Shown: positions 1 to 64,000 of the stretch, one piece after another
Numbering within the stretch: position 1 is the first letter of the stretch
How the letters are laid out: each line of letters starts with the position of its first letter
From: an uncultured Methylococcaceae bacterium
GTDB lineage: Bacteria > Pseudomonadota > Gammaproteobacteria > Methylococcales > Methylomonadaceae
Assembly (NCBI GenBank): GCA_903917345.1
Contig: CAIXAE010000045.1
Span: forward strand, 1-64,000
Length of the DNA: 64,000 nucleotides
Reading direction: 5' to 3'
Notes under the pieces: generated by a model
Databases searched by the model: none
What the model saw: the letters and a program-made list of their open reading frames with translations, nothing else
Told to the model about the DNA's origin: nothing
Translations under genes and position numbers: made by a program

Positions 1-76
1 TACTCTGACTAATTCCTGCTTTTTTTAATGCGTAAATCTGGTATCTTTCTGCTTCGGTGATATGTGTGTAGTTCAT
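1..76 (-). CDS. IS30-family transposase, N-terminal fragment (runs off window)
   Basis: Reading leftwards from an ATG at 76-74, the 25 visible codons begin MNYTHITEAERYQIYALKKA. This matches the conserved IS30 transposase start (Y-x-x-L/I-T-x-x-E-R-Y-x-I), the first part of its helix-turn-helix. The rest of the gene is outside the window, so intactness cannot be judged. The family carries out cut-and-paste or circle-mediated transposition with a DDE catalytic core, which is not visible here. The reading frame is open to the window edge. Confidence 0.7.
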   Translation of the reverse strand, partial: MNYTHITEAERYQIYALKKAGISQS

Positions 77-175
77 CTGTGCAATTTCGACTGGCCGGTC
101 AAAAAAGCAATGATGCTACTTCATATCACCCTTTCAACCAACTGTTACTAATATTGCACTTAATGTTTGAAACCA
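1..175 (-). mobile_element. End of an IS30-family insertion sequence (partial)
   Basis: The left edge carries the 5' end of an IS30-type transposase gene, reading off the window. About 100 bp upstream of its start the minus strand reads TTTCAAACATTAAGTGCAAT, which resembles the terminal inverted repeats of this family as I remember them. I therefore place the element end near 170-176. Target duplication and the other end lie outside the window, so the exact boundary is uncertain. Confidence 0.6.
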
Positions 176-263
176 AGTAAGTTAAAAAACATGTCCCCCT
201 GCTGGAAAAAGAACAACATTACCCCATAAAAATCTAAAATTATGACAGTATATTTTGGCCAAC

Positions 264-287
264 CTAACAATCTAACAATCTAACAAT
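264..287. repeat. Three tandem copies of an 8-bp unit (CTAACAAT)
   Basis: CTAACAAT occurs three times without interruption. The first two copies overlap or abut the stop codon of the minus-strand hybrid kinase (stop at 274-272), and the third encodes part of its final residues (RLLDC). The unit is not a multiple of three, so copy-number change would shift where the kinase terminates. Confidence 0.85.
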
Positions 288-2611
288 CTCAGTAATTCTG
301 CAGTAAGGTTCTCAAATATGACGGGTTTTGCGACAAAGCCATCCATGCCAGCGGCAGTACACGCTATTTTTTCTTCTAACATAACACCGGCACTCATAGC
401 GATAATAGGTAAGGTTTTATAGTCTTCGAGCTCGCGAAGGGCTTGTGTGGCTTCAATGCCATCCATGACGGGCATTTGTATATCCATTAACACAAAGTCA
501 TAGCCTTTGTTCTTAATAAGCGCTATGGCTAGAGCGCCATTTTCGGCAACATCAAATTCAATTCCCAGCTTCTTTAATAATAAGCCCATCACCATTTCAT
601 TAATCTTATCGTCATCCACCAGCAACGCTAACTTACCTTGAAGGACGTCATTTGGATTGCTTTTATTATGCACTTCCGCAGATTCAGACTCATGGCAGCG
701 CTCAAACTCCAATTCAAAACTAAATACTGAGCCTTCGCTAACCGTGCTTTGTACGTGGATTTCTCCACCCATCGCTCTTACCAACTCTTGAGAGATTGCT
801 AAGCCTAAACCAGTTCCACCAAACTTTCGGGTATTTGACGTATCGATTTGGGTAAACCGTTCAAATATTAAGCTCATCTGGTCGGTTGTTAAGCCCATGC
901 CCGTATCTGTAACAGAAAACTGTATTGCGATCGTATTGGCTCTGATAGCCTGCCCTGCTGTCACGCTAATGGCCAAATTTACTTGACCTTGTTCAGTAAA
1001 TTTAAACGCATTACCTAATAAGTTAACCAACACTTGTCTAAGCCTTAACTCATTACCCAATAAATACTCAGGCACGAGCGTATTGCAGTGTATATCGAAA
1101 GAAATGCCTGATTGTTGGGCTGTTAGCGTAAACAATTCTCTACATGAGGTGATTAAATCATGCACGCTAAAACTACGTTGTTCTATGGAAAACCCATGTT
1201 CTTGAATTTTAGATAATTCCAATATGTCATTCAGAATGTCTAATAAGCCCAGAGAGGAGGTATTTATTTGTTTAACGAACTGTTTCATCTCATCAAGATC
1301 ATTACAATCTAAGGCTAGCGACGATAATCCGATCACACCATTCATTGGCGTTCTGATCTCATGGGACATATTAGCCAGGAATTGAGTCTTTAATAAGGCC
1401 AGTTGTTCGGCCTGCTCTTTGGCTTCTTTAAGCGATTGTTCTTGTTGCTTTTGTAAAGTAATGTCACGCTGTATAGCAATCCAATGGGTATACCAACCCT
1501 CGGCATTAGCGTGTGGAAATATATCTAAATTCTGCCAAAACTCTTCACCATTTTTCTTATAGTTAAGTACATCAACATTAACAGGTTGCCATCGACTGAG
1601 TGATTTTCGTATTTTATCTAAAGTGGCTCTATCCGTATTAGGTCCTTGCAGAAGCCTAGGTGTAGCACCTATGAGCTCTTCTCGACTATACCCCGTCACG
1701 TTGCAAAACGTATCATTCACATAAACAATATGTGGCCCCGGAGGATTAATGTCAGAAGCATCACAAATGACCACCGTTTCACTCATCGACGAAACACAGG
1801 ATGACAATAAAATCATCAGCTCTAATTGCTGCTTTTCAATACTAATATCGCGTTGAAAGTAGAGAAACTGACTCAGCTTACCCGTATTATCAAAAATAGG
1901 ATTAAGGTTAATGTCATTCCAAAACTCAGTGCCATCTTTACGTTTACAGAGTATCTCGCAGTGATAAGATTGTTGAGCTGCGATAGCCGCTTTTATATTA
2001 TTGATTTCTAAACTATCCGTAGGCGGACCTTGTAATAAATCAAAGTCTTTACCGTATAACTCTGTAAGAGAATAACCCGTTATTTTTTCAAAAGCCGTAT
2101 TGCAGAACGTGATTCGATTATGGCTATCAGTTAACACTACCCCTTTAGTCATGCTTTCTAGGATGGTGTCATTTTGAAGTTTGCTATCTTGCAATCGATC
2201 TTGATCTGTAATATCGACACCGAATACATAAAAACCCTGGACCTGATCATTAACTATATCGGGTATATATCGGATCAGCGTATGGATGTTCTCACCGGTA
2301 TTGGTATCTGTTAACTGGCGTTCAAAGCGTTGTGCTTTACCGTTTAATGCGCCGTCAATTTCAGATAAAAGTCCGTTGTATATTTCATCACCCAAGAGGT
2401 GCTGTAAATGCTTACCTTTAATTTCTTCGGGTGATTGACCAAACCAGCGGGAATAAGCGGCATTACTAAACTGATTGAGTAATTGCCTATCCCAATAGCC
2501 AATTAAAGCAGGCGTTTGATTCAGTATAAAGTTGAGCTGTTCTAACTGAGAAACTAATGCTTGTGTATCGTGTGTGGATTGATCAGGAAAGGCGGACGGG
2601 GGCGTGGTCAT
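272..2611 (-). CDS. PAS-rich hybrid sensor histidine kinase/response regulator
   Basis: This 779-residue protein has no membrane segment, so it should be cytoplasmic. Order: PAS (about 25-138), PAS (148-258), PAS (270-388), a HisKA helix pair with phospho-acceptor His417 in MSHEIRTPMNGV, an HATPase domain (about 520-640; G2 box GGTGLGL), and a C-terminal receiver with Asp710 (LMDIQMP) and Lys762. It should autophosphorylate and pass the phosphate to its own receiver; a downstream Hpt partner would be needed. The third PAS has a LOV-like LLQGPNTD stretch, but the LOV cysteine position is Pro. The first two PAS domains closely resemble those of the proteins at 7707 and 27027, suggesting shared ancestry by domain shuffling. 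The start ATG has a weak ribosome site. A (GCTT)14 tract lies 72 bp upstream of the start. Confidence 0.93.
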   Translation of the reverse strand: MTTPPSAFPDQSTHDTQALVSQLEQLNFILNQTPALIGYWDRQLLNQFSNAAYSRWFGQSPEEIKGKHLQHLLGDEIYNGLLSEIDGALNGKAQRFERQLTDTNTGENIHTLIRYIPDIVNDQVQGFYVFGVDITDQDRLQDSKLQNDTILESMTKGVVLTDSHNRITFCNTAFEKITGYSLTELYGKDFDLLQGPPTDSLEINNIKAAIAAQQSYHCEILCKRKDGTEFWNDINLNPIFDNTGKLSQFLYFQRDISIEKQQLELMILLSSCVSSMSETVVICDASDINPPGPHIVYVNDTFCNVTGYSREELIGATPRLLQGPNTDRATLDKIRKSLSRWQPVNVDVLNYKKNGEEFWQNLDIFPHANAEGWYTHWIAIQRDITLQKQQEQSLKEAKEQAEQLALLKTQFLANMSHEIRTPMNGVIGLSSLALDCNDLDEMKQFVKQINTSSLGLLDILNDILELSKIQEHGFSIEQRSFSVHDLITSCRELFTLTAQQSGISFDIHCNTLVPEYLLGNELRLRQVLVNLLGNAFKFTEQGQVNLAISVTAGQAIRANTIAIQFSVTDTGMGLTTDQMSLIFERFTQIDTSNTRKFGGTGLGLAISQELVRAMGGEIHVQSTVSEGSVFSFELEFERCHESESAEVHNKSNPNDVLQGKLALLVDDDKINEMVMGLLLKKLGIEFDVAENGALAIALIKNKGYDFVLMDIQMPVMDGIEATQALRELEDYKTLPIIAMSAGVMLEEKIACTAAGMDGFVAKPVIFENLTAELLRLLDC

Positions 2612-3082
<471 letters not shown>

Positions 3083-5785
3083 ATGAGTGCAGATTTAAAT
3101 GATGCCGTTTATTTAAATGAACAAGCCATCGCGCATTATCAAGCGGGACAATTACCCGAAGCACTGCAGTTTTTTAAACTATTGCTCGTTAAATTTCCAC
3201 AAGATGCAGATCTCTTAACAAATTTAGGGACGCTATCACTATTAGTCGGCAATTTGGATGACAGTGAATCTTATAACCAGCAATCGCTTTCCATTGATGC
3301 GGATCAAAGTCTGCCCAATGTACATTTAGGTATCGTATTTCAACAACAACACCGATATTCCGAGTCGCTCGCTAGCTATGACCAAGCTATTGCCATCGAT
3401 CCTGACTATGCAGGCGCACACTATAATAAAGCGAATCTATTGCAAGAAGTGGGACGCTTGGAAGATTCTGTACTCAGTTATGATGCGGCCGTATTCATTA
3501 ACCCGAGTTACGCGAGCGCCTATTGTAATCGCGGCCTGGCGTTAAATGCTCTCAAGCGCAGCATTGAAGCCATTGCGAGTTATGATCAAGCTATATTGCA
3601 TAACCACGCGTACGTAGAAGCGTATATTAATCGGGGTATTGCCTACTTCGATAGTGATAACGTTGCTGCCTCAATAAACAATTATGACCAAGCTATTGCA
3701 CTTGACCCCCACTCATTAGCGGCCTTTATTAACAAAGGCATTGCTGACCAGAGTCTACAACAATTTGAAAACGCCCTCGCCAGTTATGAACAAGCACTCA
3801 TCATCAGCCCCAACAATGCAGAAGCTAATTTTAATCGCGGCAATGTCCTTAACGACTTAGCCCGATATCCAGAAGCAATAGATGCCTTTAATAGTGCTAT
3901 TTTAGTGCGTCAAAACTATACCCAAGCCATCATTAATAAAGGGATATCGCAACATGCACTTTCATTATTTGAACTAGCCATTCAAAGTTTTGAAACGGCA
4001 ATCGCTACTGATAAATCAAGCGCTCTCGCCCACTTTAACCTGGGTGTCTCTCAAGTTAAAATGCTGTTAAATGAAGCGGCCATAGAAAGTTTCGAACAAT
4101 GTCGGTTAATAGACGCCACATACCCTAATGCAGCCTACAACTTAGGCAATGTATTAACAACGCTTAATCGCCATGCAGAGGCATTACTATGTCAAACACA
4201 AGCCGTTCTAGAAAATGCTGGCTCAGCTGAGGCGCATTATAATTTAGCTAACACATTTAATAAGCTACAGCGCTATGACGAAGCCATATCAAGCTACACA
4301 CATGCCATTGATCTAAATCTCGACTATTACGAAGCGCTATCCAATCGTGGTATGGCTTATTCCAAACTACACCACTACGAAGCCGCGATTGCAGATTTTG
4401 ATAAAGCCTTAAGCATTAACCCAGATATCGATTATCTTTTTGGATTTAATTTACATACCAAGATGCATATTTGTGACTGGCAAGACTTCGACCAGAGTGT
4501 TTCAGCATTAAAAAGAGCGATTAACGCACAGCAGAAAGTAGTCACTCCCTTTCCTGTACTTGCCTTACTGGATGACCCAGAAGTACAGCAAAAAGCGAGC
4601 GCCCTATACAATCATCAGCACTATCATGCGCTCACCCCCGCGCCAATAAAGCCTTATAAAGGCCATGGCAAAATTCGTGTCGCCTACTTCTCTGCAGATT
4701 ATCACAATCATGCGACCCTGCATTTAATGGCTGATTTATTTGAGAGTCATAATCAAGATAAATTTGAATTTATCGGTTTTGCTTACGGCACTTCAACAGA
4801 AGATATCTGGCGTAAACGGGCAAAGTCTTCCTTTTTCAGTTTCATTGATGTCAGACATATCAGCGATCATGCCGTGGTATTGATAGCACGCTTATTAGAG
4901 ATTGATATTGCGATCGATTTAAAAGGCTACACGACAGAAGGCCGCCCCGGTATTTTTGCAGAACGCGTAGCCCCCATTCAAGTCAGTTATCTGGGGTATC
5001 CCGGCACCCTAGCCAGCCCTCATATTGACTACATGATTGTGGATAACACCCTCATTGCCGCCACACAAAGTCAGTTCTACACAGAAGCCATGGTGTATTT
5101 ACCTAATAGCTATCAGGCCAATGCCCATAAAGTCACCGTCTCCAATACTAAAGTGACTCGGGCAGATGTGGGCTTACCTAAAACAGGCACTGTATTTTGC
5201 TCCTTTAATAATAACTACAAAATAACCCCGACCACCTTTGATAGTTGGATGCGCATTCTGCATCACGTAGAGGGGAGTGTCCTTTGGCTATACGCCAATA
5301 CCCAAAGCGCCATAACTAATCTAAAAAAAGAGGCGGTTAACCGCGGTATTGATGAAAATCGATTGATATTTGCAAGCCATATCGCCGTAGAAGATCATTT
5401 AGCACGCTTATCCTGTGCAGACTTGTTTTTAGATACCCTGCCCTATAATGCTCATACCACAGCCAGTGATGCACTGCGTATGGGCGTGCCTTTACTAACC
5501 TGTAAGGGCTCATCCTTTGCCAGTCGAGTTGCCTCCAGCTTACTCACCGCCGTTGATATGCCCGAACTCATCGCACAGAACTATACTGACTACGAACAAT
5601 TAGCCATTGACTATGGCAATCAGCCTGAAGCATTGCAGGCATTAAAAGAAAAACTACAGACCCATCTTAAAACCAGCGACTTATTTAATGTGCAACTTTT
5701 TGCCCAACATATTGAAGCCGCTTACACAGAGATGAATCGTAGAATTCATTCGGGAGAAAGCGCAAGTAATATTCAAACACATTAG
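3083..5785 (+). CDS. TPR-repeat protein with O-GlcNAc-transferase (SPINDLY/OGT, GT41) domain
   Basis: This 900-residue protein has about a dozen tetratricopeptide repeats (residues 5 to about 460; recurrent A-x-x-x-Y-x-x-A-I and N-x-G-x-A). A C-terminal GT41 region follows (about 515-885). Diagnostic stretches are VAYFSADYHNHA, YLGYPGTLASPHIDYMI, FCSFNNNYKITP and DTLPYNAHTTASDALRMGVP, the last being the nucleotide-sugar-binding part. The family moves N-acetylglucosamine or a similar sugar to Ser/Thr of proteins; the bacterial substrate is not shown here. Proximity to flagellar genes makes flagellin or a receptor a reasonable guess, but that is inference. The start ATG follows GGAG at good spacing. 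A second, partial member lies at the right edge of the window (63248 onward). Confidence 0.93.
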   Translation: MSADLNDAVYLNEQAIAHYQAGQLPEALQFFKLLLVKFPQDADLLTNLGTLSLLVGNLDDSESYNQQSLSIDADQSLPNVHLGIVFQQQHRYSESLASYDQAIAIDPDYAGAHYNKANLLQEVGRLEDSVLSYDAAVFINPSYASAYCNRGLALNALKRSIEAIASYDQAILHNHAYVEAYINRGIAYFDSDNVAASINNYDQAIALDPHSLAAFINKGIADQSLQQFENALASYEQALIISPNNAEANFNRGNVLNDLARYPEAIDAFNSAILVRQNYTQAIINKGISQHALSLFELAIQSFETAIATDKSSALAHFNLGVSQVKMLLNEAAIESFEQCRLIDATYPNAAYNLGNVLTTLNRHAEALLCQTQAVLENAGSAEAHYNLANTFNKLQRYDEAISSYTHAIDLNLDYYEALSNRGMAYSKLHHYEAAIADFDKALSINPDIDYLFGFNLHTKMHICDWQDFDQSVSALKRAINAQQKVVTPFPVLALLDDPEVQQKASALYNHQHYHALTPAPIKPYKGHGKIRVAYFSADYHNHATLHLMADLFESHNQDKFEFIGFAYGTSTEDIWRKRAKSSFFSFIDVRHISDHAVVLIARLLEIDIAIDLKGYTTEGRPGIFAERVAPIQVSYLGYPGTLASPHIDYMIVDNTLIAATQSQFYTEAMVYLPNSYQANAHKVTVSNTKVTRADVGLPKTGTVFCSFNNNYKITPTTFDSWMRILHHVEGSVLWLYANTQSAITNLKKEAVNRGIDENRLIFASHIAVEDHLARLSCADLFLDTLPYNAHTTASDALRMGVPLLTCKGSSFASRVASSLLTAVDMPELIAQNYTDYEQLAIDYGNQPEALQALKEKLQTHLKTSDLFNVQLFAQHIEAAYTEMNRRIHSGESASNIQTH

Positions 5786-5862
5786 CCACACTTTTATTGC
5801 CCGAAATTTCAAGTAAGAGTTTTAAATAGTTAATGAGATAAATGGAAATGATAACCCGCGTA

Positions 5863-5883
5863 TAGTGAATAGTGAATAGTGAA
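5863..5883. repeat. Three tandem copies of TAGTGAA
   Basis: A 7-bp unit is repeated three times in the gap between the OGT-like gene and the small kinase gene, about 40-60 bp upstream of the earliest start of that kinase. The copies are perfect. It is short and may be incidental. Confidence 0.8.
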
Positions 5884-5969
5884 TATTATTGCTGCACTTG
5901 AATACAGAATACTACTAATTTCATTTGAGTATTCCATCATCCGTCAATATAACTATAGATTCACGCACA

Positions 5970-6707
5970 ATGAATACCCCATTAGATCAGCAGCAAATAT
6001 TCGATGTCATCACCCAGCACGATCGTAAAAACACATCGAATGTGCTATTCAATTCATTAGCCCATCGACTTAAACAACCGCACAGCGCAGCCTTATTAAA
6101 TGCCCGGCTGTTGCAACACATTATTGATAAAGACAGCTATACACCTGAGCAAGGTACAGAATTTCTCGAAAAGATCATGTTCAATATTGAGAAAGCAGAT
6201 GCCATTATTGAGCGCACACAAGATTTTATTAACATAAAACAGACCGTACTATTACCCATTAATGTGTCGGAAGTGATTCATAAAGCGCACTGGTTATTTC
6301 TTTATGATGCCCTACTGAATAAAGTTGAGATCAATCTAGCCATTGATGAGAAGCCCCTATGGATAGTAGGCGACCACACCTTAATCGCTCAAATCATCGT
6401 TAATTTGTATCACAACGCGCTACATGCCTTTCAAAACAGTGCGACACCAGACCCTACTTTGTACATCACAGCAAATCAATCTGATAACACCATAGTCATC
6501 TGTATTTGGGACAACGGCCCCGGCATGTTACCTACTGAGCTTGCTCAAGCATCTAACGCATTCTTTACCACGCACGCCACAGGATTAGGCTTAGGGTTAA
6601 CGCTAGTCAAAGAGATTGTTGATCTGCATAACGGCAGTCTCACGCTATCGCATGGAGAAACGGCAGGGGTTCATATTGAAATCCAATTTCCCATGGCCAA
6701 AGACTAA
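5970..6707 (+). CDS. Small soluble histidine kinase lacking a sensor domain
   Basis: The protein is 245 residues from ATG 5970, or 260 if TTG 5925 is used; neither has a clear ribosome site. It has a dimerisation region with an H-box-like stretch, LAHRLKQPHSA, resembling the L-x-H-x-L-x-Q-P box of FixL/DctB-type kinases. An HATPase domain follows, with N-box NLYHNALHAF, G1 box DNGPGM and G2 box GLGLGLTLVKEI. There is no sensor domain and no membrane segment. It must therefore receive its signal from a partner or work as an accessory kinase. The next gene downstream on the same strand encodes an OmpR-type regulator and is the obvious partner, although 169 bp separate them. Confidence 0.85.
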   Translation: MNTPLDQQQIFDVITQHDRKNTSNVLFNSLAHRLKQPHSAALLNARLLQHIIDKDSYTPEQGTEFLEKIMFNIEKADAIIERTQDFINIKQTVLLPINVSEVIHKAHWLFLYDALLNKVEINLAIDEKPLWIVGDHTLIAQIIVNLYHNALHAFQNSATPDPTLYITANQSDNTIVICIWDNGPGMLPTELAQASNAFFTTHATGLGLGLTLVKEIVDLHNGSLTLSHGETAGVHIEIQFPMAKD

Positions 6708-6876
6708 CAACATAAAACTCATAAGAATCAGCACCTAATCTTTTAAAGAGATACTTAGAGAATATCTGAGACAAAGTGAAGCTATCATAAAGCAATAAAA
6801 ATGTAAGATTAAATAATAGCAACCCTATGAATGTTATTTGCTGATGTTCATTTAATTAATCTTATCAACTTTTCCC

Positions 6877-7572
6877 ATGAAAAAAACCGCAGGCATATTA
6901 GTCAATCAAAGAAACTTAGAAGCCTTGTGTGTTAACACTCTCAACAAAAAAAACCTTAGCGTGACTGTCTTCTCCGATTCTAAATCTTTATTTCAAAGCC
7001 TGATCGATGAGCATTTACATTTACTCATCATCGATAGCAGCATAGAAACTGAAACCATCGATATGATAGAACGCTACCGTATGCTAAGACCTCAGCTTTA
7101 TATTATCGTGTTAGGTGATAACGCTAACATGCAAGGTCAATTTATTGAAATAGGGTGTAACGTTTACACTCATGAACAAGGCCTAGACCATCAGCTTAAT
7201 ATCCTAGAAATAGATCATTTGCCTCAACATCATACCTATGATGAATTAATAGACATGTGGCGTTTATCCAATGTGGATTACCATTTGTATACGCCGTGTC
7301 ATAAAAAAATTAAACTCACCGTCAGGGAATTTAAGTTCTTAAAACTCTTATTTGAGTCAGAAAAAGTCCTCAGTAAAGACATGATCAAAGAACATGTCAT
7401 CGGTGGAGATTACTTTACATCCGATCATCGTATTGCTTTATTAGTGGCGCGCTTAAGAAAAAAAGTGAACACAGAATCAGTGCACGATTTACCCATTAAA
7501 CCGGATTACACTAATGGCTATCTCTTTGCAGGGCGCTGTATTGTTAAACACCCGACACCCAAACGCCTATAG
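6877..7572 (+). CDS. OmpR/PhoB-type winged-helix regulator with degenerate receiver
   Basis: This is a 231-residue protein. Residues 1-115 have a receiver-like pattern with LLIIDSS (Asp53 at the usual phosphorylation position). The acidic pair expected near residue 10 is replaced by NQRN, and no clear receiver lysine is visible. The C-terminal part (about 130-222) is a winged helix with LTVREFKFLKLL and HRIALLVARLRKKV recognition-helix features typical of PhoB/OmpR proteins. It probably binds DNA, but classical phosphorylation control is doubtful. It follows the small kinase gene and precedes the PAS-GGDEF gene. Targets are unknown. Confidence 0.85.
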   Translation: MKKTAGILVNQRNLEALCVNTLNKKNLSVTVFSDSKSLFQSLIDEHLHLLIIDSSIETETIDMIERYRMLRPQLYIIVLGDNANMQGQFIEIGCNVYTHEQGLDHQLNILEIDHLPQHHTYDELIDMWRLSNVDYHLYTPCHKKIKLTVREFKFLKLLFESEKVLSKDMIKEHVIGGDYFTSDHRIALLVARLRKKVNTESVHDLPIKPDYTNGYLFAGRCIVKHPTPKRL

Positions 7573-7706
7573 AGCGATCAATAACGCACACAACTAGACG
7601 GCCTTTTAAATCGGAGAGTAAGACCTAAAACCCCCTCTTCTTATCAAATTGATCATGCTATCTGCAGATAAAATATCCCCAGTTTTTATCTTGTTAATGG
7701 TCATAA

Positions 7707-10208
7707 GTGTCAAAGAGTCAATCACTACCCAATTCAGAGCTCATTCAGCAAGCATGGCAGTTAAGCATTACTTTCATGCCCACATTCAGCCAAGCTGAAT
7801 CCACTATTCCTGAACCCATACTCGATAAAACCTTGGCATTATTTAATGCCTCTGCGCTCATAATCGTGGTTGACGGACAAACCATTACTCACGGAACGGC
7901 ACCCACCCAACAACAAACGACTATTTTATTATCCTGGTTGAGTGAACAAACCCATGATGCCGTCTATTGTTGCGACCACTTAGACGAACAATTCCCTGAC
8001 TTTACGCAATACCCTGATACTGCAACGGGCTTATTAGCCTTGGGTGTTTCAGCCACAATGGATAACTGCATCATCTGGCTACGCCATAAAGCCCCCAAAG
8101 GCCGAGCCTTAACGTGGTCAGAAACCGAAATACAGATCAGTTACCTCATTAATGCGTCTCTAAGTGAAGCGGTATCGCAAAAATCCTTAAGACTAAAAGC
8201 AATATCAGAACGGGACCGATTAAACTTTATTATCAACAATACGCCTGCTCTGATTGGCTATTGGGATGTTTATTTAATCAACCGATACTGCAATACAGCC
8301 TACTCAAAATGGTTCGGGGAATCGCCAGACACTATTCGCGGCAAACATATACGCCAAGTTTTGGGCGACGCGCTTTACCAGACTAATTTATCCCAAATTG
8401 AAGCTGTCATGCATGGCGAAGCGCAACTATTCGATCGTTATATAACAGATCAAAAGACGCATAAAACTATCCACACCCAACTTAGCTATATACCTGACAT
8501 AGTTAATGGACAGGTTAAAGGCTTTTATGTACTGGGTGTTGATGTAACCGATCAAGACCGCATAATAGATCTCAGTCTACAGAATACGAGCATTCTAAAA
8601 AGCATAAATAAAGGCGTGGTATTAACAAATGACAAGCATCAAGTCATCTATACCAATCCCGCTTTTGAAGAAATGACGGGGTATTCGCTCACCGACTTAT
8701 ACGGACACAGCTATGACATTTTAAAAGGCCCCAACAGTGACCCCGTAGAACTTGAACTCATTGAAAGGGCACTCACTACCCATCAAGATTATCAGGGCGA
8801 AATAGTCAACTATCGTAAAGACGGCAGTGAATTCTGGAATGAACTCAACATCAACCCTATTTTTGACAGACATCAAAACATCAGTCAATTTATCTACTTT
8901 CACCGTGATATTTGTAACCGTAAACGCTTAGAAAGTGAACTGAGTACCTCAGAAAATCAATTTAGATCATTAGCCAACTCAGCACCGGTACTGATCTGGC
9001 TAGCAGGGCTCGATAAGCTGTGTTATTGGTTTAATGATACCTGGCTCAGTTTTACAGGCCGCAGCATGGAAGAAGAAAATGGTAATGGCTGGGCTGATGG
9101 CGTACACCCAGAAGATTTTGAGCGCTGCTTAGATATCTACATCACACATTTTGATAAACGCCTGCCGTTTAGAATGGAATACCGTTTAAGACGCTATGAT
9201 GGCGAATACCGTTGGATAGATGACCATGGGGTACCCCGCTTTAACCATCAAGGTGAGTTTGAAGGCTATATCGGTTCATGCACGGATGTCACCGATATCA
9301 GAAACTCTAAAACAGCGAGTGATTTTTTTAATGTCTCTCATGAAATCATCTACAGCACCGATCTAAAAGGACATCTACTCGATGTTAACTCACGCTTCTT
9401 AGAGATAACCGGTTACAGCCGCGAAGAAGTGATCGGTAAAAATATTAATCTACTTAAGTCAGGCATCCAAGATCGTGATTTTTACGCTGAGATGTGGCAC
9501 ACACTGATTAAAGACGGATTTTGGAATGGTGAAATAACCAACATCAACAAAACGGGGCGATTCTACTCAGCCATCACCAGCATCAGTACCATCAAAGATA
9601 CCAGCGGCCAACCCATGCGTTATTTGGCTATTGCGAGTGACATTACCGCACTCGTAGAAAGTCGCGATCAATTAGAAAAGATCGCTTTTTATGACAATTT
9701 AACAAAACTACCTAATCGCGCCTTATTGATGGATCGATTAGAACAAGCCATGGTCAGGGTAAATCGTGAAGGTGGATTATTGGCCGTTTTATTTATCGAT
9801 TTGGATGGCTTTAAACAAATCAACGACAACTATGGTCACGACATGGGTGATAAAGTCTTAATCACTCTCGCTCATCGTATGAAAGCGGCCTTACGTAAAA
9901 CGGATTCCATCGGCCGTTTAGGCGGCGATGAGTTCATCGTAATACTCCAAGAATTATCAGAAGAAGACTTAGGTGAAACGCCTATAAATCATCTATTAGA
10001 AGCGTGCTCAACCCCGATCATCGAAGACCAATTAACACTCTGCGTTTCATCGAGTATTGGTGCCGCACTGTTTAGCAATCATCCTGCACACCAACACTTG
10101 GATAGTCATACACTCATCAAACAAGCAGACCAAGCCATGTATGTTGCTAAACAAGCGGGTAAAAACGGTTGTCACTATTTTAATGGTGAAGCGGACACAC
10201 ACGAGTAA
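7707..10208 (+). CDS. Diguanylate cyclase with truncated phytochrome-type PHY domain and four PAS domains
   Basis: This 833-residue soluble protein has residues 1-165 resembling the PHY domain of the phytochrome at 23725. Both share FN-A-S-x-I-I and C-(I/L)-I-W-L-R, and a final helix after W-S-(E/D)-x-E-I-Q. It lacks the phytochrome PAS-GAF module and the PHY tongue with PRxSF, so it should not bind bilin. Then come four PAS domains (about 170-285, 290-410, 420-535, 540-650) and GGDEF (660-825). The catalytic motif is intact at residues 739-743 and the RKTD inhibitory site lies upstream, so it should make c-di-GMP. The start is GTG, immediately after an in-frame TAA, with no clear ribosome site. 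It ends 8 bp before the next gene, so the two are probably co-transcribed. Confidence 0.9.
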   Translation: MSKSQSLPNSELIQQAWQLSITFMPTFSQAESTIPEPILDKTLALFNASALIIVVDGQTITHGTAPTQQQTTILLSWLSEQTHDAVYCCDHLDEQFPDFTQYPDTATGLLALGVSATMDNCIIWLRHKAPKGRALTWSETEIQISYLINASLSEAVSQKSLRLKAISERDRLNFIINNTPALIGYWDVYLINRYCNTAYSKWFGESPDTIRGKHIRQVLGDALYQTNLSQIEAVMHGEAQLFDRYITDQKTHKTIHTQLSYIPDIVNGQVKGFYVLGVDVTDQDRIIDLSLQNTSILKSINKGVVLTNDKHQVIYTNPAFEEMTGYSLTDLYGHSYDILKGPNSDPVELELIERALTTHQDYQGEIVNYRKDGSEFWNELNINPIFDRHQNISQFIYFHRDICNRKRLESELSTSENQFRSLANSAPVLIWLAGLDKLCYWFNDTWLSFTGRSMEEENGNGWADGVHPEDFERCLDIYITHFDKRLPFRMEYRLRRYDGEYRWIDDHGVPRFNHQGEFEGYIGSCTDVTDIRNSKTASDFFNVSHEIIYSTDLKGHLLDVNSRFLEITGYSREEVIGKNINLLKSGIQDRDFYAEMWHTLIKDGFWNGEITNINKTGRFYSAITSISTIKDTSGQPMRYLAIASDITALVESRDQLEKIAFYDNLTKLPNRALLMDRLEQAMVRVNREGGLLAVLFIDLDGFKQINDNYGHDMGDKVLITLAHRMKAALRKTDSIGRLGGDEFIVILQELSEEDLGETPINHLLEACSTPIIEDQLTLCVSSSIGAALFSNHPAHQHLDSHTLIKQADQAMYVAKQAGKNGCHYFNGEADTHE

Positions 10209-10216
10209 CACCCGCA

Positions 10217-13024
10217 ATGGAAAACCTAACCAGCCTTAAAAACTTTATTCCCCACGGTTATTGCTTATCTTGGAGCCCACTGCTACTAAAGCTACATGTA
10301 GTCTCCGATTTATTTATTAGCCTCGCGTATTTTTCAATCCTTATTACGCTCATATTTTTCATGGTCAAGCGTAAAGTCTTTGTCTTTCGCTGGTTAATCG
10401 GCCTCTTTGCCGCCTTTATTGTCAGTTGCGGCATCACTCATTTACTGTCACTCATCACGATCTGGTATCCCATCTATTGGATAGATGCATTATTTAAGAT
10501 AATTACAGCGGTTTTATCGATTATAACAGCGGTTTTAATGGTTAAAATTATACCTAAAGCAATGGCTTTGCCCTTAGCATTGCAAGAAAAACAACACCAA
10601 AATAAACACATCCTCAATAATATGCATCAGGGCATTGTACTGATGGATAGCCACCATAAAATCATTTACTGCAACCCCGCTTCTCAAAAGCTCACCGGTT
10701 ATCAGTCTAAAGAAATCCATGGTAAATCCTGCGAAATATTTCATGGACCGGACACAGATCAAGATCAGGTTAACCAACTATGGGCAGTCATGGAGCAACA
10801 ACAGCACTTTCATGGTGAGCTATTAAACTATCGTAAAGACGGTTCCGTATTTTGGAACGATCTACAAATGACACCTATACGCAACAGTCAGGGCGAAATA
10901 AACCAATACCTGTGCATCCAAACAGATGTGACTGAGCGCAAACAAAAAGAATTGCAGGTCATCCTATCTGAACAAGATTTTCAAGATTTAGCCAATTCAT
11001 CCCCCTCCATGATTTACTTAGTGGGCATTGATAAAAAGCCGACGTGGTTTAATGCCGCGTGGTTAAGATTTACCTGTCATAAGCTCGATCAAGAAACTTA
11101 CAACGTCTGGGAAAGTAACATACATCCAGAAGATTTTATGCGTTATACCGATGTTTTCCATACGCATTTTGATCAACGCTTACCGTTCCAAATCGAATAC
11201 CGAATGCAAACCAGCACTCAGGAATACCGTTGGATAGCGTGTAATTGCGTGCCTCGATTTAATTCCGATGGCGCATTTAAAGGTTACGTCTGTTATGCCA
11301 ATGATATAACTGACGCTAAAAACAGCGCAGTAGCCAATGATTTTTTTAACAGTTCGTACGAAATCATCTACAGCACTGATTTAGATGGCTTCATTCTGGA
11401 AGTCAATGACCGATTTTTACAAGTATCAGGCTATAACCGAGAAGAATTAATTGGCCGGCATATCCGCATCATTAAATCCGGCGTGCACGACAGTAAATAT
11501 TACAGAGCCATGTGGCAATCCCTACTGAGCCAAGGTTTTTGGTGTGGAGAAGTCACTAATCGTAGTAAAAAGGGTAACTTCTTCTCTGTGGTCAGTACCG
11601 TCACAACGATTAGAGATGAGCAACAGAACCCCATTCGTTATTTAGCGATCGCGAGTGACATTTCATCTGTGATAGAAAAACGACGTCAAATGGAACAGTT
11701 AGCCTATTACGACAACTTAACGGGCTTGCCCAATCGCTTACTGTTAAAAGATCGTTTGGCGCAAAACATGGCCAGAGTGCATCGAGAAGGCGGTTGTTTA
11801 GCGGTGGTCTTTATTGACTTAGACGGATTTAAAGCCATTAATGATAGCTTCGGGCATTTTATTGGGGATGAGTTTTTAATCGCCATTAGTCAGCATTTCA
11901 AACAAAGTCTGCGCGAAACCGATACGGTAGTCCGGATTGGCGGGGACGAATTTGTAGTTATACTTGCTGATTTAACTAACGAAGAGTCAGTTAAAATACC
12001 CATACAAAACTTATTAGAGGCCTGCCAAACGCCTATTAACATCAATCAACTGTCTTTAACGGTCTCTGCCAGCATGGGCTATAGCCTCTATAAAGGCGGA
12101 GCCGATGCAGGTGAAACTGATATTGACGAACTCATCAGGCAAGCCGACAAAGCCATGTATGTTATTAAACAATCCGGTAAAAATGGGGTGCATCGTTACG
12201 ATGAACAGATAGATACTCTAAATAATACCCGTACAGAAACCTTAAAGAATATTGAGTCTGGCTTAGCTCATGACGAATTTATCTTGTATTATCAACCCAA
12301 GGTAAACCTACATACCGGGGAATTAATCGGTGTAGAGGCCTTAATCCGTTGGCAGCATCCAGCACGTGGCTTATTACACCCTAAAGATTTTTTACTGTTA
12401 CTCGATAATCATCCGTTGGGCATAGAACTCGGTTACTGGGTATTAAATACCGCACTCAGCCAGATAGACGCATGGCAACGCCAAGGATTAAATATCGCCG
12501 TCAGTATCAATATTGACGCTCGTCAATTATATCAACAAGATTTTCTATCCAAAGTACGTACAGCATTGGCTCAATACCCACACTTTCTTAAAAACAGTTT
12601 GGAGTTTGAAATACTAGAATCCATCGCCCTACACGAAAGAGAATACAGCTACAGCGTGATAGAAGCCTGTAAAGAAATGGGGGTTAAATTTTCCTTAGAT
12701 GACTTTGGTACAGGCTACTCTTCCCTTACCTATCTGCGTCACCTACCGATCGATACGATTAAAATTGATCGTAGCTTTGTGGAATCACTGGACAACAACA
12801 GCAATGATTATTCAATTGTTAAAAATGTCATAGGATTGGTCAACAATATAGGCCATAACACCCTAGCAGAAGGGATAGAAACCGAAGAGCAAGGCAAAAT
12901 ATTATTAGATATGGGTTGTGAATTTGGTCAAGGCTTTGTGATCGCAAAACCGATGCCAGCCGAAGACATTGCGGTCTGGAAAAATACCTGGCAACTACCC
13001 GACAGTTGGAAAACAACAAAATAA
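10217..13024 (+). CDS. Ethylene-receptor-like membrane GGDEF/EAL protein
   Basis: This 935-residue protein starts with a hydrophobic domain (about 1-115, three membrane helices) that lines up with the ethylene-binding domain of plant ETR1 and cyanobacterial Etr1. ETR1 residues Asp25, Tyr32, Ile35, Ile62, Cys65 and His69 correspond at a constant offset of six to Asp31, Tyr38, Ile41, Ile68, Cys71 and His75 (ISLAYFS, FIVSCGITHL). ETR1 Pro36 is Leu42 here. Then follow a LOV-like PAS (130-245, Cys172 at the LOV cysteine position), two PAS domains (250-365, 370-490), GGDEF (motif 575-579, RETD inhibitory site) and EAL (EAL 707-709, DDFGTGYSS, AEGIET). Both catalytic domains look intact, so it could make or degrade c-di-GMP. 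Ethylene or copper binding is inferred from residues only. Confidence 0.92.
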   Translation: MENLTSLKNFIPHGYCLSWSPLLLKLHVVSDLFISLAYFSILITLIFFMVKRKVFVFRWLIGLFAAFIVSCGITHLLSLITIWYPIYWIDALFKIITAVLSIITAVLMVKIIPKAMALPLALQEKQHQNKHILNNMHQGIVLMDSHHKIIYCNPASQKLTGYQSKEIHGKSCEIFHGPDTDQDQVNQLWAVMEQQQHFHGELLNYRKDGSVFWNDLQMTPIRNSQGEINQYLCIQTDVTERKQKELQVILSEQDFQDLANSSPSMIYLVGIDKKPTWFNAAWLRFTCHKLDQETYNVWESNIHPEDFMRYTDVFHTHFDQRLPFQIEYRMQTSTQEYRWIACNCVPRFNSDGAFKGYVCYANDITDAKNSAVANDFFNSSYEIIYSTDLDGFILEVNDRFLQVSGYNREELIGRHIRIIKSGVHDSKYYRAMWQSLLSQGFWCGEVTNRSKKGNFFSVVSTVTTIRDEQQNPIRYLAIASDISSVIEKRRQMEQLAYYDNLTGLPNRLLLKDRLAQNMARVHREGGCLAVVFIDLDGFKAINDSFGHFIGDEFLIAISQHFKQSLRETDTVVRIGGDEFVVILADLTNEESVKIPIQNLLEACQTPININQLSLTVSASMGYSLYKGGADAGETDIDELIRQADKAMYVIKQSGKNGVHRYDEQIDTLNNTRTETLKNIESGLAHDEFILYYQPKVNLHTGELIGVEALIRWQHPARGLLHPKDFLLLLDNHPLGIELGYWVLNTALSQIDAWQRQGLNIAVSINIDARQLYQQDFLSKVRTALAQYPHFLKNSLEFEILESIALHEREYSYSVIEACKEMGVKFSLDDFGTGYSSLTYLRHLPIDTIKIDRSFVESLDNNSNDYSIVKNVIGLVNNIGHNTLAEGIETEEQGKILLDMGCEFGQGFVIAKPMPAEDIAVWKNTWQLPDSWKTTK

Positions 13025-13037
13025 CCGGACTAACCGC

Positions 13038-13619
13038 TTACGCCTGCTTCAATACTGATACAAACAACTCAAATGTTTTAAGTGCGTTATCGATAGCTTT
13101 AGCGCATTCTTCGGGTTGATCGGCTATGGATTCGATATAGCTGATAAATTCGACCCACTTACTCGGTGTCGCTTCCCCATAACCATAAAAGAATCTAGCC
13201 CCATTTGCCTCAGTTAAGCCGTGGTGCTTTTCTAACGCCCTCGCAATATGTTGTCCTCCTAAAGTAGAACCCTCCACCACATATAACACACCGGTTAAAG
13301 CCCCGATGCTATTAATATCAGGGCTTAACATTAATTGTATGGGTGAGGCAGGTCTGCTTAAATAAGCTAGATCTTGATGAATTAATGGCGCTTTTAGGCG
13401 ACTATCATAATCAAAATCCACACCGTGTTCAGTGATAAAGCGGGTGATTTTCAACTCTAAATCTTGATAAAGCAGCGCATACGCTTCCAGCAGTTTATGG
13501 TAGTTTTCAATTGTATAATCAGCCTCCATTAAACCCTTCAATAATGGCAAGTGATTAAGCTGCACATGCATAGCATGCGTAGCCTCACGTAATTTATCTT
13601 TTAAACCGTTAGTTGTCAT
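13038..13619 (-). CDS. bphO: Biliverdin-forming heme oxygenase
   Basis: The 193-residue protein matches the heme oxygenase family in length and motifs. His18 in REATHAMHVQ is at the proximal heme-ligand position, followed by a distal-helix stretch GVLYVVEGSTLGGQHI and FFYGYGE. Family members open heme to biliverdin, CO and iron. Bacterial homologues next to phytochromes supply their chromophore, and a bacteriophytochrome gene lies about 10 kb away (23725). The gene is convergent with the ethylene-receptor-like gene and 29 bp upstream of the end of the 1365-residue gene, on the same strand. Iron acquisition is an alternative role, but there is no heme-uptake gene nearby. Confidence 0.92.
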   Translation of the reverse strand: MTTNGLKDKLREATHAMHVQLNHLPLLKGLMEADYTIENYHKLLEAYALLYQDLELKITRFITEHGVDFDYDSRLKAPLIHQDLAYLSRPASPIQLMLSPDINSIGALTGVLYVVEGSTLGGQHIARALEKHHGLTEANGARFFYGYGEATPSKWVEFISYIESIADQPEECAKAIDNALKTFELFVSVLKQA

Positions 13620-13648
13620 ACGTTAGCGTCTTAATCTGGATCGTTATT

Positions 13649-16600
13649 CTAAGCATTTAGCCATGATGGACTTGGGCGCCATTGCGCTTTCCAGTCGAGT
13701 AACTCATCAGCGGGCATCGGTTTGGCAATGGCATAACCCTGCGCGTAGTCACAACCATGTTTTATTAAAAGCTCACCCACTTCAATCGTCTCAACCCCTT
13801 CTGCTATCACTTTACGCCCCATAAAACCACCCAAACTAATCACGCTATCCACGATCGCTAAATCGTCCATATTTTGCATGATGTCTTTGACGAAACTACG
13901 ATCAATCTTGATAATTTCAATCGGCAAGGATTTCAGATACGTTAATGAAGAATAACCTGTTCCAAAATCATCCAAAGAAAAACCAACACCCAGCTTTTTA
14001 CATTCAGATATCAGTAATGCCGCTTGCTCACGACTACTAAAGGCAGAGGTTTCCAATATCTCAATTTCTAAACTCCCCGGGCGATAATGTGGATAAGCAG
14101 CAAGGGCTGATCTTAACAATTCGATAAAGTTGTAATAACTTAAGTGTTTAGCATCAATATTAATGCTGATGGGTATATTTAAGCCGGATGTTTGCCAACG
14201 ATCAATTTGCATCAGGGCCTTTTCAATGACCCAGTTACCTAATTCAACACTCACCGGATGATTGGCAATCATAGGTAAAAACTGATCGGGTAGTAGCAAG
14301 CCACTGTGCGGATGATTCCAGCGTATCAATGCCTCAACACCCAATAACTCACCTGTACGCATATTGACCTTGGGCTGATAATACAAGACAAAATCATTTG
14401 CATGAATCGCTAATTGAATCTGTTTAACAAATTCTTCACGCGTATTATTAATGTGATCGGTATTATCATTAAACACATGGTAGGTATTTTTGCCCGCCTG
14501 CTTAGCAGAATACATCGCCTGATCGGCTTGGCGGATCAACGTATTCGCATCAATATGCCGTTTTGGATGCCCCTCATAGTAACTAACACCAATACTAGCA
14601 GTCACCTTTAAGGTTAAATTACCCATCTCAATGGGGCTATTGCAGACGGCCATCAGCTTTTCAATCGGTTGGTGAAACGTGTGAGCATCTGCTTGATGAT
14701 TCAGTATAAAAATAAATTCATCACCGCCCAAGCGCCCTAGCGTATCGCTTTCACGCATCACGTTACGCATTTTGTTACTGATCCCGATTAGAAACTCATC
14801 ACCAATAGCATGACCATAATGATCATTAATTTCTTTAAAACCATCCAAGTCTATAAAGGCGACCACTAGATTTTGATACTCTCTATTACTCTGCAGTATT
14901 AATTGATTGAGTCTATCGGTTAACAACAAACGATTTGGCAAACCCGTGAGCGCATCGTTATACGCAAAAAGCTCGAGTTGGTGTTGGTGACGTTTTAACT
15001 CACTGATATCAGAGGTTATGGCTAAGAAACGTTCAATTTCATTATTTGCATTTCGAATAACCGTAATTGAATGCAAGCCAGGACTTTTATCGCGCGCTTT
15101 ATATTTATTCCAAATCTCACCGGTCCAAAAACCTTCTGTTAGTATGGCTTCCCACATTCTGGAATAGAACGCATCGTCATGCACACCCGATTTGAATATT
15201 CTTGGATTCTTACCGAGCAATTCTTCTCGACTGTAGCCACTCACGGCTAAGAACGCATCATTACAATCAATGATATTGCCCCTTTTATCAGTGATATAAA
15301 TACCTTCCCGCGCAAAATCATAAACTTTGGCTGCCAGTTGCGTTTTCATATCCAGCCTCGACTTTTCGATAACATCACCTGCTAAGTGGGATGCCTCGTT
15401 AATCAACTGTAGGGCTTGAGAGGTTGGCATTTTGGTTTTGCGATAATAAATGGCAAAAGTGCCCAAAACCTCGCCTGCATTCGTTTTAATCGCTTGCGAC
15501 CAACACGCTCGATAAGGTAGTTTTACGACTAGCTCATTAAAAGCACGCCAATTAGTATGCGTTAATATATCGCTAACAAACATTGATTCGCCAGTAAAGG
15601 CACTGGCACCGCAGGAACCCACTTGTGGCCCGACGACTACACCATCAATGGCCTGACAATAAAAATCGGGCAAACTGGGTGCCGCACCATGGGTCAGTGT
15701 TTTGCCATCGTCACTGAGCAATAAAATACTGCAAGCCATATCAGCATCTAGTTTTTCAATGTCACTGCATAAACTGGATAGTATGTCTGACAATGACTGA
15801 TGATTAGTCAGCATATTCAAGACATTATTGCGCCGACGCTCTTTGTTTTCATAACGATGGCGCAGTTTAATCTCGCGTGATAAACGGACAATCCAATAGA
15901 TAAATACCAATAATAATCCACCCACAACCATCGCATATTTCTGTATGGTTGCTTTGCTAATACTCGAGTCAACATGAAAATTGAACCAATGATGTGGAAT
16001 ATCATCAATTTGTTTAGGATCAATCATTAAACTAGCTTTATTCATGATGGATGTGAGTTCAGGGAGTTGCTTACTTATCGCAATACTCCGTTCGCTGCGA
16101 TAATTCGTTTCACCTGAGATCCTTAGATGCGATAGATCTTCTTTCTTAATCCAGTAGTTGGTACTTGCTATATCGCCGACATAAGCCTCTGCTTTTCCAG
16201 CCTCAACTAATCGTAACGCCGCTAATGCATCTTTGGCCTCCACTAATTTAATGGCTGGATAATCCCGTTTTAGCCATTCTTGTATGGCATAGGATTTTTC
16301 AACGGCGACTACTTTACCCTCTAACTTTTCTAAACTATTAATATAATGCGTGTCGGTATTAACGATAATATTGGGTGAATTAACGTAGGGGTTAAGAAAA
16401 CTTAAGAATTGAGAGCGCTCTTCGGTAATAACCACGCCCGCCAGCATGTCTATATCCCCCCGCTTAATCAATTCTAAACTGCCTGCCAAACTCCCAGGAT
16501 TAACAATCGTAAAATGAACCCCAATTTTTTGCTCAAGTAGCTTTAAATAATCGGCCCCCATGCCCACAAACTCACCTTGCTCATCTACCCAGTCATAAGG

Positions 16601-17746
16601 CTGTTTATTAGGATTAACGCCCACCCGAATGACAGGATGATTAGCCAACCACCTCTTTTCCGCTTCGCTGAGTTGTATATCGTTTGCTGCACGCTGATAA
16701 ATGAAATGATTCAGTTTTATCGAATCAATGGATTGGTTATAACCCGCTTTAACATAGGACTCGGCTATGACTTTTATTCTATCTAAATCGATATAACCTA
16801 AAGGGACGGTATTCGGTATAAGTTTTTTTGTTTCCTGCGCTTCAAACTGCAAATGCGCTAACGATAATTTACTGTGATACCGATCTGCAATTAACGTAAT
16901 GAGCGTATCAGGGTGATCCAACGCATAGCGCCAACCCTTTAAACTGGCTCTTAAAAACCGATCAATGCGTTCTGGATGTTGTTGACGTTCGTCCTGACTG
17001 GTAAACAAAATGTCACCGTAAAAGTCGATACCGTAGTTTTGCGGATTAATAACATTTATGGGAATATTGTGTTCTTTGTAATAGTAAGTTTCATCTGTTG
17101 AATATCCCGTCATCACATCCAGTTTACCCTGGGCCAACAGCGAATTATCACCGGATTGTTTGATGAGCGTGTAATCATTATCCGACAGTTTGCTGTGCGC
17201 CAAAAGAGCCTTAAGAGGCGCTTCATTAGCATTTAAGGTATCCAGCATAATCCGTTTACCTTTCATTTCAAACGGACTGATAATGCCCGAGTCACGTCGG
17301 GTCATAAATACTAAGGGATTGTGTTGAAAAATTGCCGCCATCGCCACAATCGGTTTTCCTAAGGCGTACTCGTGTAACAAACCGGAGTCCCCTACCCCAT
17401 ACTCAGCTTTACCAGAGATGACTTGATTAATAACGCTTTTATTCAAATCACGTTCTATGAGCTCAACATCTAAGCCTTCTTCTGCGAAATAGCCTTGCTC
17501 TATGGCCGCGTAATAACCCGCAAATTGGAACTGATGAAACCATTTGAGTTGTAAGCGCACCTTATCGAGTGGCGGTTTTTCAGCTGATGAAACAGTACTA
17601 ACAATGGGTGTAGTTGCTTCTGCGTGAGACTCAAGTGGTAACCCACTCAATAAAAAAATACAAAGCAGTTGCGCCCAAAGGGGGGCAACCTTTAACGGGG
17701 GGCGGGCTTTAAGATTAAGGAGCGTCGTTATCACAGCTACAACCAA
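13649..17746 (-). CDS. Periplasmic-binding (NMT1 + SBP3) GAF-PAS-GGDEF-EAL protein
   Basis: The protein has 1365 residues from TTG 17746; GTG 17734 is possible, and no ATG is available before the domains. Order: a signal/anchor segment (about 22-40, LLCIFLLSGLPLESHA); an NMT1/THI5-type solute-binding domain (about 48-290, LQLKWFHQFQFAGYY); a second solute-binding domain of the SBP3 type (about 365-600, VIRVGVNPNKQPYDW); a membrane helix (about 612-632); GAF (650-800, GSCGASAFTGE); PAS (815-925); GGDEF (motif at 1007-1011, RESD site); EAL (1138-1140, DDFGTGYSS). It should sense small solutes in the periplasm and adjust c-di-GMP. Having two unrelated binding domains in series suggests two ligands. 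The ligands are unknown; thiamine-precursor-like or amino-acid-like compounds are only family precedents. Confidence 0.9.
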   Translation of the reverse strand: MVVAVITTLLNLKARPPLKVAPLWAQLLCIFLLSGLPLESHAEATTPIVSTVSSAEKPPLDKVRLQLKWFHQFQFAGYYAAIEQGYFAEEGLDVELIERDLNKSVINQVISGKAEYGVGDSGLLHEYALGKPIVAMAAIFQHNPLVFMTRRDSGIISPFEMKGKRIMLDTLNANEAPLKALLAHSKLSDNDYTLIKQSGDNSLLAQGKLDVMTGYSTDETYYYKEHNIPINVINPQNYGIDFYGDILFTSQDERQQHPERIDRFLRASLKGWRYALDHPDTLITLIADRYHSKLSLAHLQFEAQETKKLIPNTVPLGYIDLDRIKVIAESYVKAGYNQSIDSIKLNHFIYQRAANDIQLSEAEKRWLANHPVIRVGVNPNKQPYDWVDEQGEFVGMGADYLKLLEQKIGVHFTIVNPGSLAGSLELIKRGDIDMLAGVVITEERSQFLSFLNPYVNSPNIIVNTDTHYINSLEKLEGKVVAVEKSYAIQEWLKRDYPAIKLVEAKDALAALRLVEAGKAEAYVGDIASTNYWIKKEDLSHLRISGETNYRSERSIAISKQLPELTSIMNKASLMIDPKQIDDIPHHWFNFHVDSSISKATIQKYAMVVGGLLLVFIYWIVRLSREIKLRHRYENKERRRNNVLNMLTNHQSLSDILSSLCSDIEKLDADMACSILLLSDDGKTLTHGAAPSLPDFYCQAIDGVVVGPQVGSCGASAFTGESMFVSDILTHTNWRAFNELVVKLPYRACWSQAIKTNAGEVLGTFAIYYRKTKMPTSQALQLINEASHLAGDVIEKSRLDMKTQLAAKVYDFAREGIYITDKRGNIIDCNDAFLAVSGYSREELLGKNPRIFKSGVHDDAFYSRMWEAILTEGFWTGEIWNKYKARDKSPGLHSITVIRNANNEIERFLAITSDISELKRHQHQLELFAYNDALTGLPNRLLLTDRLNQLILQSNREYQNLVVAFIDLDGFKEINDHYGHAIGDEFLIGISNKMRNVMRESDTLGRLGGDEFIFILNHQADAHTFHQPIEKLMAVCNSPIEMGNLTLKVTASIGVSYYEGHPKRHIDANTLIRQADQAMYSAKQAGKNTYHVFNDNTDHINNTREEFVKQIQLAIHANDFVLYYQPKVNMRTGELLGVEALIRWNHPHSGLLLPDQFLPMIANHPVSVELGNWVIEKALMQIDRWQTSGLNIPISINIDAKHLSYYNFIELLRSALAAYPHYRPGSLEIEILETSAFSSREQAALLISECKKLGVGFSLDDFGTGYSSLTYLKSLPIEIIKIDRSFVKDIMQNMDDLAIVDSVISLGGFMGRKVIAEGVETIEVGELLIKHGCDYAQGYAIAKPMPADELLDWKAQWRPSPSWLNA

Positions 17747-18535
17747 TGCAAATGCAAGAGTGACTGCCAGTGTGATACAGGCCTAATGAGGTGCATCAGC
17801 TTAACTAGACAGCATTATTTTAGTTAAGCATTTTCACCGATTTGATATTTTCCATAGCCCCGAATAAAGGCCTTATTCGCTGTCACCTTAAGGCTTGCCT
17901 GTACTCATTAACAGAAGCATTAAAACCAAAAAATAGCGACAGACTGGGTTAACAATGGAACGCATGGGGCTCCACTGCGAGTAGTTACTGCGATGGCTAA
18001 AGTAGTTACTATTCCGACGCCAGCAACTATTTTAGCGCCGTAAGTGATAACTGCAGTTCCCTCAGTCACACCCCCCGCACCGGCAGTGACAACCTAAAAC
18101 GGCTAGGTAATAACCGAGGCAGCTTAAGTAGTTACCCACGGCCTAAAGATACAACTGCGCCGGCTAAAGTAATAACCCATACCGCTTCGGTTATAACGGC
18201 TCCAACGCGCCTAACTACCTAAGTCCCTTAACGTGTAACTCAAGCACTTAAAGTAACTACTTTGGCAACCGCAGTAACTACTTTAGCTGCTTACCGAATC
18301 ACTTAAGCCGGCGCAGTTGTTACCCCCGTTGGATGGGGTGTTACCCCTGCTGGCGGGGCTGTTACCCAAGGGAAATAATCTAAAAGGGATGCCCTGCAGG
18401 GTGCTAGATTAACGCTGCAATCTAACCGTTGTGTCGTTAGCTGAACATCATAAGCCCACGCCCCTAAACATTAAGTGCCCCCCGTTTGCTCATTAAGCAG
18501 TGTCGTTATTTTGGTCGGCAGGTGTTGCCGTCTTA
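17747..18535. other. Large non-coding gap containing the 21-bp array
   Basis: About 790 bp with no credible ORF; stops interrupt every frame. The middle half (17981-18378) is the degenerate 21-bp array listed separately. The flanks are unremarkable. The gap separates the divergent 1365-residue gene and the FN3 gene, so both promoters should be here, but I cannot point to boxes. Confidence 0.7.
17981..18378. repeat. Degenerate 21-bp tandem repeat array (about 19 units)
   Basis: From GTAGTTACT at 17981 to about 18378 the sequence keeps a 21-bp period through about 19 units, with one 20-bp unit at 18128-18147. Each unit opens with a conserved 9-mer of the form GTA(G/A)T(T/A)AC(T/C) and often ends GCTAAA or CTTAA; the middle is variable. 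In the frame starting at 17981, translation gives seven-residue periods beginning V-V-T or V-I-T, broken by stops. The array could be a decayed coding repeat or a non-coding minisatellite. The variable middles and absence of cas genes argue against CRISPR. Confidence 0.8.
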
Positions 18536-19075
18536 ATGAAAGTATTTTCGATTAATATCGACTATACAACCCCTGATGTGCCTTTATCAGAATTGACCTT
18601 ATTGTTAGGCAATTTTAAAAAGTCCATATTAGACTCAGCTGATGGTAGCCATGTGGCTAGGGCACAAATGCATGCTAATGAAATATTAGTAGATAATGCT
18701 TATAGAAACGAGGCGGCTTATATACAAAGACTGTCTGGCGGTAATGAGGCTAAAATTTTAAGCAGTGGTTTTTCTGTGGCTAAGCCACATGGCCCACAAC
18801 ACCGAGCTGAATTTGCGGCAGTAGATGGCCCTAATTCAGGTTCTTTAAAATTAACCTGTGCTCCCGTTGATAAAGCCGGGTCGTATGAGTTTCAGATCTA
18901 TGAAGGCGATAATCCAGAAGGCGAATTAGGCTGGAAAACGATTGGCCAGAGCACGGCGGCAACTTTTATCATTACCGGTTTAGTACCGTTAAAGAAATAT
19001 AACTTCCGTTTCCGTACTGTGACCACTCAAGGTGTCACTGATTATTGTGCCCCTATTTCTAAATTTGTACTGTAG
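18536..19075 (+). CDS. Fibronectin type III domain protein of unknown function
   Basis: Starting at ATG 18536 gives 179 residues; the frame extends to GTG 18500, but the extra 12 residues look non-native. The first half is probably helical (about 20-80: LSELTLLLGNFKKSILD, then an NE-x-x-x-DNA-x-RN stretch). It is followed by SSGFSVAKP and a single FN3-like beta domain (about 95-178: GSLKLTCAPVDKAGSYEFQI, TGLVPLKKYNFRFRTV). No signal peptide is evident, so it may be cytoplasmic. The protein at 62106-62720 has the same two-part layout and is a likely distant paralogue. Function is not known to me. Confidence 0.8.
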   Translation: MKVFSINIDYTTPDVPLSELTLLLGNFKKSILDSADGSHVARAQMHANEILVDNAYRNEAAYIQRLSGGNEAKILSSGFSVAKPHGPQHRAEFAAVDGPNSGSLKLTCAPVDKAGSYEFQIYEGDNPEGELGWKTIGQSTAATFIITGLVPLKKYNFRFRTVTTQGVTDYCAPISKFVL

Positions 19076-19249
19076 TTGTAGTCTGTTTTAACCGAAAACT
19101 CTATCCATAAGAGGTTCGTTTTGTTTACTAAAATAAACGTATTCAGTAGTTCACTTCTTGGCACTTGCTAAGGCAAAACAAGATACTGAATGCGTTAGTT
19201 TTAATAACATTCCAATTTTTATCAACTGACTTGTCATAATTCAGTGACA

Positions 19250-20488
19250 TTAAACTCCCCATAAAGAAGATAATGGGACGGCGTAGAGGCTGTTGCCCAA
19301 AGGCACTATTTCTGTACCATCATAGAGAAGCACACCCATTTTGAATTGATGTCCTGAAATATTGGCTAGTTTCTTCAACCCACGCAAGTCGGAGTTTTTT
19401 ACAGTAGCGGCGGCTTTCACTTCAACCGCTATGATGTGTCCTATAGCGTTTTCAATGACGATATCAACATCAACCTTGTCCGCGTCTCTATAGTACATTA
19501 AACGGTAATCACCCTCTGCCGTTGTGGTGTGCTTAAGCAACTCTCCAAAAACAAAGCTTTCCAATACATTGCCAAATCGAGTGCGATCTTGACGAATCTC
19601 CTCTAGGCTCAAGTCAAGTAGCGTAGAGAGTAACCCTGAGTCAATGAATTGCAATTTAGGTGATTTAACAACACGATTAAGTCTGTTATGTGACCAAACG
19701 TCAATACGTTTAAGTAAATACATTTGCTCAAATAGTGCTATATAGCGCTTAGCTGTTTTACCATCAAGATTAACTTGCCCACCTAATTTACTGTAATTAC
19801 ACATTTGACCTGATGTTTGTGCTAATGCGCGAAGGAATCTAGGCAGTTGTTCTAATTTTTCTAATCCGGCTATATCTTGAACATCACGCTGGATGAGAGA
19901 ATCCATATACTGCCGGAACCAAGTCATACGTCTTTTTGTAGAGGATCTTGAAATAGCCTCTGGATATCCGCCGCGTAACACACGTTCAACCAATTCATCT
20001 CCAAATGTTGGTGAATCTGGATGTAAGATTTGCCCTGCAAAAGCGCTATCAATCCAATTTGACGTGCGAGCTTCTATTTCTGTTTGCGACAAAGGTAATA
20101 GCGATAATGTTTCCATACGACCCGCTAAAGAATCGGCTACAGTTGGCAAGGTCATTAAATTAGCCGATCCCGTCAGTAAAAACCGCCCTGGCCTGCGATC
20201 TTCATCTACGCTTTTCTTTATGGCTAACAATAATTGCGGCGCACGTTGTATCTCATCGATAACAGCGTAATCTAAACTTCGAATCAAGCCAACGGGATCT
20301 TCACGTGCTGACAGAAGCGTTAACTCATCATCAAGCGTTAGATAACGGAAGTTCTGCAAGGCAATTTGACGCACTAGGGTTGTCTTACCGGATTGCCGTG
20401 GGCCAGCTAGTAAGACTACGGGGGTGTCCAGTAAAGCTTCTGCTATACGAGACTTAATGACTCGCGGATAAAATGATGATGTATTCAT
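19250..20488 (-). CDS. AAA-type ATPase with DUF4143 domain
   Basis: This 412-residue protein has Walker A GPRQSGKTT (about 30-38), Walker B AVIDEIQ and sensor LLTGSANL, followed by the DUF4143 region with a PD-(D/E)xK-like end (DADKVDVDIVIEN, IAVEVKAA). The family is widespread and often acquired horizontally; its role is not established, though defence, toxin or DNA-processing roles have been discussed. The start codon follows twin palindromes (20501-20535) with almost no leader, suggesting autoregulation. It is flanked by unrelated genes and may be a cargo gene. Confidence 0.92.
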   Translation of the reverse strand: MNTSSFYPRVIKSRIAEALLDTPVVLLAGPRQSGKTTLVRQIALQNFRYLTLDDELTLLSAREDPVGLIRSLDYAVIDEIQRAPQLLLAIKKSVDEDRRPGRFLLTGSANLMTLPTVADSLAGRMETLSLLPLSQTEIEARTSNWIDSAFAGQILHPDSPTFGDELVERVLRGGYPEAISRSSTKRRMTWFRQYMDSLIQRDVQDIAGLEKLEQLPRFLRALAQTSGQMCNYSKLGGQVNLDGKTAKRYIALFEQMYLLKRIDVWSHNRLNRVVKSPKLQFIDSGLLSTLLDLSLEEIRQDRTRFGNVLESFVFGELLKHTTTAEGDYRLMYYRDADKVDVDIVIENAIGHIIAVEVKAAATVKNSDLRGLKKLANISGHQFKMGVLLYDGTEIVPLGNSLYAVPLSSLWGV

Positions 20489-20500
20489 GCGAACATTTTA

Positions 20501-20535
20501 CCGTAAATTACGGAATGAAGGGGCGTAAATTACGG
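20501..20535. promoter_or_regulatory. Twin palindromes upstream of the DUF4143 ATPase
   Basis: CCGTAAATTACGG at 20501-20513 and CGTAAATTACGG at 20524-20535 are near-identical palindromes with starts 23 bp apart, about two helical turns. They lie 13-47 bp upstream of the ATPase ATG, overlapping its promoter/leader and abutting the stop of the CheW fusion gene. This spacing is what a dimeric repressor binding cooperatively would need. No bound protein is known here. Confidence 0.6.
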
Positions 20536-20536
20536 A

Positions 20537-23158
20537 TTACTCCACCTCACACAATTCTAGTTCAGTTAATGGACTTTCTATCACCGTAGGTAATCTTTTT
20601 AATAAGCCTTCAGGGGACAATACTACCAAGACGGGTTCGTCTATAGATTCGGTGCTGGGTTTTACTAAACCTTCCGCGATTGAAACGGTGCCCTCAAAGT
20701 TAGGGAGAGGTTCAATATGCGACTGAGGTATTTCAGGAATCTCGCCTAATTCATCAATTAAAATGCCAAATCGAGTTTCTGAGTTGGGCAAAGTCACCAC
20801 AATAATTTGCTTAGACGCACTCGGTTGTTTATTGCCTTGCAATACTCCGTTTAGATCAAAAATTGTTAAAGTCTGATGCTCATAAATCAAATAGCCCCGC
20901 ACGTATTCTGGCATACAGGGTATTTCAAGTACATCGTGATTATCAATACTTTCTAACACGCAATTGGCGCGTATGCCATACCAACCTCTCCCTATATAGA
21001 ATGTAGCGACTTCAACCACTTTATCTGCGCCTGCTAGTCTGGGTACATAAGCCTCTGATGGCGTGTACTTGTGACGGTTTAATTGCTCAGGTTGAATAAC
21101 ATGCTCAGACAGGGGCACTAACACCAAGGCTAATATATCGTTACGGTATGTATCGTCTGGCCCTTTGTATTCCCGATAACCGGCGGTCATGCAGGAGCCT
21201 ACCGCATAATATCGGTCATTTAAAATCACAATATTAGTGCAACCTTCCGCATGATCTAATTCAAAAAATGCTCGACTGATTGCCAACTGTTGGTCAATCT
21301 TATAATCGGGATGCGTACTGGCTATAATGCGCCCTGATTTCTCAGCATAAACGGCAAAGGCGCCCTCCACCACTGAGCCGTCTTCTTTACGAGGTAAGGT
21401 TTCAGTGAGCATAGTTTCAAATTGAGGTTGTGCATCAAACACAATAGCAATACCCCCGATCGGATTATGGCCAGCCGGATGTCTAATAGCCGCCGAATAC
21501 ACGTAGGTGGATTGATTGTCGTAAAGAGTCGACTCTGTAAAAGGCGATACGCAGTAATGTTGTGTATCGGTTAAGCTTAAGGTTTGACGCACCCATTGCC
21601 CTTGTAGGGTATCACCGACTAAATGGCTGTAAGTGGGATTGGATACCGCGATGACATTGGCGTTTTTATCAAAGATCAATAGATTAGTGTAGACGGTATA
21701 TAGGTCGTTAATATCCCGCAAAATAGTGGTTAATCGTTGTCGTTGATTGACATCCTGCGCCGCTATATTAGCGAGTTCTGTTCTAAACACACCGGTTAAC
21801 GCCCACCAACGGCAGTCGTTAGCCCGTTCATATAGATTTCGATCCATAATGTCGATGGCTAACGCGGCTTGTATGCCACAATTATAAAGTGCCGTTGAGA
21901 TGACAGTTTCATAGAGGTTGATATTCGACTCACTAAACACTTGGCTGGTGCGCATGCCCGTATTTCTGATCTCGCGTAATAAGACCTTTGCAAAAGACGC
22001 ATTCACGGCAAAGGTATTACGCGATAAGCCTAAATTACCATTCCAAACCGCTCTGTTTAATTCGCGTTGAATACTAGCTGCTTTAATGGGAATATTGCGT
22101 GAGGTTTCGGTAAATAAAGTAGACGTTTCCAGTACACAACTTAACAGTGTTTTAGGGACGCGCTCTAACTCATGCGCGGCCGCCATTTCAAAAGTATGAT
22201 TTAACGGGGCTAAGGCATGGCCTAACCATCCGGGGCCAAAGTAACCTTGGTATCCCGAGGTTTCTATTGAAGTGGCCAAGTATTCTCGCCCTGCAAATCG
22301 GACTACTTTGCAATCATCGTCTAAGACGGTTTCTAGCTTTGCCGCGATAGGAAATTGATACTCATCACTGCTGGCCACCACATAGCCTTGTGAATTAAGT
22401 ATGGTGATGACGGTCCAATCATTATCGGATATCAGATTGCTAAAGATGCGTTTACATTCATCTTGAAACCGAAAACAAAGACACAACACACCGACCACGT
22501 GCGTGTTATCTTCTGACATGACTCTATAAGAGTAAATGAGTGACGATTTTACTTTTGACTGTAAGTCGGTGGCCCGAAACGTTTCCACATACGCTTTATC
22601 GGTAGTTAAGGTCTCCGCTATTAAGGCATCACTTGAAACGGTTACCGGATTATTTTGATCTAATTGTGCCAGCACCCTACCGTCTGGTGCCAGCAAGATA
22701 ATATTTTGATACACAGAATACTTTTTAACGTATTCATCAAAGCGTCTAATTAGAGCGTCGGTGTGGCCTGAATTTAATGGCGCCTCTTTTTTTGACATAG
22801 CAGCCGCAAAGGCGCGGATATCGTTGTCTGTACTTAAAAAGCCAATGTCTGCGGTGCGCTCAAATAAATTCCTAATTAATATATCGATGGCTACGCGGGC
22901 GTTATAGCCCAAACTCAGTACCGCTTTTTTTCGTAACTCTAGCGCTAGTTGTTGGATTAATACCTCTGCTAAGGCATTAAAGTCATTACGCATGCTGGTG
23001 ATATCGGTGCCCGCACACAACAATTGTCCCAAGAGCGTTAAGTTATCGTAGGCGCTTTGAATTTCACGTAACTTTGTCTGATCCACATGCAGGCTATCCA
23101 TAAAACGTGATAGATAAGAGATATCTTTTGATTTTTGAACAGATGTTAAATGTTGCAT
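20537..23158 (-). CDS. Cytoplasmic Cache-like sensor protein with C-terminal CheW domain
   Basis: The 873-residue protein has no membrane segment. It seems to carry two successive copies of a sensor unit (about 45-350 and 385-690). Each has a helical stretch with a similar motif (I-x-x-RNLFERTADIGFL; MDRNLYERANDCRWWAL) followed by PAS/Cache-like beta sheets (NIILLAPDGRVLAQ; NLLIFDKNANVIAV). The C-terminal 120 residues look like CheW (LIYEHQTLTIFDLNGVL, FGILIDELGEIPEI). It may couple a cytoplasmic ligand or redox cue to CheA arrays. The Cache assignment is by pattern only; the CheW end is more secure. It is transcribed away from the phytochrome gene. Confidence 0.8.
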   Translation of the reverse strand: MQHLTSVQKSKDISYLSRFMDSLHVDQTKLREIQSAYDNLTLLGQLLCAGTDITSMRNDFNALAEVLIQQLALELRKKAVLSLGYNARVAIDILIRNLFERTADIGFLSTDNDIRAFAAAMSKKEAPLNSGHTDALIRRFDEYVKKYSVYQNIILLAPDGRVLAQLDQNNPVTVSSDALIAETLTTDKAYVETFRATDLQSKVKSSLIYSYRVMSEDNTHVVGVLCLCFRFQDECKRIFSNLISDNDWTVITILNSQGYVVASSDEYQFPIAAKLETVLDDDCKVVRFAGREYLATSIETSGYQGYFGPGWLGHALAPLNHTFEMAAAHELERVPKTLLSCVLETSTLFTETSRNIPIKAASIQRELNRAVWNGNLGLSRNTFAVNASFAKVLLREIRNTGMRTSQVFSESNINLYETVISTALYNCGIQAALAIDIMDRNLYERANDCRWWALTGVFRTELANIAAQDVNQRQRLTTILRDINDLYTVYTNLLIFDKNANVIAVSNPTYSHLVGDTLQGQWVRQTLSLTDTQHYCVSPFTESTLYDNQSTYVYSAAIRHPAGHNPIGGIAIVFDAQPQFETMLTETLPRKEDGSVVEGAFAVYAEKSGRIIASTHPDYKIDQQLAISRAFFELDHAEGCTNIVILNDRYYAVGSCMTAGYREYKGPDDTYRNDILALVLVPLSEHVIQPEQLNRHKYTPSEAYVPRLAGADKVVEVATFYIGRGWYGIRANCVLESIDNHDVLEIPCMPEYVRGYLIYEHQTLTIFDLNGVLQGNKQPSASKQIIVVTLPNSETRFGILIDELGEIPEIPQSHIEPLPNFEGTVSIAEGLVKPSTESIDEPVLVVLSPEGLLKRLPTVIESPLTELELCEVE

Positions 23159-23724
23159 AAAGCGCCTTTAAAAATATGAATTATGGGATGGTTAGTGCAA
23201 AAACCAAACCACAAAGACCTTTACAAACTTAATGAAAATAAGGCCTTGTTAAAACTTATCCTTACTCCGTTTTATGGATGCTTACTGAAATAAGCTCAGG
23301 CCATTACCAAAGTAAATAGCTGATTTGTAGTTTTAATCTGCAATAAAGTTGATGTGGGTATTAACATTAAGACTATCCAATTGATGTTGGCGATAAAAAA
23401 GTATTTTCGCAACAGCTTTCACACTATGAGCACAGACTAATGAACATTAAATCAATACATTGATCGAATTCGCACTAAAACAGTCAGTTATTTGCTTTAT
23501 TATTGTGCAAGGCAAATGACATACGACATGTACTCTCAAAATATTTCATATAACATAAGTGAAACGGATAATGCCTCCTATTCAAACGATCAATATCTTG
23601 ATATAAGGCGTATCTTACAAACTAATTTAACTAATAAGCACAGGTTTATAGCTTATGTTCCCTCTAATATGCAATGGCACATGGCAGACTAAGATCAATG
23701 CTGTTGTATTTATAGGCTGTTACC
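23159..23724. other. Divergent intergenic region upstream of the phytochrome gene
   Basis: A 566-bp AT-rich gap between the CheW fusion (minus) and the phytochrome (plus). An open frame at 23492-23692 has low-complexity, Tyr/Asn-rich content and no recognisable domain, so I do not call it. GGCGATAA at 23389-23396 resembles a sigma-28 minus-10 box, but the paired minus-35 is poor. Nothing else stands out. Confidence 0.6.
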
Positions 23725-26700
23725 ATAACTCGTACTAGTGATTCAGCGTTAGAAGAAGCACTACACGCTTGTGAAGCTGAACCCATTCACCAATTAGGCA
23801 CTATACAACCGCATGGCGTGGCACTGGTTTTAAACCCAAACGCGGAATACAGCATTATTCAAGCCAGTGAAAACTTAGCGACGCTGTTAGCGTGTTCTGC
23901 TGAGCAGGCCCTTCATAAATCGTTAGCAACTCTGCTGGGAAAAGAAACTTCCCAACAAGTTATCCAATTAATAGCCACCGCACGTCAGTCACATTCACAA
24001 ACAGCCTTCGGCGTTATTGACTATAAGACCCAAGACTTTACTAAGCTAGACGCCCATCTTTATATTTCGGATAGTTTTCCGGTTTTAGAATTATCCAACG
24101 ACTCCGGTTTGGTAGATTTAGAAGACTTAACCGAACAATGGCTAAAAAACCAAGAACGACTTCTAGATAATGAGGGTCATAAAAATTCACAGGCGTATTT
24201 TGAGCAAATAACCCACTTAGTGAGAACGATAACGGGCTATGACAATGTAATGATCTACAAGTTTGATAAAAACTGGGATGGTCAGGTGATAGCCCAAAGC
24301 AAAATAGAAGATGCCACTGATTATTTGGGCACTCATTTTCCCGCTAGCGACATTCCCGCCCAAGCCCGTGCGTTATATACGCGTAACTTAGTTAGAGTTG
24401 TCAGTGATGTGGATGCGCCTGCCGTTTCTTTTGTGCCGATGCTTAATCCAGAAACACATGCTCCTTTGGATATGAGTTTATCTTCATTACGCAGTCTATC
24501 GCCCATTCATATAGCGTATTTACGCAATATGGGTACTGCGGCAACCATGACTATTTCGTTACTAGAAGACGGAAAGCTGTGGGGATTAATCGCATGCCAT
24601 CATCATAGCCCTAAAAGAATTTCTGTGGCGCTACGCAAGATGACACATTTATTAAGTCGGCAAATTTCGACTTTATTAACTAAGCATGAGTTAAATGCCC
24701 AACTTGACATTATGCGTAATGCCTTAGCACTCAATTCTGATCTGTTACCCGCATTCAGCAATCTTACCCCCGATATTTCGACAGCTTTACTTGCTAAACT
24801 CATGAAAGTCTTTAATGCATCTGGCATTATTATGGTGATAAAGGGGGAACTTTTTGTTGCGGGTTTGACCCCTAACAAAACCCAGATCAAACAATTGCTC
24901 GCCGGTTTAAGTGCCCAATCCCTTGAGTCCCCCTATTTTACTCAGCAACTTTCTAATCACTTAAGTGAGGCCAGTACCTATCAAGATAAGGTGGCCGGCT
25001 TATTACTTATAAAACTATCTAGCTCACTACAAAACTGCTTAATTTGGTTACGCCAAGAAAAACCACGTACCATTAATTGGGCGGGGACTTATACACAAGG
25101 CTTACAACAAAACCCTGATGGTCACTACCATCTTAGCCCTAGGGAATCATTTGAAGTCTGGTCAGAAACTTGGCGCGGGCGCTGTGAGCCTTGGTCTGAC
25201 CACGAAATCCAGCTCGCTCAATCATTGAACAAATCACTCACTGATACCCTGCGCAATCAGACGTTAGAAAATCAAATACATGAAACTGCGCATAATCGTA
25301 ATGCACTTTTAAATGTCATTGGGGGAGGTATTTCTGTGACCGATGCCCATAGAATGATTACCTATATCAATAAAGAGTTCGAAGTGTTAACAGGCTATAC
25401 ACAGGCTGAAGTCGTTGGTAAAACCTTTACCTTTCTGCAAGGCCCTGACACGGATCCACAGCAAATTGAAAATATCAGCACTGCCTTAGCGGCGCTAAAG
25501 CCCTTTTCGGGCGAGATTTTAAATTATCGAAAAGACGGTTCTATTTTTTGGAATGAGCTCAATATCACCCCTATATTTGATACTTACGGCGAGTTATCGC
25601 ATTTTCTGGGTATACAACGGGATGTAACGGATCGTAAACAATCGGCCTATCTGGATACCTTAACGGGCTTACCTAACCGACTACTATTAATGGATCGATT
25701 GGCTCAGGGCTTAGAGAAAATTAATCGACATGGCGGCTGCATCGCATTACTGTCTATTAATTTGGACGGCTTCAAAACCATTAACAATCATTATGGTCAC
25801 GAGGTGGGCGATGCCTTTTTAGTGGCTATTAGTCAGTTAATGAAACATTCCCTACGCGAAACGGACACCCTCGTGCGCGCTGAAGGAGATGAGTTTTATA
25901 TTTTATTAGATGACTTAGCCTGCGAACTCGATGCAGAATCGCTCATTAAACCTGTGTTAGACATCTTTCTGTCACCGACGGATATCAAAAATCTGGTACT
26001 CCAAATGACAGCTGGTATCGGTATCAGCTTTTATAATAAAACGTCTACATGCCAAGACGTCACTGTTGACACCTTGATTAGACAGGCAGATCAGGCCATG
26101 TATGTGGCTAAACAATCCGGTACAAATGGTTTTCACCGCTTTGATAGCCATATAGATCATTTAAATGTGACCCGTAATGAAATTGTAAATGCTATTCGTA
26201 TAGGTTTACAACAAGAACAGTTTGAGCTCTATTACCAACCCAAAGTTAGTATGCGTAGCGGTAAAGTACTGGGTTTTGAAGCCTTAATACGTTGGCATAA
26301 ATCTGGACCGGACCCCTTACCGCCCTCTGTCTTTATGCCCATGATTCAATACCACCCCCTAGGTATAGAAATAGGAAACTGGGTGCTTAACAGTGCATTA
26401 GCACAATTAAACCAATGGCAAGAACAAGGTTTAGAAACCACGCTCAGCATTAATGTGGATGCGCGACAATTACACCAAACCAACTTTGTTGCTAATTTAA
26501 ATGCGGCTATCAACCATTATCCACACTACATACCCAATAGCTTAGAGCTTGAGATCTTAGAAACTAATGAGTTGGCGAGCCGAATTAAGGCTGAACAAGT
26601 GATTGAATCATGTCGCGAGTTGGGCGTTGAATTTGCCTTAGATGATTTTGGGACGGGCTATTCTTCTATCACTTATCTAAAACAACTCCCTATTAAAACC

Positions 26701-26967
26701 TTAAAAATTGATCGTAGCTTTGTCGCCGGCATTACTCACACGGATCAAGACTATAAGTTATTGTCTAATATTATTCAGTTAGCAAATGATATGGGTAAAC
26801 AAGTAATTGCAGAAGGCGTCGAAACCATTGAGCAAGGTGAATTATTAATCCTATTGGGTTGTGAACATGCCCAAGGCTATGCGATTGCAAAACCCATGCC
26901 CGCATCAAACGTATTACCCTGGTTAAAAGAATGGCGCCCCTACTCCGCTTGGTCTAACAATAGTTGA
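23725..26967 (+). CDS. bphP: Bacteriophytochrome with GGDEF and EAL output (start codon abnormal)
   Basis: Layout over 1080 residues: phytochrome PAS, GAF, PHY, LOV-like PAS, GGDEF, EAL. The biliverdin cysteine is Cys16 in ACEAEPIHQLGTIQPHG. GAF has PASDIP and LSPIHIAYLRNMG; the PHY tongue has PRESF. The LOV-type cysteine in the fourth sensor domain is Phe. GGDEF reads EGDEF (720-724) with an RETD site upstream; EAL (852-854) with DDFGTGYSS looks intact. No ATG, GTG or TTG lies between the in-frame TAG at 23713 and Cys16. I placed the start at ATA 23725, which gives a typical phytochrome N-terminus and has AGG 8 bp upstream. The next usable start, GTG 23818, would delete the chromophore Cys. 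ATG 23698 is in frame but is followed by that TAG at codon 6. Mutation or sequence error is possible. Confidence 0.88.
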   Translation: MTRTSDSALEEALHACEAEPIHQLGTIQPHGVALVLNPNAEYSIIQASENLATLLACSAEQALHKSLATLLGKETSQQVIQLIATARQSHSQTAFGVIDYKTQDFTKLDAHLYISDSFPVLELSNDSGLVDLEDLTEQWLKNQERLLDNEGHKNSQAYFEQITHLVRTITGYDNVMIYKFDKNWDGQVIAQSKIEDATDYLGTHFPASDIPAQARALYTRNLVRVVSDVDAPAVSFVPMLNPETHAPLDMSLSSLRSLSPIHIAYLRNMGTAATMTISLLEDGKLWGLIACHHHSPKRISVALRKMTHLLSRQISTLLTKHELNAQLDIMRNALALNSDLLPAFSNLTPDISTALLAKLMKVFNASGIIMVIKGELFVAGLTPNKTQIKQLLAGLSAQSLESPYFTQQLSNHLSEASTYQDKVAGLLLIKLSSSLQNCLIWLRQEKPRTINWAGTYTQGLQQNPDGHYHLSPRESFEVWSETWRGRCEPWSDHEIQLAQSLNKSLTDTLRNQTLENQIHETAHNRNALLNVIGGGISVTDAHRMITYINKEFEVLTGYTQAEVVGKTFTFLQGPDTDPQQIENISTALAALKPFSGEILNYRKDGSIFWNELNITPIFDTYGELSHFLGIQRDVTDRKQSAYLDTLTGLPNRLLLMDRLAQGLEKINRHGGCIALLSINLDGFKTINNHYGHEVGDAFLVAISQLMKHSLRETDTLVRAEGDEFYILLDDLACELDAESLIKPVLDIFLSPTDIKNLVLQMTAGIGISFYNKTSTCQDVTVDTLIRQADQAMYVAKQSGTNGFHRFDSHIDHLNVTRNEIVNAIRIGLQQEQFELYYQPKVSMRSGKVLGFEALIRWHKSGPDPLPPSVFMPMIQYHPLGIEIGNWVLNSALAQLNQWQEQGLETTLSINVDARQLHQTNFVANLNAAINHYPHYIPNSLELEILETNELASRIKAEQVIESCRELGVEFALDDFGTGYSSITYLKQLPIKTLKIDRSFVAGITHTDQDYKLLSNIIQLANDMGKQVIAEGVETIEQGELLILLGCEHAQGYAIAKPMPASNVLPWLKEWRPYSAWSNNS

Positions 26968-26975
26968 CCAAATGT

Positions 26976-27011
26976 TATGATATTTAGAGTAGAATCACGA
27001 AAAATATCATA
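26976..27011. repeat. Inverted repeat between phytochrome and ethylene-receptor-like kinase genes
   Basis: TATGATATTT (26976-26985) is matched by AAATATCATA (27002-27011) with a 16-bp spacer, in the 59-bp gap between two same-strand genes. It has no T-run for a terminator. It could be an operator or a weak RNA hairpin separating the two cistrons. Confidence 0.45.
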
Positions 27012-27026
27012 TGAGCTTTATTCTAC

Positions 27027-30000
27027 ATGTTTGATCAAATAGTATCTTTTCTCACCGGCGATGCCGGCTGGATGCCCCATGGTTTTTGTATACGCTGGAC
27101 GCCTAGCTTAGTCTGGATGTACGCCTTATCAGATAGCTTAATTACGCTCGTTTATTATGCCATCCCCATCACCTTGGCTTTTCTGGTCATGCGCAGTAAA
27201 GAGCAGCGCTTTAAGACGATGTTCGTGCTGTTTTGTGTGTTTATTGGGCTTTGTGGGACCTCACATTTACTATCGATAGTCTTACTCTGGCAACCCCTTT
27301 ACTGGTTAGACGCCAGTGTAAAACTCATAACCGCCCTGTTCTCAGTAGCCGCATTAATCTCACTACTGCACTATAAACAGCAAATAATTAAAATAATAGA
27401 CATTGCTGATGACTATAAACAGACGGAGTTAGTGCACTTTATTCTAAACAAGACCCCTTTCTTATTAGCCTATTGGGATAAGAATCAAATCAATCAATAC
27501 AGTAACTCAACGTTTGATCTTTGGTTTAACAAATCAAATACAAAAGTGTCCGGCAAGCACATAGAAAAAGTTATCGGCAAGGAACTGTATACGCAAAACT
27601 TACCCCTGATTAAAAAGGTTCTGGACGGATTACCGCAAGAGTTTATCCGTCCCATGCAGAATCGGAACACGGGGGAAAATATGCTCATTCAGATTAGCTA
27701 TATCCCCCATATTATTGCGCACCAAAAAGTAATCGGCTTTTATATGATAGGGACAGACATCTCTATGCATGAACAGCTCATTGAAAATAAATTACAGAAC
27801 ACCGCCATCTTTGAGACTTTATCTAGAGGCATCATAATCACTGGCCCCGATAAACGCATCACTTACGTCAATAAAGCGGTAACAAGGAATACAGGGTATT
27901 CCTTACACGATATGAAAGGTCAATTCTGTTCCATTTTACAAGGACCAGACACGGATCCCCAGACCGTCATAGAAATGCGAGAGGCCCTTAATAAACAGCA
28001 AGCCTTTAACTGTGAAATTCTTAATTACCGAAAAGACGGTGTTAAATTTTGGAATGAACTAAGTATCGCACCTATTTTTGATCGACAAGGTCAGTTGACA
28101 CAGTTTGTATCCTTCCAGACCGATATTACTGAACGAAAACTTCAAGAACAGCAAAGTGCCTTTATGAAGGCTATTATTGCCAGATCCCCAGACCTTATTT
28201 CTATGGCTGATATGCAAGGCAATATTCGCTATATGAACATGGCGGGTAGCGATATGGTGGGCTTAACTAACCAGCAAGCCAACACATTACACATTAAAGA
28301 CTTCCTTTTTAAGAAAGATTTTGCGGATATGACGAATAACATTATTCCGATTGCCTTAACAGATGGTATCTGGCAAGGAGAAACCTATCTACGCCATCAA
28401 GATGGCCATAAAATTCCTACCCAACAAGTTATTCTCTCTCATGTTAATGATCAAAACATAACACCTTTTATTTCTACCATCATGAAAGACATCTCCCTCG
28501 CTAAACAACATGAGCAAGACTTAATGATGGCGGTGGAAAAAGCAAAACAGTTTGCACAGGCTAAGTCTGAGTTTTTAAGCAATATGTCTCACGAGATCCG
28601 TACCCCAATGAATGCGATTTTGGGCTTCTCTGATCTGGCGTTATTAGAGCACTTCCCTAGCAAGGCACAGGACTACTTTACTAAAATTAATGTAGCCTCG
28701 ACCCATTTGCTAGGAATTTTGAATGATATTTTGGATTATTCAAAATTAGAAGCGGGGGCCACACAGTTATCACTGACGCCTTTTAATCTACAGGCTATTA
28801 AGCAACACTTATTACTGCTTTTTACCGATATCAATGAAGCTAACAACAATCTCTTTACGATTACGTTTGCCCCTGATGTGCCAGATGGCTTGATAGGCGA
28901 CTCACTCAGAATCCAGCAGATACTCATCAATCTAGTAGCCAATGCCAGTAAGTTTACGCATAACGGCTCGGTTAATTTGCATATCAGTCTGCAAGAAATG
29001 CTATCTGATCAAGTCCGATTGCAGTTTAGTGTAAAGGATACCGGCATTGGTATGACGAAAGAAGAGATTGCCAAAATTTTATCCCCGTTTACACAAGCGG
29101 ATGAAAGTATTAGTCGACAATTTGGGGGGACTGGACTGGGGTTATCGATTAATGAACGATTAATGGGCTTAATGAACAGTGAATTAAAAATCGACAGTGA
29201 ACCGGGGGCCGGAAGTACATTCTATTTTGATTTATGTTTAAAGCCTTGTGCTGAGGAAATAATCGACAAGGACAAGGACAAGGACAAGGACAATTATACC
29301 GTCTTTCCTGATAACAAACAAGTACTTATTGGCGCAAATATACTATTAGTAGAAGACAATATCTTTAATCAACAAGTCATAGCGGCATTTCTTAAGTTAG
29401 AGAAAATCACTTATAAAATAGCTCAGAATGGTGCGGATGCCCTAAAGGCTTTGGAGAAAGAAGACTTCGATTTAGTATTAATGGACATCAATATGCCGGT
29501 GATGGATGGATATACCGCGACGCGTGAGATTAAGCGCCAAGCCCAATATAGCGCTCTCCCCATTATTGCCCTATCCGCTGCGGTTACTGAAGATGAACAA
29601 CAAGAATCATTAGCGGCCGGCATGGTAGGCTTTATCGAAAAACCAATCATGCCTGCCAAATTAATCGCCACATTATGTCAACATTTAACCCCTAAAACCC
29701 TAATCAACGAACAGAAATCCACTCTTAAGGCCGAGCAAAGCACCTTCGACGAGACCGAAACGTCAGCGCTGCCCTTTCAACTAGATATTAGCTATTTAAA
29801 AGCACTGGTCGGTGATGATGCGGCTACGATAAGCACCTTTTTAAGTTACTTTATGGTCGCCGGTACCGAATCGAGTCTAGCCATCATTGCCGCTATACCT
29901 GCCGGTTTATGTCAAGATGCCCGTAAAGCCGCCCATAAATTAAAACCCTCCGCTTACAGTATTGGCGCTACACAATTGGGTGATGTTTGTGCCGAAGTAG

Positions 30001-30107
30001 AAGCCGCCGGTAAAGCCGATGATATTGATACGCTTGAAGCCCTATTACCCAAGTTTGAACATGAATGGGCTTTGGTTAAAGCCTATATTCAAGCGCGGCC
30101 TACATGA
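27027..30107 (+). CDS. Ethylene-receptor-like hybrid histidine kinase with Hpt domain
   Basis: This 1026-residue protein begins with a three-helix membrane domain aligning with ETR1 at a constant offset of 11: Asp36, Tyr43, Ile46, Pro47, Ile73, Cys76 and His80 for ETR1 Asp25, Tyr32, Ile35, Pro36, Ile62, Cys65 and His69 (YYAIP, LCGTSHLL). Then PAS (135-245), LOV-like PAS (255-375; Cys301 in FCSILQGPDTD), PAS (380-500), HisKA with His522, HATPase (GGTGLGLSI), a receiver with Asp820, and an Hpt domain with His970 (AAHKLKPSAYS). All phosphorelay residues look present, so the relay can run His to Asp to His inside one protein. A Lys-Asp linker made by (GACAAG)4 joins kinase and receiver. The stop overlaps the next gene's start (ATGA), showing translational coupling. 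Confidence 0.93.
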   Translation: MFDQIVSFLTGDAGWMPHGFCIRWTPSLVWMYALSDSLITLVYYAIPITLAFLVMRSKEQRFKTMFVLFCVFIGLCGTSHLLSIVLLWQPLYWLDASVKLITALFSVAALISLLHYKQQIIKIIDIADDYKQTELVHFILNKTPFLLAYWDKNQINQYSNSTFDLWFNKSNTKVSGKHIEKVIGKELYTQNLPLIKKVLDGLPQEFIRPMQNRNTGENMLIQISYIPHIIAHQKVIGFYMIGTDISMHEQLIENKLQNTAIFETLSRGIIITGPDKRITYVNKAVTRNTGYSLHDMKGQFCSILQGPDTDPQTVIEMREALNKQQAFNCEILNYRKDGVKFWNELSIAPIFDRQGQLTQFVSFQTDITERKLQEQQSAFMKAIIARSPDLISMADMQGNIRYMNMAGSDMVGLTNQQANTLHIKDFLFKKDFADMTNNIIPIALTDGIWQGETYLRHQDGHKIPTQQVILSHVNDQNITPFISTIMKDISLAKQHEQDLMMAVEKAKQFAQAKSEFLSNMSHEIRTPMNAILGFSDLALLEHFPSKAQDYFTKINVASTHLLGILNDILDYSKLEAGATQLSLTPFNLQAIKQHLLLLFTDINEANNNLFTITFAPDVPDGLIGDSLRIQQILINLVANASKFTHNGSVNLHISLQEMLSDQVRLQFSVKDTGIGMTKEEIAKILSPFTQADESISRQFGGTGLGLSINERLMGLMNSELKIDSEPGAGSTFYFDLCLKPCAEEIIDKDKDKDKDNYTVFPDNKQVLIGANILLVEDNIFNQQVIAAFLKLEKITYKIAQNGADALKALEKEDFDLVLMDINMPVMDGYTATREIKRQAQYSALPIIALSAAVTEDEQQESLAAGMVGFIEKPIMPAKLIATLCQHLTPKTLINEQKSTLKAEQSTFDETETSALPFQLDISYLKALVGDDAATISTFLSYFMVAGTESSLAIIAAIPAGLCQDARKAAHKLKPSAYSIGATQLGDVCAEVEAAGKADDIDTLEALLPKFEHEWALVKAYIQARPT
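29265..29292 (+). repeat. (GACAAG)4 in-frame hexanucleotide repeat
   Basis: Four GACAAG units plus a partial fifth encode a charged (Asp-Lys)n linker between the HATPase and receiver domains. Copy-number change would alter linker length without shifting the frame. Confidence 0.85.
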
Positions 30108-32188
30108 GTCAGTTAACTACAATGTTCAGTCACGTATTTAAACGACGCAACTTAGATGAAGATAAACTTGAGGACAGTGAATTACGCTGGAAATTCGCCC
30201 TAGAAGGCGCCGGTGATGGGGTATGGGATTGGAATATAGCAACAGATCAAGCGGTGTATTCCACCCGTTGGAAGGAGATGTTGGGCTACGCTGAAGACGA
30301 CATTCTACCCACTAATGATGAATGGAAGCGTCGTATTCATCCCGAGGATCGAGCTATGGTGGGGGACACCATGCAAACTTATCTTAAAGGCACGATCCCC
30401 AGTTACCGAGTGGAGTATCGCTTAAAATGTAAAGACGACTCCTATAAATGGATATTGGGACGCGGCATGATCGTTAAGCGTGATCCGCAAGGTTACCCTC
30501 TGCGCATGATAGGCACCCATACCGATATTACAACCCTCAAAGAAGCGGAACACATCTTATTACGCGACAAAGAAAACGCAGCACTGATTGACTCCATTAA
30601 AACAGACAAGCTCACTAAGCGCACTCAAGAATTGGCGCTTATCACCCAGCGCTTTCAAACCACTTTTGAGTACGCCCCTATCGGGGTAGTGAATTTTTCA
30701 TCCGATAGTCGCATAGAAAACGTCAATCAACGTTTTTGTCATTTTCTGGGTTATAAGCGAGATGAATTACTGGGCATGAACTTGGCACAATTAATTTATA
30801 GTGATGACCAGGCGAATGCCTTTGATAACATCAACCAACTACTCACCTCAGAGTGGTCAAACTTTGATATAGAGCACCGATATGTTCGTAAGGATGGCTT
30901 ACTTGTTTGGGCGCACATCACCGTTAAGCTGATGAGTACCGAAGATGGGCAACCGGATTACTTTATCAAAATTGTTGAAGATATCACCGAGCGAAAAAAT
31001 AAAGATGCGCAATTAGTAGCGGCTAAAGAACATGCTGAACAGTTAGCGAAAACAAAAACACTGTTTTTAGCTAATATGTCACATGAGATTCGTACGCCTA
31101 TGAATGCGATCTTAGGGTTTTCTGATTTAGCGTTATTAGAACCTTTCCCCAGTAAAGCCCAAGCCTATTTCAGCAAAATCAATGAAGCCTCGAAACATCT
31201 GTTATCCATTTTAAATGATATTTTGGATTTCTCAAAAATGGAAGAAGGCGCTACCCAACTTAAACTGGCTCCCTTCAATCTACACGTTATTGAACAGCAT
31301 TTAATGCTCTTATTTACAGATATCATTGAGAGCAAGAACAACCAATTAACGATTACTTTTTCACCAGATGTCCCTAACTTACTGATAGGGGATGCGCTTA
31401 GAATTCAGCAAGTCCTCATTAACTTATTGGCCAACGCGTGTAAGTTTACGCAAGATGGTTCGATCAATCTAACCATCAATGTACTTGAAAGACACGCAGG
31501 TCAAGCTCGCTTACTCTTTAAAGTAACAGACTCGGGCATTGGCATGTCGGCAGAAGAGATTGCCAAAATATTAACGCCCTTTACACAAGCGGATGAGAGC
31601 ATTAGTCGACGCTATGGTGGTACGGGTCTTGGTTTATCAATATGTGATCGCTTGCTCAATTTAATGGGCAGTGAGTTACGTATAGACAGTACGCTGGATG
31701 TGGGCAGTCAATTTTATTTTGAGCTGTGTCTAGACGTGTGTACTGATGAACAGATCGCCGAAGAATCCGCTAAAACTGTAACTACCCCTGCCCCCGTTAT
31801 CAGTGATAAAGAGGCACTTATAGGGTCACACTTATTACTCGTTGAAGATAATGTATTCAATCAACAAGTCATACAGGCGTTTCTTAAGTTACAAGGCATC
31901 ACATTTGTAACAGCCAATAACGGCGTAGAAGCCTTAGAAGAAATTGAAAAAGCAGACTTTGATCTGGTATTAATGGACATCAATATGCCCGTGATGGATG
32001 GCTATACCGCCACCCGTGAGATTAAACAACAAGCGCGTTATGCCGATTTACCTATTATCGCCCTCTCTGCAGCGGTAACCCCCGATGAGCAAGAAGACTG
32101 TATAGCGGCGGGCATGATTGATTTTATAGAAAAACCCATCGTCCCCGCCAAGCTCATTAGCGTTCTGAATAAATATTTAAAAAAATAA
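30104..32188 (+). CDS. PAS-PAS hybrid histidine kinase with receiver
   Basis: This 694-residue soluble protein has a PAS_3-type domain (about 25-150, EGAGDGVWDWNI, IHPEDR), a second PAS (about 185-305), HisKA with His327 in MSHEIRTPMNA, HATPase (GGTGLGLSI) and a receiver with Asp625 (LMDINMP). Its kinase and receiver closely resemble those of the upstream ethylene-receptor-like kinase, pointing to duplication. It lacks an Hpt, so it may pass phosphate to the Hpt (His970) of its neighbour. The start overlaps the upstream stop by 4 bp, so the two are probably made together and may form heteromers. Confidence 0.93.
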   Translation: MSQLTTMFSHVFKRRNLDEDKLEDSELRWKFALEGAGDGVWDWNIATDQAVYSTRWKEMLGYAEDDILPTNDEWKRRIHPEDRAMVGDTMQTYLKGTIPSYRVEYRLKCKDDSYKWILGRGMIVKRDPQGYPLRMIGTHTDITTLKEAEHILLRDKENAALIDSIKTDKLTKRTQELALITQRFQTTFEYAPIGVVNFSSDSRIENVNQRFCHFLGYKRDELLGMNLAQLIYSDDQANAFDNINQLLTSEWSNFDIEHRYVRKDGLLVWAHITVKLMSTEDGQPDYFIKIVEDITERKNKDAQLVAAKEHAEQLAKTKTLFLANMSHEIRTPMNAILGFSDLALLEPFPSKAQAYFSKINEASKHLLSILNDILDFSKMEEGATQLKLAPFNLHVIEQHLMLLFTDIIESKNNQLTITFSPDVPNLLIGDALRIQQVLINLLANACKFTQDGSINLTINVLERHAGQARLLFKVTDSGIGMSAEEIAKILTPFTQADESISRRYGGTGLGLSICDRLLNLMGSELRIDSTLDVGSQFYFELCLDVCTDEQIAEESAKTVTTPAPVISDKEALIGSHLLLVEDNVFNQQVIQAFLKLQGITFVTANNGVEALEEIEKADFDLVLMDINMPVMDGYTATREIKQQARYADLPIIALSAAVTPDEQEDCIAAGMIDFIEKPIVPAKLISVLNKYLKK

Positions 32189-32191
32189 CAG

Positions 32192-32262
32192 CCCACGGTT
32201 TACATGTGGGATCTTAGCAAGTGAATTGAGTCACTTGCTAAGTCTTAATACCCACTATTAAG
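32192..32262. terminator. Triple-hairpin bidirectional terminator
   Basis: Three inverted repeats fill the gap between convergent genes: CCCAC/GTGGG (32192-32210), a perfect 12-bp stem CTTAGCAAGTGA with a 6-base loop (32213-32242), and CTTAATA/TATTAAG (32244-32262, touching the siaC stop). The middle stem is strong but has only a short T-run either side. It most likely ends transcription from both sides. Confidence 0.6.
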
Positions 32263-32647
32263 CTGTTTCTGAGATCGGCACCGCATTAAATTCTAATTCA
32301 AGAAATTCTTCTTTAATATCATAGCCAAACTCTAAGCTGGTTAAGTCTTCTTCATCATGGTACCAGTTTAATATGACCGTGTTTCCATTTTGTCCGGCTT
32401 CGTTTAGCAAGCCAAATAAACGAAATAACATTTTAGTCGCCGCACTATTAAAGTAAGTTAAATCGACATCAAAGGTAATGGTTTCATCTGAAATGGAATC
32501 TAAATAAGAACTCACCTTCTCTAATAAAGGATTAAAAAAACTGGCTGCATTCTCAGGATAAGCTTCACCTTTTAAACTCAAATGATGCGTGGCAAAGTTG
32601 AAATTAACTTCGGGTGTTAATGAGGTACGAGCAAAATAATAAATCAT
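32258..32647 (-). CDS. siaC: SiaC-family regulatory phosphoprotein (DUF1987)
   Basis: The 129-residue protein matches SiaC in length, with a small alpha/beta fold resembling anti-sigma antagonists. Ser68 in LTYFNSAATK lies where Thr68 of Pseudomonas SiaC is phosphorylated. In that system the unphosphorylated form binds and activates the diguanylate cyclase SiaD. No siaD follows here, but several GGDEF proteins are encoded nearby. It is the last gene of a three-gene minus-strand set, 8 bp after siaB. Confidence 0.85.
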   Translation of the reverse strand: MIYYFARTSLTPEVNFNFATHHLSLKGEAYPENAASFFNPLLEKVSSYLDSISDETITFDVDLTYFNSAATKMLFRLFGLLNEAGQNGNTVILNWYHDEEDLTSLEFGYDIKEEFLELEFNAVPISETA

Positions 32648-32655
32648 AGTGATTC

Positions 32656-33225
32656 CTAGATAGTTACTTTAAGAAAAAAATGTGCGAGTTCAACACCCTC
32701 CACTCTACATTCAGCAGGAGTAATTGAATATTCGATGGGTTTACTGGCATCCCTTGCAATGGTTAATAAGCCTAAGCCTGCGCCTTTACTGATGGCGTCT
32801 TCTGTTTCGTGTTGGTCATTTTTAAGCTGTTCACGATAGGCCTTTCTAATATCTTCCATGGTCATATTAAGTAAAGGGTCTAGCTTGGTTTTAATGTGTT
32901 CTATATATTCACTTTTAATTAAGTTGCCGCACACAATAAAGTAGCTATCCTCTATTGTACCCACTGCAATAGCCGCTGATTTCCCTTCATCAACTGACGA
33001 TATATCCGGCGAATAATGCAAAGCGTTTTGTGTCATTTCAATAAAGCTAGAAAATAACTTTTTCGCCTTCTGAGGCGAGTCCACGTGTGCATCTTCCTTT
33101 AAGCGTTGCTTTAAAGAATCACCCATTGTAAGAATGACGTTCTGGGTAATCTGACCGTTGTAATAAAATAAGATGCCGTTTAGATCGGCATTATCCCGAA
33201 ACATATTAAAAATATTTAATTCCAT
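32656..33225 (-). CDS. siaB: SiaB-family protein kinase
   Basis: I chose ATG 33225 (189 residues) because it is preceded by GGAACGG, starts 10 bp after the siaA stop, and gives a typical family N-terminus (NIFNMFRDNADLNGILFYY). The open frame extends to 33348 but would overlap siaA by over 100 bp. ATP-binding features are the N-box EMTQNALHYSP and G-box GAGLGLLTIARDA. In the Pseudomonas precedent SiaB phosphorylates SiaC and SiaA removes the phosphate. The gene order siaA-siaB-siaC is kept. Confidence 0.85.
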   Translation of the reverse strand: MELNIFNMFRDNADLNGILFYYNGQITQNVILTMGDSLKQRLKEDAHVDSPQKAKKLFSSFIEMTQNALHYSPDISSVDEGKSAAIAVGTIEDSYFIVCGNLIKSEYIEHIKTKLDPLLNMTMEDIRKAYREQLKNDQHETEDAISKGAGLGLLTIARDASKPIEYSITPAECRVEGVELAHFFLKVTI

Positions 33226-33235
33226 GACCGTTCCA

Positions 33236-34465
33236 TTAAACTCTAAACCCAAAAAAGCAGACATCATCTCGTCTGCGCTGAGACCCTTGATATTCATAAA
33301 AAGTATCCAAGAATAAGGTGCATTGTTGTGACATAGGCTTTTCAACATGTGCTAACAGTTGATTTAAGGTGCGCTGTTTACCAAATGCAATATTGCGGGG
33401 CCCACCGATCTGATCAATAATCCCATCAGTGGTGATGTACACACATAACCCTTCTGTCAAAGGCACTGTTTTATTAGTCCACTTAAAATCCATCGGTGTA
33501 TCCACATAGCCCACACCTTTTTTATCGCCCTCGATAATCGTGGTACTTTTATCGGCTGGGTTAATCAGCAACAACGGTGTTTTGGCCCCCGCGAACGTTA
33601 TTTGCTGGGCATTTAAATCGATCCAACAAAACGCCGTATCCATACCGTCATCAGAGTCATTACTGTCAATATCAATCCATTCATCTTTTTTTTGATTCGA
33701 TGCAACACTGATTTGGCCCAAGGCCGTTTTTACTTTTTGATTCATTGATATCAGTGCAGTCGCTGGATCATGGCGATTATCTTCTAATAAAATATGATCT
33801 AAAAAAGAGGCCATGATCAAGGTCATGAAAGCGCCAGGTACGCCATGCCCCGTACAATCGATCAAGGCCAGAAAGAAACCATCTGCAAACTTCTTACAAA
33901 AATAGTAATCACCACCGACTTTGTCACGTGGCTCCCAATGAATAAAATAATCCTGCATGCAATCACGCATGTCTTCACGAGAAGATCTCAAAAACGAGGT
34001 TTGAATCACACTGGCGTAATTAATACTTTCCATCACGATGCGATTTTTCTCTGCTTGCATCTCAGAAATCTTCCGCATAACCGCTTCACCAGTCCCTACA
34101 CCTAAATAACGCCCTTGTTCATCGGTGATAATAAAACCACTCTTTAATGCGGTACTGCCTTCTTCAGCGACTTTAAACGAGAGATCTTGTATCGACATGT
34201 TCTCACTGACTATGAGCGAGACGGGCTCAATAAACTCAATACAGGTTTTTTTGGCGTACAGTTCTTTACGAAAGGGTTTTGATATTTCGTCCATATAGGT
34301 ACTGCGATTGATTAAACCTTTGGGTAGGCCCTCATCCACCACGGGTAAAGAAATGATGCCCGCATTTTCAGATAACACGAGGAGTACATCGTTTCCATAG
34401 AAACTGGGTGAAACACTAGGACAACTGATCAGTAATTCTCGTACGGTGTTTTGACTTTCAAACAT
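33236..34465 (-). CDS. siaA: SiaA-like PP2C/SpoIIE phosphatase with N-terminal CBS-like domain
   Basis: This 409-residue protein has residues about 1-130 resembling a CBS pair (VLSENAGIISLPVVDEGLPKGLINR; FIITDEQGRYLGVGTGE). A short coil and a SpoIIE-type phosphatase follow (about 150-405; RDKVGGDYYFC, ALIDCTGHGVPGAFMTLIM, metal-binding Asp in each). The family's Pseudomonas member has a membrane HAMP input instead; here the input is soluble and may bind adenosyl ligands. It heads the siaABC set and should dephosphorylate SiaC. Ligand binding by the CBS part is inference. Confidence 0.88.
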   Translation of the reverse strand: MFESQNTVRELLISCPSVSPSFYGNDVLLVLSENAGIISLPVVDEGLPKGLINRSTYMDEISKPFRKELYAKKTCIEFIEPVSLIVSENMSIQDLSFKVAEEGSTALKSGFIITDEQGRYLGVGTGEAVMRKISEMQAEKNRIVMESINYASVIQTSFLRSSREDMRDCMQDYFIHWEPRDKVGGDYYFCKKFADGFFLALIDCTGHGVPGAFMTLIMASFLDHILLEDNRHDPATALISMNQKVKTALGQISVASNQKKDEWIDIDSNDSDDGMDTAFCWIDLNAQQITFAGAKTPLLLINPADKSTTIIEGDKKGVGYVDTPMDFKWTNKTVPLTEGLCVYITTDGIIDQIGGPRNIAFGKQRTLNQLLAHVEKPMSQQCTLFLDTFYEYQGSQRRRDDVCFFGFRV

Positions 34466-34780
34466 TTGCTGTACCCAAGTAGCTCAAATAAAAACATGTA
34501 AACTACTCATGAAATGTGACGTCTATATGACGTGTATTTTGAGAATTATGACAACGAACCGTAAGGATGAAAAAAATGCACGCGGACAAAAGGCGCCAAA
34601 GCCAATAAGGATAAGCCTTGCGCTTTAAACGTTAAAAGTAACGATTATGACAAAAGGAAAAGGAGTGACGAAAAACCATCGTTTTTCTAAGGATGGATCT
34701 TACCTAAATAGAGACAATACTATTATTATCTTGCACACCCTGGATGTTTGGAGCAAAACACCCAAGATGCGCTCGACAAA
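34466..34780. other. Intergenic region between siaA and a small gene
   Basis: A 315-bp AT-rich gap. It holds two hairpins: CCATC/GATGG around 34677-34697, and a 9-bp stem at 34741-34764 (one G-U pair on the minus strand) just downstream of the small minus-strand gene at 34781. The latter may end that transcript, though it lacks a U-run. The siaA promoter must be near 34466-34600. Confidence 0.5.
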
Positions 34781-35161
34781 TTAAGCCATGGTGTTAATTA
34801 GGGTACCCACAGTGGCACTCGGTGCAGGTGGCGTTACCGCGGTTGCAGTTTGAGTTGCGGTAGGTTTGTTATGTTGTTGATCAGGTAATAAAGCTTCTAA
34901 TGCATCTTGTGCCGCTTTAATGTCACCGGATTGCAAAGCTTTACCCACTTTAGACAAGGCGCTATTAGGATCTTGAGTAATGCCTTTGGGGGCATTAGCA
35001 GAGACGGTATTAAATGCTTGGTTAGCGGCCGCTATACTGCCAGTGGATAACGCACTGCTCAGTTGATTTAAGTTTTGGGTTTGTTGTTGAAAAGCACCGG
35101 TACCGTGAAGCGATGATACGGTCGCTGATGATGCTAGATTTGATACTGAACTGATACTCAT
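34781..35161 (-). CDS. Small Ser/Ala/Gln-rich protein of unknown function
   Basis: The ATG at 35161 has a good ribosome site (AGAGG, 5 bp spacing), so this is probably real. The 126 residues are polar. A weakly repeated helical unit appears twice (LSSALSTGSIAAANQAF; VGKALQSGDIKAAQDAL), then a Pro/Thr/Ala-rich tail. It has no signal peptide or membrane segment. Similar short unannotated proteins with an L-x-x-G-D-x-x-A-A-Q unit occur beside motility genes in other bacteria, in my experience. Its function is not known. Confidence 0.7.
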   Translation of the reverse strand: MSISSVSNLASSATVSSLHGTGAFQQQTQNLNQLSSALSTGSIAAANQAFNTVSANAPKGITQDPNSALSKVGKALQSGDIKAAQDALEALLPDQQHNKPTATQTATAVTPPAPSATVGTLINTMA

Positions 35162-35320
35162 AAATACCTCTTATATATTTTTATATCACTATTTGTTTCC
35201 TTCTCGAAGCTTATCACCCGCAAAAAATATTCAAAGCGGAGAATAGAGGGCATATTTGACCTATTCTCTTAGCTTAAAAAAATAGACATAAGCTCAGAAT
35301 AATACACATTAATTTAGTCC

Positions 35321-35339
35321 GGTTATAAGCCTTATAACC
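35321..35339. repeat. Perfect 9-bp inverted repeat upstream of flaG
   Basis: GGTTATAAG and CTTATAACC flank a single C about 90 bp upstream of the flaG start, followed by TTTT on the plus strand. It may be an operator for flaG or a weak terminator for upstream plus-strand transcription. Confidence 0.5.
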
Positions 35340-35428
35340 TTTTGATTTGAAATAAAAGTAAATAAAGAACTTCCGTCTTTAATGTATTTAGTAGATGCTT
35401 TTTAATCAGCATACTAAAGGTGAGCGTC

Positions 35429-35824
35429 ATGAGTATATCAGCTATCAATAATTCAACTGCTTCGTTAGTTTCTTCTAATGCTAGCCCTGTTGCGACTCCC
35501 ATCAGTAGTGCTCCCAGCATGCCTACTGTTTTAAGTATGCCGACTCCATCAAACACTAACCCGAGTGAACAAGCCGCAGCCCCCGCTTTATCTGACGTTA
35601 ACAGAGCGGTTAAATCACTGAATAACTTTACCAGCGCGCTCAACACGGGGGTATCGTTCAATGTTGACCATAGCTCTGGCACATTAGTGATTCGAATTGT
35701 CGATAATAATACCCAACAGTTAATTCGTCAGATTCCGAGCGAACAAGTTTTAGCTTCTGCGCAGATCATTAGCAATAATACGTCTAGCGCCCAAACCGGT
35801 GTATTAATACATAATATCGCTTAG
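35429..35824 (+). CDS. flaG: FlaG-family flagellar protein
   Basis: This 131-residue protein starts at ATG 35429, which has AAAGGTGAG just upstream; the frame opens at GTG 35420. The C-terminal half carries the FlaG signature (VSFNVDHSSGTLVIRIVDN, then LIRQIPSEQVL). The N-terminal half is a low-complexity Ser/Pro/Thr linker. FlaG proteins affect filament length or flagellin assembly and usually sit beside flagellin and cap genes. Here it is followed only by fliT, with no fliC, fliD or fliS in the window. Confidence 0.88.
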   Translation: MSISAINNSTASLVSSNASPVATPISSAPSMPTVLSMPTPSNTNPSEQAAAPALSDVNRAVKSLNNFTSALNTGVSFNVDHSSGTLVIRIVDNNTQQLIRQIPSEQVLASAQIISNNTSSAQTGVLIHNIA

Positions 35825-36011
35825 CCCTATCCTACCCGTCTCCGCACCCACCTAAATTCAATTACACTGGCGTTTTTCGCCTCTTATTCTACCAATTGAA
35901 TCGGTAGTATTCCTCCTATAATGCTATAAAAAGCAAACATTGCATGTCATATAACCATTTGACAGTGGAATCACTATTGAACACAACTAAACTAACGCCT
36001 AAGGACTCGCT

Positions 36012-36344
36012 ATGTTAAATAGCAAACAAACCCTGAGCGCTTTTGAGAATATATTGTTGATTACAGAACAAATGCTAGAAGCCTCAAAAAAAGGTGATGA
36101 ATTGCAGATGCACGCTTTAGAAGAAAGTTTTGGTGAACAGATCGCGAGTATTAAAAGCGCCGGCGGATTCGTAAAATTGACGGGGGATCTGCGCTATAAA
36201 AAAGTACAATTACTACAGCAGATTCTGCACAATGACCGGGCCATTCGTGATCTAACAGACCCGTGGTTAAAAGAGCTTTCTGCGTTTTTAAATAACCCTG
36301 ACAATCAAACTTTTATAGAAACGTCTCGCTTTAAAAACAATTAA
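36012..36344 (+). CDS. fliT: FliT-like flagellar export chaperone
   Basis: This 110-residue, all-helical acidic protein has the FliT pattern near its end (LLQQILHNDRAIRDLTDPWLKELS). A good ribosome site (AAGGA) precedes ATG 36012. FliT binds the filament cap protein FliD before export and, in enterics, inhibits FlhDC. Its usual partner fliD is not nearby. The FliK-like gene starts 5 bp after its stop. Confidence 0.8.
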   Translation: MLNSKQTLSAFENILLITEQMLEASKKGDELQMHALEESFGEQIASIKSAGGFVKLTGDLRYKKVQLLQQILHNDRAIRDLTDPWLKELSAFLNNPDNQTFIETSRFKNN

Positions 36345-36349
36345 ATAGC

Positions 36350-37315
36350 ATGGTTAGCAGTCTCAACTTATCCAGCAATGCCCCTATCTCACCCCCTAGT
36401 GCTGTTGGTGCACCTTCAGCTACCGGCGCACCGGGGCAAGATGGGGTTATAAAGCTAGATCAGATTGAGATAGGTAAAGCCCTACAAGCCCAAGTACTTT
36501 CGGTGCTTAGCAATGGCAACAGTATGATCAGTTTTCCAAATGGTGCACTCACCACCACTATGCAAATGCGCCTACCCCCGGGCTTTCAAGTGGGGGATCA
36601 GATACAACTGACCTTATTATCCTTAACGGAAGGTAAACCGAGCTTTTCTATCAGCTTAGCCGGTAATCCTACCGAGACCGTTAACCTTAGTAGCACTGCA
36701 CAACTCTTAGATAAAATCGCAAGTAGCAGCACACAACCCCCTAAAATAACGAGCAACAGCCCCCTATTAGCCACTAACAAAGACATGGACCCGGCTCATT
36801 TAGCCTCCCAACTGAATGCCAGCATTGATAAAAGCGGTGTATTTTACGAATCACATTTACAACAGTGGAATGAGGGCGCAAGACTGTTAGATCAGATACA
36901 ACAAGAGCCGCAAAATCAGAGCACTCAGCCTGCAGAAACGGCAAATAATCTGATCCCTGCTCAACTTGATACGCTCGAAAACAAACGCTTAACATGGCAA
37001 GGCGAATTATACCCAGGCCAGCCACTGCAATTAGAAATACAAAAAGATGAGCAAAAGAACCATCAATCGAACGCTTCAAGTGGCAATACGCCAGATCCTG
37101 TTTGGCAAACATCACTCAAATTAAGCTTACCTCAACTGGGTCAAGTACAGGTCAAAATTCGCTTACAAGGCGATCATGTGCAGCTCAATGTTAATGCAGC
37201 AGACCCCACCACTGCCAACACACTTAAGTCTGCCAGTGATAACTTAAATCAAGCATTGGCCGCCAGTGGTACGGCCTTAGATTTATTAACGGTACAGAGT
37301 GATGGCGAAGCCTAG
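36350..37315 (+). CDS. FliK-like hook-length control protein (second copy)
   Basis: The 321-residue protein has a beta-rich middle (about 35-115, LDQIEIGKALQAQVLSVLSN, FQVGDQIQLTLLSL), a polar linker, and a C-terminal FliK-type switch domain (about 240-315, LSLPQLGQVQVKIRLQGDHVQL). It differs from the canonical fliK at 43223 and is paired with a FlhB C-terminal-tail gene, which overlaps its end by 14 bp. It may regulate export substrate specificity together with that protein. The pair is a recurrent module in other bacteria. The start ATG lacks a strong ribosome site and is likely coupled to fliT. Confidence 0.78.
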   Translation: MVSSLNLSSNAPISPPSAVGAPSATGAPGQDGVIKLDQIEIGKALQAQVLSVLSNGNSMISFPNGALTTTMQMRLPPGFQVGDQIQLTLLSLTEGKPSFSISLAGNPTETVNLSSTAQLLDKIASSSTQPPKITSNSPLLATNKDMDPAHLASQLNASIDKSGVFYESHLQQWNEGARLLDQIQQEPQNQSTQPAETANNLIPAQLDTLENKRLTWQGELYPGQPLQLEIQKDEQKNHQSNASSGNTPDPVWQTSLKLSLPQLGQVQVKIRLQGDHVQLNVNAADPTTANTLKSASDNLNQALAASGTALDLLTVQSDGEA

Positions 37316-37592
37316 TACACCCAAGGAACTCCGCAATGCGGTGGCTTTAACGTATCAAGCCAATGGTCGCGCCCCTAAAGTCGTGGCCTCAGGTAAAGGA
37401 TTAGTGGCTGAACAAATTATTGAATTAGCCAAGCAAAATGGGGTTCATGTGCATGAATCAAAAGAAATGGTGGCCTTGTTGATGAACGTAGAACTGGATC
37501 AGGAGATTCCTGAAAACTTATATCGCATTGTCGCCGAACTATTAGCGTGGCTCTATAAGATTGAAGCGCTAAAACAACCTGATTTAAGTTAA
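37302..37592 (+). CDS. FlhB C-terminal-domain-like protein (FhlB type)
   Basis: This 96-residue protein matches the cytoplasmic autocleaving tail of FlhB (AVALTYQANGRAPKVVASGKG) but has no membrane part. The FlhB NPTH cleavage motif is not present: position LTY-Q-A-N-G replaces it. Such stand-alone tails are known as FhlB and can partly stand in for the real tail. No full flhB is visible after fliR. ATG 37302 overlaps the upstream FliK-like gene. Confidence 0.85.
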   Translation: MAKPSTPKELRNAVALTYQANGRAPKVVASGKGLVAEQIIELAKQNGVHVHESKEMVALLMNVELDQEIPENLYRIVAELLAWLYKIEALKQPDLS

Positions 37593-37602
37593 GTGCAACG
37601 CA

Positions 37603-37944
37603 CTATATCGACATATTCATAATGTCGTTATAAGCCGTGATCAACTTATTACGCACTTGAATAGTCGCCTGCATGGTAATACCCGATTTCTGCGAAGCAA
37701 TCATGACATCAGATAAATTAACGGAATCATCACCTAAGGAGAATCGTTGCTGAAGTTGTTGAGCATTCTTTTCTAGACTGTTCACTTGATCTAGCTGATT
37801 CTTGAATATGTTTGCAAAATCAACCGCACCTGCAGTCGGTTCAACACTATTGGTCTCAACCGTTTTAGGTAAATCGACGTTAGCCACCGCATTACGTATT
37901 TGCGCAACCATGGCATCCATTTTAGTGTTATCAATTCCAACCAT
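37603..37944 (-). CDS. fliE: Flagellar hook-basal body protein FliE
   Basis: The 113-residue protein has the FliE C-terminus (SDVMIASQKSGITMQATIQVRNKL, shown in part) that joins the MS ring to the rod. It is exported without a signal peptide. It is divergent from fliF, so the 181-bp gap between them holds both promoters. I saw no convincing sigma-54 box there. Its end converges with the FhlB-type gene 10 bp away, with a small AGTGC-AAC-GCACT hairpin between. Confidence 0.93.
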   Translation of the reverse strand: MVGIDNTKMDAMVAQIRNAVANVDLPKTVETNSVEPTAGAVDFANIFKNQLDQVNSLEKNAQQLQQRFSLGDDSVNLSDVMIASQKSGITMQATIQVRNKLITAYNDIMNMSI

Positions 37945-38125
37945 ACTAAAAACCTAACTCAATCTATTAAGACGCACATAATTTATCACGCCCTATTAGA
38001 GTAAATACTTTAATTAACGGGGTTTTTTAGGCTTAATTCAATCTTTCGATTATTAAGCTAAGCTTGATAATAACAGCGTATTTAATAGCATTCGTTTGCT
38101 CACCTGACTAATCTCATTGTTGACT

Positions 38126-39712
38126 ATGGCATCTACACCCGAAGGACAACCCAGCGCAATTAACAATTTCTTGCAAAGCCCATTAGGTAACAATATGGCG
38201 CTAGGAGCAGGCATGGCGCTAGTCATCAGTATTATGGCGGCCGTATGGCTTTGGGGGCAAAAGCCTGATTATCGTATCTTACTGTCTAATTATTCTGACA
38301 AAGATGGGGGCGCCATTATTGCTGCCCTACAACAAATGAACGTGCCTTATCAATATGCCGAGGGGGGCGGTGCTATTTTAGTGCCTGCTGATCGCGTGCA
38401 TGATGCTCGTTTAAAACTCGCTGCACAAGGTTTACCTAAAGCCGGCAATGTCGGCTTTGAATTAATGGAAAACCAAAAGCTTGGGATTTCTCAATTCTTA
38501 GAGCAAGTTAATTTTCAGCATGCGTTGGAAGGTGAGCTGGCCCGCTCTATCAATTCTATTGCTGTGGTGCAATCATCTAGAGTCCACTTGGCGATTCCTA
38601 AGCCCACTGTCTTTGTGCGAGAAGCGCAAAAACCAACGGCCTCGGTCTTACTTAATCTACACCCCGGGCGTGTGTTAGATGCACAACAAGTCAGTGCTAT
38701 TGTGCATTTGGTTTCCAGTAGTGTGCCTGACTTACCTGCAAAGAATGTCACTATTGTTGATGAAAATGGGAATCTATTATCAGATCAAGAAGAACTAGGT
38801 CGTAATACGCGTTTAGACCCGAATCAACTTAAATACATCCAAGAAATTCAAGATGACATCGTGCGTCGCGTAGAGTCTATTTTGTCACCGATTGTGGGTG
38901 CACAAAACGTGCGTGCTGAAGCGTCTGCTGAAATTGATTTTTCACATGCGGAACAAGCCGCTGAAAAATACACACCCAACAATAAACCCGAAACAACAGC
39001 TAAACGCAGCGAACATCTTAACGAATCTAAAAGTTCTGAAGGCGGCGGCGATTCAAGCAAGCCCGGTGGCGTGCCAGGCGCCAGCTCTAATCAACCTGGG
39101 CAACAAAAACCCGCAGCTGAAGGGGGTGGAAATTCAAACACCCAAAAAGATAACACCATTAACTACGAATTGGATAAAACAGTCCGTTATGTGCAAGAAC
39201 CGATGGGTAATATTAAACGCTTAACGGTTGCAGTTCTGGTTAATAATAAAATTGAAGTTGATGCTAAAGGTAAATCGACAAGTAAGCCATTGACTGAAGA
39301 TGAAAAAACCCAAATTACTAACTTGGTTAAAGAAGCCATGGGCTTTAATAAAGACCGTGGTGATTCACTCAATGTAACTAATACCGGCTTTACTGTACCG
39401 CCAAAAGAAGTGATTCCAGAAGAACCGTTCTGGAAACCTTATGCGAACATAGAAACGGGCAAAAGTATCGGACAGTGGTTGTTGTCTTTTATCGCTATTC
39501 TGTATTTGTTCTTTAAGATTTTAAAACCGATGCTGAAGCGATTATCAGATCCTCCGTTGCCGCCAGCCGCTAAAGAAAGTGCATCGGATGACAACAACGA
39601 ACCCTCATCCCCCGCAAAGAAATCTGAGGCGACTGTAGAGGGCGCCATCAAATTAGCCAGTGAAGATCCACGCATGGTGGCCAGCGTCGTTAAGAATTGG
39701 GTCAATGAATGA
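38126..39712 (+). CDS. fliF: Flagellar MS-ring protein FliF
   Basis: From ATG 38126 (528 residues; the frame opens at TTG 38117). Two membrane helices (about 25-45, LGAGMALVISIMAAVWLW; about 445-465, WLLSFIAILYLFF) flank the periplasmic ring-building motifs, including FQHALEGELARSI and VHLAIPKP. A Gly/Ser/Gln-rich insert lies at about 290-335. The C-terminus (DPRMVASVVKNWVNE) is the FliG-binding end. The stop overlaps the fliG start by 4 bp. Confidence 0.96.
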   Translation: MASTPEGQPSAINNFLQSPLGNNMALGAGMALVISIMAAVWLWGQKPDYRILLSNYSDKDGGAIIAALQQMNVPYQYAEGGGAILVPADRVHDARLKLAAQGLPKAGNVGFELMENQKLGISQFLEQVNFQHALEGELARSINSIAVVQSSRVHLAIPKPTVFVREAQKPTASVLLNLHPGRVLDAQQVSAIVHLVSSSVPDLPAKNVTIVDENGNLLSDQEELGRNTRLDPNQLKYIQEIQDDIVRRVESILSPIVGAQNVRAEASAEIDFSHAEQAAEKYTPNNKPETTAKRSEHLNESKSSEGGGDSSKPGGVPGASSNQPGQQKPAAEGGGNSNTQKDNTINYELDKTVRYVQEPMGNIKRLTVAVLVNNKIEVDAKGKSTSKPLTEDEKTQITNLVKEAMGFNKDRGDSLNVTNTGFTVPPKEVIPEEPFWKPYANIETGKSIGQWLLSFIAILYLFFKILKPMLKRLSDPPLPPAAKESASDDNNEPSSPAKKSEATVEGAIKLASEDPRMVASVVKNWVNE

Positions 39713-40704
39713 GTGATATCGGTTTAGAAAAAGCGGCTGTCTTAATGTTAGCCATAGGACAAGATGCCGCGGCTGAAGTGATGAAATATCTAGAACCTAG
39801 AGATGTGCAAAAACTAGGTATCTTGATGGCATCCATGAACTCAGTGCCCACAGACACGTTGAAATTAGCCTTAACAGAATTACACGATGAATCAGAAAAA
39901 AACAAATCGTTTGGTTTTGACAGTGAGGAATATATCAGTGGTGTGCTTAACAAGGCGCTTGGAGATAACAAAGCCAGCAACTTATTAAATCGGATCATCA
40001 CTAAGAATGATTCTTCGGGTATAGACCACCTTAAATGGATGGATGCCAAAGCGGTTGCTGATTTAATCACGCATGAACACCCGCAAATTATTGCCACCAT
40101 CTTATTGCACCTTGATCCACTACAAGCCAGTGAAGTGTTGACCGAATTTACAGAAAGAACGCGTGTCGATGTGATCTTAAGAATGACCACACTGGATGGC
40201 GTACAACCGGTGGTACTGAGTGAATTGAATGAAGCCTTAAACAAATTGCTGAATGGCAATGACAGCTTTAAGAAAAAATCGATGGGCGGTGTCAGTGCGA
40301 CAGCAAACATCATGAACTTTTTAAATTCTGATATTGAAGCCGCTATCATGAGCAAACTCAGAGAGTTTGATGAGACGATCGCACAGCAAGTCAGTGACAA
40401 AATGTTTGTGTTTGACGATATCGTGGCCATTGGCGACCGTGATATTCAAACGATTCTGGTCGAAGTACCTTCTGAATCATTGATTGTGGCGCTTAAAGGG
40501 GCTAAAGAAGATATTAAGGCTAAAATATTTAAGAACATGTCTGAACGGGCAGCAGAAATGATGTTGGAAGATCTTAATGCTAAAGGCCCAGTCCGCCTAT
40601 CAGAAGTAGAACAACAACAAAAAGAGATCTTACAAATCATTAAACGGCTAGCGGATGAAGGTACTATCACCATCCAAACTGGAGGCGATGATGCCTTCGT
40701 CTAA
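39709..40704 (+). CDS. fliG: Flagellar motor switch protein FliG
   Basis: The 331-residue length is standard. The EHPQIIATILLHLDP motif of the middle domain and a C-terminal torque helix region (VFDDIVAIGDRDIQTIL) with charged residues are present. It links FliF to FliM and touches the stator. It is translationally coupled to fliF by ATGA and contains the ribosome site of fliH in its last codons. Confidence 0.96.
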   Translation: MSDIGLEKAAVLMLAIGQDAAAEVMKYLEPRDVQKLGILMASMNSVPTDTLKLALTELHDESEKNKSFGFDSEEYISGVLNKALGDNKASNLLNRIITKNDSSGIDHLKWMDAKAVADLITHEHPQIIATILLHLDPLQASEVLTEFTERTRVDVILRMTTLDGVQPVVLSELNEALNKLLNGNDSFKKKSMGGVSATANIMNFLNSDIEAAIMSKLREFDETIAQQVSDKMFVFDDIVAIGDRDIQTILVEVPSESLIVALKGAKEDIKAKIFKNMSERAAEMMLEDLNAKGPVRLSEVEQQQKEILQIIKRLADEGTITIQTGGDDAFV

Positions 40705-41350
40705 ACCCGAAATGCAGAGCGCCTATCAACGCTGGGAGATTGGCTCTTTAACGAAAGATTCTTTAGGCTCGGCTTCTAAGATGTCCCAAGAGATGTTAAT
40801 TGCTCATGACAAAGGTTATCAAGCCGGACTTGAAGAAGGTCGCGCAACGGGTTTAGCGGAAGGCCTAGCAAAAGGCACTGCGCAGGGCTATGCAGACGCA
40901 CTTGAAGAAGGCCGAGAAAGAAATGAGCAAATGAGTGAACAGTTTACTGCCCTCATGACGCAATTTGAAGCTGAACTGCAATCGGCGAAAGAACACACCG
41001 CCCAACAGATGCTTAATTTATGCTTAGACATGACGCAAGCCATGCTGAAGTCAGCATTGGATGTGCGCCCAGAATTAGTCATACCCATTATTGAACACGC
41101 TTTACAACGCTTACCCGATGCACAAGCGCCTGCACATATTTATTTAAACGCTACTGATCTTGACGTGGTGCAACATGTGATGGGGGATGACTTAAAGCAA
41201 GAAGGCTGGCGTTTGGCTACAGACCCCTCCATTGAAGCAGGCGGCTGTCGCCTAGAGACAGCTACCAATCAATTAGACGCTTCCCTACCCGCTCGTTGGC
41301 AACAATTGCTTAGCGCCTTAGGGAAAAGCGGTGATTGGTTAAGTTTATAA
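40691..41350 (+). CDS. fliH: Flagellar export regulator FliH
   Basis: I start at ATG 40691, which has GGAGG at 40681-40685 inside the fliG end, giving 219 residues; the open frame begins at 40655. It has the GxxxG-rich helix ([21 protein letters not shown]) that forms the coiled stalk of FliH, then a V-ATPase-E-like C-terminal half. It binds and restrains FliI. Confidence 0.92.
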
Positions 41351-41355
41351 CTCAC

Positions 41356-42753
41356 ATGACGGAAACCCCAGGCGTTAATCATTGGCACGAATTTCTAGCG
41401 GAATGTCAGCAACAGATCAGTGCTGTTAATACGTTGCCCGTGTATGGTCGCGTGACCCGTGTGGCAGGTTTGGTCATGGAAGCCGTCGGACTTAACTTAG
41501 CCATTGGTACGCCATGCTATGTACCGTTACCCAGTGGCCATCGCTTGGATGTAGAAATTGTCGGGTTTGGTAACGAACGCTTGTTTTTAATGCCTTTAGG
41601 GGATGTTGAAGGCGTACAGCCAGGCGCACCGGTTATTCCTTCAGCTCAAGAAAAGTCCCCGCCACTCTTACACCATCGTATGACTTCAACTTCGACTGGC
41701 CAACATGGCAGACGCTTACCGGTAGGAGATGCGTTATTAGGTCGCGTACTGGATGCGACCGGCCAACCTTTAGATCGTTTAGGCCCCCTCAAAGGCCATT
41801 CAACCGCGCCGTTATACGTACAAGCCGCTAACCCCTTATTAAGAGAACCTATTTCTACCGTATTAGATGTCGGTATTCGTCCGATTAACAGTTTGTTAAC
41901 CGTGGGCAAAGGTCAACGGATGGGCTTATTTGCCGGCTCGGGTGTAGGTAAATCGGTTTTATTGGGCATGATGGCCCGCTACACCGAAGCTGATGTGATT
42001 GTGGTTGGCCTTATCGGTGAACGAGGTCGAGAGGTTAAAGAGTTTATTGAACAAATTTTAGGATCTGAAGGTCTTGCCCGTTCAGTGGTGGTCGCTGCGC
42101 CGGCCGACTTACCGCCTTTATTACGTTTACAAGGCGCTGCTTACACCACACTGATTGCAGAACATTTTAGAGATCAAGGTAAAAGTGTTTTGTTGATTAT
42201 GGATTCATTAACCCGCTACGCCATGGCGCAACGAGAAATTGCCCTAGCCATTGGTGAACCGCCAGCAACCAAAGGTTATCCCCCCTCTGTATTTGCCAAA
42301 CTACCGGCCTTGGTTGAGCGCGCAGGCAATGGTGAAGCCGGCGGTGGATCTATTACCGCCTTTTATACCGTGTTAACCGAAGGTGATGATCAACAAGACC
42401 CTATTGCTGACTCAGCCCGAGCCATTCTAGACGGGCATATTGTGTTAAATCGCAGTCTAGCGGAAGCCGGTCATTATCCTGCGATTGATATTGAACAATC
42501 GATTAGCCGAGCCATGCATAACATCACGGATGCTGATCATCAAAAAACGGCTCGGCGTCTTAAGCAATTACTCGCCAGTTATCAACGCAACCGAGACCTT
42601 ATCAATGTGGGCGCCTATCAATCAGGCAGCGACCCCTTATTGGACGAGGCCATCAGTCGCTATCAAGAGATAGAGCAATTTCTACAACAAAGTATTCACG
42701 ACAGAGTGAGCATTAATGAGAGCTTAGGGGAACTTTCCTCTCTATTCGGCTAA
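41356..42753 (+). CDS. fliI: Flagellum-specific export ATPase FliI
   Basis: The 465-residue protein has Walker [16 protein letters not shown] (about 190-205), [15 protein letters not shown] and a Walker [15 protein letters not shown] typical of F1-beta/FliI. It begins 5 bp after the fliH stop. FliI hexamerises below the export gate and energises delivery of substrates. Confidence 0.96.
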
Positions 42754-42785
42754 TTAGATCCCCTAGACATGGGCAATAATTAACC

Positions 42786-43226
42786 ATGGCTACTCTAAAC
42801 GCAATCCAAGCACTGATCGATCTAAGTTCTCGTGAATCCGAGGCGGCAGCAACGCGCCTGAGTGATGCGAATAGAACACGATCTGAAGCACAACAACAAC
42901 TCACAATGCTTGAGGAGTATCGCCTTGAGTATGCTGATCAATTGCAATCGCAATTAGCCCAAGGTTTAAGCCTGAGCAGTTACAGTAATTATCAGCAGTT
43001 TTTAGCGAAGTTGGATCACACCATTAATCAACAAAGACAGATATTAAATAACACGCTAGGTTTAGTAGAAAGACACCGAACTGATTGGCAAGCATCTGAG
43101 CGCAAACGGCTTTCTTACAGCACCTTAACAAAGCGTGCAGAAGAAGCGTTACGTCATCATGAAAATAAACGCGACCAAAAGCAAACAGATGAACATGCGG
43201 CGCGTATAACCATGAGGCGCTTATGA
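42786..43226 (+). CDS. fliJ: Flagellar export protein FliJ
   Basis: A 146-residue, fully helical, Gln/Arg-rich coiled-coil protein in the expected position after fliI. FliJ acts as the central stalk of the FliI ring. Identification rests on position and the coiled-coil pattern, such as LEEYRLEYADQL and the C-terminal HHENKRDQKQTDEHAA. It overlaps fliK by 4 bp. Confidence 0.88.
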   Translation: MATLNAIQALIDLSSRESEAAATRLSDANRTRSEAQQQLTMLEEYRLEYADQLQSQLAQGLSLSSYSNYQQFLAKLDHTINQQRQILNNTLGLVERHRTDWQASERKRLSYSTLTKRAEEALRHHENKRDQKQTDEHAARITMRRL

Positions 43227-44239
43227 GTGCTGTATTTGCATTACCCCCGGTATCGGTCAATACGACACCAGCCACATCGGCTAACGCAGCGACTAAAATC
43301 GGTGGTTCAGATAGCCACTCCGCCTCTTTTGGCTCAGAGTTAAAATCACAAATTCATAACCAAAGTGAAACGCCATCTGAACCTGCTACTGACAAATTAA
43401 CGGTTGTTAAGCCTACTGTAAAAGAGGCAGCACCTGCTGAAACGACTACCACAACATCTGACTCAACTACTGCATTAACACCGCCCTCTCAAGATTTAAT
43501 GGCCATGATGTTAGCCATGCATAACCAGGCTAATCCAGCACCTCAAACGCCGGTACCTGCAGAACTAGCACCTGCCGCAATCGCGATTGAATCCAATGCA
43601 TTAGGCGTGGCTGAGGCCAACGGTCTAGGCACTCTGGGTCAAGCAGGTTCTGAGACTATGATTCCAGACCTTAGTGCAGCAAACGCAAACAATCAAATGC
43701 CAAACGTTACCGTGACACCTGGTGTTGACCCTAGCTTATCCGCACCCTCACCTAGCGCAACTATTGTTCCAAACACATCTCCAACAACACAAGCATCGGC
43801 TACGTACGCCATCGCCCCCCCTGTAGGTAATTCGGGTTGGGATGAGGCAGTTAATCAACGTATTGTGTGGATGACGAGTCAAAACATACAATCAGCTACT
43901 TTGAATATATCGCCAGAGCATTTAGGCCCTATTCAGGTCCAAATACAGATGGAAAACCAACAAGCGAATGTGCAGTTTTTTAGCGCACAAGTTGAAGTGA
44001 GACAAGCCCTGCAAAATGCGATGCCACAACTGAATCAACTGTTTTCACAAAATGGTATTCAATTAGGCCAAACGGATGTGAGCTCACAAAACTTTGGCTC
44101 TAATGCACAACAGCAACCCCAGCCCAGTAAGCCCAAATCATCTAATAACGAATTACTATCACTCGATTCATTAAATACCTCAATATACGGAGCAAGCCCC
44201 CTTAGTAAAGGGACTGGTTTGCTTAATATTTACGCTTAA
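43223..44239 (+). CDS. fliK: Flagellar hook-length control protein FliK
   Basis: The 338-residue protein has a Pro/Ala/Thr-rich ruler region (1-200) and a C-terminal FliK domain (about 205-295: SATLNISPEHLGPIQVQIQM, VRQALQNAMPQLNQLF). It lies in the canonical place between fliJ and fliL. Another FliK-like gene is at 36350. Confidence 0.93.
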   Translation: MSAVFALPPVSVNTTPATSANAATKIGGSDSHSASFGSELKSQIHNQSETPSEPATDKLTVVKPTVKEAAPAETTTTTSDSTTALTPPSQDLMAMMLAMHNQANPAPQTPVPAELAPAAIAIESNALGVAEANGLGTLGQAGSETMIPDLSAANANNQMPNVTVTPGVDPSLSAPSPSATIVPNTSPTTQASATYAIAPPVGNSGWDEAVNQRIVWMTSQNIQSATLNISPEHLGPIQVQIQMENQQANVQFFSAQVEVRQALQNAMPQLNQLFSQNGIQLGQTDVSSQNFGSNAQQQPQPSKPKSSNNELLSLDSLNTSIYGASPLSKGTGLLNIYA

Positions 44240-44268
44240 AAAATTCATAACTACATTGACCTTTCATT

Positions 44269-44847
44269 ATGGCCGAACAAATAGAAGAAGTTTCTACAGA
44301 GAAAAAATCAGGTAAACCGTGGATCTGGATTGTCATGGGTGTCTTGTTGATTGTTGCCGGTGCAGGTGGCGGGTATTTCTTTGCTCATCAAGAACAATCT
44401 AAAACAGAAAAAAAACACGACAACAAAGATAAACCAGAAGGTGAAGATAAAGCGGAAGGCGAAGCTAAACCAGAGGGTGAAGTTGAAGGAGAAGCTAAAG
44501 CAGATACTGAAGCGGAAGAAGAAACTGATGAACACGCTGTGCCTGTATTTGTTCCATTAGAAGCCTTTACCATCAATCTCCAACCGGATGGACAATTCTT
44601 ACAAGTCACCTTTAATGTTCAGGTGAAAGATGAGAAAACAGGTGAAGAACTCAAGGTCTATATGCCGCAAATTCGTAGCCGCTTATTGTTGTTATTGTCT
44701 AATAAAACAGCCACTGAATTGGTAAAACACGAAGGCAAAATAAACCTGGTTAAAGAAATAAAGCAACAGATTGAACTTCCTTTTAAGAAGGGTGCTGAAC
44801 CCATCAAAATCACTGAGGTTTTAATCACCTCATTCATCATTCAATAG
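44269..44847 (+). CDS. fliL: Flagellar basal body-associated protein FliL
   Basis: The 192-residue protein has a single N-terminal membrane helix (about 17-38, WIWIVMGVLLIVAGAGGGYFF) and an unusually long acidic/lysine linker (about 45-88, Glu/Lys/Asp/Gly-rich). A FliL periplasmic domain follows (FVPLEAFTINLQ, FLQVTFNVQV, IRSRLLLLLSNKTA). The linker DNA is purine-rich and repetitive (GAAG units), giving open frames on both strands that are only shadows. Confidence 0.94.
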   Translation: MAEQIEEVSTEKKSGKPWIWIVMGVLLIVAGAGGGYFFAHQEQSKTEKKHDNKDKPEGEDKAEGEAKPEGEVEGEAKADTEAEEETDEHAVPVFVPLEAFTINLQPDGQFLQVTFNVQVKDEKTGEELKVYMPQIRSRLLLLLSNKTATELVKHEGKINLVKEIKQQIELPFKKGAEPIKITEVLITSFIIQ

Positions 44848-44857
44848 CCAGAGACCG

Positions 44858-45865
44858 ATGGACGATAAGTTTCTCTCCCAGGATGAGATTAATGCCCTGC
44901 TTCAAGGGGTAACGGGTGAAACGGACGAGCCCTCACCGGAAATTGATCCTGCGGAAGTTAAAAGCTATAACCTAGCCACACAAGAACGTATTGTGCGGGG
45001 GCGTATGCCCTCGCTCGAACTGATTAATGAGCGTTTTACGCGCTTGCTACGTATTGGTTTATACAACTTATTACGTCGTACCCCAGAGATCTCAATTAGC
45101 CCTATCCGTAATGCTAAATACAGTGAGTTTTTGCGGCATTTAGTGGTCCCCACCAATCTTAACTTAGTCAAGATAGCACCCTTGCACGGGACGGCCATGA
45201 TTGTTATGGACCCGCAATTGGTGTTTATGTTGGTGGATAACTTGTTCGGGGGCGATGGGCGTTTTCAAACGCGCATTGAAGGTAGAGATTTTACGCACAT
45301 TGAGCTTCGCATCATTCAGCGTACCTTAAACATTGTATTTGAGAGCTTAACGAAAGCTTGGGAGTTAGTGTATCCCGTAACTTTTGAATACATTCGTTCT
45401 GAGATGAACACGCAATTTGCCAATATCGCGACGCCTAATGAAGTAGTCGTAACAACCACCTTCCGGATTGATATAGGCAATGTCGCAAGCGACCTCCATA
45501 TCTGCCTACCTTACAGCATGATTGAGCCTATTAAAGATCTACTGCGCAGTAGTTTACATAGCGAAACCCAAGGCCATGATCATCGTTGGGGACAATTACT
45601 GAGAAACCAAATACAAGATACCGAAGTGGAAGGTGTCGCCAATTTATGCGCCATAGACTCCAGTTTACGCCAAGTCCTTAATATGAAAGTAGGCGATATT
45701 CTTCCCATTGACATGCCACCCACGGTCGATCTTATTGTTGACTATATCCCTATATTAAACTGCCACTATGGGAAAGTGAATGGTCAATATGCGTTACAAG
45801 TGGATCACATTATGACCCATTCAGATGACCTACCGGCAGTTGATAATGACGTTGCCACAGGCTAA
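44858..45865 (+). CDS. fliM: Flagellar motor switch protein FliM
   Basis: The 335-residue protein begins with the CheY-binding segment (FLSQDEINALLQGV). It continues with the FliM middle domain (RLLRIGLYNLLRR; DNLFGGDGR) and a C-terminal SpoA domain (VEGVANLCAIDSSLRQVLNMKVGDILPI). Intact N-terminal binding means CheY-P from the operon downstream can act on it. Confidence 0.96.
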   Translation: MDDKFLSQDEINALLQGVTGETDEPSPEIDPAEVKSYNLATQERIVRGRMPSLELINERFTRLLRIGLYNLLRRTPEISISPIRNAKYSEFLRHLVVPTNLNLVKIAPLHGTAMIVMDPQLVFMLVDNLFGGDGRFQTRIEGRDFTHIELRIIQRTLNIVFESLTKAWELVYPVTFEYIRSEMNTQFANIATPNEVVVTTTFRIDIGNVASDLHICLPYSMIEPIKDLLRSSLHSETQGHDHRWGQLLRNQIQDTEVEGVANLCAIDSSLRQVLNMKVGDILPIDMPPTVDLIVDYIPILNCHYGKVNGQYALQVDHIMTHSDDLPAVDNDVATG

Positions 45866-45882
45866 TTAAACAGGAATAAAAC

Positions 45883-46302
45883 ATGAGTGAACAAGATTTA
45901 GCGGAAGACGATTGGTCTGCAGCCCTGTCTGAACAAGCGGATGCAGAAGCGACAGCGGCCGAGGCAAAAGAACCGGCTGATAACGTGAGCACAGACGTCT
46001 TTAAAGACATCCATCAAGAGTTTGGAGAGTCCGGTTCGCACACAGACATTGAGTTTATCTTAGATATTCCCGTACAACTGACGGTAGAGCTGGGTCGCAC
46101 CAAAATCACCATTAAGAATTTAGTGCAACTCACGCAAGGCTCTGTGATAGAACTCAATGGCTTAGCCGGTGAACCTTTAGATGTCTTAGTGAATGGTTGT
46201 TTAATCGCACATGGCGAAGTAGTGGTAGTCAATGATAAATTTGGTATCCGCCTCATTGATATTGCGAATCCGGCTGAGCGTTTGCAACGGATCAATAAAT
46301 GA
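45883..46302 (+). CDS. fliN: Flagellar motor switch protein FliN
   Basis: The 139-residue protein has an acidic Ala/Glu-rich N-terminus and a SpoA domain (VQLTVELGRTKITIKNLVQL, GSVIELNGLAGEPLDVLVNG), the standard FliN core. The ribosome site AGGAA precedes ATG 45883. It overlaps fliO by 4 bp. Confidence 0.95.
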   Translation: MSEQDLAEDDWSAALSEQADAEATAAEAKEPADNVSTDVFKDIHQEFGESGSHTDIEFILDIPVQLTVELGRTKITIKNLVQLTQGSVIELNGLAGEPLDVLVNGCLIAHGEVVVVNDKFGIRLIDIANPAERLQRINK

Positions 46303-46631
46303 CCGTAGACTATTTTCAGGCGATTGCGCCCCTCGCGTTGGTACTCGCTTTAATAGTGGGCGCGGCATGGCTTTTAAAACGTTTACATCAACCTCGCTCT
46401 GATAGCGCTACACTGATGAAAGTTCAAGCGTCTTTATCATTAGGCCCCAGAGAACGCATTGTATTAGTAGAAGTAGCGGGGCAATGGCTCGTGGTGGGCG
46501 TAACGGCAGGACAGATTAATAGTTTATTAAGTGTACCCGCACAGCCCTTACCCGAAGCAGATAAAACATCGTTTGATAAAGCGTCATTTGCGCAATCTTG
46601 GTTAGAACGCTACCGACAACCCTCGTTATGA
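46299..46631 (+). CDS. fliO: Flagellar biosynthetic protein FliO
   Basis: A 110-residue protein with one N-terminal membrane helix (about 9-27, [18 protein letters not shown]) and the cytoplasmic FliO stretch ([22 protein letters not shown]). FliO helps assemble the FliP/Q/R export gate. It starts within the fliN stop, and its own stop overlaps fliP (ATGA). Confidence 0.93.
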
Positions 46632-47392
46632 ATCTGATTAAAGCAACCCCTAGACAATGGATAAAGGCTGGACTGTTGGCAAGCCTAGGACTTTTATTAC
46701 CCATAGGGGCCGAAGCGGCTTTACCTGGCATGCTCAACTCAATACCCACAAGCGGTGGCGGTCAATCCTATAGCTTTAATATAGAGTTATTAGTCTTTTT
46801 AACCTCGCTGACTTTTTTACCGGCTGTCGTATTAATGATGACGAGCTTTACGCGCATCATCATTGTGCTTTCCATGTTTAGAATGGCGATCGGTACCCAA
46901 AGCTCACCCCCCAACCAAGTCTTGATAGGACTTGCGTTATTTTTAACCTTGTTTGTCATGAGCCCTGTGCTAGATAAAATCTATACCGAGGCCTATATTC
47001 CTTTGTCAGAGGATAAGATCACCTTAATGGCCGCTATGGAAAAAGGCGGTGAGCCCTTAAAAGACTTTATGCTAAGACAAACTCGCCAAGCCGATTTGGC
47101 GATGTATTTAAAACTCGCAAATGCACCCGCCGTGCAATCCAGTGCAGAGATCCCTTTTAGAGTCTTAGTGCCGGCTTTTGTGACCAGTGAACTTAAAACG
47201 GCTTTTCAGATTAGTTTTGCCATTTTTATTCCCTTTATTATTATCGATATGGTGGTCGCCAGTATCTTAATGGCTATGGGGATGATGATGGTATCTCCCG
47301 CTATTGTGTCCCTGCCTTTTAAGATTATGTTATTTGTCTTGGTGGATGGCTGGCAATTGCTATTAAGTTCTTTAGGGGGCAGTTTTGGATAA
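46628..47392 (+). CDS. fliP: Flagellar export gate protein FliP
   Basis: I start at ATG 46628 (254 residues), overlapping the fliO stop. An N-terminal signal sequence (about 12-30, [20 protein letters not shown]) is followed by four helices. Family motifs: [25 protein letters not shown] (in part), [18 protein letters not shown] and MGMMMVSP. It forms the gate pentamer with FliQ/R. Confidence 0.96.
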
Positions 47393-47398
47393 GCTGTT

Positions 47399-47668
47399 AT
47401 GACGCCCGAATCTATAATGAGCATGGGCCATCAAGCCATTTTAGTGACCCTCATGGTCTCTGCCCCTATGCTACTCGTTGCTTTAGCCATAGGTTTAGTC
47501 GTGAGTATCTTTCAAGCAGCAACACAAATTAATGAAGCAACCTTGTCTTTTATTCCTAAGTTATTAGGCATATTTATTACGCTGATCTTAGCGGGGCCTT
47601 GGATGTTAACGATTTTAACGGATTATTTACGCTCGGTATTGACCAATATCCCTAATCTAGTCGGTTGA
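47399..47668 (+). CDS. fliQ: Flagellar export gate protein FliQ
   Basis: 89 residues with two membrane helices and the family pattern (AILVTLMVSAPMLLVALAIG, FQAATQINEATLSFIPKL). It starts 6 bp after fliP and is the typical length. Confidence 0.96.
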   Translation: MTPESIMSMGHQAILVTLMVSAPMLLVALAIGLVVSIFQAATQINEATLSFIPKLLGIFITLILAGPWMLTILTDYLRSVLTNIPNLVG

Positions 47669-47675
47669 TATCGGC

Positions 47676-48458
47676 ATGATTGAATTTACCAGTGCACAAA
47701 TGCTGTCATTATTCAGTGCCTATTTTTGGCCGCTGGTGCGCATCTTAGCTTTATTCAGTACCGCTCCTTTTTTTGGACACCGTAATATCCCCATCCGCAT
47801 AAAAGTCGCTTTGGGCGTGGCCATTACTTTTTTAATAGCCCCTACCCTCGCCCCCATTCCAGACATTGATCCTTTATCTTGGGCGGGTTTACTGATATTA
47901 AGCCAACAAATGCTCATCGGCATTGCCATGGGGTTTGTGATGCGGCTGATTATTAGCGGTGTTGAACTCTCAGGTGAACTGATGGGGATGACCATGGGCT
48001 TTGGATTTGCGACATTTTATAATCCTCAGTCTGGCGGACAGTCTTCAGCGATTAACCAATTATTATCCCTACTTACCTTACTCATATTCCTGGCGACGGA
48101 TATGCATTTACTCTTAATACAATGCCTAGTAGAAAGTTTTAGTAGCTTACCCATCGGGATAAGTGCCTTAGGTAAAAACAACTTTCAGCAACTCGCTTTT
48201 ATGGGTAAAAACATTTTCTATATCAGCGTTCAATTATCTATGCCTATTGTGGCGGCCCTATTGATGATCAATATGTCCTTGGGTGTATTAACCAAAGCAG
48301 CCCCGCAACTTAACCTTTTTGGCATCGGGTTTCCCATTACGATATTAGGTGGGTTTTTAATGGTTTATTTATTAATGCCCTATTGGGCGATGCCTTTAGC
48401 TGAGCACTTACAACATGGCATCAGTATGCTACGTGAGCTCATGAGTTTAGGCATTTAA
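47676..48458 (+). CDS. fliR: Flagellar export gate protein FliR
   Basis: 260 residues and about six membrane helices with the FliR motifs (PFFGHRNIPIRIKVALG; GELMGMTMGFGFATFYNPQ; GVLTKAAPQLNLFGIGFP). It is the last gene of the fliF-fliR run. No full flhB or flhA follows in this window; the next genes are for chemotaxis. Confidence 0.96.
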   Translation: MIEFTSAQMLSLFSAYFWPLVRILALFSTAPFFGHRNIPIRIKVALGVAITFLIAPTLAPIPDIDPLSWAGLLILSQQMLIGIAMGFVMRLIISGVELSGELMGMTMGFGFATFYNPQSGGQSSAINQLLSLLTLLIFLATDMHLLLIQCLVESFSSLPIGISALGKNNFQQLAFMGKNIFYISVQLSMPIVAALLMINMSLGVLTKAAPQLNLFGIGFPITILGGFLMVYLLMPYWAMPLAEHLQHGISMLRELMSLGI

Positions 48459-48661
48459 GCATTCTCCTTTCTCGTTTTTGCGTCTTGTCAATTAAGTAAA
48501 CTAAGGGGATATTTCCCTCTTTACTCGCGAATCCAAATAAAAATTATCTGTAAGAATAGCCTCAATGCAGACACTTAGTGAATCGAACTTTTGCCAAGTG
48601 AACGTATTTGAGAAGTGTCAGAGTTTTCATAATTTCATATTTTTATTTAAGGATTTGTTCC

Positions 48662-50587
48662 ATGGCCATTGTAAAAAAACCAGCATCGACTGTCAGCACT
48701 AGTTACCAGGCTGACAGTACAAAAACCAACGCATCAACATCACGTGAAGCAGATGCACAACGTAAACGTGCAAGAACACTTGCTAAGCAACAACAAGCGG
48801 CAGAGCGTATCGCGGCTGCCACGGCACAGTTATCTTCTGGTATTAACGAAGCGGCTTCAGCAGCAGAAGAGTTAAAACGCGCCGCTGATCAAATTGCGAC
48901 CGGTGCAGAAGAAGCATCAGGTGCTGCACAAGAGTCAATGACTGCCTTTAAACAAGTCACGGGCGCTATTGCTGTTCAGTTACAAAATGCAGACATGAGT
49001 CAAGCAAAAGCAGAGGTGTCACAAGCACTGATTGCTAAAACGTCTGCGGATGTCGGTACCTTAATTAAAAATGTCGGTGTGGCTGCACAACGCCAAGTCA
49101 CCTCAGTAAAAATGGTCGGCGATTTAGAAAAACAAGCCGCTAACATTGGCGACATTGTAAAAGCCGTCGCGAGAATTGCAGATCAAACAAACTTATTAGC
49201 GTTAAATGCAGCGATTGAAGCGGCACGTGCCGGTCGTCATGGTCGAGGCTTTGCGGTGGTTGCAGACGAAGTACGTACCTTGGCTGAAACCTCAGAAAAA
49301 AGCGCTAAACAAATTCAAGATTTAGTCGGTCAAATTCAAGATGACGTTAAAGCGATTGCCGAAGGCATTAACTCATCAGCGGAAACCATTGAGGCTGAAG
49401 TTGCAAAAGGCGGCATTATTACCGGTCAACTTGAACAAATCCGTACCGATGCTATTGACGTAGTGAAAGGTATTTTAGAAATTGCTACCGGCGCTAAACA
49501 ATCGGATGGCGCAGCCCAAGCGGCCTTAAAAGGCTCTGAAGATATCGCGTCAGCTTCGGTAGAACAATCTGCAGCGGCAGAAGAAGCGACTAAAACGGTA
49601 GAAGAGCAAGCGCAAGCTTTAGCAGAATCTGAACAAGCGGCTCAAGCGTTATCAGAACTTGCCGAAGATTTAAAAAATTCTACGGATGTTGCGAAGAGCG
49701 CAGAAGAAGTGGCCTCATCAGCAGAAGAATTATCCTCTGCGGTACAAGAAATCAACCGTGCCAGTGCTCAAATTATGGCGGCATTAGAGCAAATCCGTAA
49801 AGGCGCACAATCGTCTGCAGCAGCGTCTGAAGAGTCAGCAGCGGCGGTAACCCAAATTGAACGCGGTATTGAGATTGCACAAGAACGTTGCACCGTGTCT
49901 GCCGATAAATTACGTGGCATTCAAGAGTTATTAAACGTCAATAAATCATCTGTAGATGAACTGATTGGCGGCATTACCTCTTCGGTAAAAGGTACAGAAG
50001 ACAGCATCGTGCAAATTAAAGAGCTTGAACAATTAGCACGTCGTATCGACAAAATAGTAGAAGCGATTGCGACTGTTTCTATCCAAACTAACTTATTAGC
50101 CGTTAATGGCGCGATTGAAGCGGCCCGTGCCGGTGAATTTGGTAAAGGCTTTGTCGTGGTATCGAATGACATTCGTAATCTAGCCCGTGATTCTGCAGAA
50201 AACGCAGACCGTATTAAAGATTTAGTCAAAGGTATCCAAGACCAAATTACCGCGGTAGGCACTGATTTAAATCAAATTGTTGAAGCAGCGTCCACTGAAG
50301 TAGAACAAGCTAAAACAACCACCAATAACTTAAATGAAATTGAAGCCGGCATCATCGAAATCGATGGTGGTACACAGCAAATCTTGAATGCATCTATCGA
50401 GATTGCGGCGGCTATTGGTCAAGCAAAACGCGGTGTTGAACAAATTTCTACGGCGTCTCAAGAAGCCGAAAAAGCGGTTAATGAAGCGGCTGCAGCAGCG
50501 GTTCAGCAATCTAAAGGGGCTGAGGAATTGGCATCTGCTATCGAAGAGATTTCTTCATTGGCTGACGAATTACAAAGCGCAGCCTAA
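48662..50587 (+). CDS. Soluble chemoreceptor with two signalling tips
   Basis: From ATG 48662 (641 residues; AAGGA upstream; the longer frame from 48608 encodes an unlikely extra 18). No membrane segment or sensor domain is visible: the protein is nearly all helix. It has two separate MCP hairpin tips: [19 protein letters not shown] at about 173-191 with [16 protein letters not shown] after it, and [18 protein letters not shown] at about 472 with [16 protein letters not shown] after it. Both keep the CheA/CheW-contact residues (Glu, Arg). The layout suggests a cytoplasmic receptor able to engage two arrays, or a receptor made by an internal duplication. The next gene encodes a triple CheW, which fits. 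A signal is not apparent. Confidence 0.9.
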
Positions 50588-50598
50588 GGGGACGCATC

Positions 50599-52173
50599 AT
50601 GACTACAGAAATTCTAGATCAACAAGCCGATCAGGCCAGTTTGAATGATGATAGTTCTGAAGAGGTCAATTCGAGTACGCAACAATTTGTCACTTTTATT
50701 TCTGGCAATGAAATCTTTGCCGTCGATATGGCCCCTGTGCAAGAAATAATACGCTTGCCAGAAGTAGTGCGCGTGCCCTTGGCACCGCCTACTTTAGATG
50801 GCTTAGCAAATTTGCGTGGCAAAGTGCTACCGATTATCTCTTTAAGACGCTTATTTGGTTTTCAAGAACAAACCCATGATGATGCCACCCGCGCCCTAGT
50901 GATTGACGTCGGTCAACCTTTAGGGTTTGTGGTTGATCAAGTGGCGAGTGTGGTGGAAGTTAATCTTAATCAGATTGAAGATGTCGATGCGATTAGCAGT
51001 ACCGTAGACAGTAACTTACTGACTGGCATTATCAATAACGTCGGCGGCCATAGCATGATTATGGTCTTAGACTTTGGAAAACTGATTGAACGTGAGTTTG
51101 CGCATATTGCGGCCTTAACTAAAACCAGTGGCTTAGCCAACGATTTACTGTTATCGACATCAGAAACATCTGAGGAAGAAGACCAAGACAGTGACGAGTT
51201 GCAATTAGTCAGCTTTGTGGTGGCAGATCAAGAGTACGCATTGGCCATTGAAGATGTGCAAGAAATCATTCAAGTGCCTGACACCATAGCGCACGTGCCA
51301 CATTCCGCTGCGCATGTGGTCGGTTTAATTACCTTGCGTAATCAATTATTACCGTTAGTTGATTTACGTTTGTTATTTAATTTACCGGCCTCTGCCTTAG
51401 ATGAAAAAAGCCGCATTGTAGTGTTAACACTGGCTGGTGCATCGGTAGGTTTAGCGGTAGATGGCGTGAGTGAAGTGTTACGCGTTGCCAAAACAATTGT
51501 TGACCCCATGCCGACTTTACTCAGCAAAGAAGGCAATCTTGCGGACATCAGTGAGATTTGTCGTTTAGACGAGGGTAAGCGTTTAGTATCGATCGTAACC
51601 GCGCGTAACTTGTTTGACCATTCTGCAATTAAAGAGGCTTTGAATACCGTGAGTGAATTTGAACAAGACAGCAATGAAACTGCTGATCTGGACGAGGGCA
51701 TGGATGATGACGAACAAATGGTGGTCTTCCATCTTGATAAAGAAGAGTTTGGCGTCCCCATCAACAGTGTGCAAGAAATTGTCCGCGTTCCCGAAGAATT
51801 GATTCATGTGCCTAAAGCACCGGTGTTTGTAGAAGGCGTGATTAATTTACGTGGCACAGTGCTACCGGTGATTGATTTACGTACCCGCTTAAGTTTACCT
51901 AAGCTAGAGCGCACTGACCGACAACGCATTATGGTATTTATGATAGCTGATGTACGGACAGGCTTTATTGTGGATCATGTGGCTGAAGTATTAAAAATCA
52001 GCAAATCTGTGATTGAGCCATCACCGCAATTATCCGGTGAACAAGGTCGCTTATTCTCGCGTATGGCTAATATGGAAAAACAAAACCGCATGGTGCAGTT
52101 GATCGAGCCTACGCATTTAGTGGATAGCGAAGATTTATCTAAATTATCTAGTGCGGAGTGGAACGTAGCGTGA
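50599..52173 (+). CDS. Chemotaxis coupling protein with three CheW domains
   Basis: The 524-residue protein has three CheW domains in tandem (about 25-165, 200-345, 370-515). Each carries the CheW pattern (V-Q-E-I-I-x-x-P, L-x-x-L-x-N-L-R-G-x-V-L-P, V-D-x-V). Acidic linkers (about 182-196 and 352-370) separate them. A single chain could bridge several receptors and CheA. Good ribosome site (GGGGA). Its end overlaps cheB by 4 bp. Confidence 0.92.
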   Translation: MTTEILDQQADQASLNDDSSEEVNSSTQQFVTFISGNEIFAVDMAPVQEIIRLPEVVRVPLAPPTLDGLANLRGKVLPIISLRRLFGFQEQTHDDATRALVIDVGQPLGFVVDQVASVVEVNLNQIEDVDAISSTVDSNLLTGIINNVGGHSMIMVLDFGKLIEREFAHIAALTKTSGLANDLLLSTSETSEEEDQDSDELQLVSFVVADQEYALAIEDVQEIIQVPDTIAHVPHSAAHVVGLITLRNQLLPLVDLRLLFNLPASALDEKSRIVVLTLAGASVGLAVDGVSEVLRVAKTIVDPMPTLLSKEGNLADISEICRLDEGKRLVSIVTARNLFDHSAIKEALNTVSEFEQDSNETADLDEGMDDDEQMVVFHLDKEEFGVPINSVQEIVRVPEELIHVPKAPVFVEGVINLRGTVLPVIDLRTRLSLPKLERTDRQRIMVFMIADVRTGFIVDHVAEVLKISKSVIEPSPQLSGEQGRLFSRMANMEKQNRMVQLIEPTHLVDSEDLSKLSSAEWNVA

Positions 52174-53243
52174 TTAAACTCTTAATTGTTGATGATTCGG
52201 CGTTGATGCGCCGCCAGCTGACTCAAATTTTTGAGGAAGCGGGCGGCTTTGAAATACGTCAAGCCAGAAACGGTAAAGAAGCGGTCGAAGAGAATAAAAG
52301 CTTTGAACCGGATGTAGTGACCTTAGATGTCAATATGCCAGAGATGGACGGTATTACCGCCCTCTCTCATATTATGACTGAGCGACCTGTGCCCGTTGTC
52401 ATGGTGTCTTCTTTAACTGAGCAAGGCGCTTTAGCGACATTTGAAGCGCTTAACTTAGGTGCGGTTGATTATGTGGCTAAACCCGGCGGTACAATTTCGT
52501 TAACCATTAAAGAGGTTAGCGTTGAGTTGGTTGCTAAAGTGCGTGCCGCTGTCCATATTAAAATTAAATCTAAAAAATCGCCTGTTACTGGTTTAGCGCA
52601 ACGCATGCGCGAAGACCGTGAAAAAGTAGCCGCTAAGGATAATTATTCTACCCGCTGGAAAGAAGGTAAAAATGGCTTAGTCATTATCGGGGTATCGACT
52701 GGGGGACCTAGAACCTTAGAAGAAATTTTACCCTTATTACCGGCTAACTATCCCTACCCTATTTTGGTAGCGCAACACATGCCGGCTGCGTTTACCAAAT
52801 CGTTTGCAGAACGTTTAAATAATTCCTGCCGCTTAGAAGTACTTGAAGTCGCAACGCCCAAAGCCGTTGAGCCAGGCTTCATTTATATTGCTAAAGGCGG
52901 GGCTGACATGGTGGTTGCCATGCGCGGTGGTAAATTAACGGTCTTACCTAAACCTGAGGCCGCTAACTTCCTATGGCACCCGTCTGTTGAACTGATGGGG
53001 CGCTCGGTTTTAGAAAACTGTGATGCCGCAGATGTGATAGCCGTAATGTTGACCGGTATGGGTAATGATGGCTCTGATGCTTTTACAGACATTAAAAAAG
53101 CCGGGGGTCGCACCATTGCAGAAGCTGAATCATCCTCGGTAGTTTTCGGGATGCCAGCAGAATTGATTAAAAAGTCTGGCGCCAGTGTGGTACTGGATGC
53201 CAGCAAAATAGCAAACCAGTTAATCTTGTGGGCCGGTAAGTAA
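52170..53243 (+). CDS. cheB: Chemotaxis response regulator protein-glutamate methylesterase CheB
   Basis: I start at GTG 52170, overlapping the CheW stop (357 residues); the frame also opens at 52158. It has a receiver with Asp53 (TLDVNMPEMDG) and a methylesterase domain with catalytic Ser176 (GVSTGGP), His203 (AQHMP) and Asp300 (MLTGMGNDG). It removes receptor methyl groups and deamidates glutamines. The operon also carries cheR. Confidence 0.95.
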   Translation: MIKLLIVDDSALMRRQLTQIFEEAGGFEIRQARNGKEAVEENKSFEPDVVTLDVNMPEMDGITALSHIMTERPVPVVMVSSLTEQGALATFEALNLGAVDYVAKPGGTISLTIKEVSVELVAKVRAAVHIKIKSKKSPVTGLAQRMREDREKVAAKDNYSTRWKEGKNGLVIIGVSTGGPRTLEEILPLLPANYPYPILVAQHMPAAFTKSFAERLNNSCRLEVLEVATPKAVEPGFIYIAKGGADMVVAMRGGKLTVLPKPEAANFLWHPSVELMGRSVLENCDAADVIAVMLTGMGNDGSDAFTDIKKAGGRTIAEAESSSVVFGMPAELIKKSGASVVLDASKIANQLILWAGK

Positions 53244-53255
53244 GAAGGAATTATT

Positions 53256-53882
53256 ATGGCATTTATTAAAAAAACAACGTCACCCACAATCAATGATGGC
53301 CAACATACACCTGAGGTGCGTGATTGCCAGACTTTATTAACGCAGCTTTCATCTACTGACGCCTCTGAGAGACGTACAGCCGCTAGAGAGCTTGTGGGAT
53401 GCCCTGACTGTGCGAATGGACTCATGGAGCGCTTAAAGATTGAAACTGAAATCTCAGTACGTGAAGTCATCTTAACCACGCTCACACGCTTAGGTGATCC
53501 CGTTTCTATTGCCGGCATGGTGGAATGCTTACGCAGTGAAGATGCCGCTTTACGTAATGAAGTGGTAGAAGCCATGAAGCTACTACCGCAAGAAGTTGCA
53601 CCGATGATGTTAGGGTTATTAGCGGATGAAGATCCGGATGTCAGAATATTTACCGTGAATGTTTTAGAGTCATTATGTCATCCAGACGTTGAAGCATGGT
53701 TGATTCAGGTGATTTCTAACGATGATCATGTCAATGTCTGTGCGACAGCCGTTGATTTATTAGGCGAAGTAGGGAGTGTTGACGCGATAGGTCCTTTAGA
53801 ACAATTGAAAGCCCGGTTTGTAAATGAGCCGTATATTCAATTTGCCGCTAATTTGGCGTTGAGTCGCATCAATGAAAACTAA
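53256..53882 (+). CDS. HEAT-repeat protein in the chemotaxis operon
   Basis: The 208-residue protein is a row of helical repeats (about 25-205: SDASERRTAARELVG-type, LRNEVVEAMKLLPQEVAPMM, DPDVRIFTVNVLESL, VNVCATAVDLLGEVG). There is no catalytic motif. It sits between cheB and cheR with an 11-bp overlap with cheR, and AAGGAA precedes its ATG. Adaptor or scaffold work for receptor methylation is likely by context only. Confidence 0.85.
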   Translation: MAFIKKTTSPTINDGQHTPEVRDCQTLLTQLSSTDASERRTAARELVGCPDCANGLMERLKIETEISVREVILTTLTRLGDPVSIAGMVECLRSEDAALRNEVVEAMKLLPQEVAPMMLGLLADEDPDVRIFTVNVLESLCHPDVEAWLIQVISNDDHVNVCATAVDLLGEVGSVDAIGPLEQLKARFVNEPYIQFAANLALSRINEN

Positions 53883-54726
53883 TAAAGCCAAGATTACCAT
53901 TAGCGAAGAAGACTTTAATAAGTTTCGGGAATATTTTTATCGAAAAACCGGCATTAATTTTGAAGCCTCTAAACGTTACTTTGTTGATAAACGTTTAATT
54001 GAGCGCATAGAAGCGACCGATAGCGGCGATTTTCGTAGCTATTTTATTATGATGCGTTTTCAAGTATCGGGGGCGGAATTACAGTTATTAACGAATTTAA
54101 TGACGGTTAATGAAACCTACTTCTTGAGAGAAGATTATCAATTTGAATGCATGGTCAATTCAATATTACCGGAGTTGGTTAAACGCAAAACAGATAATAG
54201 CCCGATTCGTATTTGGTGTATCCCGTCTTCTTCCGGTGAAGAACCTTACACCGTTGCTATGTATTTAATGGAGCGTTGGCCTGGCATTCATCAATGGGAT
54301 GTGGAGATTATCTCTTCGGATATTGATACCGGCATTTTAAATAAAGCCCGTATTGGCCGATACTCTGCACGCTCTGTGATGCATGTGCCTGCGCCTTGGT
54401 TACTGAAATATTTTAAACAAGTCGGTGATGAATACCAACTGTGTCAGGATGTAAGAGAAGCCGTTGAGTTTACGCGCGTTAATCTCGCGGAACCGGCTGA
54501 CACCCGTAGTTACAAAAATTTTGATCTGATCTTTTGCCGTAATTTACTGATTTATTTCGATGATTTATCCCGTAAAACCGCAGCAGAAGTCTTCTTTGAT
54601 GCTTTAAACCCAGGTGGCTTTGTGTGTTTAGGCCATGCTGAATCTATGAGTCGCATCTCGTCTCTCTATAAGGTGCGTAAATTCCCGCAAGCAATTGTTT
54701 ACCAAAAATCTTTGGAGTCTAGATGA
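53872..54726 (+). CDS. cheR: Chemotaxis protein-glutamate methyltransferase CheR
   Basis: A 284-residue protein with the CheR N-terminal helices and the SAM-binding domain: IPSSSGEEPYTVAMYL, ISSDIDTGILNKAR and FDLIFCRNLLIYFD. It methylates receptor glutamates. It overlaps the HEAT gene and the next cheY by a few bases. Confidence 0.95.
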   Translation: MKTNKAKITISEEDFNKFREYFYRKTGINFEASKRYFVDKRLIERIEATDSGDFRSYFIMMRFQVSGAELQLLTNLMTVNETYFLREDYQFECMVNSILPELVKRKTDNSPIRIWCIPSSSGEEPYTVAMYLMERWPGIHQWDVEIISSDIDTGILNKARIGRYSARSVMHVPAPWLLKYFKQVGDEYQLCQDVREAVEFTRVNLAEPADTRSYKNFDLIFCRNLLIYFDDLSRKTAAEVFFDALNPGGFVCLGHAESMSRISSLYKVRKFPQAIVYQKSLESR

Positions 54727-55091
54727 AACGCATCTTGATCGTTGATGATGCAGCCACTGTGCGCATGTACCATCGTAATATACTTGAAAGCGCTGGCTAC
54801 AGCGTGGACGAAGCCTTAAATGGTATTGAAGCCATTGAAAAAGCCTTGCAGGAGTCGTTCGATTTATACATCGTCGATGTCAACATGCCTAAATTAGATG
54901 GCTATGGGTTTTTAAGGGAACTACGCGGAGAGAACATCTCGCAAGTACCCGCCATTATGGTATCTACCGAAGCCGAAGCCAATGACCAAGTGGCCGCCTT
55001 TAAAGCGGGCGCTAATGGATATTTAGTGAAACCGGTTAAACCAGAACAATTATTAACGCATGTGCGTTTATTGATTGGGGAGACTGTTTAG
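54723..55091 (+). CDS. cheY: CheY-type single-domain response regulator
   Basis: 122 residues comprising a receiver only, with Asp8/Asp9, phospho-acceptor Asp52 (YIVDVNMP), Ser81 and Lys103. It sits directly before cheA, sharing the junction. Either this or the second receiver at 58128 could be the motor-binding CheY. Confidence 0.93.
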   Translation: MKRILIVDDAATVRMYHRNILESAGYSVDEALNGIEAIEKALQESFDLYIVDVNMPKLDGYGFLRELRGENISQVPAIMVSTEAEANDQVAAFKAGANGYLVKPVKPEQLLTHVRLLIGETV

Positions 55092-57842
55092 GTGAATCCT
55101 TTATTAGAACAATTTTTATCTGAAGCGCGCGAGTTTTTACAAGGCATTGCTGAAAAGCTGATGCAACTCGAAAACACACCGGATGACAGTTATCTTTTAG
55201 TGGAGTTATTTCGTCTTGTTCATACCTTAAAAGGCAATAGCGGTTTATTTGAATTCCCTGAAATGACGCGCGTGCTGCATGCGGGCGAAGATTTAATGGA
55301 TGCGGTACGGGATGGACGTGTTGGTTTCTCTCAAAAGCTAGCGGATGACTTGCTAGACGCCATGGATTTTGTATCTGTTCTGTGTGATCAGATTGAACAA
55401 GGCGGTAAGATTGAAGCGGATATGACGGTTGATTCCTACCGTTTAGCAGAATCTTTACGGGTGTTAATGGCATCACAAATGACATCCGCCCAAACACCTG
55501 TTGTTGACGACGCTCAGCCTGCGTCCACAAAAGATACGATCAATTTCTTAGCATTAAATCAACTACCCGAGACCGTGCGTATTGATGCTTATACGCGTGC
55601 TATGGCGGGTGAAACGCTGTATTGGGTCATTTATACCCCCATAGAAAACTGTTTTTTCCAAGGGGAAGATCCGTTCTTTACGGCTAGACAAACGCCAGAA
55701 TCGTTATGGGGACAAATATCGGCTCAAGAAGCATGGCCACCCTTAGCCGAATTGGACGCTTATCGCAGTGCTTTAAGGTTTGAAGCGTTGAGTGCCGCCT
55801 CTCGTGAAGAGTTAATTGAGCATTATCGCTATGTAGAAGATCAAATCCAGTTAATACCCGTAGACCCCTGGTCTTTTGTGATTCCACAAGGTAATCCAAA
55901 CGGCGGCCCCGTCTACGAAGATTTTGTATTAGATGCCTTGCAGTATATGGATGCAGGTGACTTAACTGCCTTAAGGTCTGTAGCAGAAACGATGTTACAA
56001 CTCAGTAATCCTGAATTATGGCTATCGTCTGCTTTACGTTGGTTAATATTATTACTGGATACCGTACCGCCTAATCATCAAGCGATTACGATATTAATAG
56101 AATCGCTACGCAGCTTAAAGGCACCGGATTGGTCTTTATTAACCGATACCCTGCCTGTCGTTACCGCTGTTGCAGTAGCACCGACTATTGAAACTGGGTC
56201 TGAGATTAAAACGCCTGTAGAAACGTCTAGCGTTACCCGCGCTGATGCAAAAGAAATATCAGAAGCGGATGCCTTAGCCTTAGCGTCAATATTTGCGACC
56301 CAATTACAAATATTACAACTGGATGATAATGCCAGTTGGCAGCTCGGTCGTATTAAAGCCGTGGCGGGTGTATTACTTAATTGCTGTAAAGCCATTGATG
56401 ATACCCACGCTATTGCCGCCATTGAAGAAGCCTTAGCCGCCTCTTTAGCGGCCGAAAATAGTGCGCCTTTAATTGACTGGCTGACCGCTCGCTCATTAAA
56501 TGTGGCGGTTGTTAAACCCGTTGCAGAACCCATTGCAGAAGAACCACCTATAGGCTTGAAGACTTTAGACGAGGCGGCGCCTATGCCTACCGTTGAAGAG
56601 ATAACACCTGAACTGGTCAGTGCCGATGATGTGCCTAAATTTGGTCGTAGACCGGATGAAAGTACAGCTGCAAAAAGTTTAAAAGTTGATCAAGCTAAAA
56701 TTGATCGCTTGATGAATTTAATCGGTGAAATCGTTGTTTCTAAGAATGCACTACCCTATTTAGCCCAACGCGCTGAAGAGCAGTTTGGGGTAAGAGAACT
56801 CTCCAGAGAAATTAAGGCGCAGTACGCCGTTATAAATCGTATTGCTGAAGAAATGCAAGATGCCATTATGCAAGTGCGCATGATGCCGGTGTCTTTTGTG
56901 TTTCAACGTTTCCCGCGTTTAGTAAGAGATATCTCGCGTAAATTAGGTAAAGAAGTACACCTCGTCTTAGAAGGTGAAGAAACAGAAGCCGATAAAAATA
57001 TTATTGAAGCCTTAGCGGATCCCTTAATACACATTGTACGTAACAGTCTGGATCATGGGCTTGAATTACCGGATGTAAGACGTGCTGCTGGCAAACCCGC
57101 ATCAGGCACCTTAACCATTAAGGCGAACCAAGAAGGTGACCAAGTCATCATCGAAATTATTGATGACGGTAAAGGGATAGACCCAGAGGTTATTAAGCGT
57201 AAAGCCTATGAGAAAAACATCATAGATGAAGCGACCTTAGAACGCATGAGTGATCTGGAAGCCGTTAATCTAATCTTTGCGGCCGGTTTTTCTACCGCAG
57301 AAGTGGTCTCTGATTTATCAGGCCGTGGTGTAGGCATGGATGTAGTGCGCACGGCTGTAGAAAAAGTGAACGGTGCCATTCAATTAGATAGCCAAGTGGG
57401 TAAAGGTACGCGTATCCGTATCTCGTTACCGTTATCAATGGCCGTTACTAAAGTGATGATTATTGAATCGGATGATCAAGTCTTTGGTATGCCGATGGAT
57501 CATGTGGTTGAGATTGTGCGTATTCCAGTCTCTGAGTTGACGAGCATTAAACAAAGTTTAACCACCGTATTCCGCGGCAAAATCGTGGCACTTAAATCCC
57601 TAAATAGCTTACTCGGCTTGCCTGCTGAACCTATCGTGAACAGTGATGGAGAAGTCGCTGTCTTGATCGCTCGCTTAGGCAATGAAGTGGTCGGGTTAAT
57701 TGTGGATGACTTCCACGAAACGATTGATGTGATTCAAAAACCACTCACCGGCGTATTAGCCGGCTTAGGCGCTTATTCTGGCTCTGCCTTAATGGGTGAT
57801 GGTTCTGTATTAATGATACTTAATGTCAGAGGGATAGTGTAA
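55092..57842 (+). CDS. cheA: Chemotaxis histidine kinase CheA
   Basis: A 916-residue protein that starts at GTG immediately after the cheY stop. It has an Hpt domain with His44 (LVHTLKGNSG), a long middle region (about 150-530; a WVIYTPIENCFFQGEDPF segment seen in other long CheA proteins, plus Ala/Val/Pro-rich linkers), a dimerisation helix pair (LNLIGEIVVSKNAL), HATPase (HIVRNSLDHGLE about 650; GRGVGMDVV about 743) and a CheW-like regulatory domain (790-916). The middle may be a P2-type region. Confidence 0.95.
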   Translation: MNPLLEQFLSEAREFLQGIAEKLMQLENTPDDSYLLVELFRLVHTLKGNSGLFEFPEMTRVLHAGEDLMDAVRDGRVGFSQKLADDLLDAMDFVSVLCDQIEQGGKIEADMTVDSYRLAESLRVLMASQMTSAQTPVVDDAQPASTKDTINFLALNQLPETVRIDAYTRAMAGETLYWVIYTPIENCFFQGEDPFFTARQTPESLWGQISAQEAWPPLAELDAYRSALRFEALSAASREELIEHYRYVEDQIQLIPVDPWSFVIPQGNPNGGPVYEDFVLDALQYMDAGDLTALRSVAETMLQLSNPELWLSSALRWLILLLDTVPPNHQAITILIESLRSLKAPDWSLLTDTLPVVTAVAVAPTIETGSEIKTPVETSSVTRADAKEISEADALALASIFATQLQILQLDDNASWQLGRIKAVAGVLLNCCKAIDDTHAIAAIEEALAASLAAENSAPLIDWLTARSLNVAVVKPVAEPIAEEPPIGLKTLDEAAPMPTVEEITPELVSADDVPKFGRRPDESTAAKSLKVDQAKIDRLMNLIGEIVVSKNALPYLAQRAEEQFGVRELSREIKAQYAVINRIAEEMQDAIMQVRMMPVSFVFQRFPRLVRDISRKLGKEVHLVLEGEETEADKNIIEALADPLIHIVRNSLDHGLELPDVRRAAGKPASGTLTIKANQEGDQVIIEIIDDGKGIDPEVIKRKAYEKNIIDEATLERMSDLEAVNLIFAAGFSTAEVVSDLSGRGVGMDVVRTAVEKVNGAIQLDSQVGKGTRIRISLPLSMAVTKVMIIESDDQVFGMPMDHVVEIVRIPVSELTSIKQSLTTVFRGKIVALKSLNSLLGLPAEPIVNSDGEVAVLIARLGNEVVGLIVDDFHETIDVIQKPLTGVLAGLGAYSGSALMGDGSVLMILNVRGIV

Positions 57843-58090
57843 TGGCCATTGAATATAAAAAGAACCAAGCCGTGTTTGTAGATGTGGTGAGTGTGGATGA
57901 AGCCGAAACATTATTAGATTGGCTACAAAACAAACCGAACGCCAAAATAGATTTAGGACGCTGCAGTCATTTACATCCGTCCAATCTACAAGTATTGCTG
58001 GCGGCAAAAGTATCGATTGCTGTTTGGCCAAAGGATATCAATTTACGAGCGTGGTTGGAGTCGATACTAACCATCACTCAGGCTGTATAA
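57842..58090 (+). CDS. Small STAS-like protein of the chemotaxis operon
   Basis: 82 residues; the ATG overlaps the cheA stop (TAATG). The KIDLGRCSHLHPSNLQVLLA segment resembles short STAS/anti-anti-sigma-like proteins found in other chemotaxis operons, which end with an L-x-x-W-L-x-x-x-L helix as here (NLRAWLESIL). No phospho-serine site is certain. Role unknown. Confidence 0.75.
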   Translation: MAIEYKKNQAVFVDVVSVDEAETLLDWLQNKPNAKIDLGRCSHLHPSNLQVLLAAKVSIAVWPKDINLRAWLESILTITQAV

Positions 58091-58127
58091 CTATTAGCGT
58101 AATTTAGAAGTAATAAAGGTAAATATT

Positions 58128-58502
58128 ATGGCAAAAACCATTTTCGTTGTTGATGACTCTGCGACTATTTTAATGAGCGTCAAAAATAATTTAGAAATCG
58201 CGGGGTATACCGTTGAATCGGCTGCTGATGGCGTTATCGCCTTAGATAAACTTAAATCAGGTTTAAAGCCAGATTTAATTATTACGGATATCAATATGCC
58301 TAATATGAATGGTTTAGAGCTGATAGAACATACGCGGGCATTACCTAATTTTAGGTTTACCCCTATTTTGATTTTAACGACTGAAAATCAACAAAGTAGT
58401 CGTGATCAAGCTAAAAAACTAGGTGCTACCGGTTGGCTCGTTAAACCTGTTGGGGGTAGCGACTTATTAAAAATCATTAAACAGGTATTACCAGGAGCTT
58501 AG
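58128..58502 (+). CDS. Second CheY-type response regulator
   Basis: A 124-residue receiver with Asp9/Asp10, Asp54 (IITDINMP), Thr84 and Lys106. AAAGGT precedes the ATG. It lies between the STAS-like gene and the CheZ-like gene, which may be its phosphatase. Confidence 0.93.
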   Translation: MAKTIFVVDDSATILMSVKNNLEIAGYTVESAADGVIALDKLKSGLKPDLIITDINMPNMNGLELIEHTRALPNFRFTPILILTTENQQSSRDQAKKLGATGWLVKPVGGSDLLKIIKQVLPGA

Positions 58503-58507
58503 TATCC

Positions 58508-59074
58508 ATGACGACTGAAATTATAAATACCGATGAAATAACAGATGCTAATCAACAAGCCGCATTAATGATGGTAAGTCATATGCGCTTAGATGAAGTA
58601 TTAGCCGGCCAATTAAATGGCGTGGTGGTGGATACCGAAGATGCGGCCGTAAGCCTGATTGAGCGGGGTCGTAAACTGAGTGACGATACCCATGCCTTAT
58701 TAAAGCATTTAGAAAGCTCCACCTTAAAACTAACGGATACCCATCAAAATACAGATGAAATCCGTCAAGATTATAAAGCCTTGTTTACCTTAGTCGCTGA
58801 GCACAATGCCAGCTTAGCGGCTGAAATTGCAGAAATGCTAGGCCAAATACAATTCCAAGATGTGGTGCGTCAACGGGTAGAACGCATTGAAGAAGCGGTG
58901 TCTAAACGTAATGCTTTATTCCAAGCGTTTGTGGAAAAAGTAGACCATTTAGATCCCAACTTGCATACCTTGCCTGAACAAATGGAAGGCGTATTGCAAG
59001 AGTATTTAGCACTGGAAAGTAAACATGCGGCCAGTATTCATGATGACTCCACTGTAAAAATAGAACTCTTTTAA
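58508..59074 (+). CDS. CheZ-like protein
   Basis: A 188-residue, all-helical protein. The segment QIQFQDVVRQRVERI has Asp118 and Gln122 with the same D-x3-Q spacing as the catalytic Asp143/Gln147 of CheZ (FQDLTGQ). The C-terminus (DDSTVKIELF) is a hydrophobic tail like the CheY-binding peptide of CheZ. It starts 5 bp after cheY2. A CheY-P phosphatase role is likely but not shown. Confidence 0.78.
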   Translation: MTTEIINTDEITDANQQAALMMVSHMRLDEVLAGQLNGVVVDTEDAAVSLIERGRKLSDDTHALLKHLESSTLKLTDTHQNTDEIRQDYKALFTLVAEHNASLAAEIAEMLGQIQFQDVVRQRVERIEEAVSKRNALFQAFVEKVDHLDPNLHTLPEQMEGVLQEYLALESKHAASIHDDSTVKIELF

Positions 59075-59095
59075 AGCCTATCAACTCAATACATT

Positions 59096-59881
59096 ATGGA
59101 ACCATTGCAAACAGAAGTTCGCCCACTGCAAGTCATCGCCGTAGCTAATCGTAAAGGGGGCACGGGCAAGACGACCCTTACCGTTAATATGGCAGCAGAA
59201 TTAGCGGCACAGGGCAAACGTGTTCTGTTAATTGATTTAGATACCCAAGGCCATTGTGCAGTGGGTTTGGGTGTAAAGATTACTAAAGACACCCCAACCG
59301 TACACAGTCTCTTTAAATATCCTGAACTGGGTTTACAGACCAGCATTCATCAAACAGCTTATGAGCATTTATCAATCGCACCGGCGGACCCACTGTATGA
59401 ACACGGTGAAGGCCTGAGAGATAACACTATTTTACGCAGTGCCTTAGCCGCACCCGAAATGTCCCAGCAGTTTGACGTCGTGATTATCGATACCCCGCCG
59501 TCTCACGATATTTTGTTACTCAATGCCTTAATCAGCGCCCATTGGTTAATCGTGCCTTATGTACCGCATCCTTTGTCTTTTGAAGGCGTATGTCAGTTAA
59601 CCCGTGTGCTGTTTAAAATTATATCGGGGGATAACAAAAACCTTAAAGTCGCAGGATTCTTACCCATGATGGCGGCTGAACATATTCGAGTGCACCGTAC
59701 TGTTAAGAAAAAAGTAGCTCAGCAATTTGGGGCGTCTAAAGTATTGCCTGGCATCCGTAATGACATCAGTTTGGCGGAGTCTTTTGCGGTAGGCAAACCC
59801 ATTCGATATTTTGCGCCGAAGAGCCGTGCCGCTGAAGATTTTGCAACATTACGTGAATTTCTATTGACCTTGTGTCCCTAG
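59096..59881 (+). CDS. ParA-family ATPase of the chemotaxis operon
   Basis: 261 residues with a ParA-type deviant Walker A (KGGTGKTTL), a GHCAVGLG segment and IDTPPSHD. Its position in a chemotaxis operon resembles PpfA/ParC proteins, which position chemoreceptor arrays in the cell. The soluble receptor at 48662 would be a candidate cargo. Confidence 0.88.
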   Translation: MEPLQTEVRPLQVIAVANRKGGTGKTTLTVNMAAELAAQGKRVLLIDLDTQGHCAVGLGVKITKDTPTVHSLFKYPELGLQTSIHQTAYEHLSIAPADPLYEHGEGLRDNTILRSALAAPEMSQQFDVVIIDTPPSHDILLLNALISAHWLIVPYVPHPLSFEGVCQLTRVLFKIISGDNKNLKVAGFLPMMAAEHIRVHRTVKKKVAQQFGASKVLPGIRNDISLAESFAVGKPIRYFAPKSRAAEDFATLREFLLTLCP

Positions 59882-59910
59882 ATTATACAAAGACTTAAGA
59901 ACCTATAAAC

Positions 59911-62109
59911 ATGACAAACGACCAGCCAATCAATGATGTAGAAATTGAAATCTATGACCGTACTATATTAGTCACAGAGACCGATAAAGACGGTATCATC
60001 AGTTATGCAAATCACATCTTTTGTGAGTTGAGTGGTTATGCATTAGATGAGTTAATTGGTTCACCGCATGCTGTTATTCGGCATCCGGATATGCCCAAGC
60101 AGGTCTTTGAGAATTTGTGGGTCTCACTCCATAAAGGTGAAACATGGGCGGGTATTATCAAGAACCGCACAAAAGGCGGCAGTTACTATTGGGTAAAAGC
60201 CACAATTACGCCTATTACGGATAACAATAATAAGGTGACTGGCTATAGGTCATTACGTAGAAAGGCCTTACCAGATGATATTGAACGTGCCGATGCGCTT
60301 TATGAGCGTATCCATAACGGTGAAAAAGTCAGCATTCCCAACCTCTATAATTCTCATAAAGCCCGTGGCGTAAAAGGTGTTTTAAATCGTTTTATTATTA
60401 ATGATTATGGGGTTGTCTATGCGGTCATCAGCAATTTAAGCATCGCTGCCCTGCCCCTGTATGGGTTTGATAATACCTTGTGTATGACTGCGACAGCTTT
60501 AAATACAGCTTTAATAACAACCGCTGTGTTTTATAAAAAAAGTTTACGCCGTAAAACGATTAAAGCATTAGAAAATACCCTGCATTTATTTTTACAAGGT
60601 AACTTATCCAGCCGAAATAAACGGGTTTACGATCATGAGTTTTGCCAACTGCACGATCTCTTTAACCGCAATGCAGAAACCATCGAGATATCGTTATCTG
60701 AAATTGATCACTCTTTGTATAAACTGAGCATTGGCCAATTTGACAGGATGACGCAGTTCTCTATGCCAGGTGATTTTGGTTCTTTAAGAAACCATTTAAA
60801 TGCGACGGTGATCAGTGTAAAGAATATTTTATTCCTCATTAATAAACGCATTGAGACGCTTACGGAATCAAAGTCTAATACGCAAGATAGCAACGACATT
60901 AATGATAATTTTGAACCGACCGGTTATTACAAAAACATCTTTAATAATTTAGATTATTTGATTCAATCGAATCAAAACCAAATGCGTGAGCTGATTAAGT
61001 TTGTACATCAAGCTGAGAATGGTGACTTTAGTTCACGTAACTTCGATACCGACCAACAAAGTGGTTTTATTTCTGAGTTATCAACACATTTAAATGCCCT
61101 GTTTAAGAATATCGAACAAAACTTAAATGATATTTCTAAGATGGCGATTAATATCAGCTCGGGTAATTTAAAAGACCCCATTAACAATACTTACTTTGGT
61201 TTGTTTGGAGAAACCGTAGACGGTATTAACTCAATGCGACAATCATTGAGCGATATTATTGAGGTGATGTCAGAGTCTATTAATGTGATTCATGAAGCGT
61301 CATTACAAATTAGTAACGGTAATATGGACTTTGCGCAACGGACAGAAGTGCAATCGGTTAATTTAAAGAAAAATGGCGTGGCGATGGAAGCCCTCTTAGC
61401 CCAAGTGAAGCAAACCGCCGATTCTGCGCGTCTTGCGAATCAATTGGTGTTAGAGACGTCTCAAGTCGCCTCTCAGGGCGGTAACTCAGTGGGTGAAGTG
61501 GTTAATACCATGGTGGCCATTGATGAGAGCTCTAGAAAAGTAGCTAGCATTATCAGTGTGATTGATGAAATCGCCTTTCAAACTAATATTCTGTCATTAA
61601 ACGCGGCAGTAGAAGCAGCCAGAGCCGGTGACCAAGGCCGTGGTTTTGCCGTGGTGGCATCAGAAGTCAGATCATTGGCACAACGTTCTACCGCAGCGGC
61701 TAAAGAAATAAAAGCCTTAATTAATGTGTCGGTGGTGAATGTAGAAAACGGTAATGCTAAAGTAGAAGATGCCGGTAAAACCATTAATGAGGTGGTGTCA
61801 TTTGTAAACCGAGTGACTGATTTAATGGCAGATATTACCTTAGCGACCTCTGAGCAAAGCGCTAATATTGATAAAGTGAATGACGTTATTATGCAAATCG
61901 ATACCATTACGCAACTGAATAACGTGTTGGCGGGTGAATCGATTGAAGCGGCTCTGATATTAGAAAAGCAATCTCGTGCCTTACGTAAAACCATTGATAA
62001 TTACACTTCAAGTAACAAAGACTACGCTGATGATGAGTCAGCGCACTCTGACGAAACGGCTAACGGCCTGAGTGATGCTAGCCAAAGTGGCAAGTTTGAA
62101 TTGTTTTAA
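59911..62109 (+). CDS. Aer-type PAS methyl-accepting chemotaxis protein
   Basis: The 732-residue protein has an N-terminal PAS with Aer-type signatures (HAVIRHPDMPKQVFENLW, WAGIIKNRTKGGSYYWVKA), which bind FAD in Aer. A hydrophobic hairpin lies at about 170-208. Long helical HAMP/linker regions follow, then the MCP tip (IAFQTNILSLNAAVEAARAG). It should sense redox or energy state. It ends SGKFELF, similar to the IELF end of the CheZ-like protein two genes upstream. It converges with the FN3 gene, overlapping it by 4 bp. Confidence 0.92.
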   Translation: MTNDQPINDVEIEIYDRTILVTETDKDGIISYANHIFCELSGYALDELIGSPHAVIRHPDMPKQVFENLWVSLHKGETWAGIIKNRTKGGSYYWVKATITPITDNNNKVTGYRSLRRKALPDDIERADALYERIHNGEKVSIPNLYNSHKARGVKGVLNRFIINDYGVVYAVISNLSIAALPLYGFDNTLCMTATALNTALITTAVFYKKSLRRKTIKALENTLHLFLQGNLSSRNKRVYDHEFCQLHDLFNRNAETIEISLSEIDHSLYKLSIGQFDRMTQFSMPGDFGSLRNHLNATVISVKNILFLINKRIETLTESKSNTQDSNDINDNFEPTGYYKNIFNNLDYLIQSNQNQMRELIKFVHQAENGDFSSRNFDTDQQSGFISELSTHLNALFKNIEQNLNDISKMAINISSGNLKDPINNTYFGLFGETVDGINSMRQSLSDIIEVMSESINVIHEASLQISNGNMDFAQRTEVQSVNLKKNGVAMEALLAQVKQTADSARLANQLVLETSQVASQGGNSVGEVVNTMVAIDESSRKVASIISVIDEIAFQTNILSLNAAVEAARAGDQGRGFAVVASEVRSLAQRSTAAAKEIKALINVSVVNVENGNAKVEDAGKTINEVVSFVNRVTDLMADITLATSEQSANIDKVNDVIMQIDTITQLNNVLAGESIEAALILEKQSRALRKTIDNYTSSNKDYADDESAHSDETANGLSDASQSGKFELF

Positions 62110-62720
62110 ACGACTATGATACTGAGAGGTTCAGAATAATCTGAAGTACCTGATGATGTCACACTCGCAAATATAAATTCATACGTACTGCCGGGGGTTA
62201 GGTTATCTATTAAACAATGAGCAACCGTGGTGATTTCAGCCTCTACCCACGCATTTACAGCACCTGTAGCCACTTTTATTCTAAACTTAACTCTATAAAC
62301 CACCGCCCCTACTACCGCTTTCATCACCACATTAACCGAGCCACTATGCTCTGCATGCGTTAAGGCTATGGCTTGTTTCTCAAAAGGAATGGGTTGATGA
62401 GACGCATGAAATCCACTTTTAAGAATAATGGTTACATCACCATCAGCCACCTTATTAACATAAAGGGCTAAGGTTCTAAAAAGATCATCTGCAATTTTTT
62501 CTTTATCATGCATCTCAGAATTGAGGCTGCGTGCACCGTCTTTAGCTGCTAACACTGCCTGCTCAAAATCATCAATTATTAAATTAATGGTCGCTAATGG
62601 CACCGGAAGCATAGGAAAGACGAGCGCATCAGCCAGTTGTATCGCACTGTATTTATAGAATGCCAGCTTATCATTCACTGAATACCCTATAAAATCGAGT
62701 AACGTTGTTATTTTTTTCAT
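62106..62720 (-). CDS. Fibronectin type III domain protein of unknown function (second copy)
   Basis: The 204-residue protein repeats the layout of the protein at 18536: a helical first part (about 30-100, LPVPLATINLIIDDFEQAV; LFRTLALYVNKVADGDVTII), a KSGFHAS turn, and an FN3-like domain (about 115-203, SGSVNVVMKAVVGAVVYRV; NLTPGSTYEFIFASV). Sequence identity with the first copy looks low, so they diverged long ago. No signal peptide is apparent. Confidence 0.8.
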   Translation of the reverse strand: MKKITTLLDFIGYSVNDKLAFYKYSAIQLADALVFPMLPVPLATINLIIDDFEQAVLAAKDGARSLNSEMHDKEKIADDLFRTLALYVNKVADGDVTIILKSGFHASHQPIPFEKQAIALTHAEHSGSVNVVMKAVVGAVVYRVKFRIKVATGAVNAWVEAEITTVAHCLIDNLTPGSTYEFIFASVTSSGTSDYSEPLSIIVV

Positions 62721-63247
62721 AAATACCCTTTAATAATTAAGTTTAAGAGTCACCGACTATAGGCCTATTTAATTAAATAGCGAGCTTTATTATTAAAAAA
62801 TATTTAAAAATCAGATATTTATGCGCACAACAAAGGGTAACTGACTGTAAACGTAGACTATTAAATACAATTAGACCTTTTAATTTTATTGATATTTATG
62901 TCACATTTGGTGATGAGTCGACTTTAAGTGACCATTCCAGCCCCCATTTTTTAAATTAATGGCATAATTCTGGAAATTTGAGCTGAAAAAATCCGAATAG
63001 GATCATCAATTTAAAAAACAGCGGCTGGAATTAGCTAAATTGGCCGTAAAGAAAGTTAAATTTAAGCTTAAAAAATCACACTAGGTCGTTATATTCGGGA
63101 AATTGAACAAGGAAAAAACCAAATAGCCATGCTAATTTGCAGAATTTTAGGCACAAAAAGCCGAATTGAAGCTCTGATTTTGGGAATTAGAGGTAAATTT
63201 TGCGAAATAAGAGGGGTTGTTGTCATCTGTCATACGGTTCTACTACT
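62721..63247. other. AT-rich intergenic region, possibly with a decayed ORF
   Basis: 527 bp with no intact gene. Two short open stretches on the plus strand (around 63002-63080 and 63085-63240) encode basic, Lys/Ile-rich peptides in different frames. They could be a frameshifted remnant, but I recognise no family. Confidence 0.45.
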
Positions 63248-64000
63248 CTAATGCTCCACAACAATATGATCCGGCGTTAAGCCATCATGATAGCGTTGTA
63301 CCATTGTTTTATAAGCGGATTCTAAATGCTGAGTGAACAAAGGGGTGTTGTATAAAGGCGCTGTGGGTAAATGGGCTAATAATTTAGCTTTTATGGCCGC
63401 CAACTTTTCAGGATGTGTAGCTAGGTCTATAGCTAGCGCTTCATAATCAGTAGGATTTGTGGTGATTAACTCCGGTAACTTAACCGCATTTAATAAACTC
63501 GCAGCCACACGACTGGTAAAAGACTCCCCCATACACGTTAAAACAGGCAAGCCCATACGTAAAGCATCACTGGCGGTGGTATGAGCATTAAATGGTAAGG
63601 TATCAAGAAATAAATCTGCCAGTCTCAATCTATTCAAATGATCTTCAATGGATGGCATATGCGGAGCAAATATTAAGCGATCTTCTGCGACACCTTGTTT
63701 TACAGCTTCGGCTTTTAAGTTCTTAATAGCCGTTGAGTTACTTACAGGCAACCACAAAACACTGCCCTGCACACTATTTAATAATCGCATCCATATACTA
63801 AACACTTCGGGCAATATTTTATAAGTTTGGTTAAAACAACAAAATACAAATCCCTTCGATGGTAGGCCTACACTCTCTCTTGTTAAAGTACTATCGGGCA
63901 CCCTTAATTGGCTATCCGTCACCATATAACTATCAGGCATGTACACCACTTTCTCAACATAGTATTCTTTTTTATCTTCTGGGATAATCGTATTATCAGC
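63248..64000 (-). CDS. OGT/SPINDLY-type glycosyltransferase, C-terminal part (runs off window)
   Basis: The last 251 codons are open to the window edge, so the gene continues beyond 64000 upstream. The segment matches the GT41 catalytic end of the first OGT-like protein: FCCFNQTYKILPEVFSIWMR, ADLFLDTLPFNAHTTASDAL and RMGLPVLTCMGESFTSRVA. It is clearly a paralogue of the gene at 3083. Whether it too has TPR repeats cannot be seen. Confidence 0.9.
   Translation of the reverse strand, partial: ADNTIIPEDKKEYYVEKVVYMPDSYMVTDSQLRVPDSTLTRESVGLPSKGFVFCCFNQTYKILPEVFSIWMRLLNSVQGSVLWLPVSNSTAIKNLKAEAVKQGVAEDRLIFAPHMPSIEDHLNRLRLADLFLDTLPFNAHTTASDALRMGLPVLTCMGESFTSRVAASLLNAVKLPELITTNPTDYEALAIDLATHPEKLAAIKAKLLAHLPTAPLYNTPLFTQHLESAYKTMVQRYHDGLTPDHIVVEH

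Follow-up and report, generated by a model that had tools for sequence, protein, structure and literature searches.

In the ethylene receptor ETR1, the copper site is made up of Asp25, Cys65 and His69 (PMC12643061), and Lys91 is predicted to contact Asp25 and to have a role in receptor output (PMC11819568). A bacterial counterpart, AzoEtr1 of Azospirillum brasilense, has been demonstrated to bind ethylene and is the sole such gene of strain Sp 7 (PMC11819568). Ethylene in soils has an inhibitory and often toxic effect on methanotrophs, methane monooxygenases co-oxidize it to epoxyethane, and Methylohalobius crimeensis answers it by raising epoxide-handling proteins (PMC11507031). The available text of this last article, on methanotrophs and ethylene, does not contain the word 'receptor'; that of PMC10452086 has only Methylobacterium, in its references, and that of PMC12810054 lacks 'ethylene'. 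Among titles and abstract openings, with subscription journals mostly outside, no literature linking methanotrophs (Methylobacter, Methylomonas, Methylococcus, MmoS) to ethylene receptors was found. Nor did the available literature on ethylene-binding domains (EBDs) with LOV or GGDEF domains yield a recognizable match to the same idea, the GGDEF query being too broad to prove absence. ETR1-type kinases are already known; the interest here lies in their setting, an order of methanotrophs with many sensors of this type.

The window, that is, the whole stretch of 64,000 nucleotides analysed, comes from a genome (G000) with one AMO/PmoA-family gene (C23:4753-5466, E 5.6e-130), a family of copper enzymes; a search of 61 genomes, the window genome included, matched the family in 49. 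The nearest named relatives of the ETR1_N domain of P0001, the sensor kinase studied here, are found at nine loci in all, from Methylobacter psychrophilus Z-0021, from metagenome-assembled genomes (MAGs) of Methylobacter, Methylococcaceae, Methylococcales and Methylovulum, and from a MAG that bears the name Tolumonas and may be misbinned. The Methylobacter psychrophilus contig (L044) is identical over its first 17,000 bases to a contig (L063) of G034, a genome that shares the window's genus. Because of the AMO/PmoA gene, the relatives of the domain and the identity of these two contigs, the host is assigned to the Methylobacter-lineage methanotrophs of Methylococcales.

The original prediction had placed in P0001 an ETR1-like domain with all seven ethylene-receptor sites on a full phosphorelay kinase. 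Indeed, D36, Y43, I46, P47, I73, C76 and H80 are all present in the translation and correspond to ETR1 D25, Y32, I35, P36, I62, C65 and H69 with an offset of 11 throughout; by alignment, the helix-3 lysine equivalent to ETR1 K91 is also present, as K99. The Pfam profile PF25487 matches ETR1_N with E 3.6e-26 and 91.7 bits against a curated cut-off of 27, and the Pfam domain order is ETR1_N (28-122), three PAS, HisKA (512-577), HATPase (624-738), receiver (772-882) and Hpt (951-1005). HisKA, HATPase, Response_reg and Hpt each score above their own Pfam cut-off, and all the catalytic motifs of the predicted kinase were found: H-box SHEIRTP at 521, N-box at 633, G1 at 671, LMDINMP of the receiver at 818 and AHKLK of Hpt at 969, with His522 (kinase), Asp820 (receiver) and His970 (Hpt) as the phospho-sites. 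Since the kinase boxes, the receiver Asp and the Hpt His are all there, the relay looks complete. An AlphaFold model of the domain made with nine homologous rows (mean pLDDT 76.9, pTM 0.58) has long helices at 26-56, 61-86 and 92-136 and places D36, Y43, I46 and P47 on helix 1, I73, C76 and H80 on helix 2 and K99 on helix 3, and hydropathy is maximal at 37-55, 67-85 and 96-114, with a weaker maximum at 28-46. The predicted helices and the hydropathy together point to an N-terminus of three transmembrane helices. A PDB sequence search with the ETR1_N domain up to E 10 gave no solved relative, and Foldseek with the domain model gave no PDB match at E 0.001 or better.

Table 1. Features of the window discussed in the text, with coordinates and strand.
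Feature	Position	Strand	Basis or remark
Partial PHY, no GAF match, three PAS, GGDEF	7707..10208	+	8 bases upstream of P0006
P0006, first ETR1-like gene: ETR1_N, three PAS, GGDEF, EAL	10217..13024	+	
Heme oxygenase	13038..13619	-	genome's only PF01126 match; between the two PHY/ETR1_N pairs
Bacteriophytochrome-type PAS-GAF-PHY-PAS-GGDEF-EAL	23716..26967	+	59 bases upstream of P0001
P0001, whole sensor kinase	27027..30107	+	1026 aa; Pfam domains and motif scan
ETR1_N domain of P0001 (PF25487)	27108..27392	+	profile search, residues, AlphaFold model
LOV-like PAS of P0001	27801..28151	+	PDB sequence search; best match 6rhg, E 5.4e-26
P0003, second hybrid kinase: two PAS, HisKA, HATPase, receiver	30104..32188	+	

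By tblastn, the P0001 domain matches a plasmid locus of Azospirillum brasilense Sp 7 (36.3% identity, E 7e-18), a sequence similarity far above chance, and this locus has the same residue string, DYIPICHK, as P0001. Judged by sequence, P0001 is a true member of the ETR1_N family, and among its bacterial relatives is a domain whose ethylene binding has been measured. Its domain shares 25.9% identity with that of Arabidopsis ETR1 (112 columns) and 32.2% with that of Azospirillum, and in all 26-47% with the sequences compared; the D, C, H and K sites are nonetheless intact. All seven sites (DYIPICH) are intact in 97 of the 131 ETR1_N reading frames of the fetched loci, a number that includes four fragments and one gene counted twice (L044 = L063). 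In the cleaned set, 88 of 125 domains of the order and 14 of 18 others have all seven residues, and 37 of the 125 from Methylococcales lack at least one, so that retention of the seven sites in P0001 is typical of the family and nothing special. The protein counts cover the fetched loci, some ETR1_N copies from the order-wide genome search lying outside them, and omit L001-L023, L053-L055 and L083 as repeats of other loci or unrelated.

For the tree and for the analyses of conservation and of D25 and K91, 143 of 151 domains were used, four identical and four fragment rows being removed. Among 101 columns of the 143 domains, H69 ranks 1 in conservation, C65 5, Y32 7, I35 11, I62 13, D25 16, P36 18 and K91 21. 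K91 is missing in 12 of the 13 domains without D25 and in 10 of the 130 domains with it; once the tree is allowed for, the association comes down to four independent pairs with a median p of 1, and joint loss of the two residues is suggestive only. It would fit the D25-K91 contact described for ETR1 (PMC11819568). DYISICH, with Ser at the P36 position, was found in 8 of the 143 domains and with both output types, GGDEF-EAL (L032, L112, L138) and kinase (L069, L072, L173, L174, L136); seven of the eight sit in two fully supported clades of the domain tree.

The tree (144 rows, 115 columns) was built by quick search with SH-aLRT as its only support measure and resolves relationships to a limited degree, 66 of its 141 inner branches being open. 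The P0001 domain lies, on a long branch, within a methanotroph clade of 15 rows (SH-aLRT 99), in which a paralogue on contig C10 of the same genome is its sister (SH-aLRT 86), a join flagged as a possible artefact of long branches. The P0006 domain belongs to a separate methanotroph clade of 41 rows (SH-aLRT 95). The domain of Arabidopsis ETR1, the only plant row, groups with two rows of the cyanobacterium Acaryochloris (SH-aLRT 84). There was no sign in this tree that the window domains are unrelated to ethylene receptors, and the likeness to plant receptors that had been pointed out is not supported as a special plant link, the P0001 domain being in a methanotroph clade and ETR1 with cyanobacteria. 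Direct plant origin of the P0001 domain was rejected on the tree, within the reach of its one plant row. Recent tandem duplication of P0001 and P0006 was likewise rejected, as the two domains are 34.8% identical and fall in two supported clades. Outputs are mixed in the P0001 clade, with GGDEF-EAL in L045, L046, L048, L052 and L118 and kinase-receiver in the window and nine others, and on the best tree kinase and c-di-GMP outputs must have replaced one another 12 times or more (129 labelled rows).

ETR1_N was found in 74 of 151 Methylococcales genomes sampled (73 above the cut-off), with a maximum of six per genome, in 72 of the 132 good-quality genomes of the order and in 26 of its 44 genera. 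The class sample gave 14 of 274 genomes (10 above the cut-off), three of the 14 being members of the order. With these three removed, the counts above the cut-off are 7 of 271 for the class, a set that may still hold order members without an ETR1_N match, and 73 of 151 for the order (Fisher p ~7e-31, kinship and genome size ignored). ETR1_N is enriched in Methylococcales. Within it the distribution is uneven: the domain is carried by 15 of the 35 genomes that represent the window's genus, its own among them, and in the set of relatives by only two of eight families, f1 and f4. Besides the two copies in the window, the same genome has a third at C10:68591; the protein encoded there shares 56% identity with P0001 across 888 residues.

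The presence of two such receptors with different outputs in one window had been called unusual. The difference in output is common, as 21 of the 31 genomes with at least two copies carry both kinase and GGDEF/EAL outputs (counted in fetched loci, some copies lying outside). The uncommon feature is the spacing: two copies within ~17 kb occur, among the matches listed, only in the window genome and in G146. The latter, a genome with six ETR1_N domains, has two tandem EBD kinases ~4 kb apart (C1:2477561-2481856). In P0006 the seven-site string reads DYILICH, with Leu42 at the P36 position, the sole such case in the 131 reading frames. This matches a P36L change, which we take to be that of the tomato Never-ripe allele, and by this analogy P0006 may be ethylene-blind.

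P0003 starts with a 4-base overlap with the P0001 stop, and the two proteins share 66% identity over ~400 residues in their kinase-receiver parts. In Methylobacter psychrophilus and in G018, the gene order is hybrid kinase, EBD kinase, receiver-kinase (in overlapping frames) and REC-GGDEF. By analogy, the REC-GGDEF neighbour in these two is the best hint that the relay may end at c-di-GMP, the messenger that P0006-type (GGDEF/EAL) proteins would themselves make or break. No REC-GGDEF gene lies beside P0001 at the window locus. Directly downstream of 78 EBD kinases, in which one gene is counted twice (L044, L063), are a kinase in six cases, a receiver in four and REC-GGDEF in two, and in 57 the downstream gene was absent or not recognized by the window-derived domain queries, nine of the kinases being at a contig edge. 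Adjoining the P0001 operon, SiaC-family, DUF6272 and SpoIIE genes stand in a row at 32258-34465 (-), an arrangement that resembles the SiaABC switch, by which Pseudomonas controls a diguanylate cyclase. Elsewhere in the window, a gene at 13649-17746 (-) encodes a fusion of periplasmic binding domains (NMT1/THI5-like and SBP_bac_3) with GAF-PAS-GGDEF-EAL, and its product is a putative solute-binding c-di-GMP enzyme. An 873-aa protein (20537-23158, -) combines, unusually, Cache-type matches with a following CheW and has no MCP signalling match, and a TPR protein with Glyco_transf_41, of the O-GlcNAc transferase family, is encoded at 3083-5785.

Immediately upstream of both P0001 and P0006, and in the same orientation, lies a gene with a PHY domain. 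The bacteriophytochrome-type frame upstream of P0001 is open from its first position (stop at 23713) and has no ATG, GTG or TTG until the GTG at 23818, so that the conserved CEAEPIHQLGTIQPHG stretch at its N-terminus, which holds the presumed biliverdin cysteine, precedes every standard start. The PHY fragment upstream of P0006 spans profile positions 28-115, and similar fragments occur in G017 and G019, which hints at a stable family of phytochrome derivatives that carry no pigment. No ETR1_N was found in the fetched stretch near these relatives (L084, L085), and the P0006 relatives of the same two genomes (L068, L067) start near contig ends, which puts their upstream neighbours out of view. 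Heme oxygenases make the phytochrome pigment biliverdin. PHY occurs in 30 of the 151 Methylococcales genomes, in 24 of them together with ETR1_N. A conserved operon of ethylene receptor and phytochrome was rejected as a general rule, since only the window genome among these 24 has the two within 5 kb, a comparison of positions that includes two ETR1_N matches of G069 located separately; a search of 61 relatives agrees in giving no general PHY/ETR1_N neighbourhood.

One PAS of P0001 is LOV-like. The canonical LOV motif is GxNCRFLQ. The best PDB match of this PAS, 6rhg, carries GRNCRFLQ, and many of the 60 matches listed are named phototropin, aureochrome or blue-light photoreceptor. The motif in P0001 is GQFCSILQ, in which Cys301 and the first core Gln are kept and the flanking Asn and Arg are lost; further along, both core Asn and the second core Gln are kept as well. 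P0006 likewise has one PAS with its best PDB matches among LOV-type proteins (GRNCRFLQ in the top row), with the Cys kept and the flanking Asn and Arg lost. PAS domains of both proteins also match PDB 3ewk ('Sensor protein'; E 1.4e-20 for P0001, 3.9e-21 for P0006), which we take to be the methanotroph copper-switch sensor MmoS; on this ground identity with MmoS was considered and set aside. A canonical motif (GKNCRILQ) was seen in one of the 131 EBD reading frames, L042:13448-16186 (G026), whose product is a candidate fused receptor for ethylene and blue light.

The reading favoured here, with somewhat better than even confidence, is that P0001 serves its methanotroph host as a membrane-bound, probably dimeric hybrid histidine kinase that depends on Cu(I) to sense ethylene. 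Two residues of helix 2, Cys76 and His80, would hold the copper, with Asp36 of helix 1 and Lys99 of helix 3 keeping them in place, and ethylene on the copper would alter the helix bundle and, through the three PAS domains, the kinase. Phosphate would then pass from His522 to Asp820, to His970 of Hpt and on to separate receivers. The relay probably feeds c-di-GMP, with attachment or swimming as the likely end point. The likely reason for such sensing is that ethylene would compete with methane at the particulate methane monooxygenase and become toxic epoxyethane. Binding of copper and of ethylene by P0001, the direction of its response and its downstream partner we infer from sequence.

The same site could instead serve to sense copper, its Cu(I) occupancy at the D/C/H site setting kinase activity, and ethylene would have no part in it. 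Such a role would make sense in a bacterium with a copper-dependent main enzyme, and the host and 48 of its 60 relatives have the AMO/PmoA family. The family, however, is also found in cyanobacteria, Azospirillum and other genera, which to our knowledge are not methane oxidizers, and a consistent ETR1_N/pmo neighbourhood was not seen, the nearest listed pairs being ~22 kb (G035) and ~43 kb (G046) apart. Although the conserved site is that of Cu(I) in ETR1, Asp25/Cys65/His69 (PMC12643061), AzoEtr1 binds ethylene (PMC11819568) and the Cu(I) Kd of ETR1, ~1.3e-15 M, fits a cofactor better than a sensed pool (PMC12643061), which makes copper sensing rather unlikely. It is quite unlikely that ETR1_N is now mainly a membrane anchor or dimerization module and that the PAS domains do the sensing. 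Three PAS, one of them LOV-like, do follow ETR1_N, P0006 has Leu at P36, and the domains of the order that lack at least one of the seven residues are those 37 of 125; but a mere anchor would hardly retain buried polar D, C, H and K, all of which P0001 keeps at 26-47% identity.

A local module for light and gas, in which the phytochrome would read red light, the LOV-like PAS flavin redox or blue light and the N-terminal domain ethylene, all leading to c-di-GMP, draws on the PHY-domain genes adjoining both P0001 and P0006 and on the genome's only heme oxygenase gene between them. It has a precedent in SynEtr1, which senses ethylene and light (PMC11819568, PMC10452086). However, the phytochrome frame is without a standard start before its pigment cysteine, the LOV-like PAS lacks the Asn and Arg on either side of its cysteine, and because PHY and ETR1_N are neighbours in one of 24 genomes of the order, the module stays a rival, and a very unlikely one.

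Taken more broadly, and held tentatively at somewhat less than even confidence, Methylococcales may possess an ethylene-sensing network of ETR1-type receptors, often several in one genome and at most six. With outputs by phosphorelay and c-di-GMP, it would detect a poison of methane oxidation and adjust attachment, movement or detoxification. In the window it would be wired beside bacteriophytochrome-type genes and a heme oxygenase, so that light and ethylene would be read together. Methanotrophs are among the main biological checks on the release of methane. Should ETR1-type receptors be present in about half of the order's genomes, methane oxidation may be subject to ethylene of plant or microbial origin as a signal, beyond its action as a poison.

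Among known systems, Arabidopsis ETR1 resembles P0001 in having an ethylene-binding domain, a kinase and a receiver, with the seven residues at the offset of 11, but has GAF in place of PAS and no Hpt. SynEtr1 (UirS) of Synechocystis also has an ethylene-binding domain on a phosphorelay kinase, combined with light sensing (PMC11819568, PMC10452086); its phytochrome-like domain is within the protein, whereas for P0001 the phytochrome is a separate adjoining gene and the fused PAS is LOV-like. Like P0001, AzoEtr1 has at its N-terminus an ethylene-binding domain of three helices in which these seven residues and the lysine of helix 3 are present, followed by PAS and histidine kinase, and its receiver gene directly downstream is counted as a further likeness (PMC11819568). 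It differs in its length of 525 aa, in its single PAS, in lacking a fused receiver and Hpt, and in being 32% identical in the domain; its host is a plant-associated bacterium and that of P0001 a methanotroph. The Methylobacter psychrophilus protein (L044:6822-10889) lies in the same domain clade as P0001 and has a LOV-like PAS and the order HisKA-HATPase-REC-Hpt, but is ~1356 aa long from stop to stop against 1026 for P0001, and is followed by receiver-kinase and REC-GGDEF genes.
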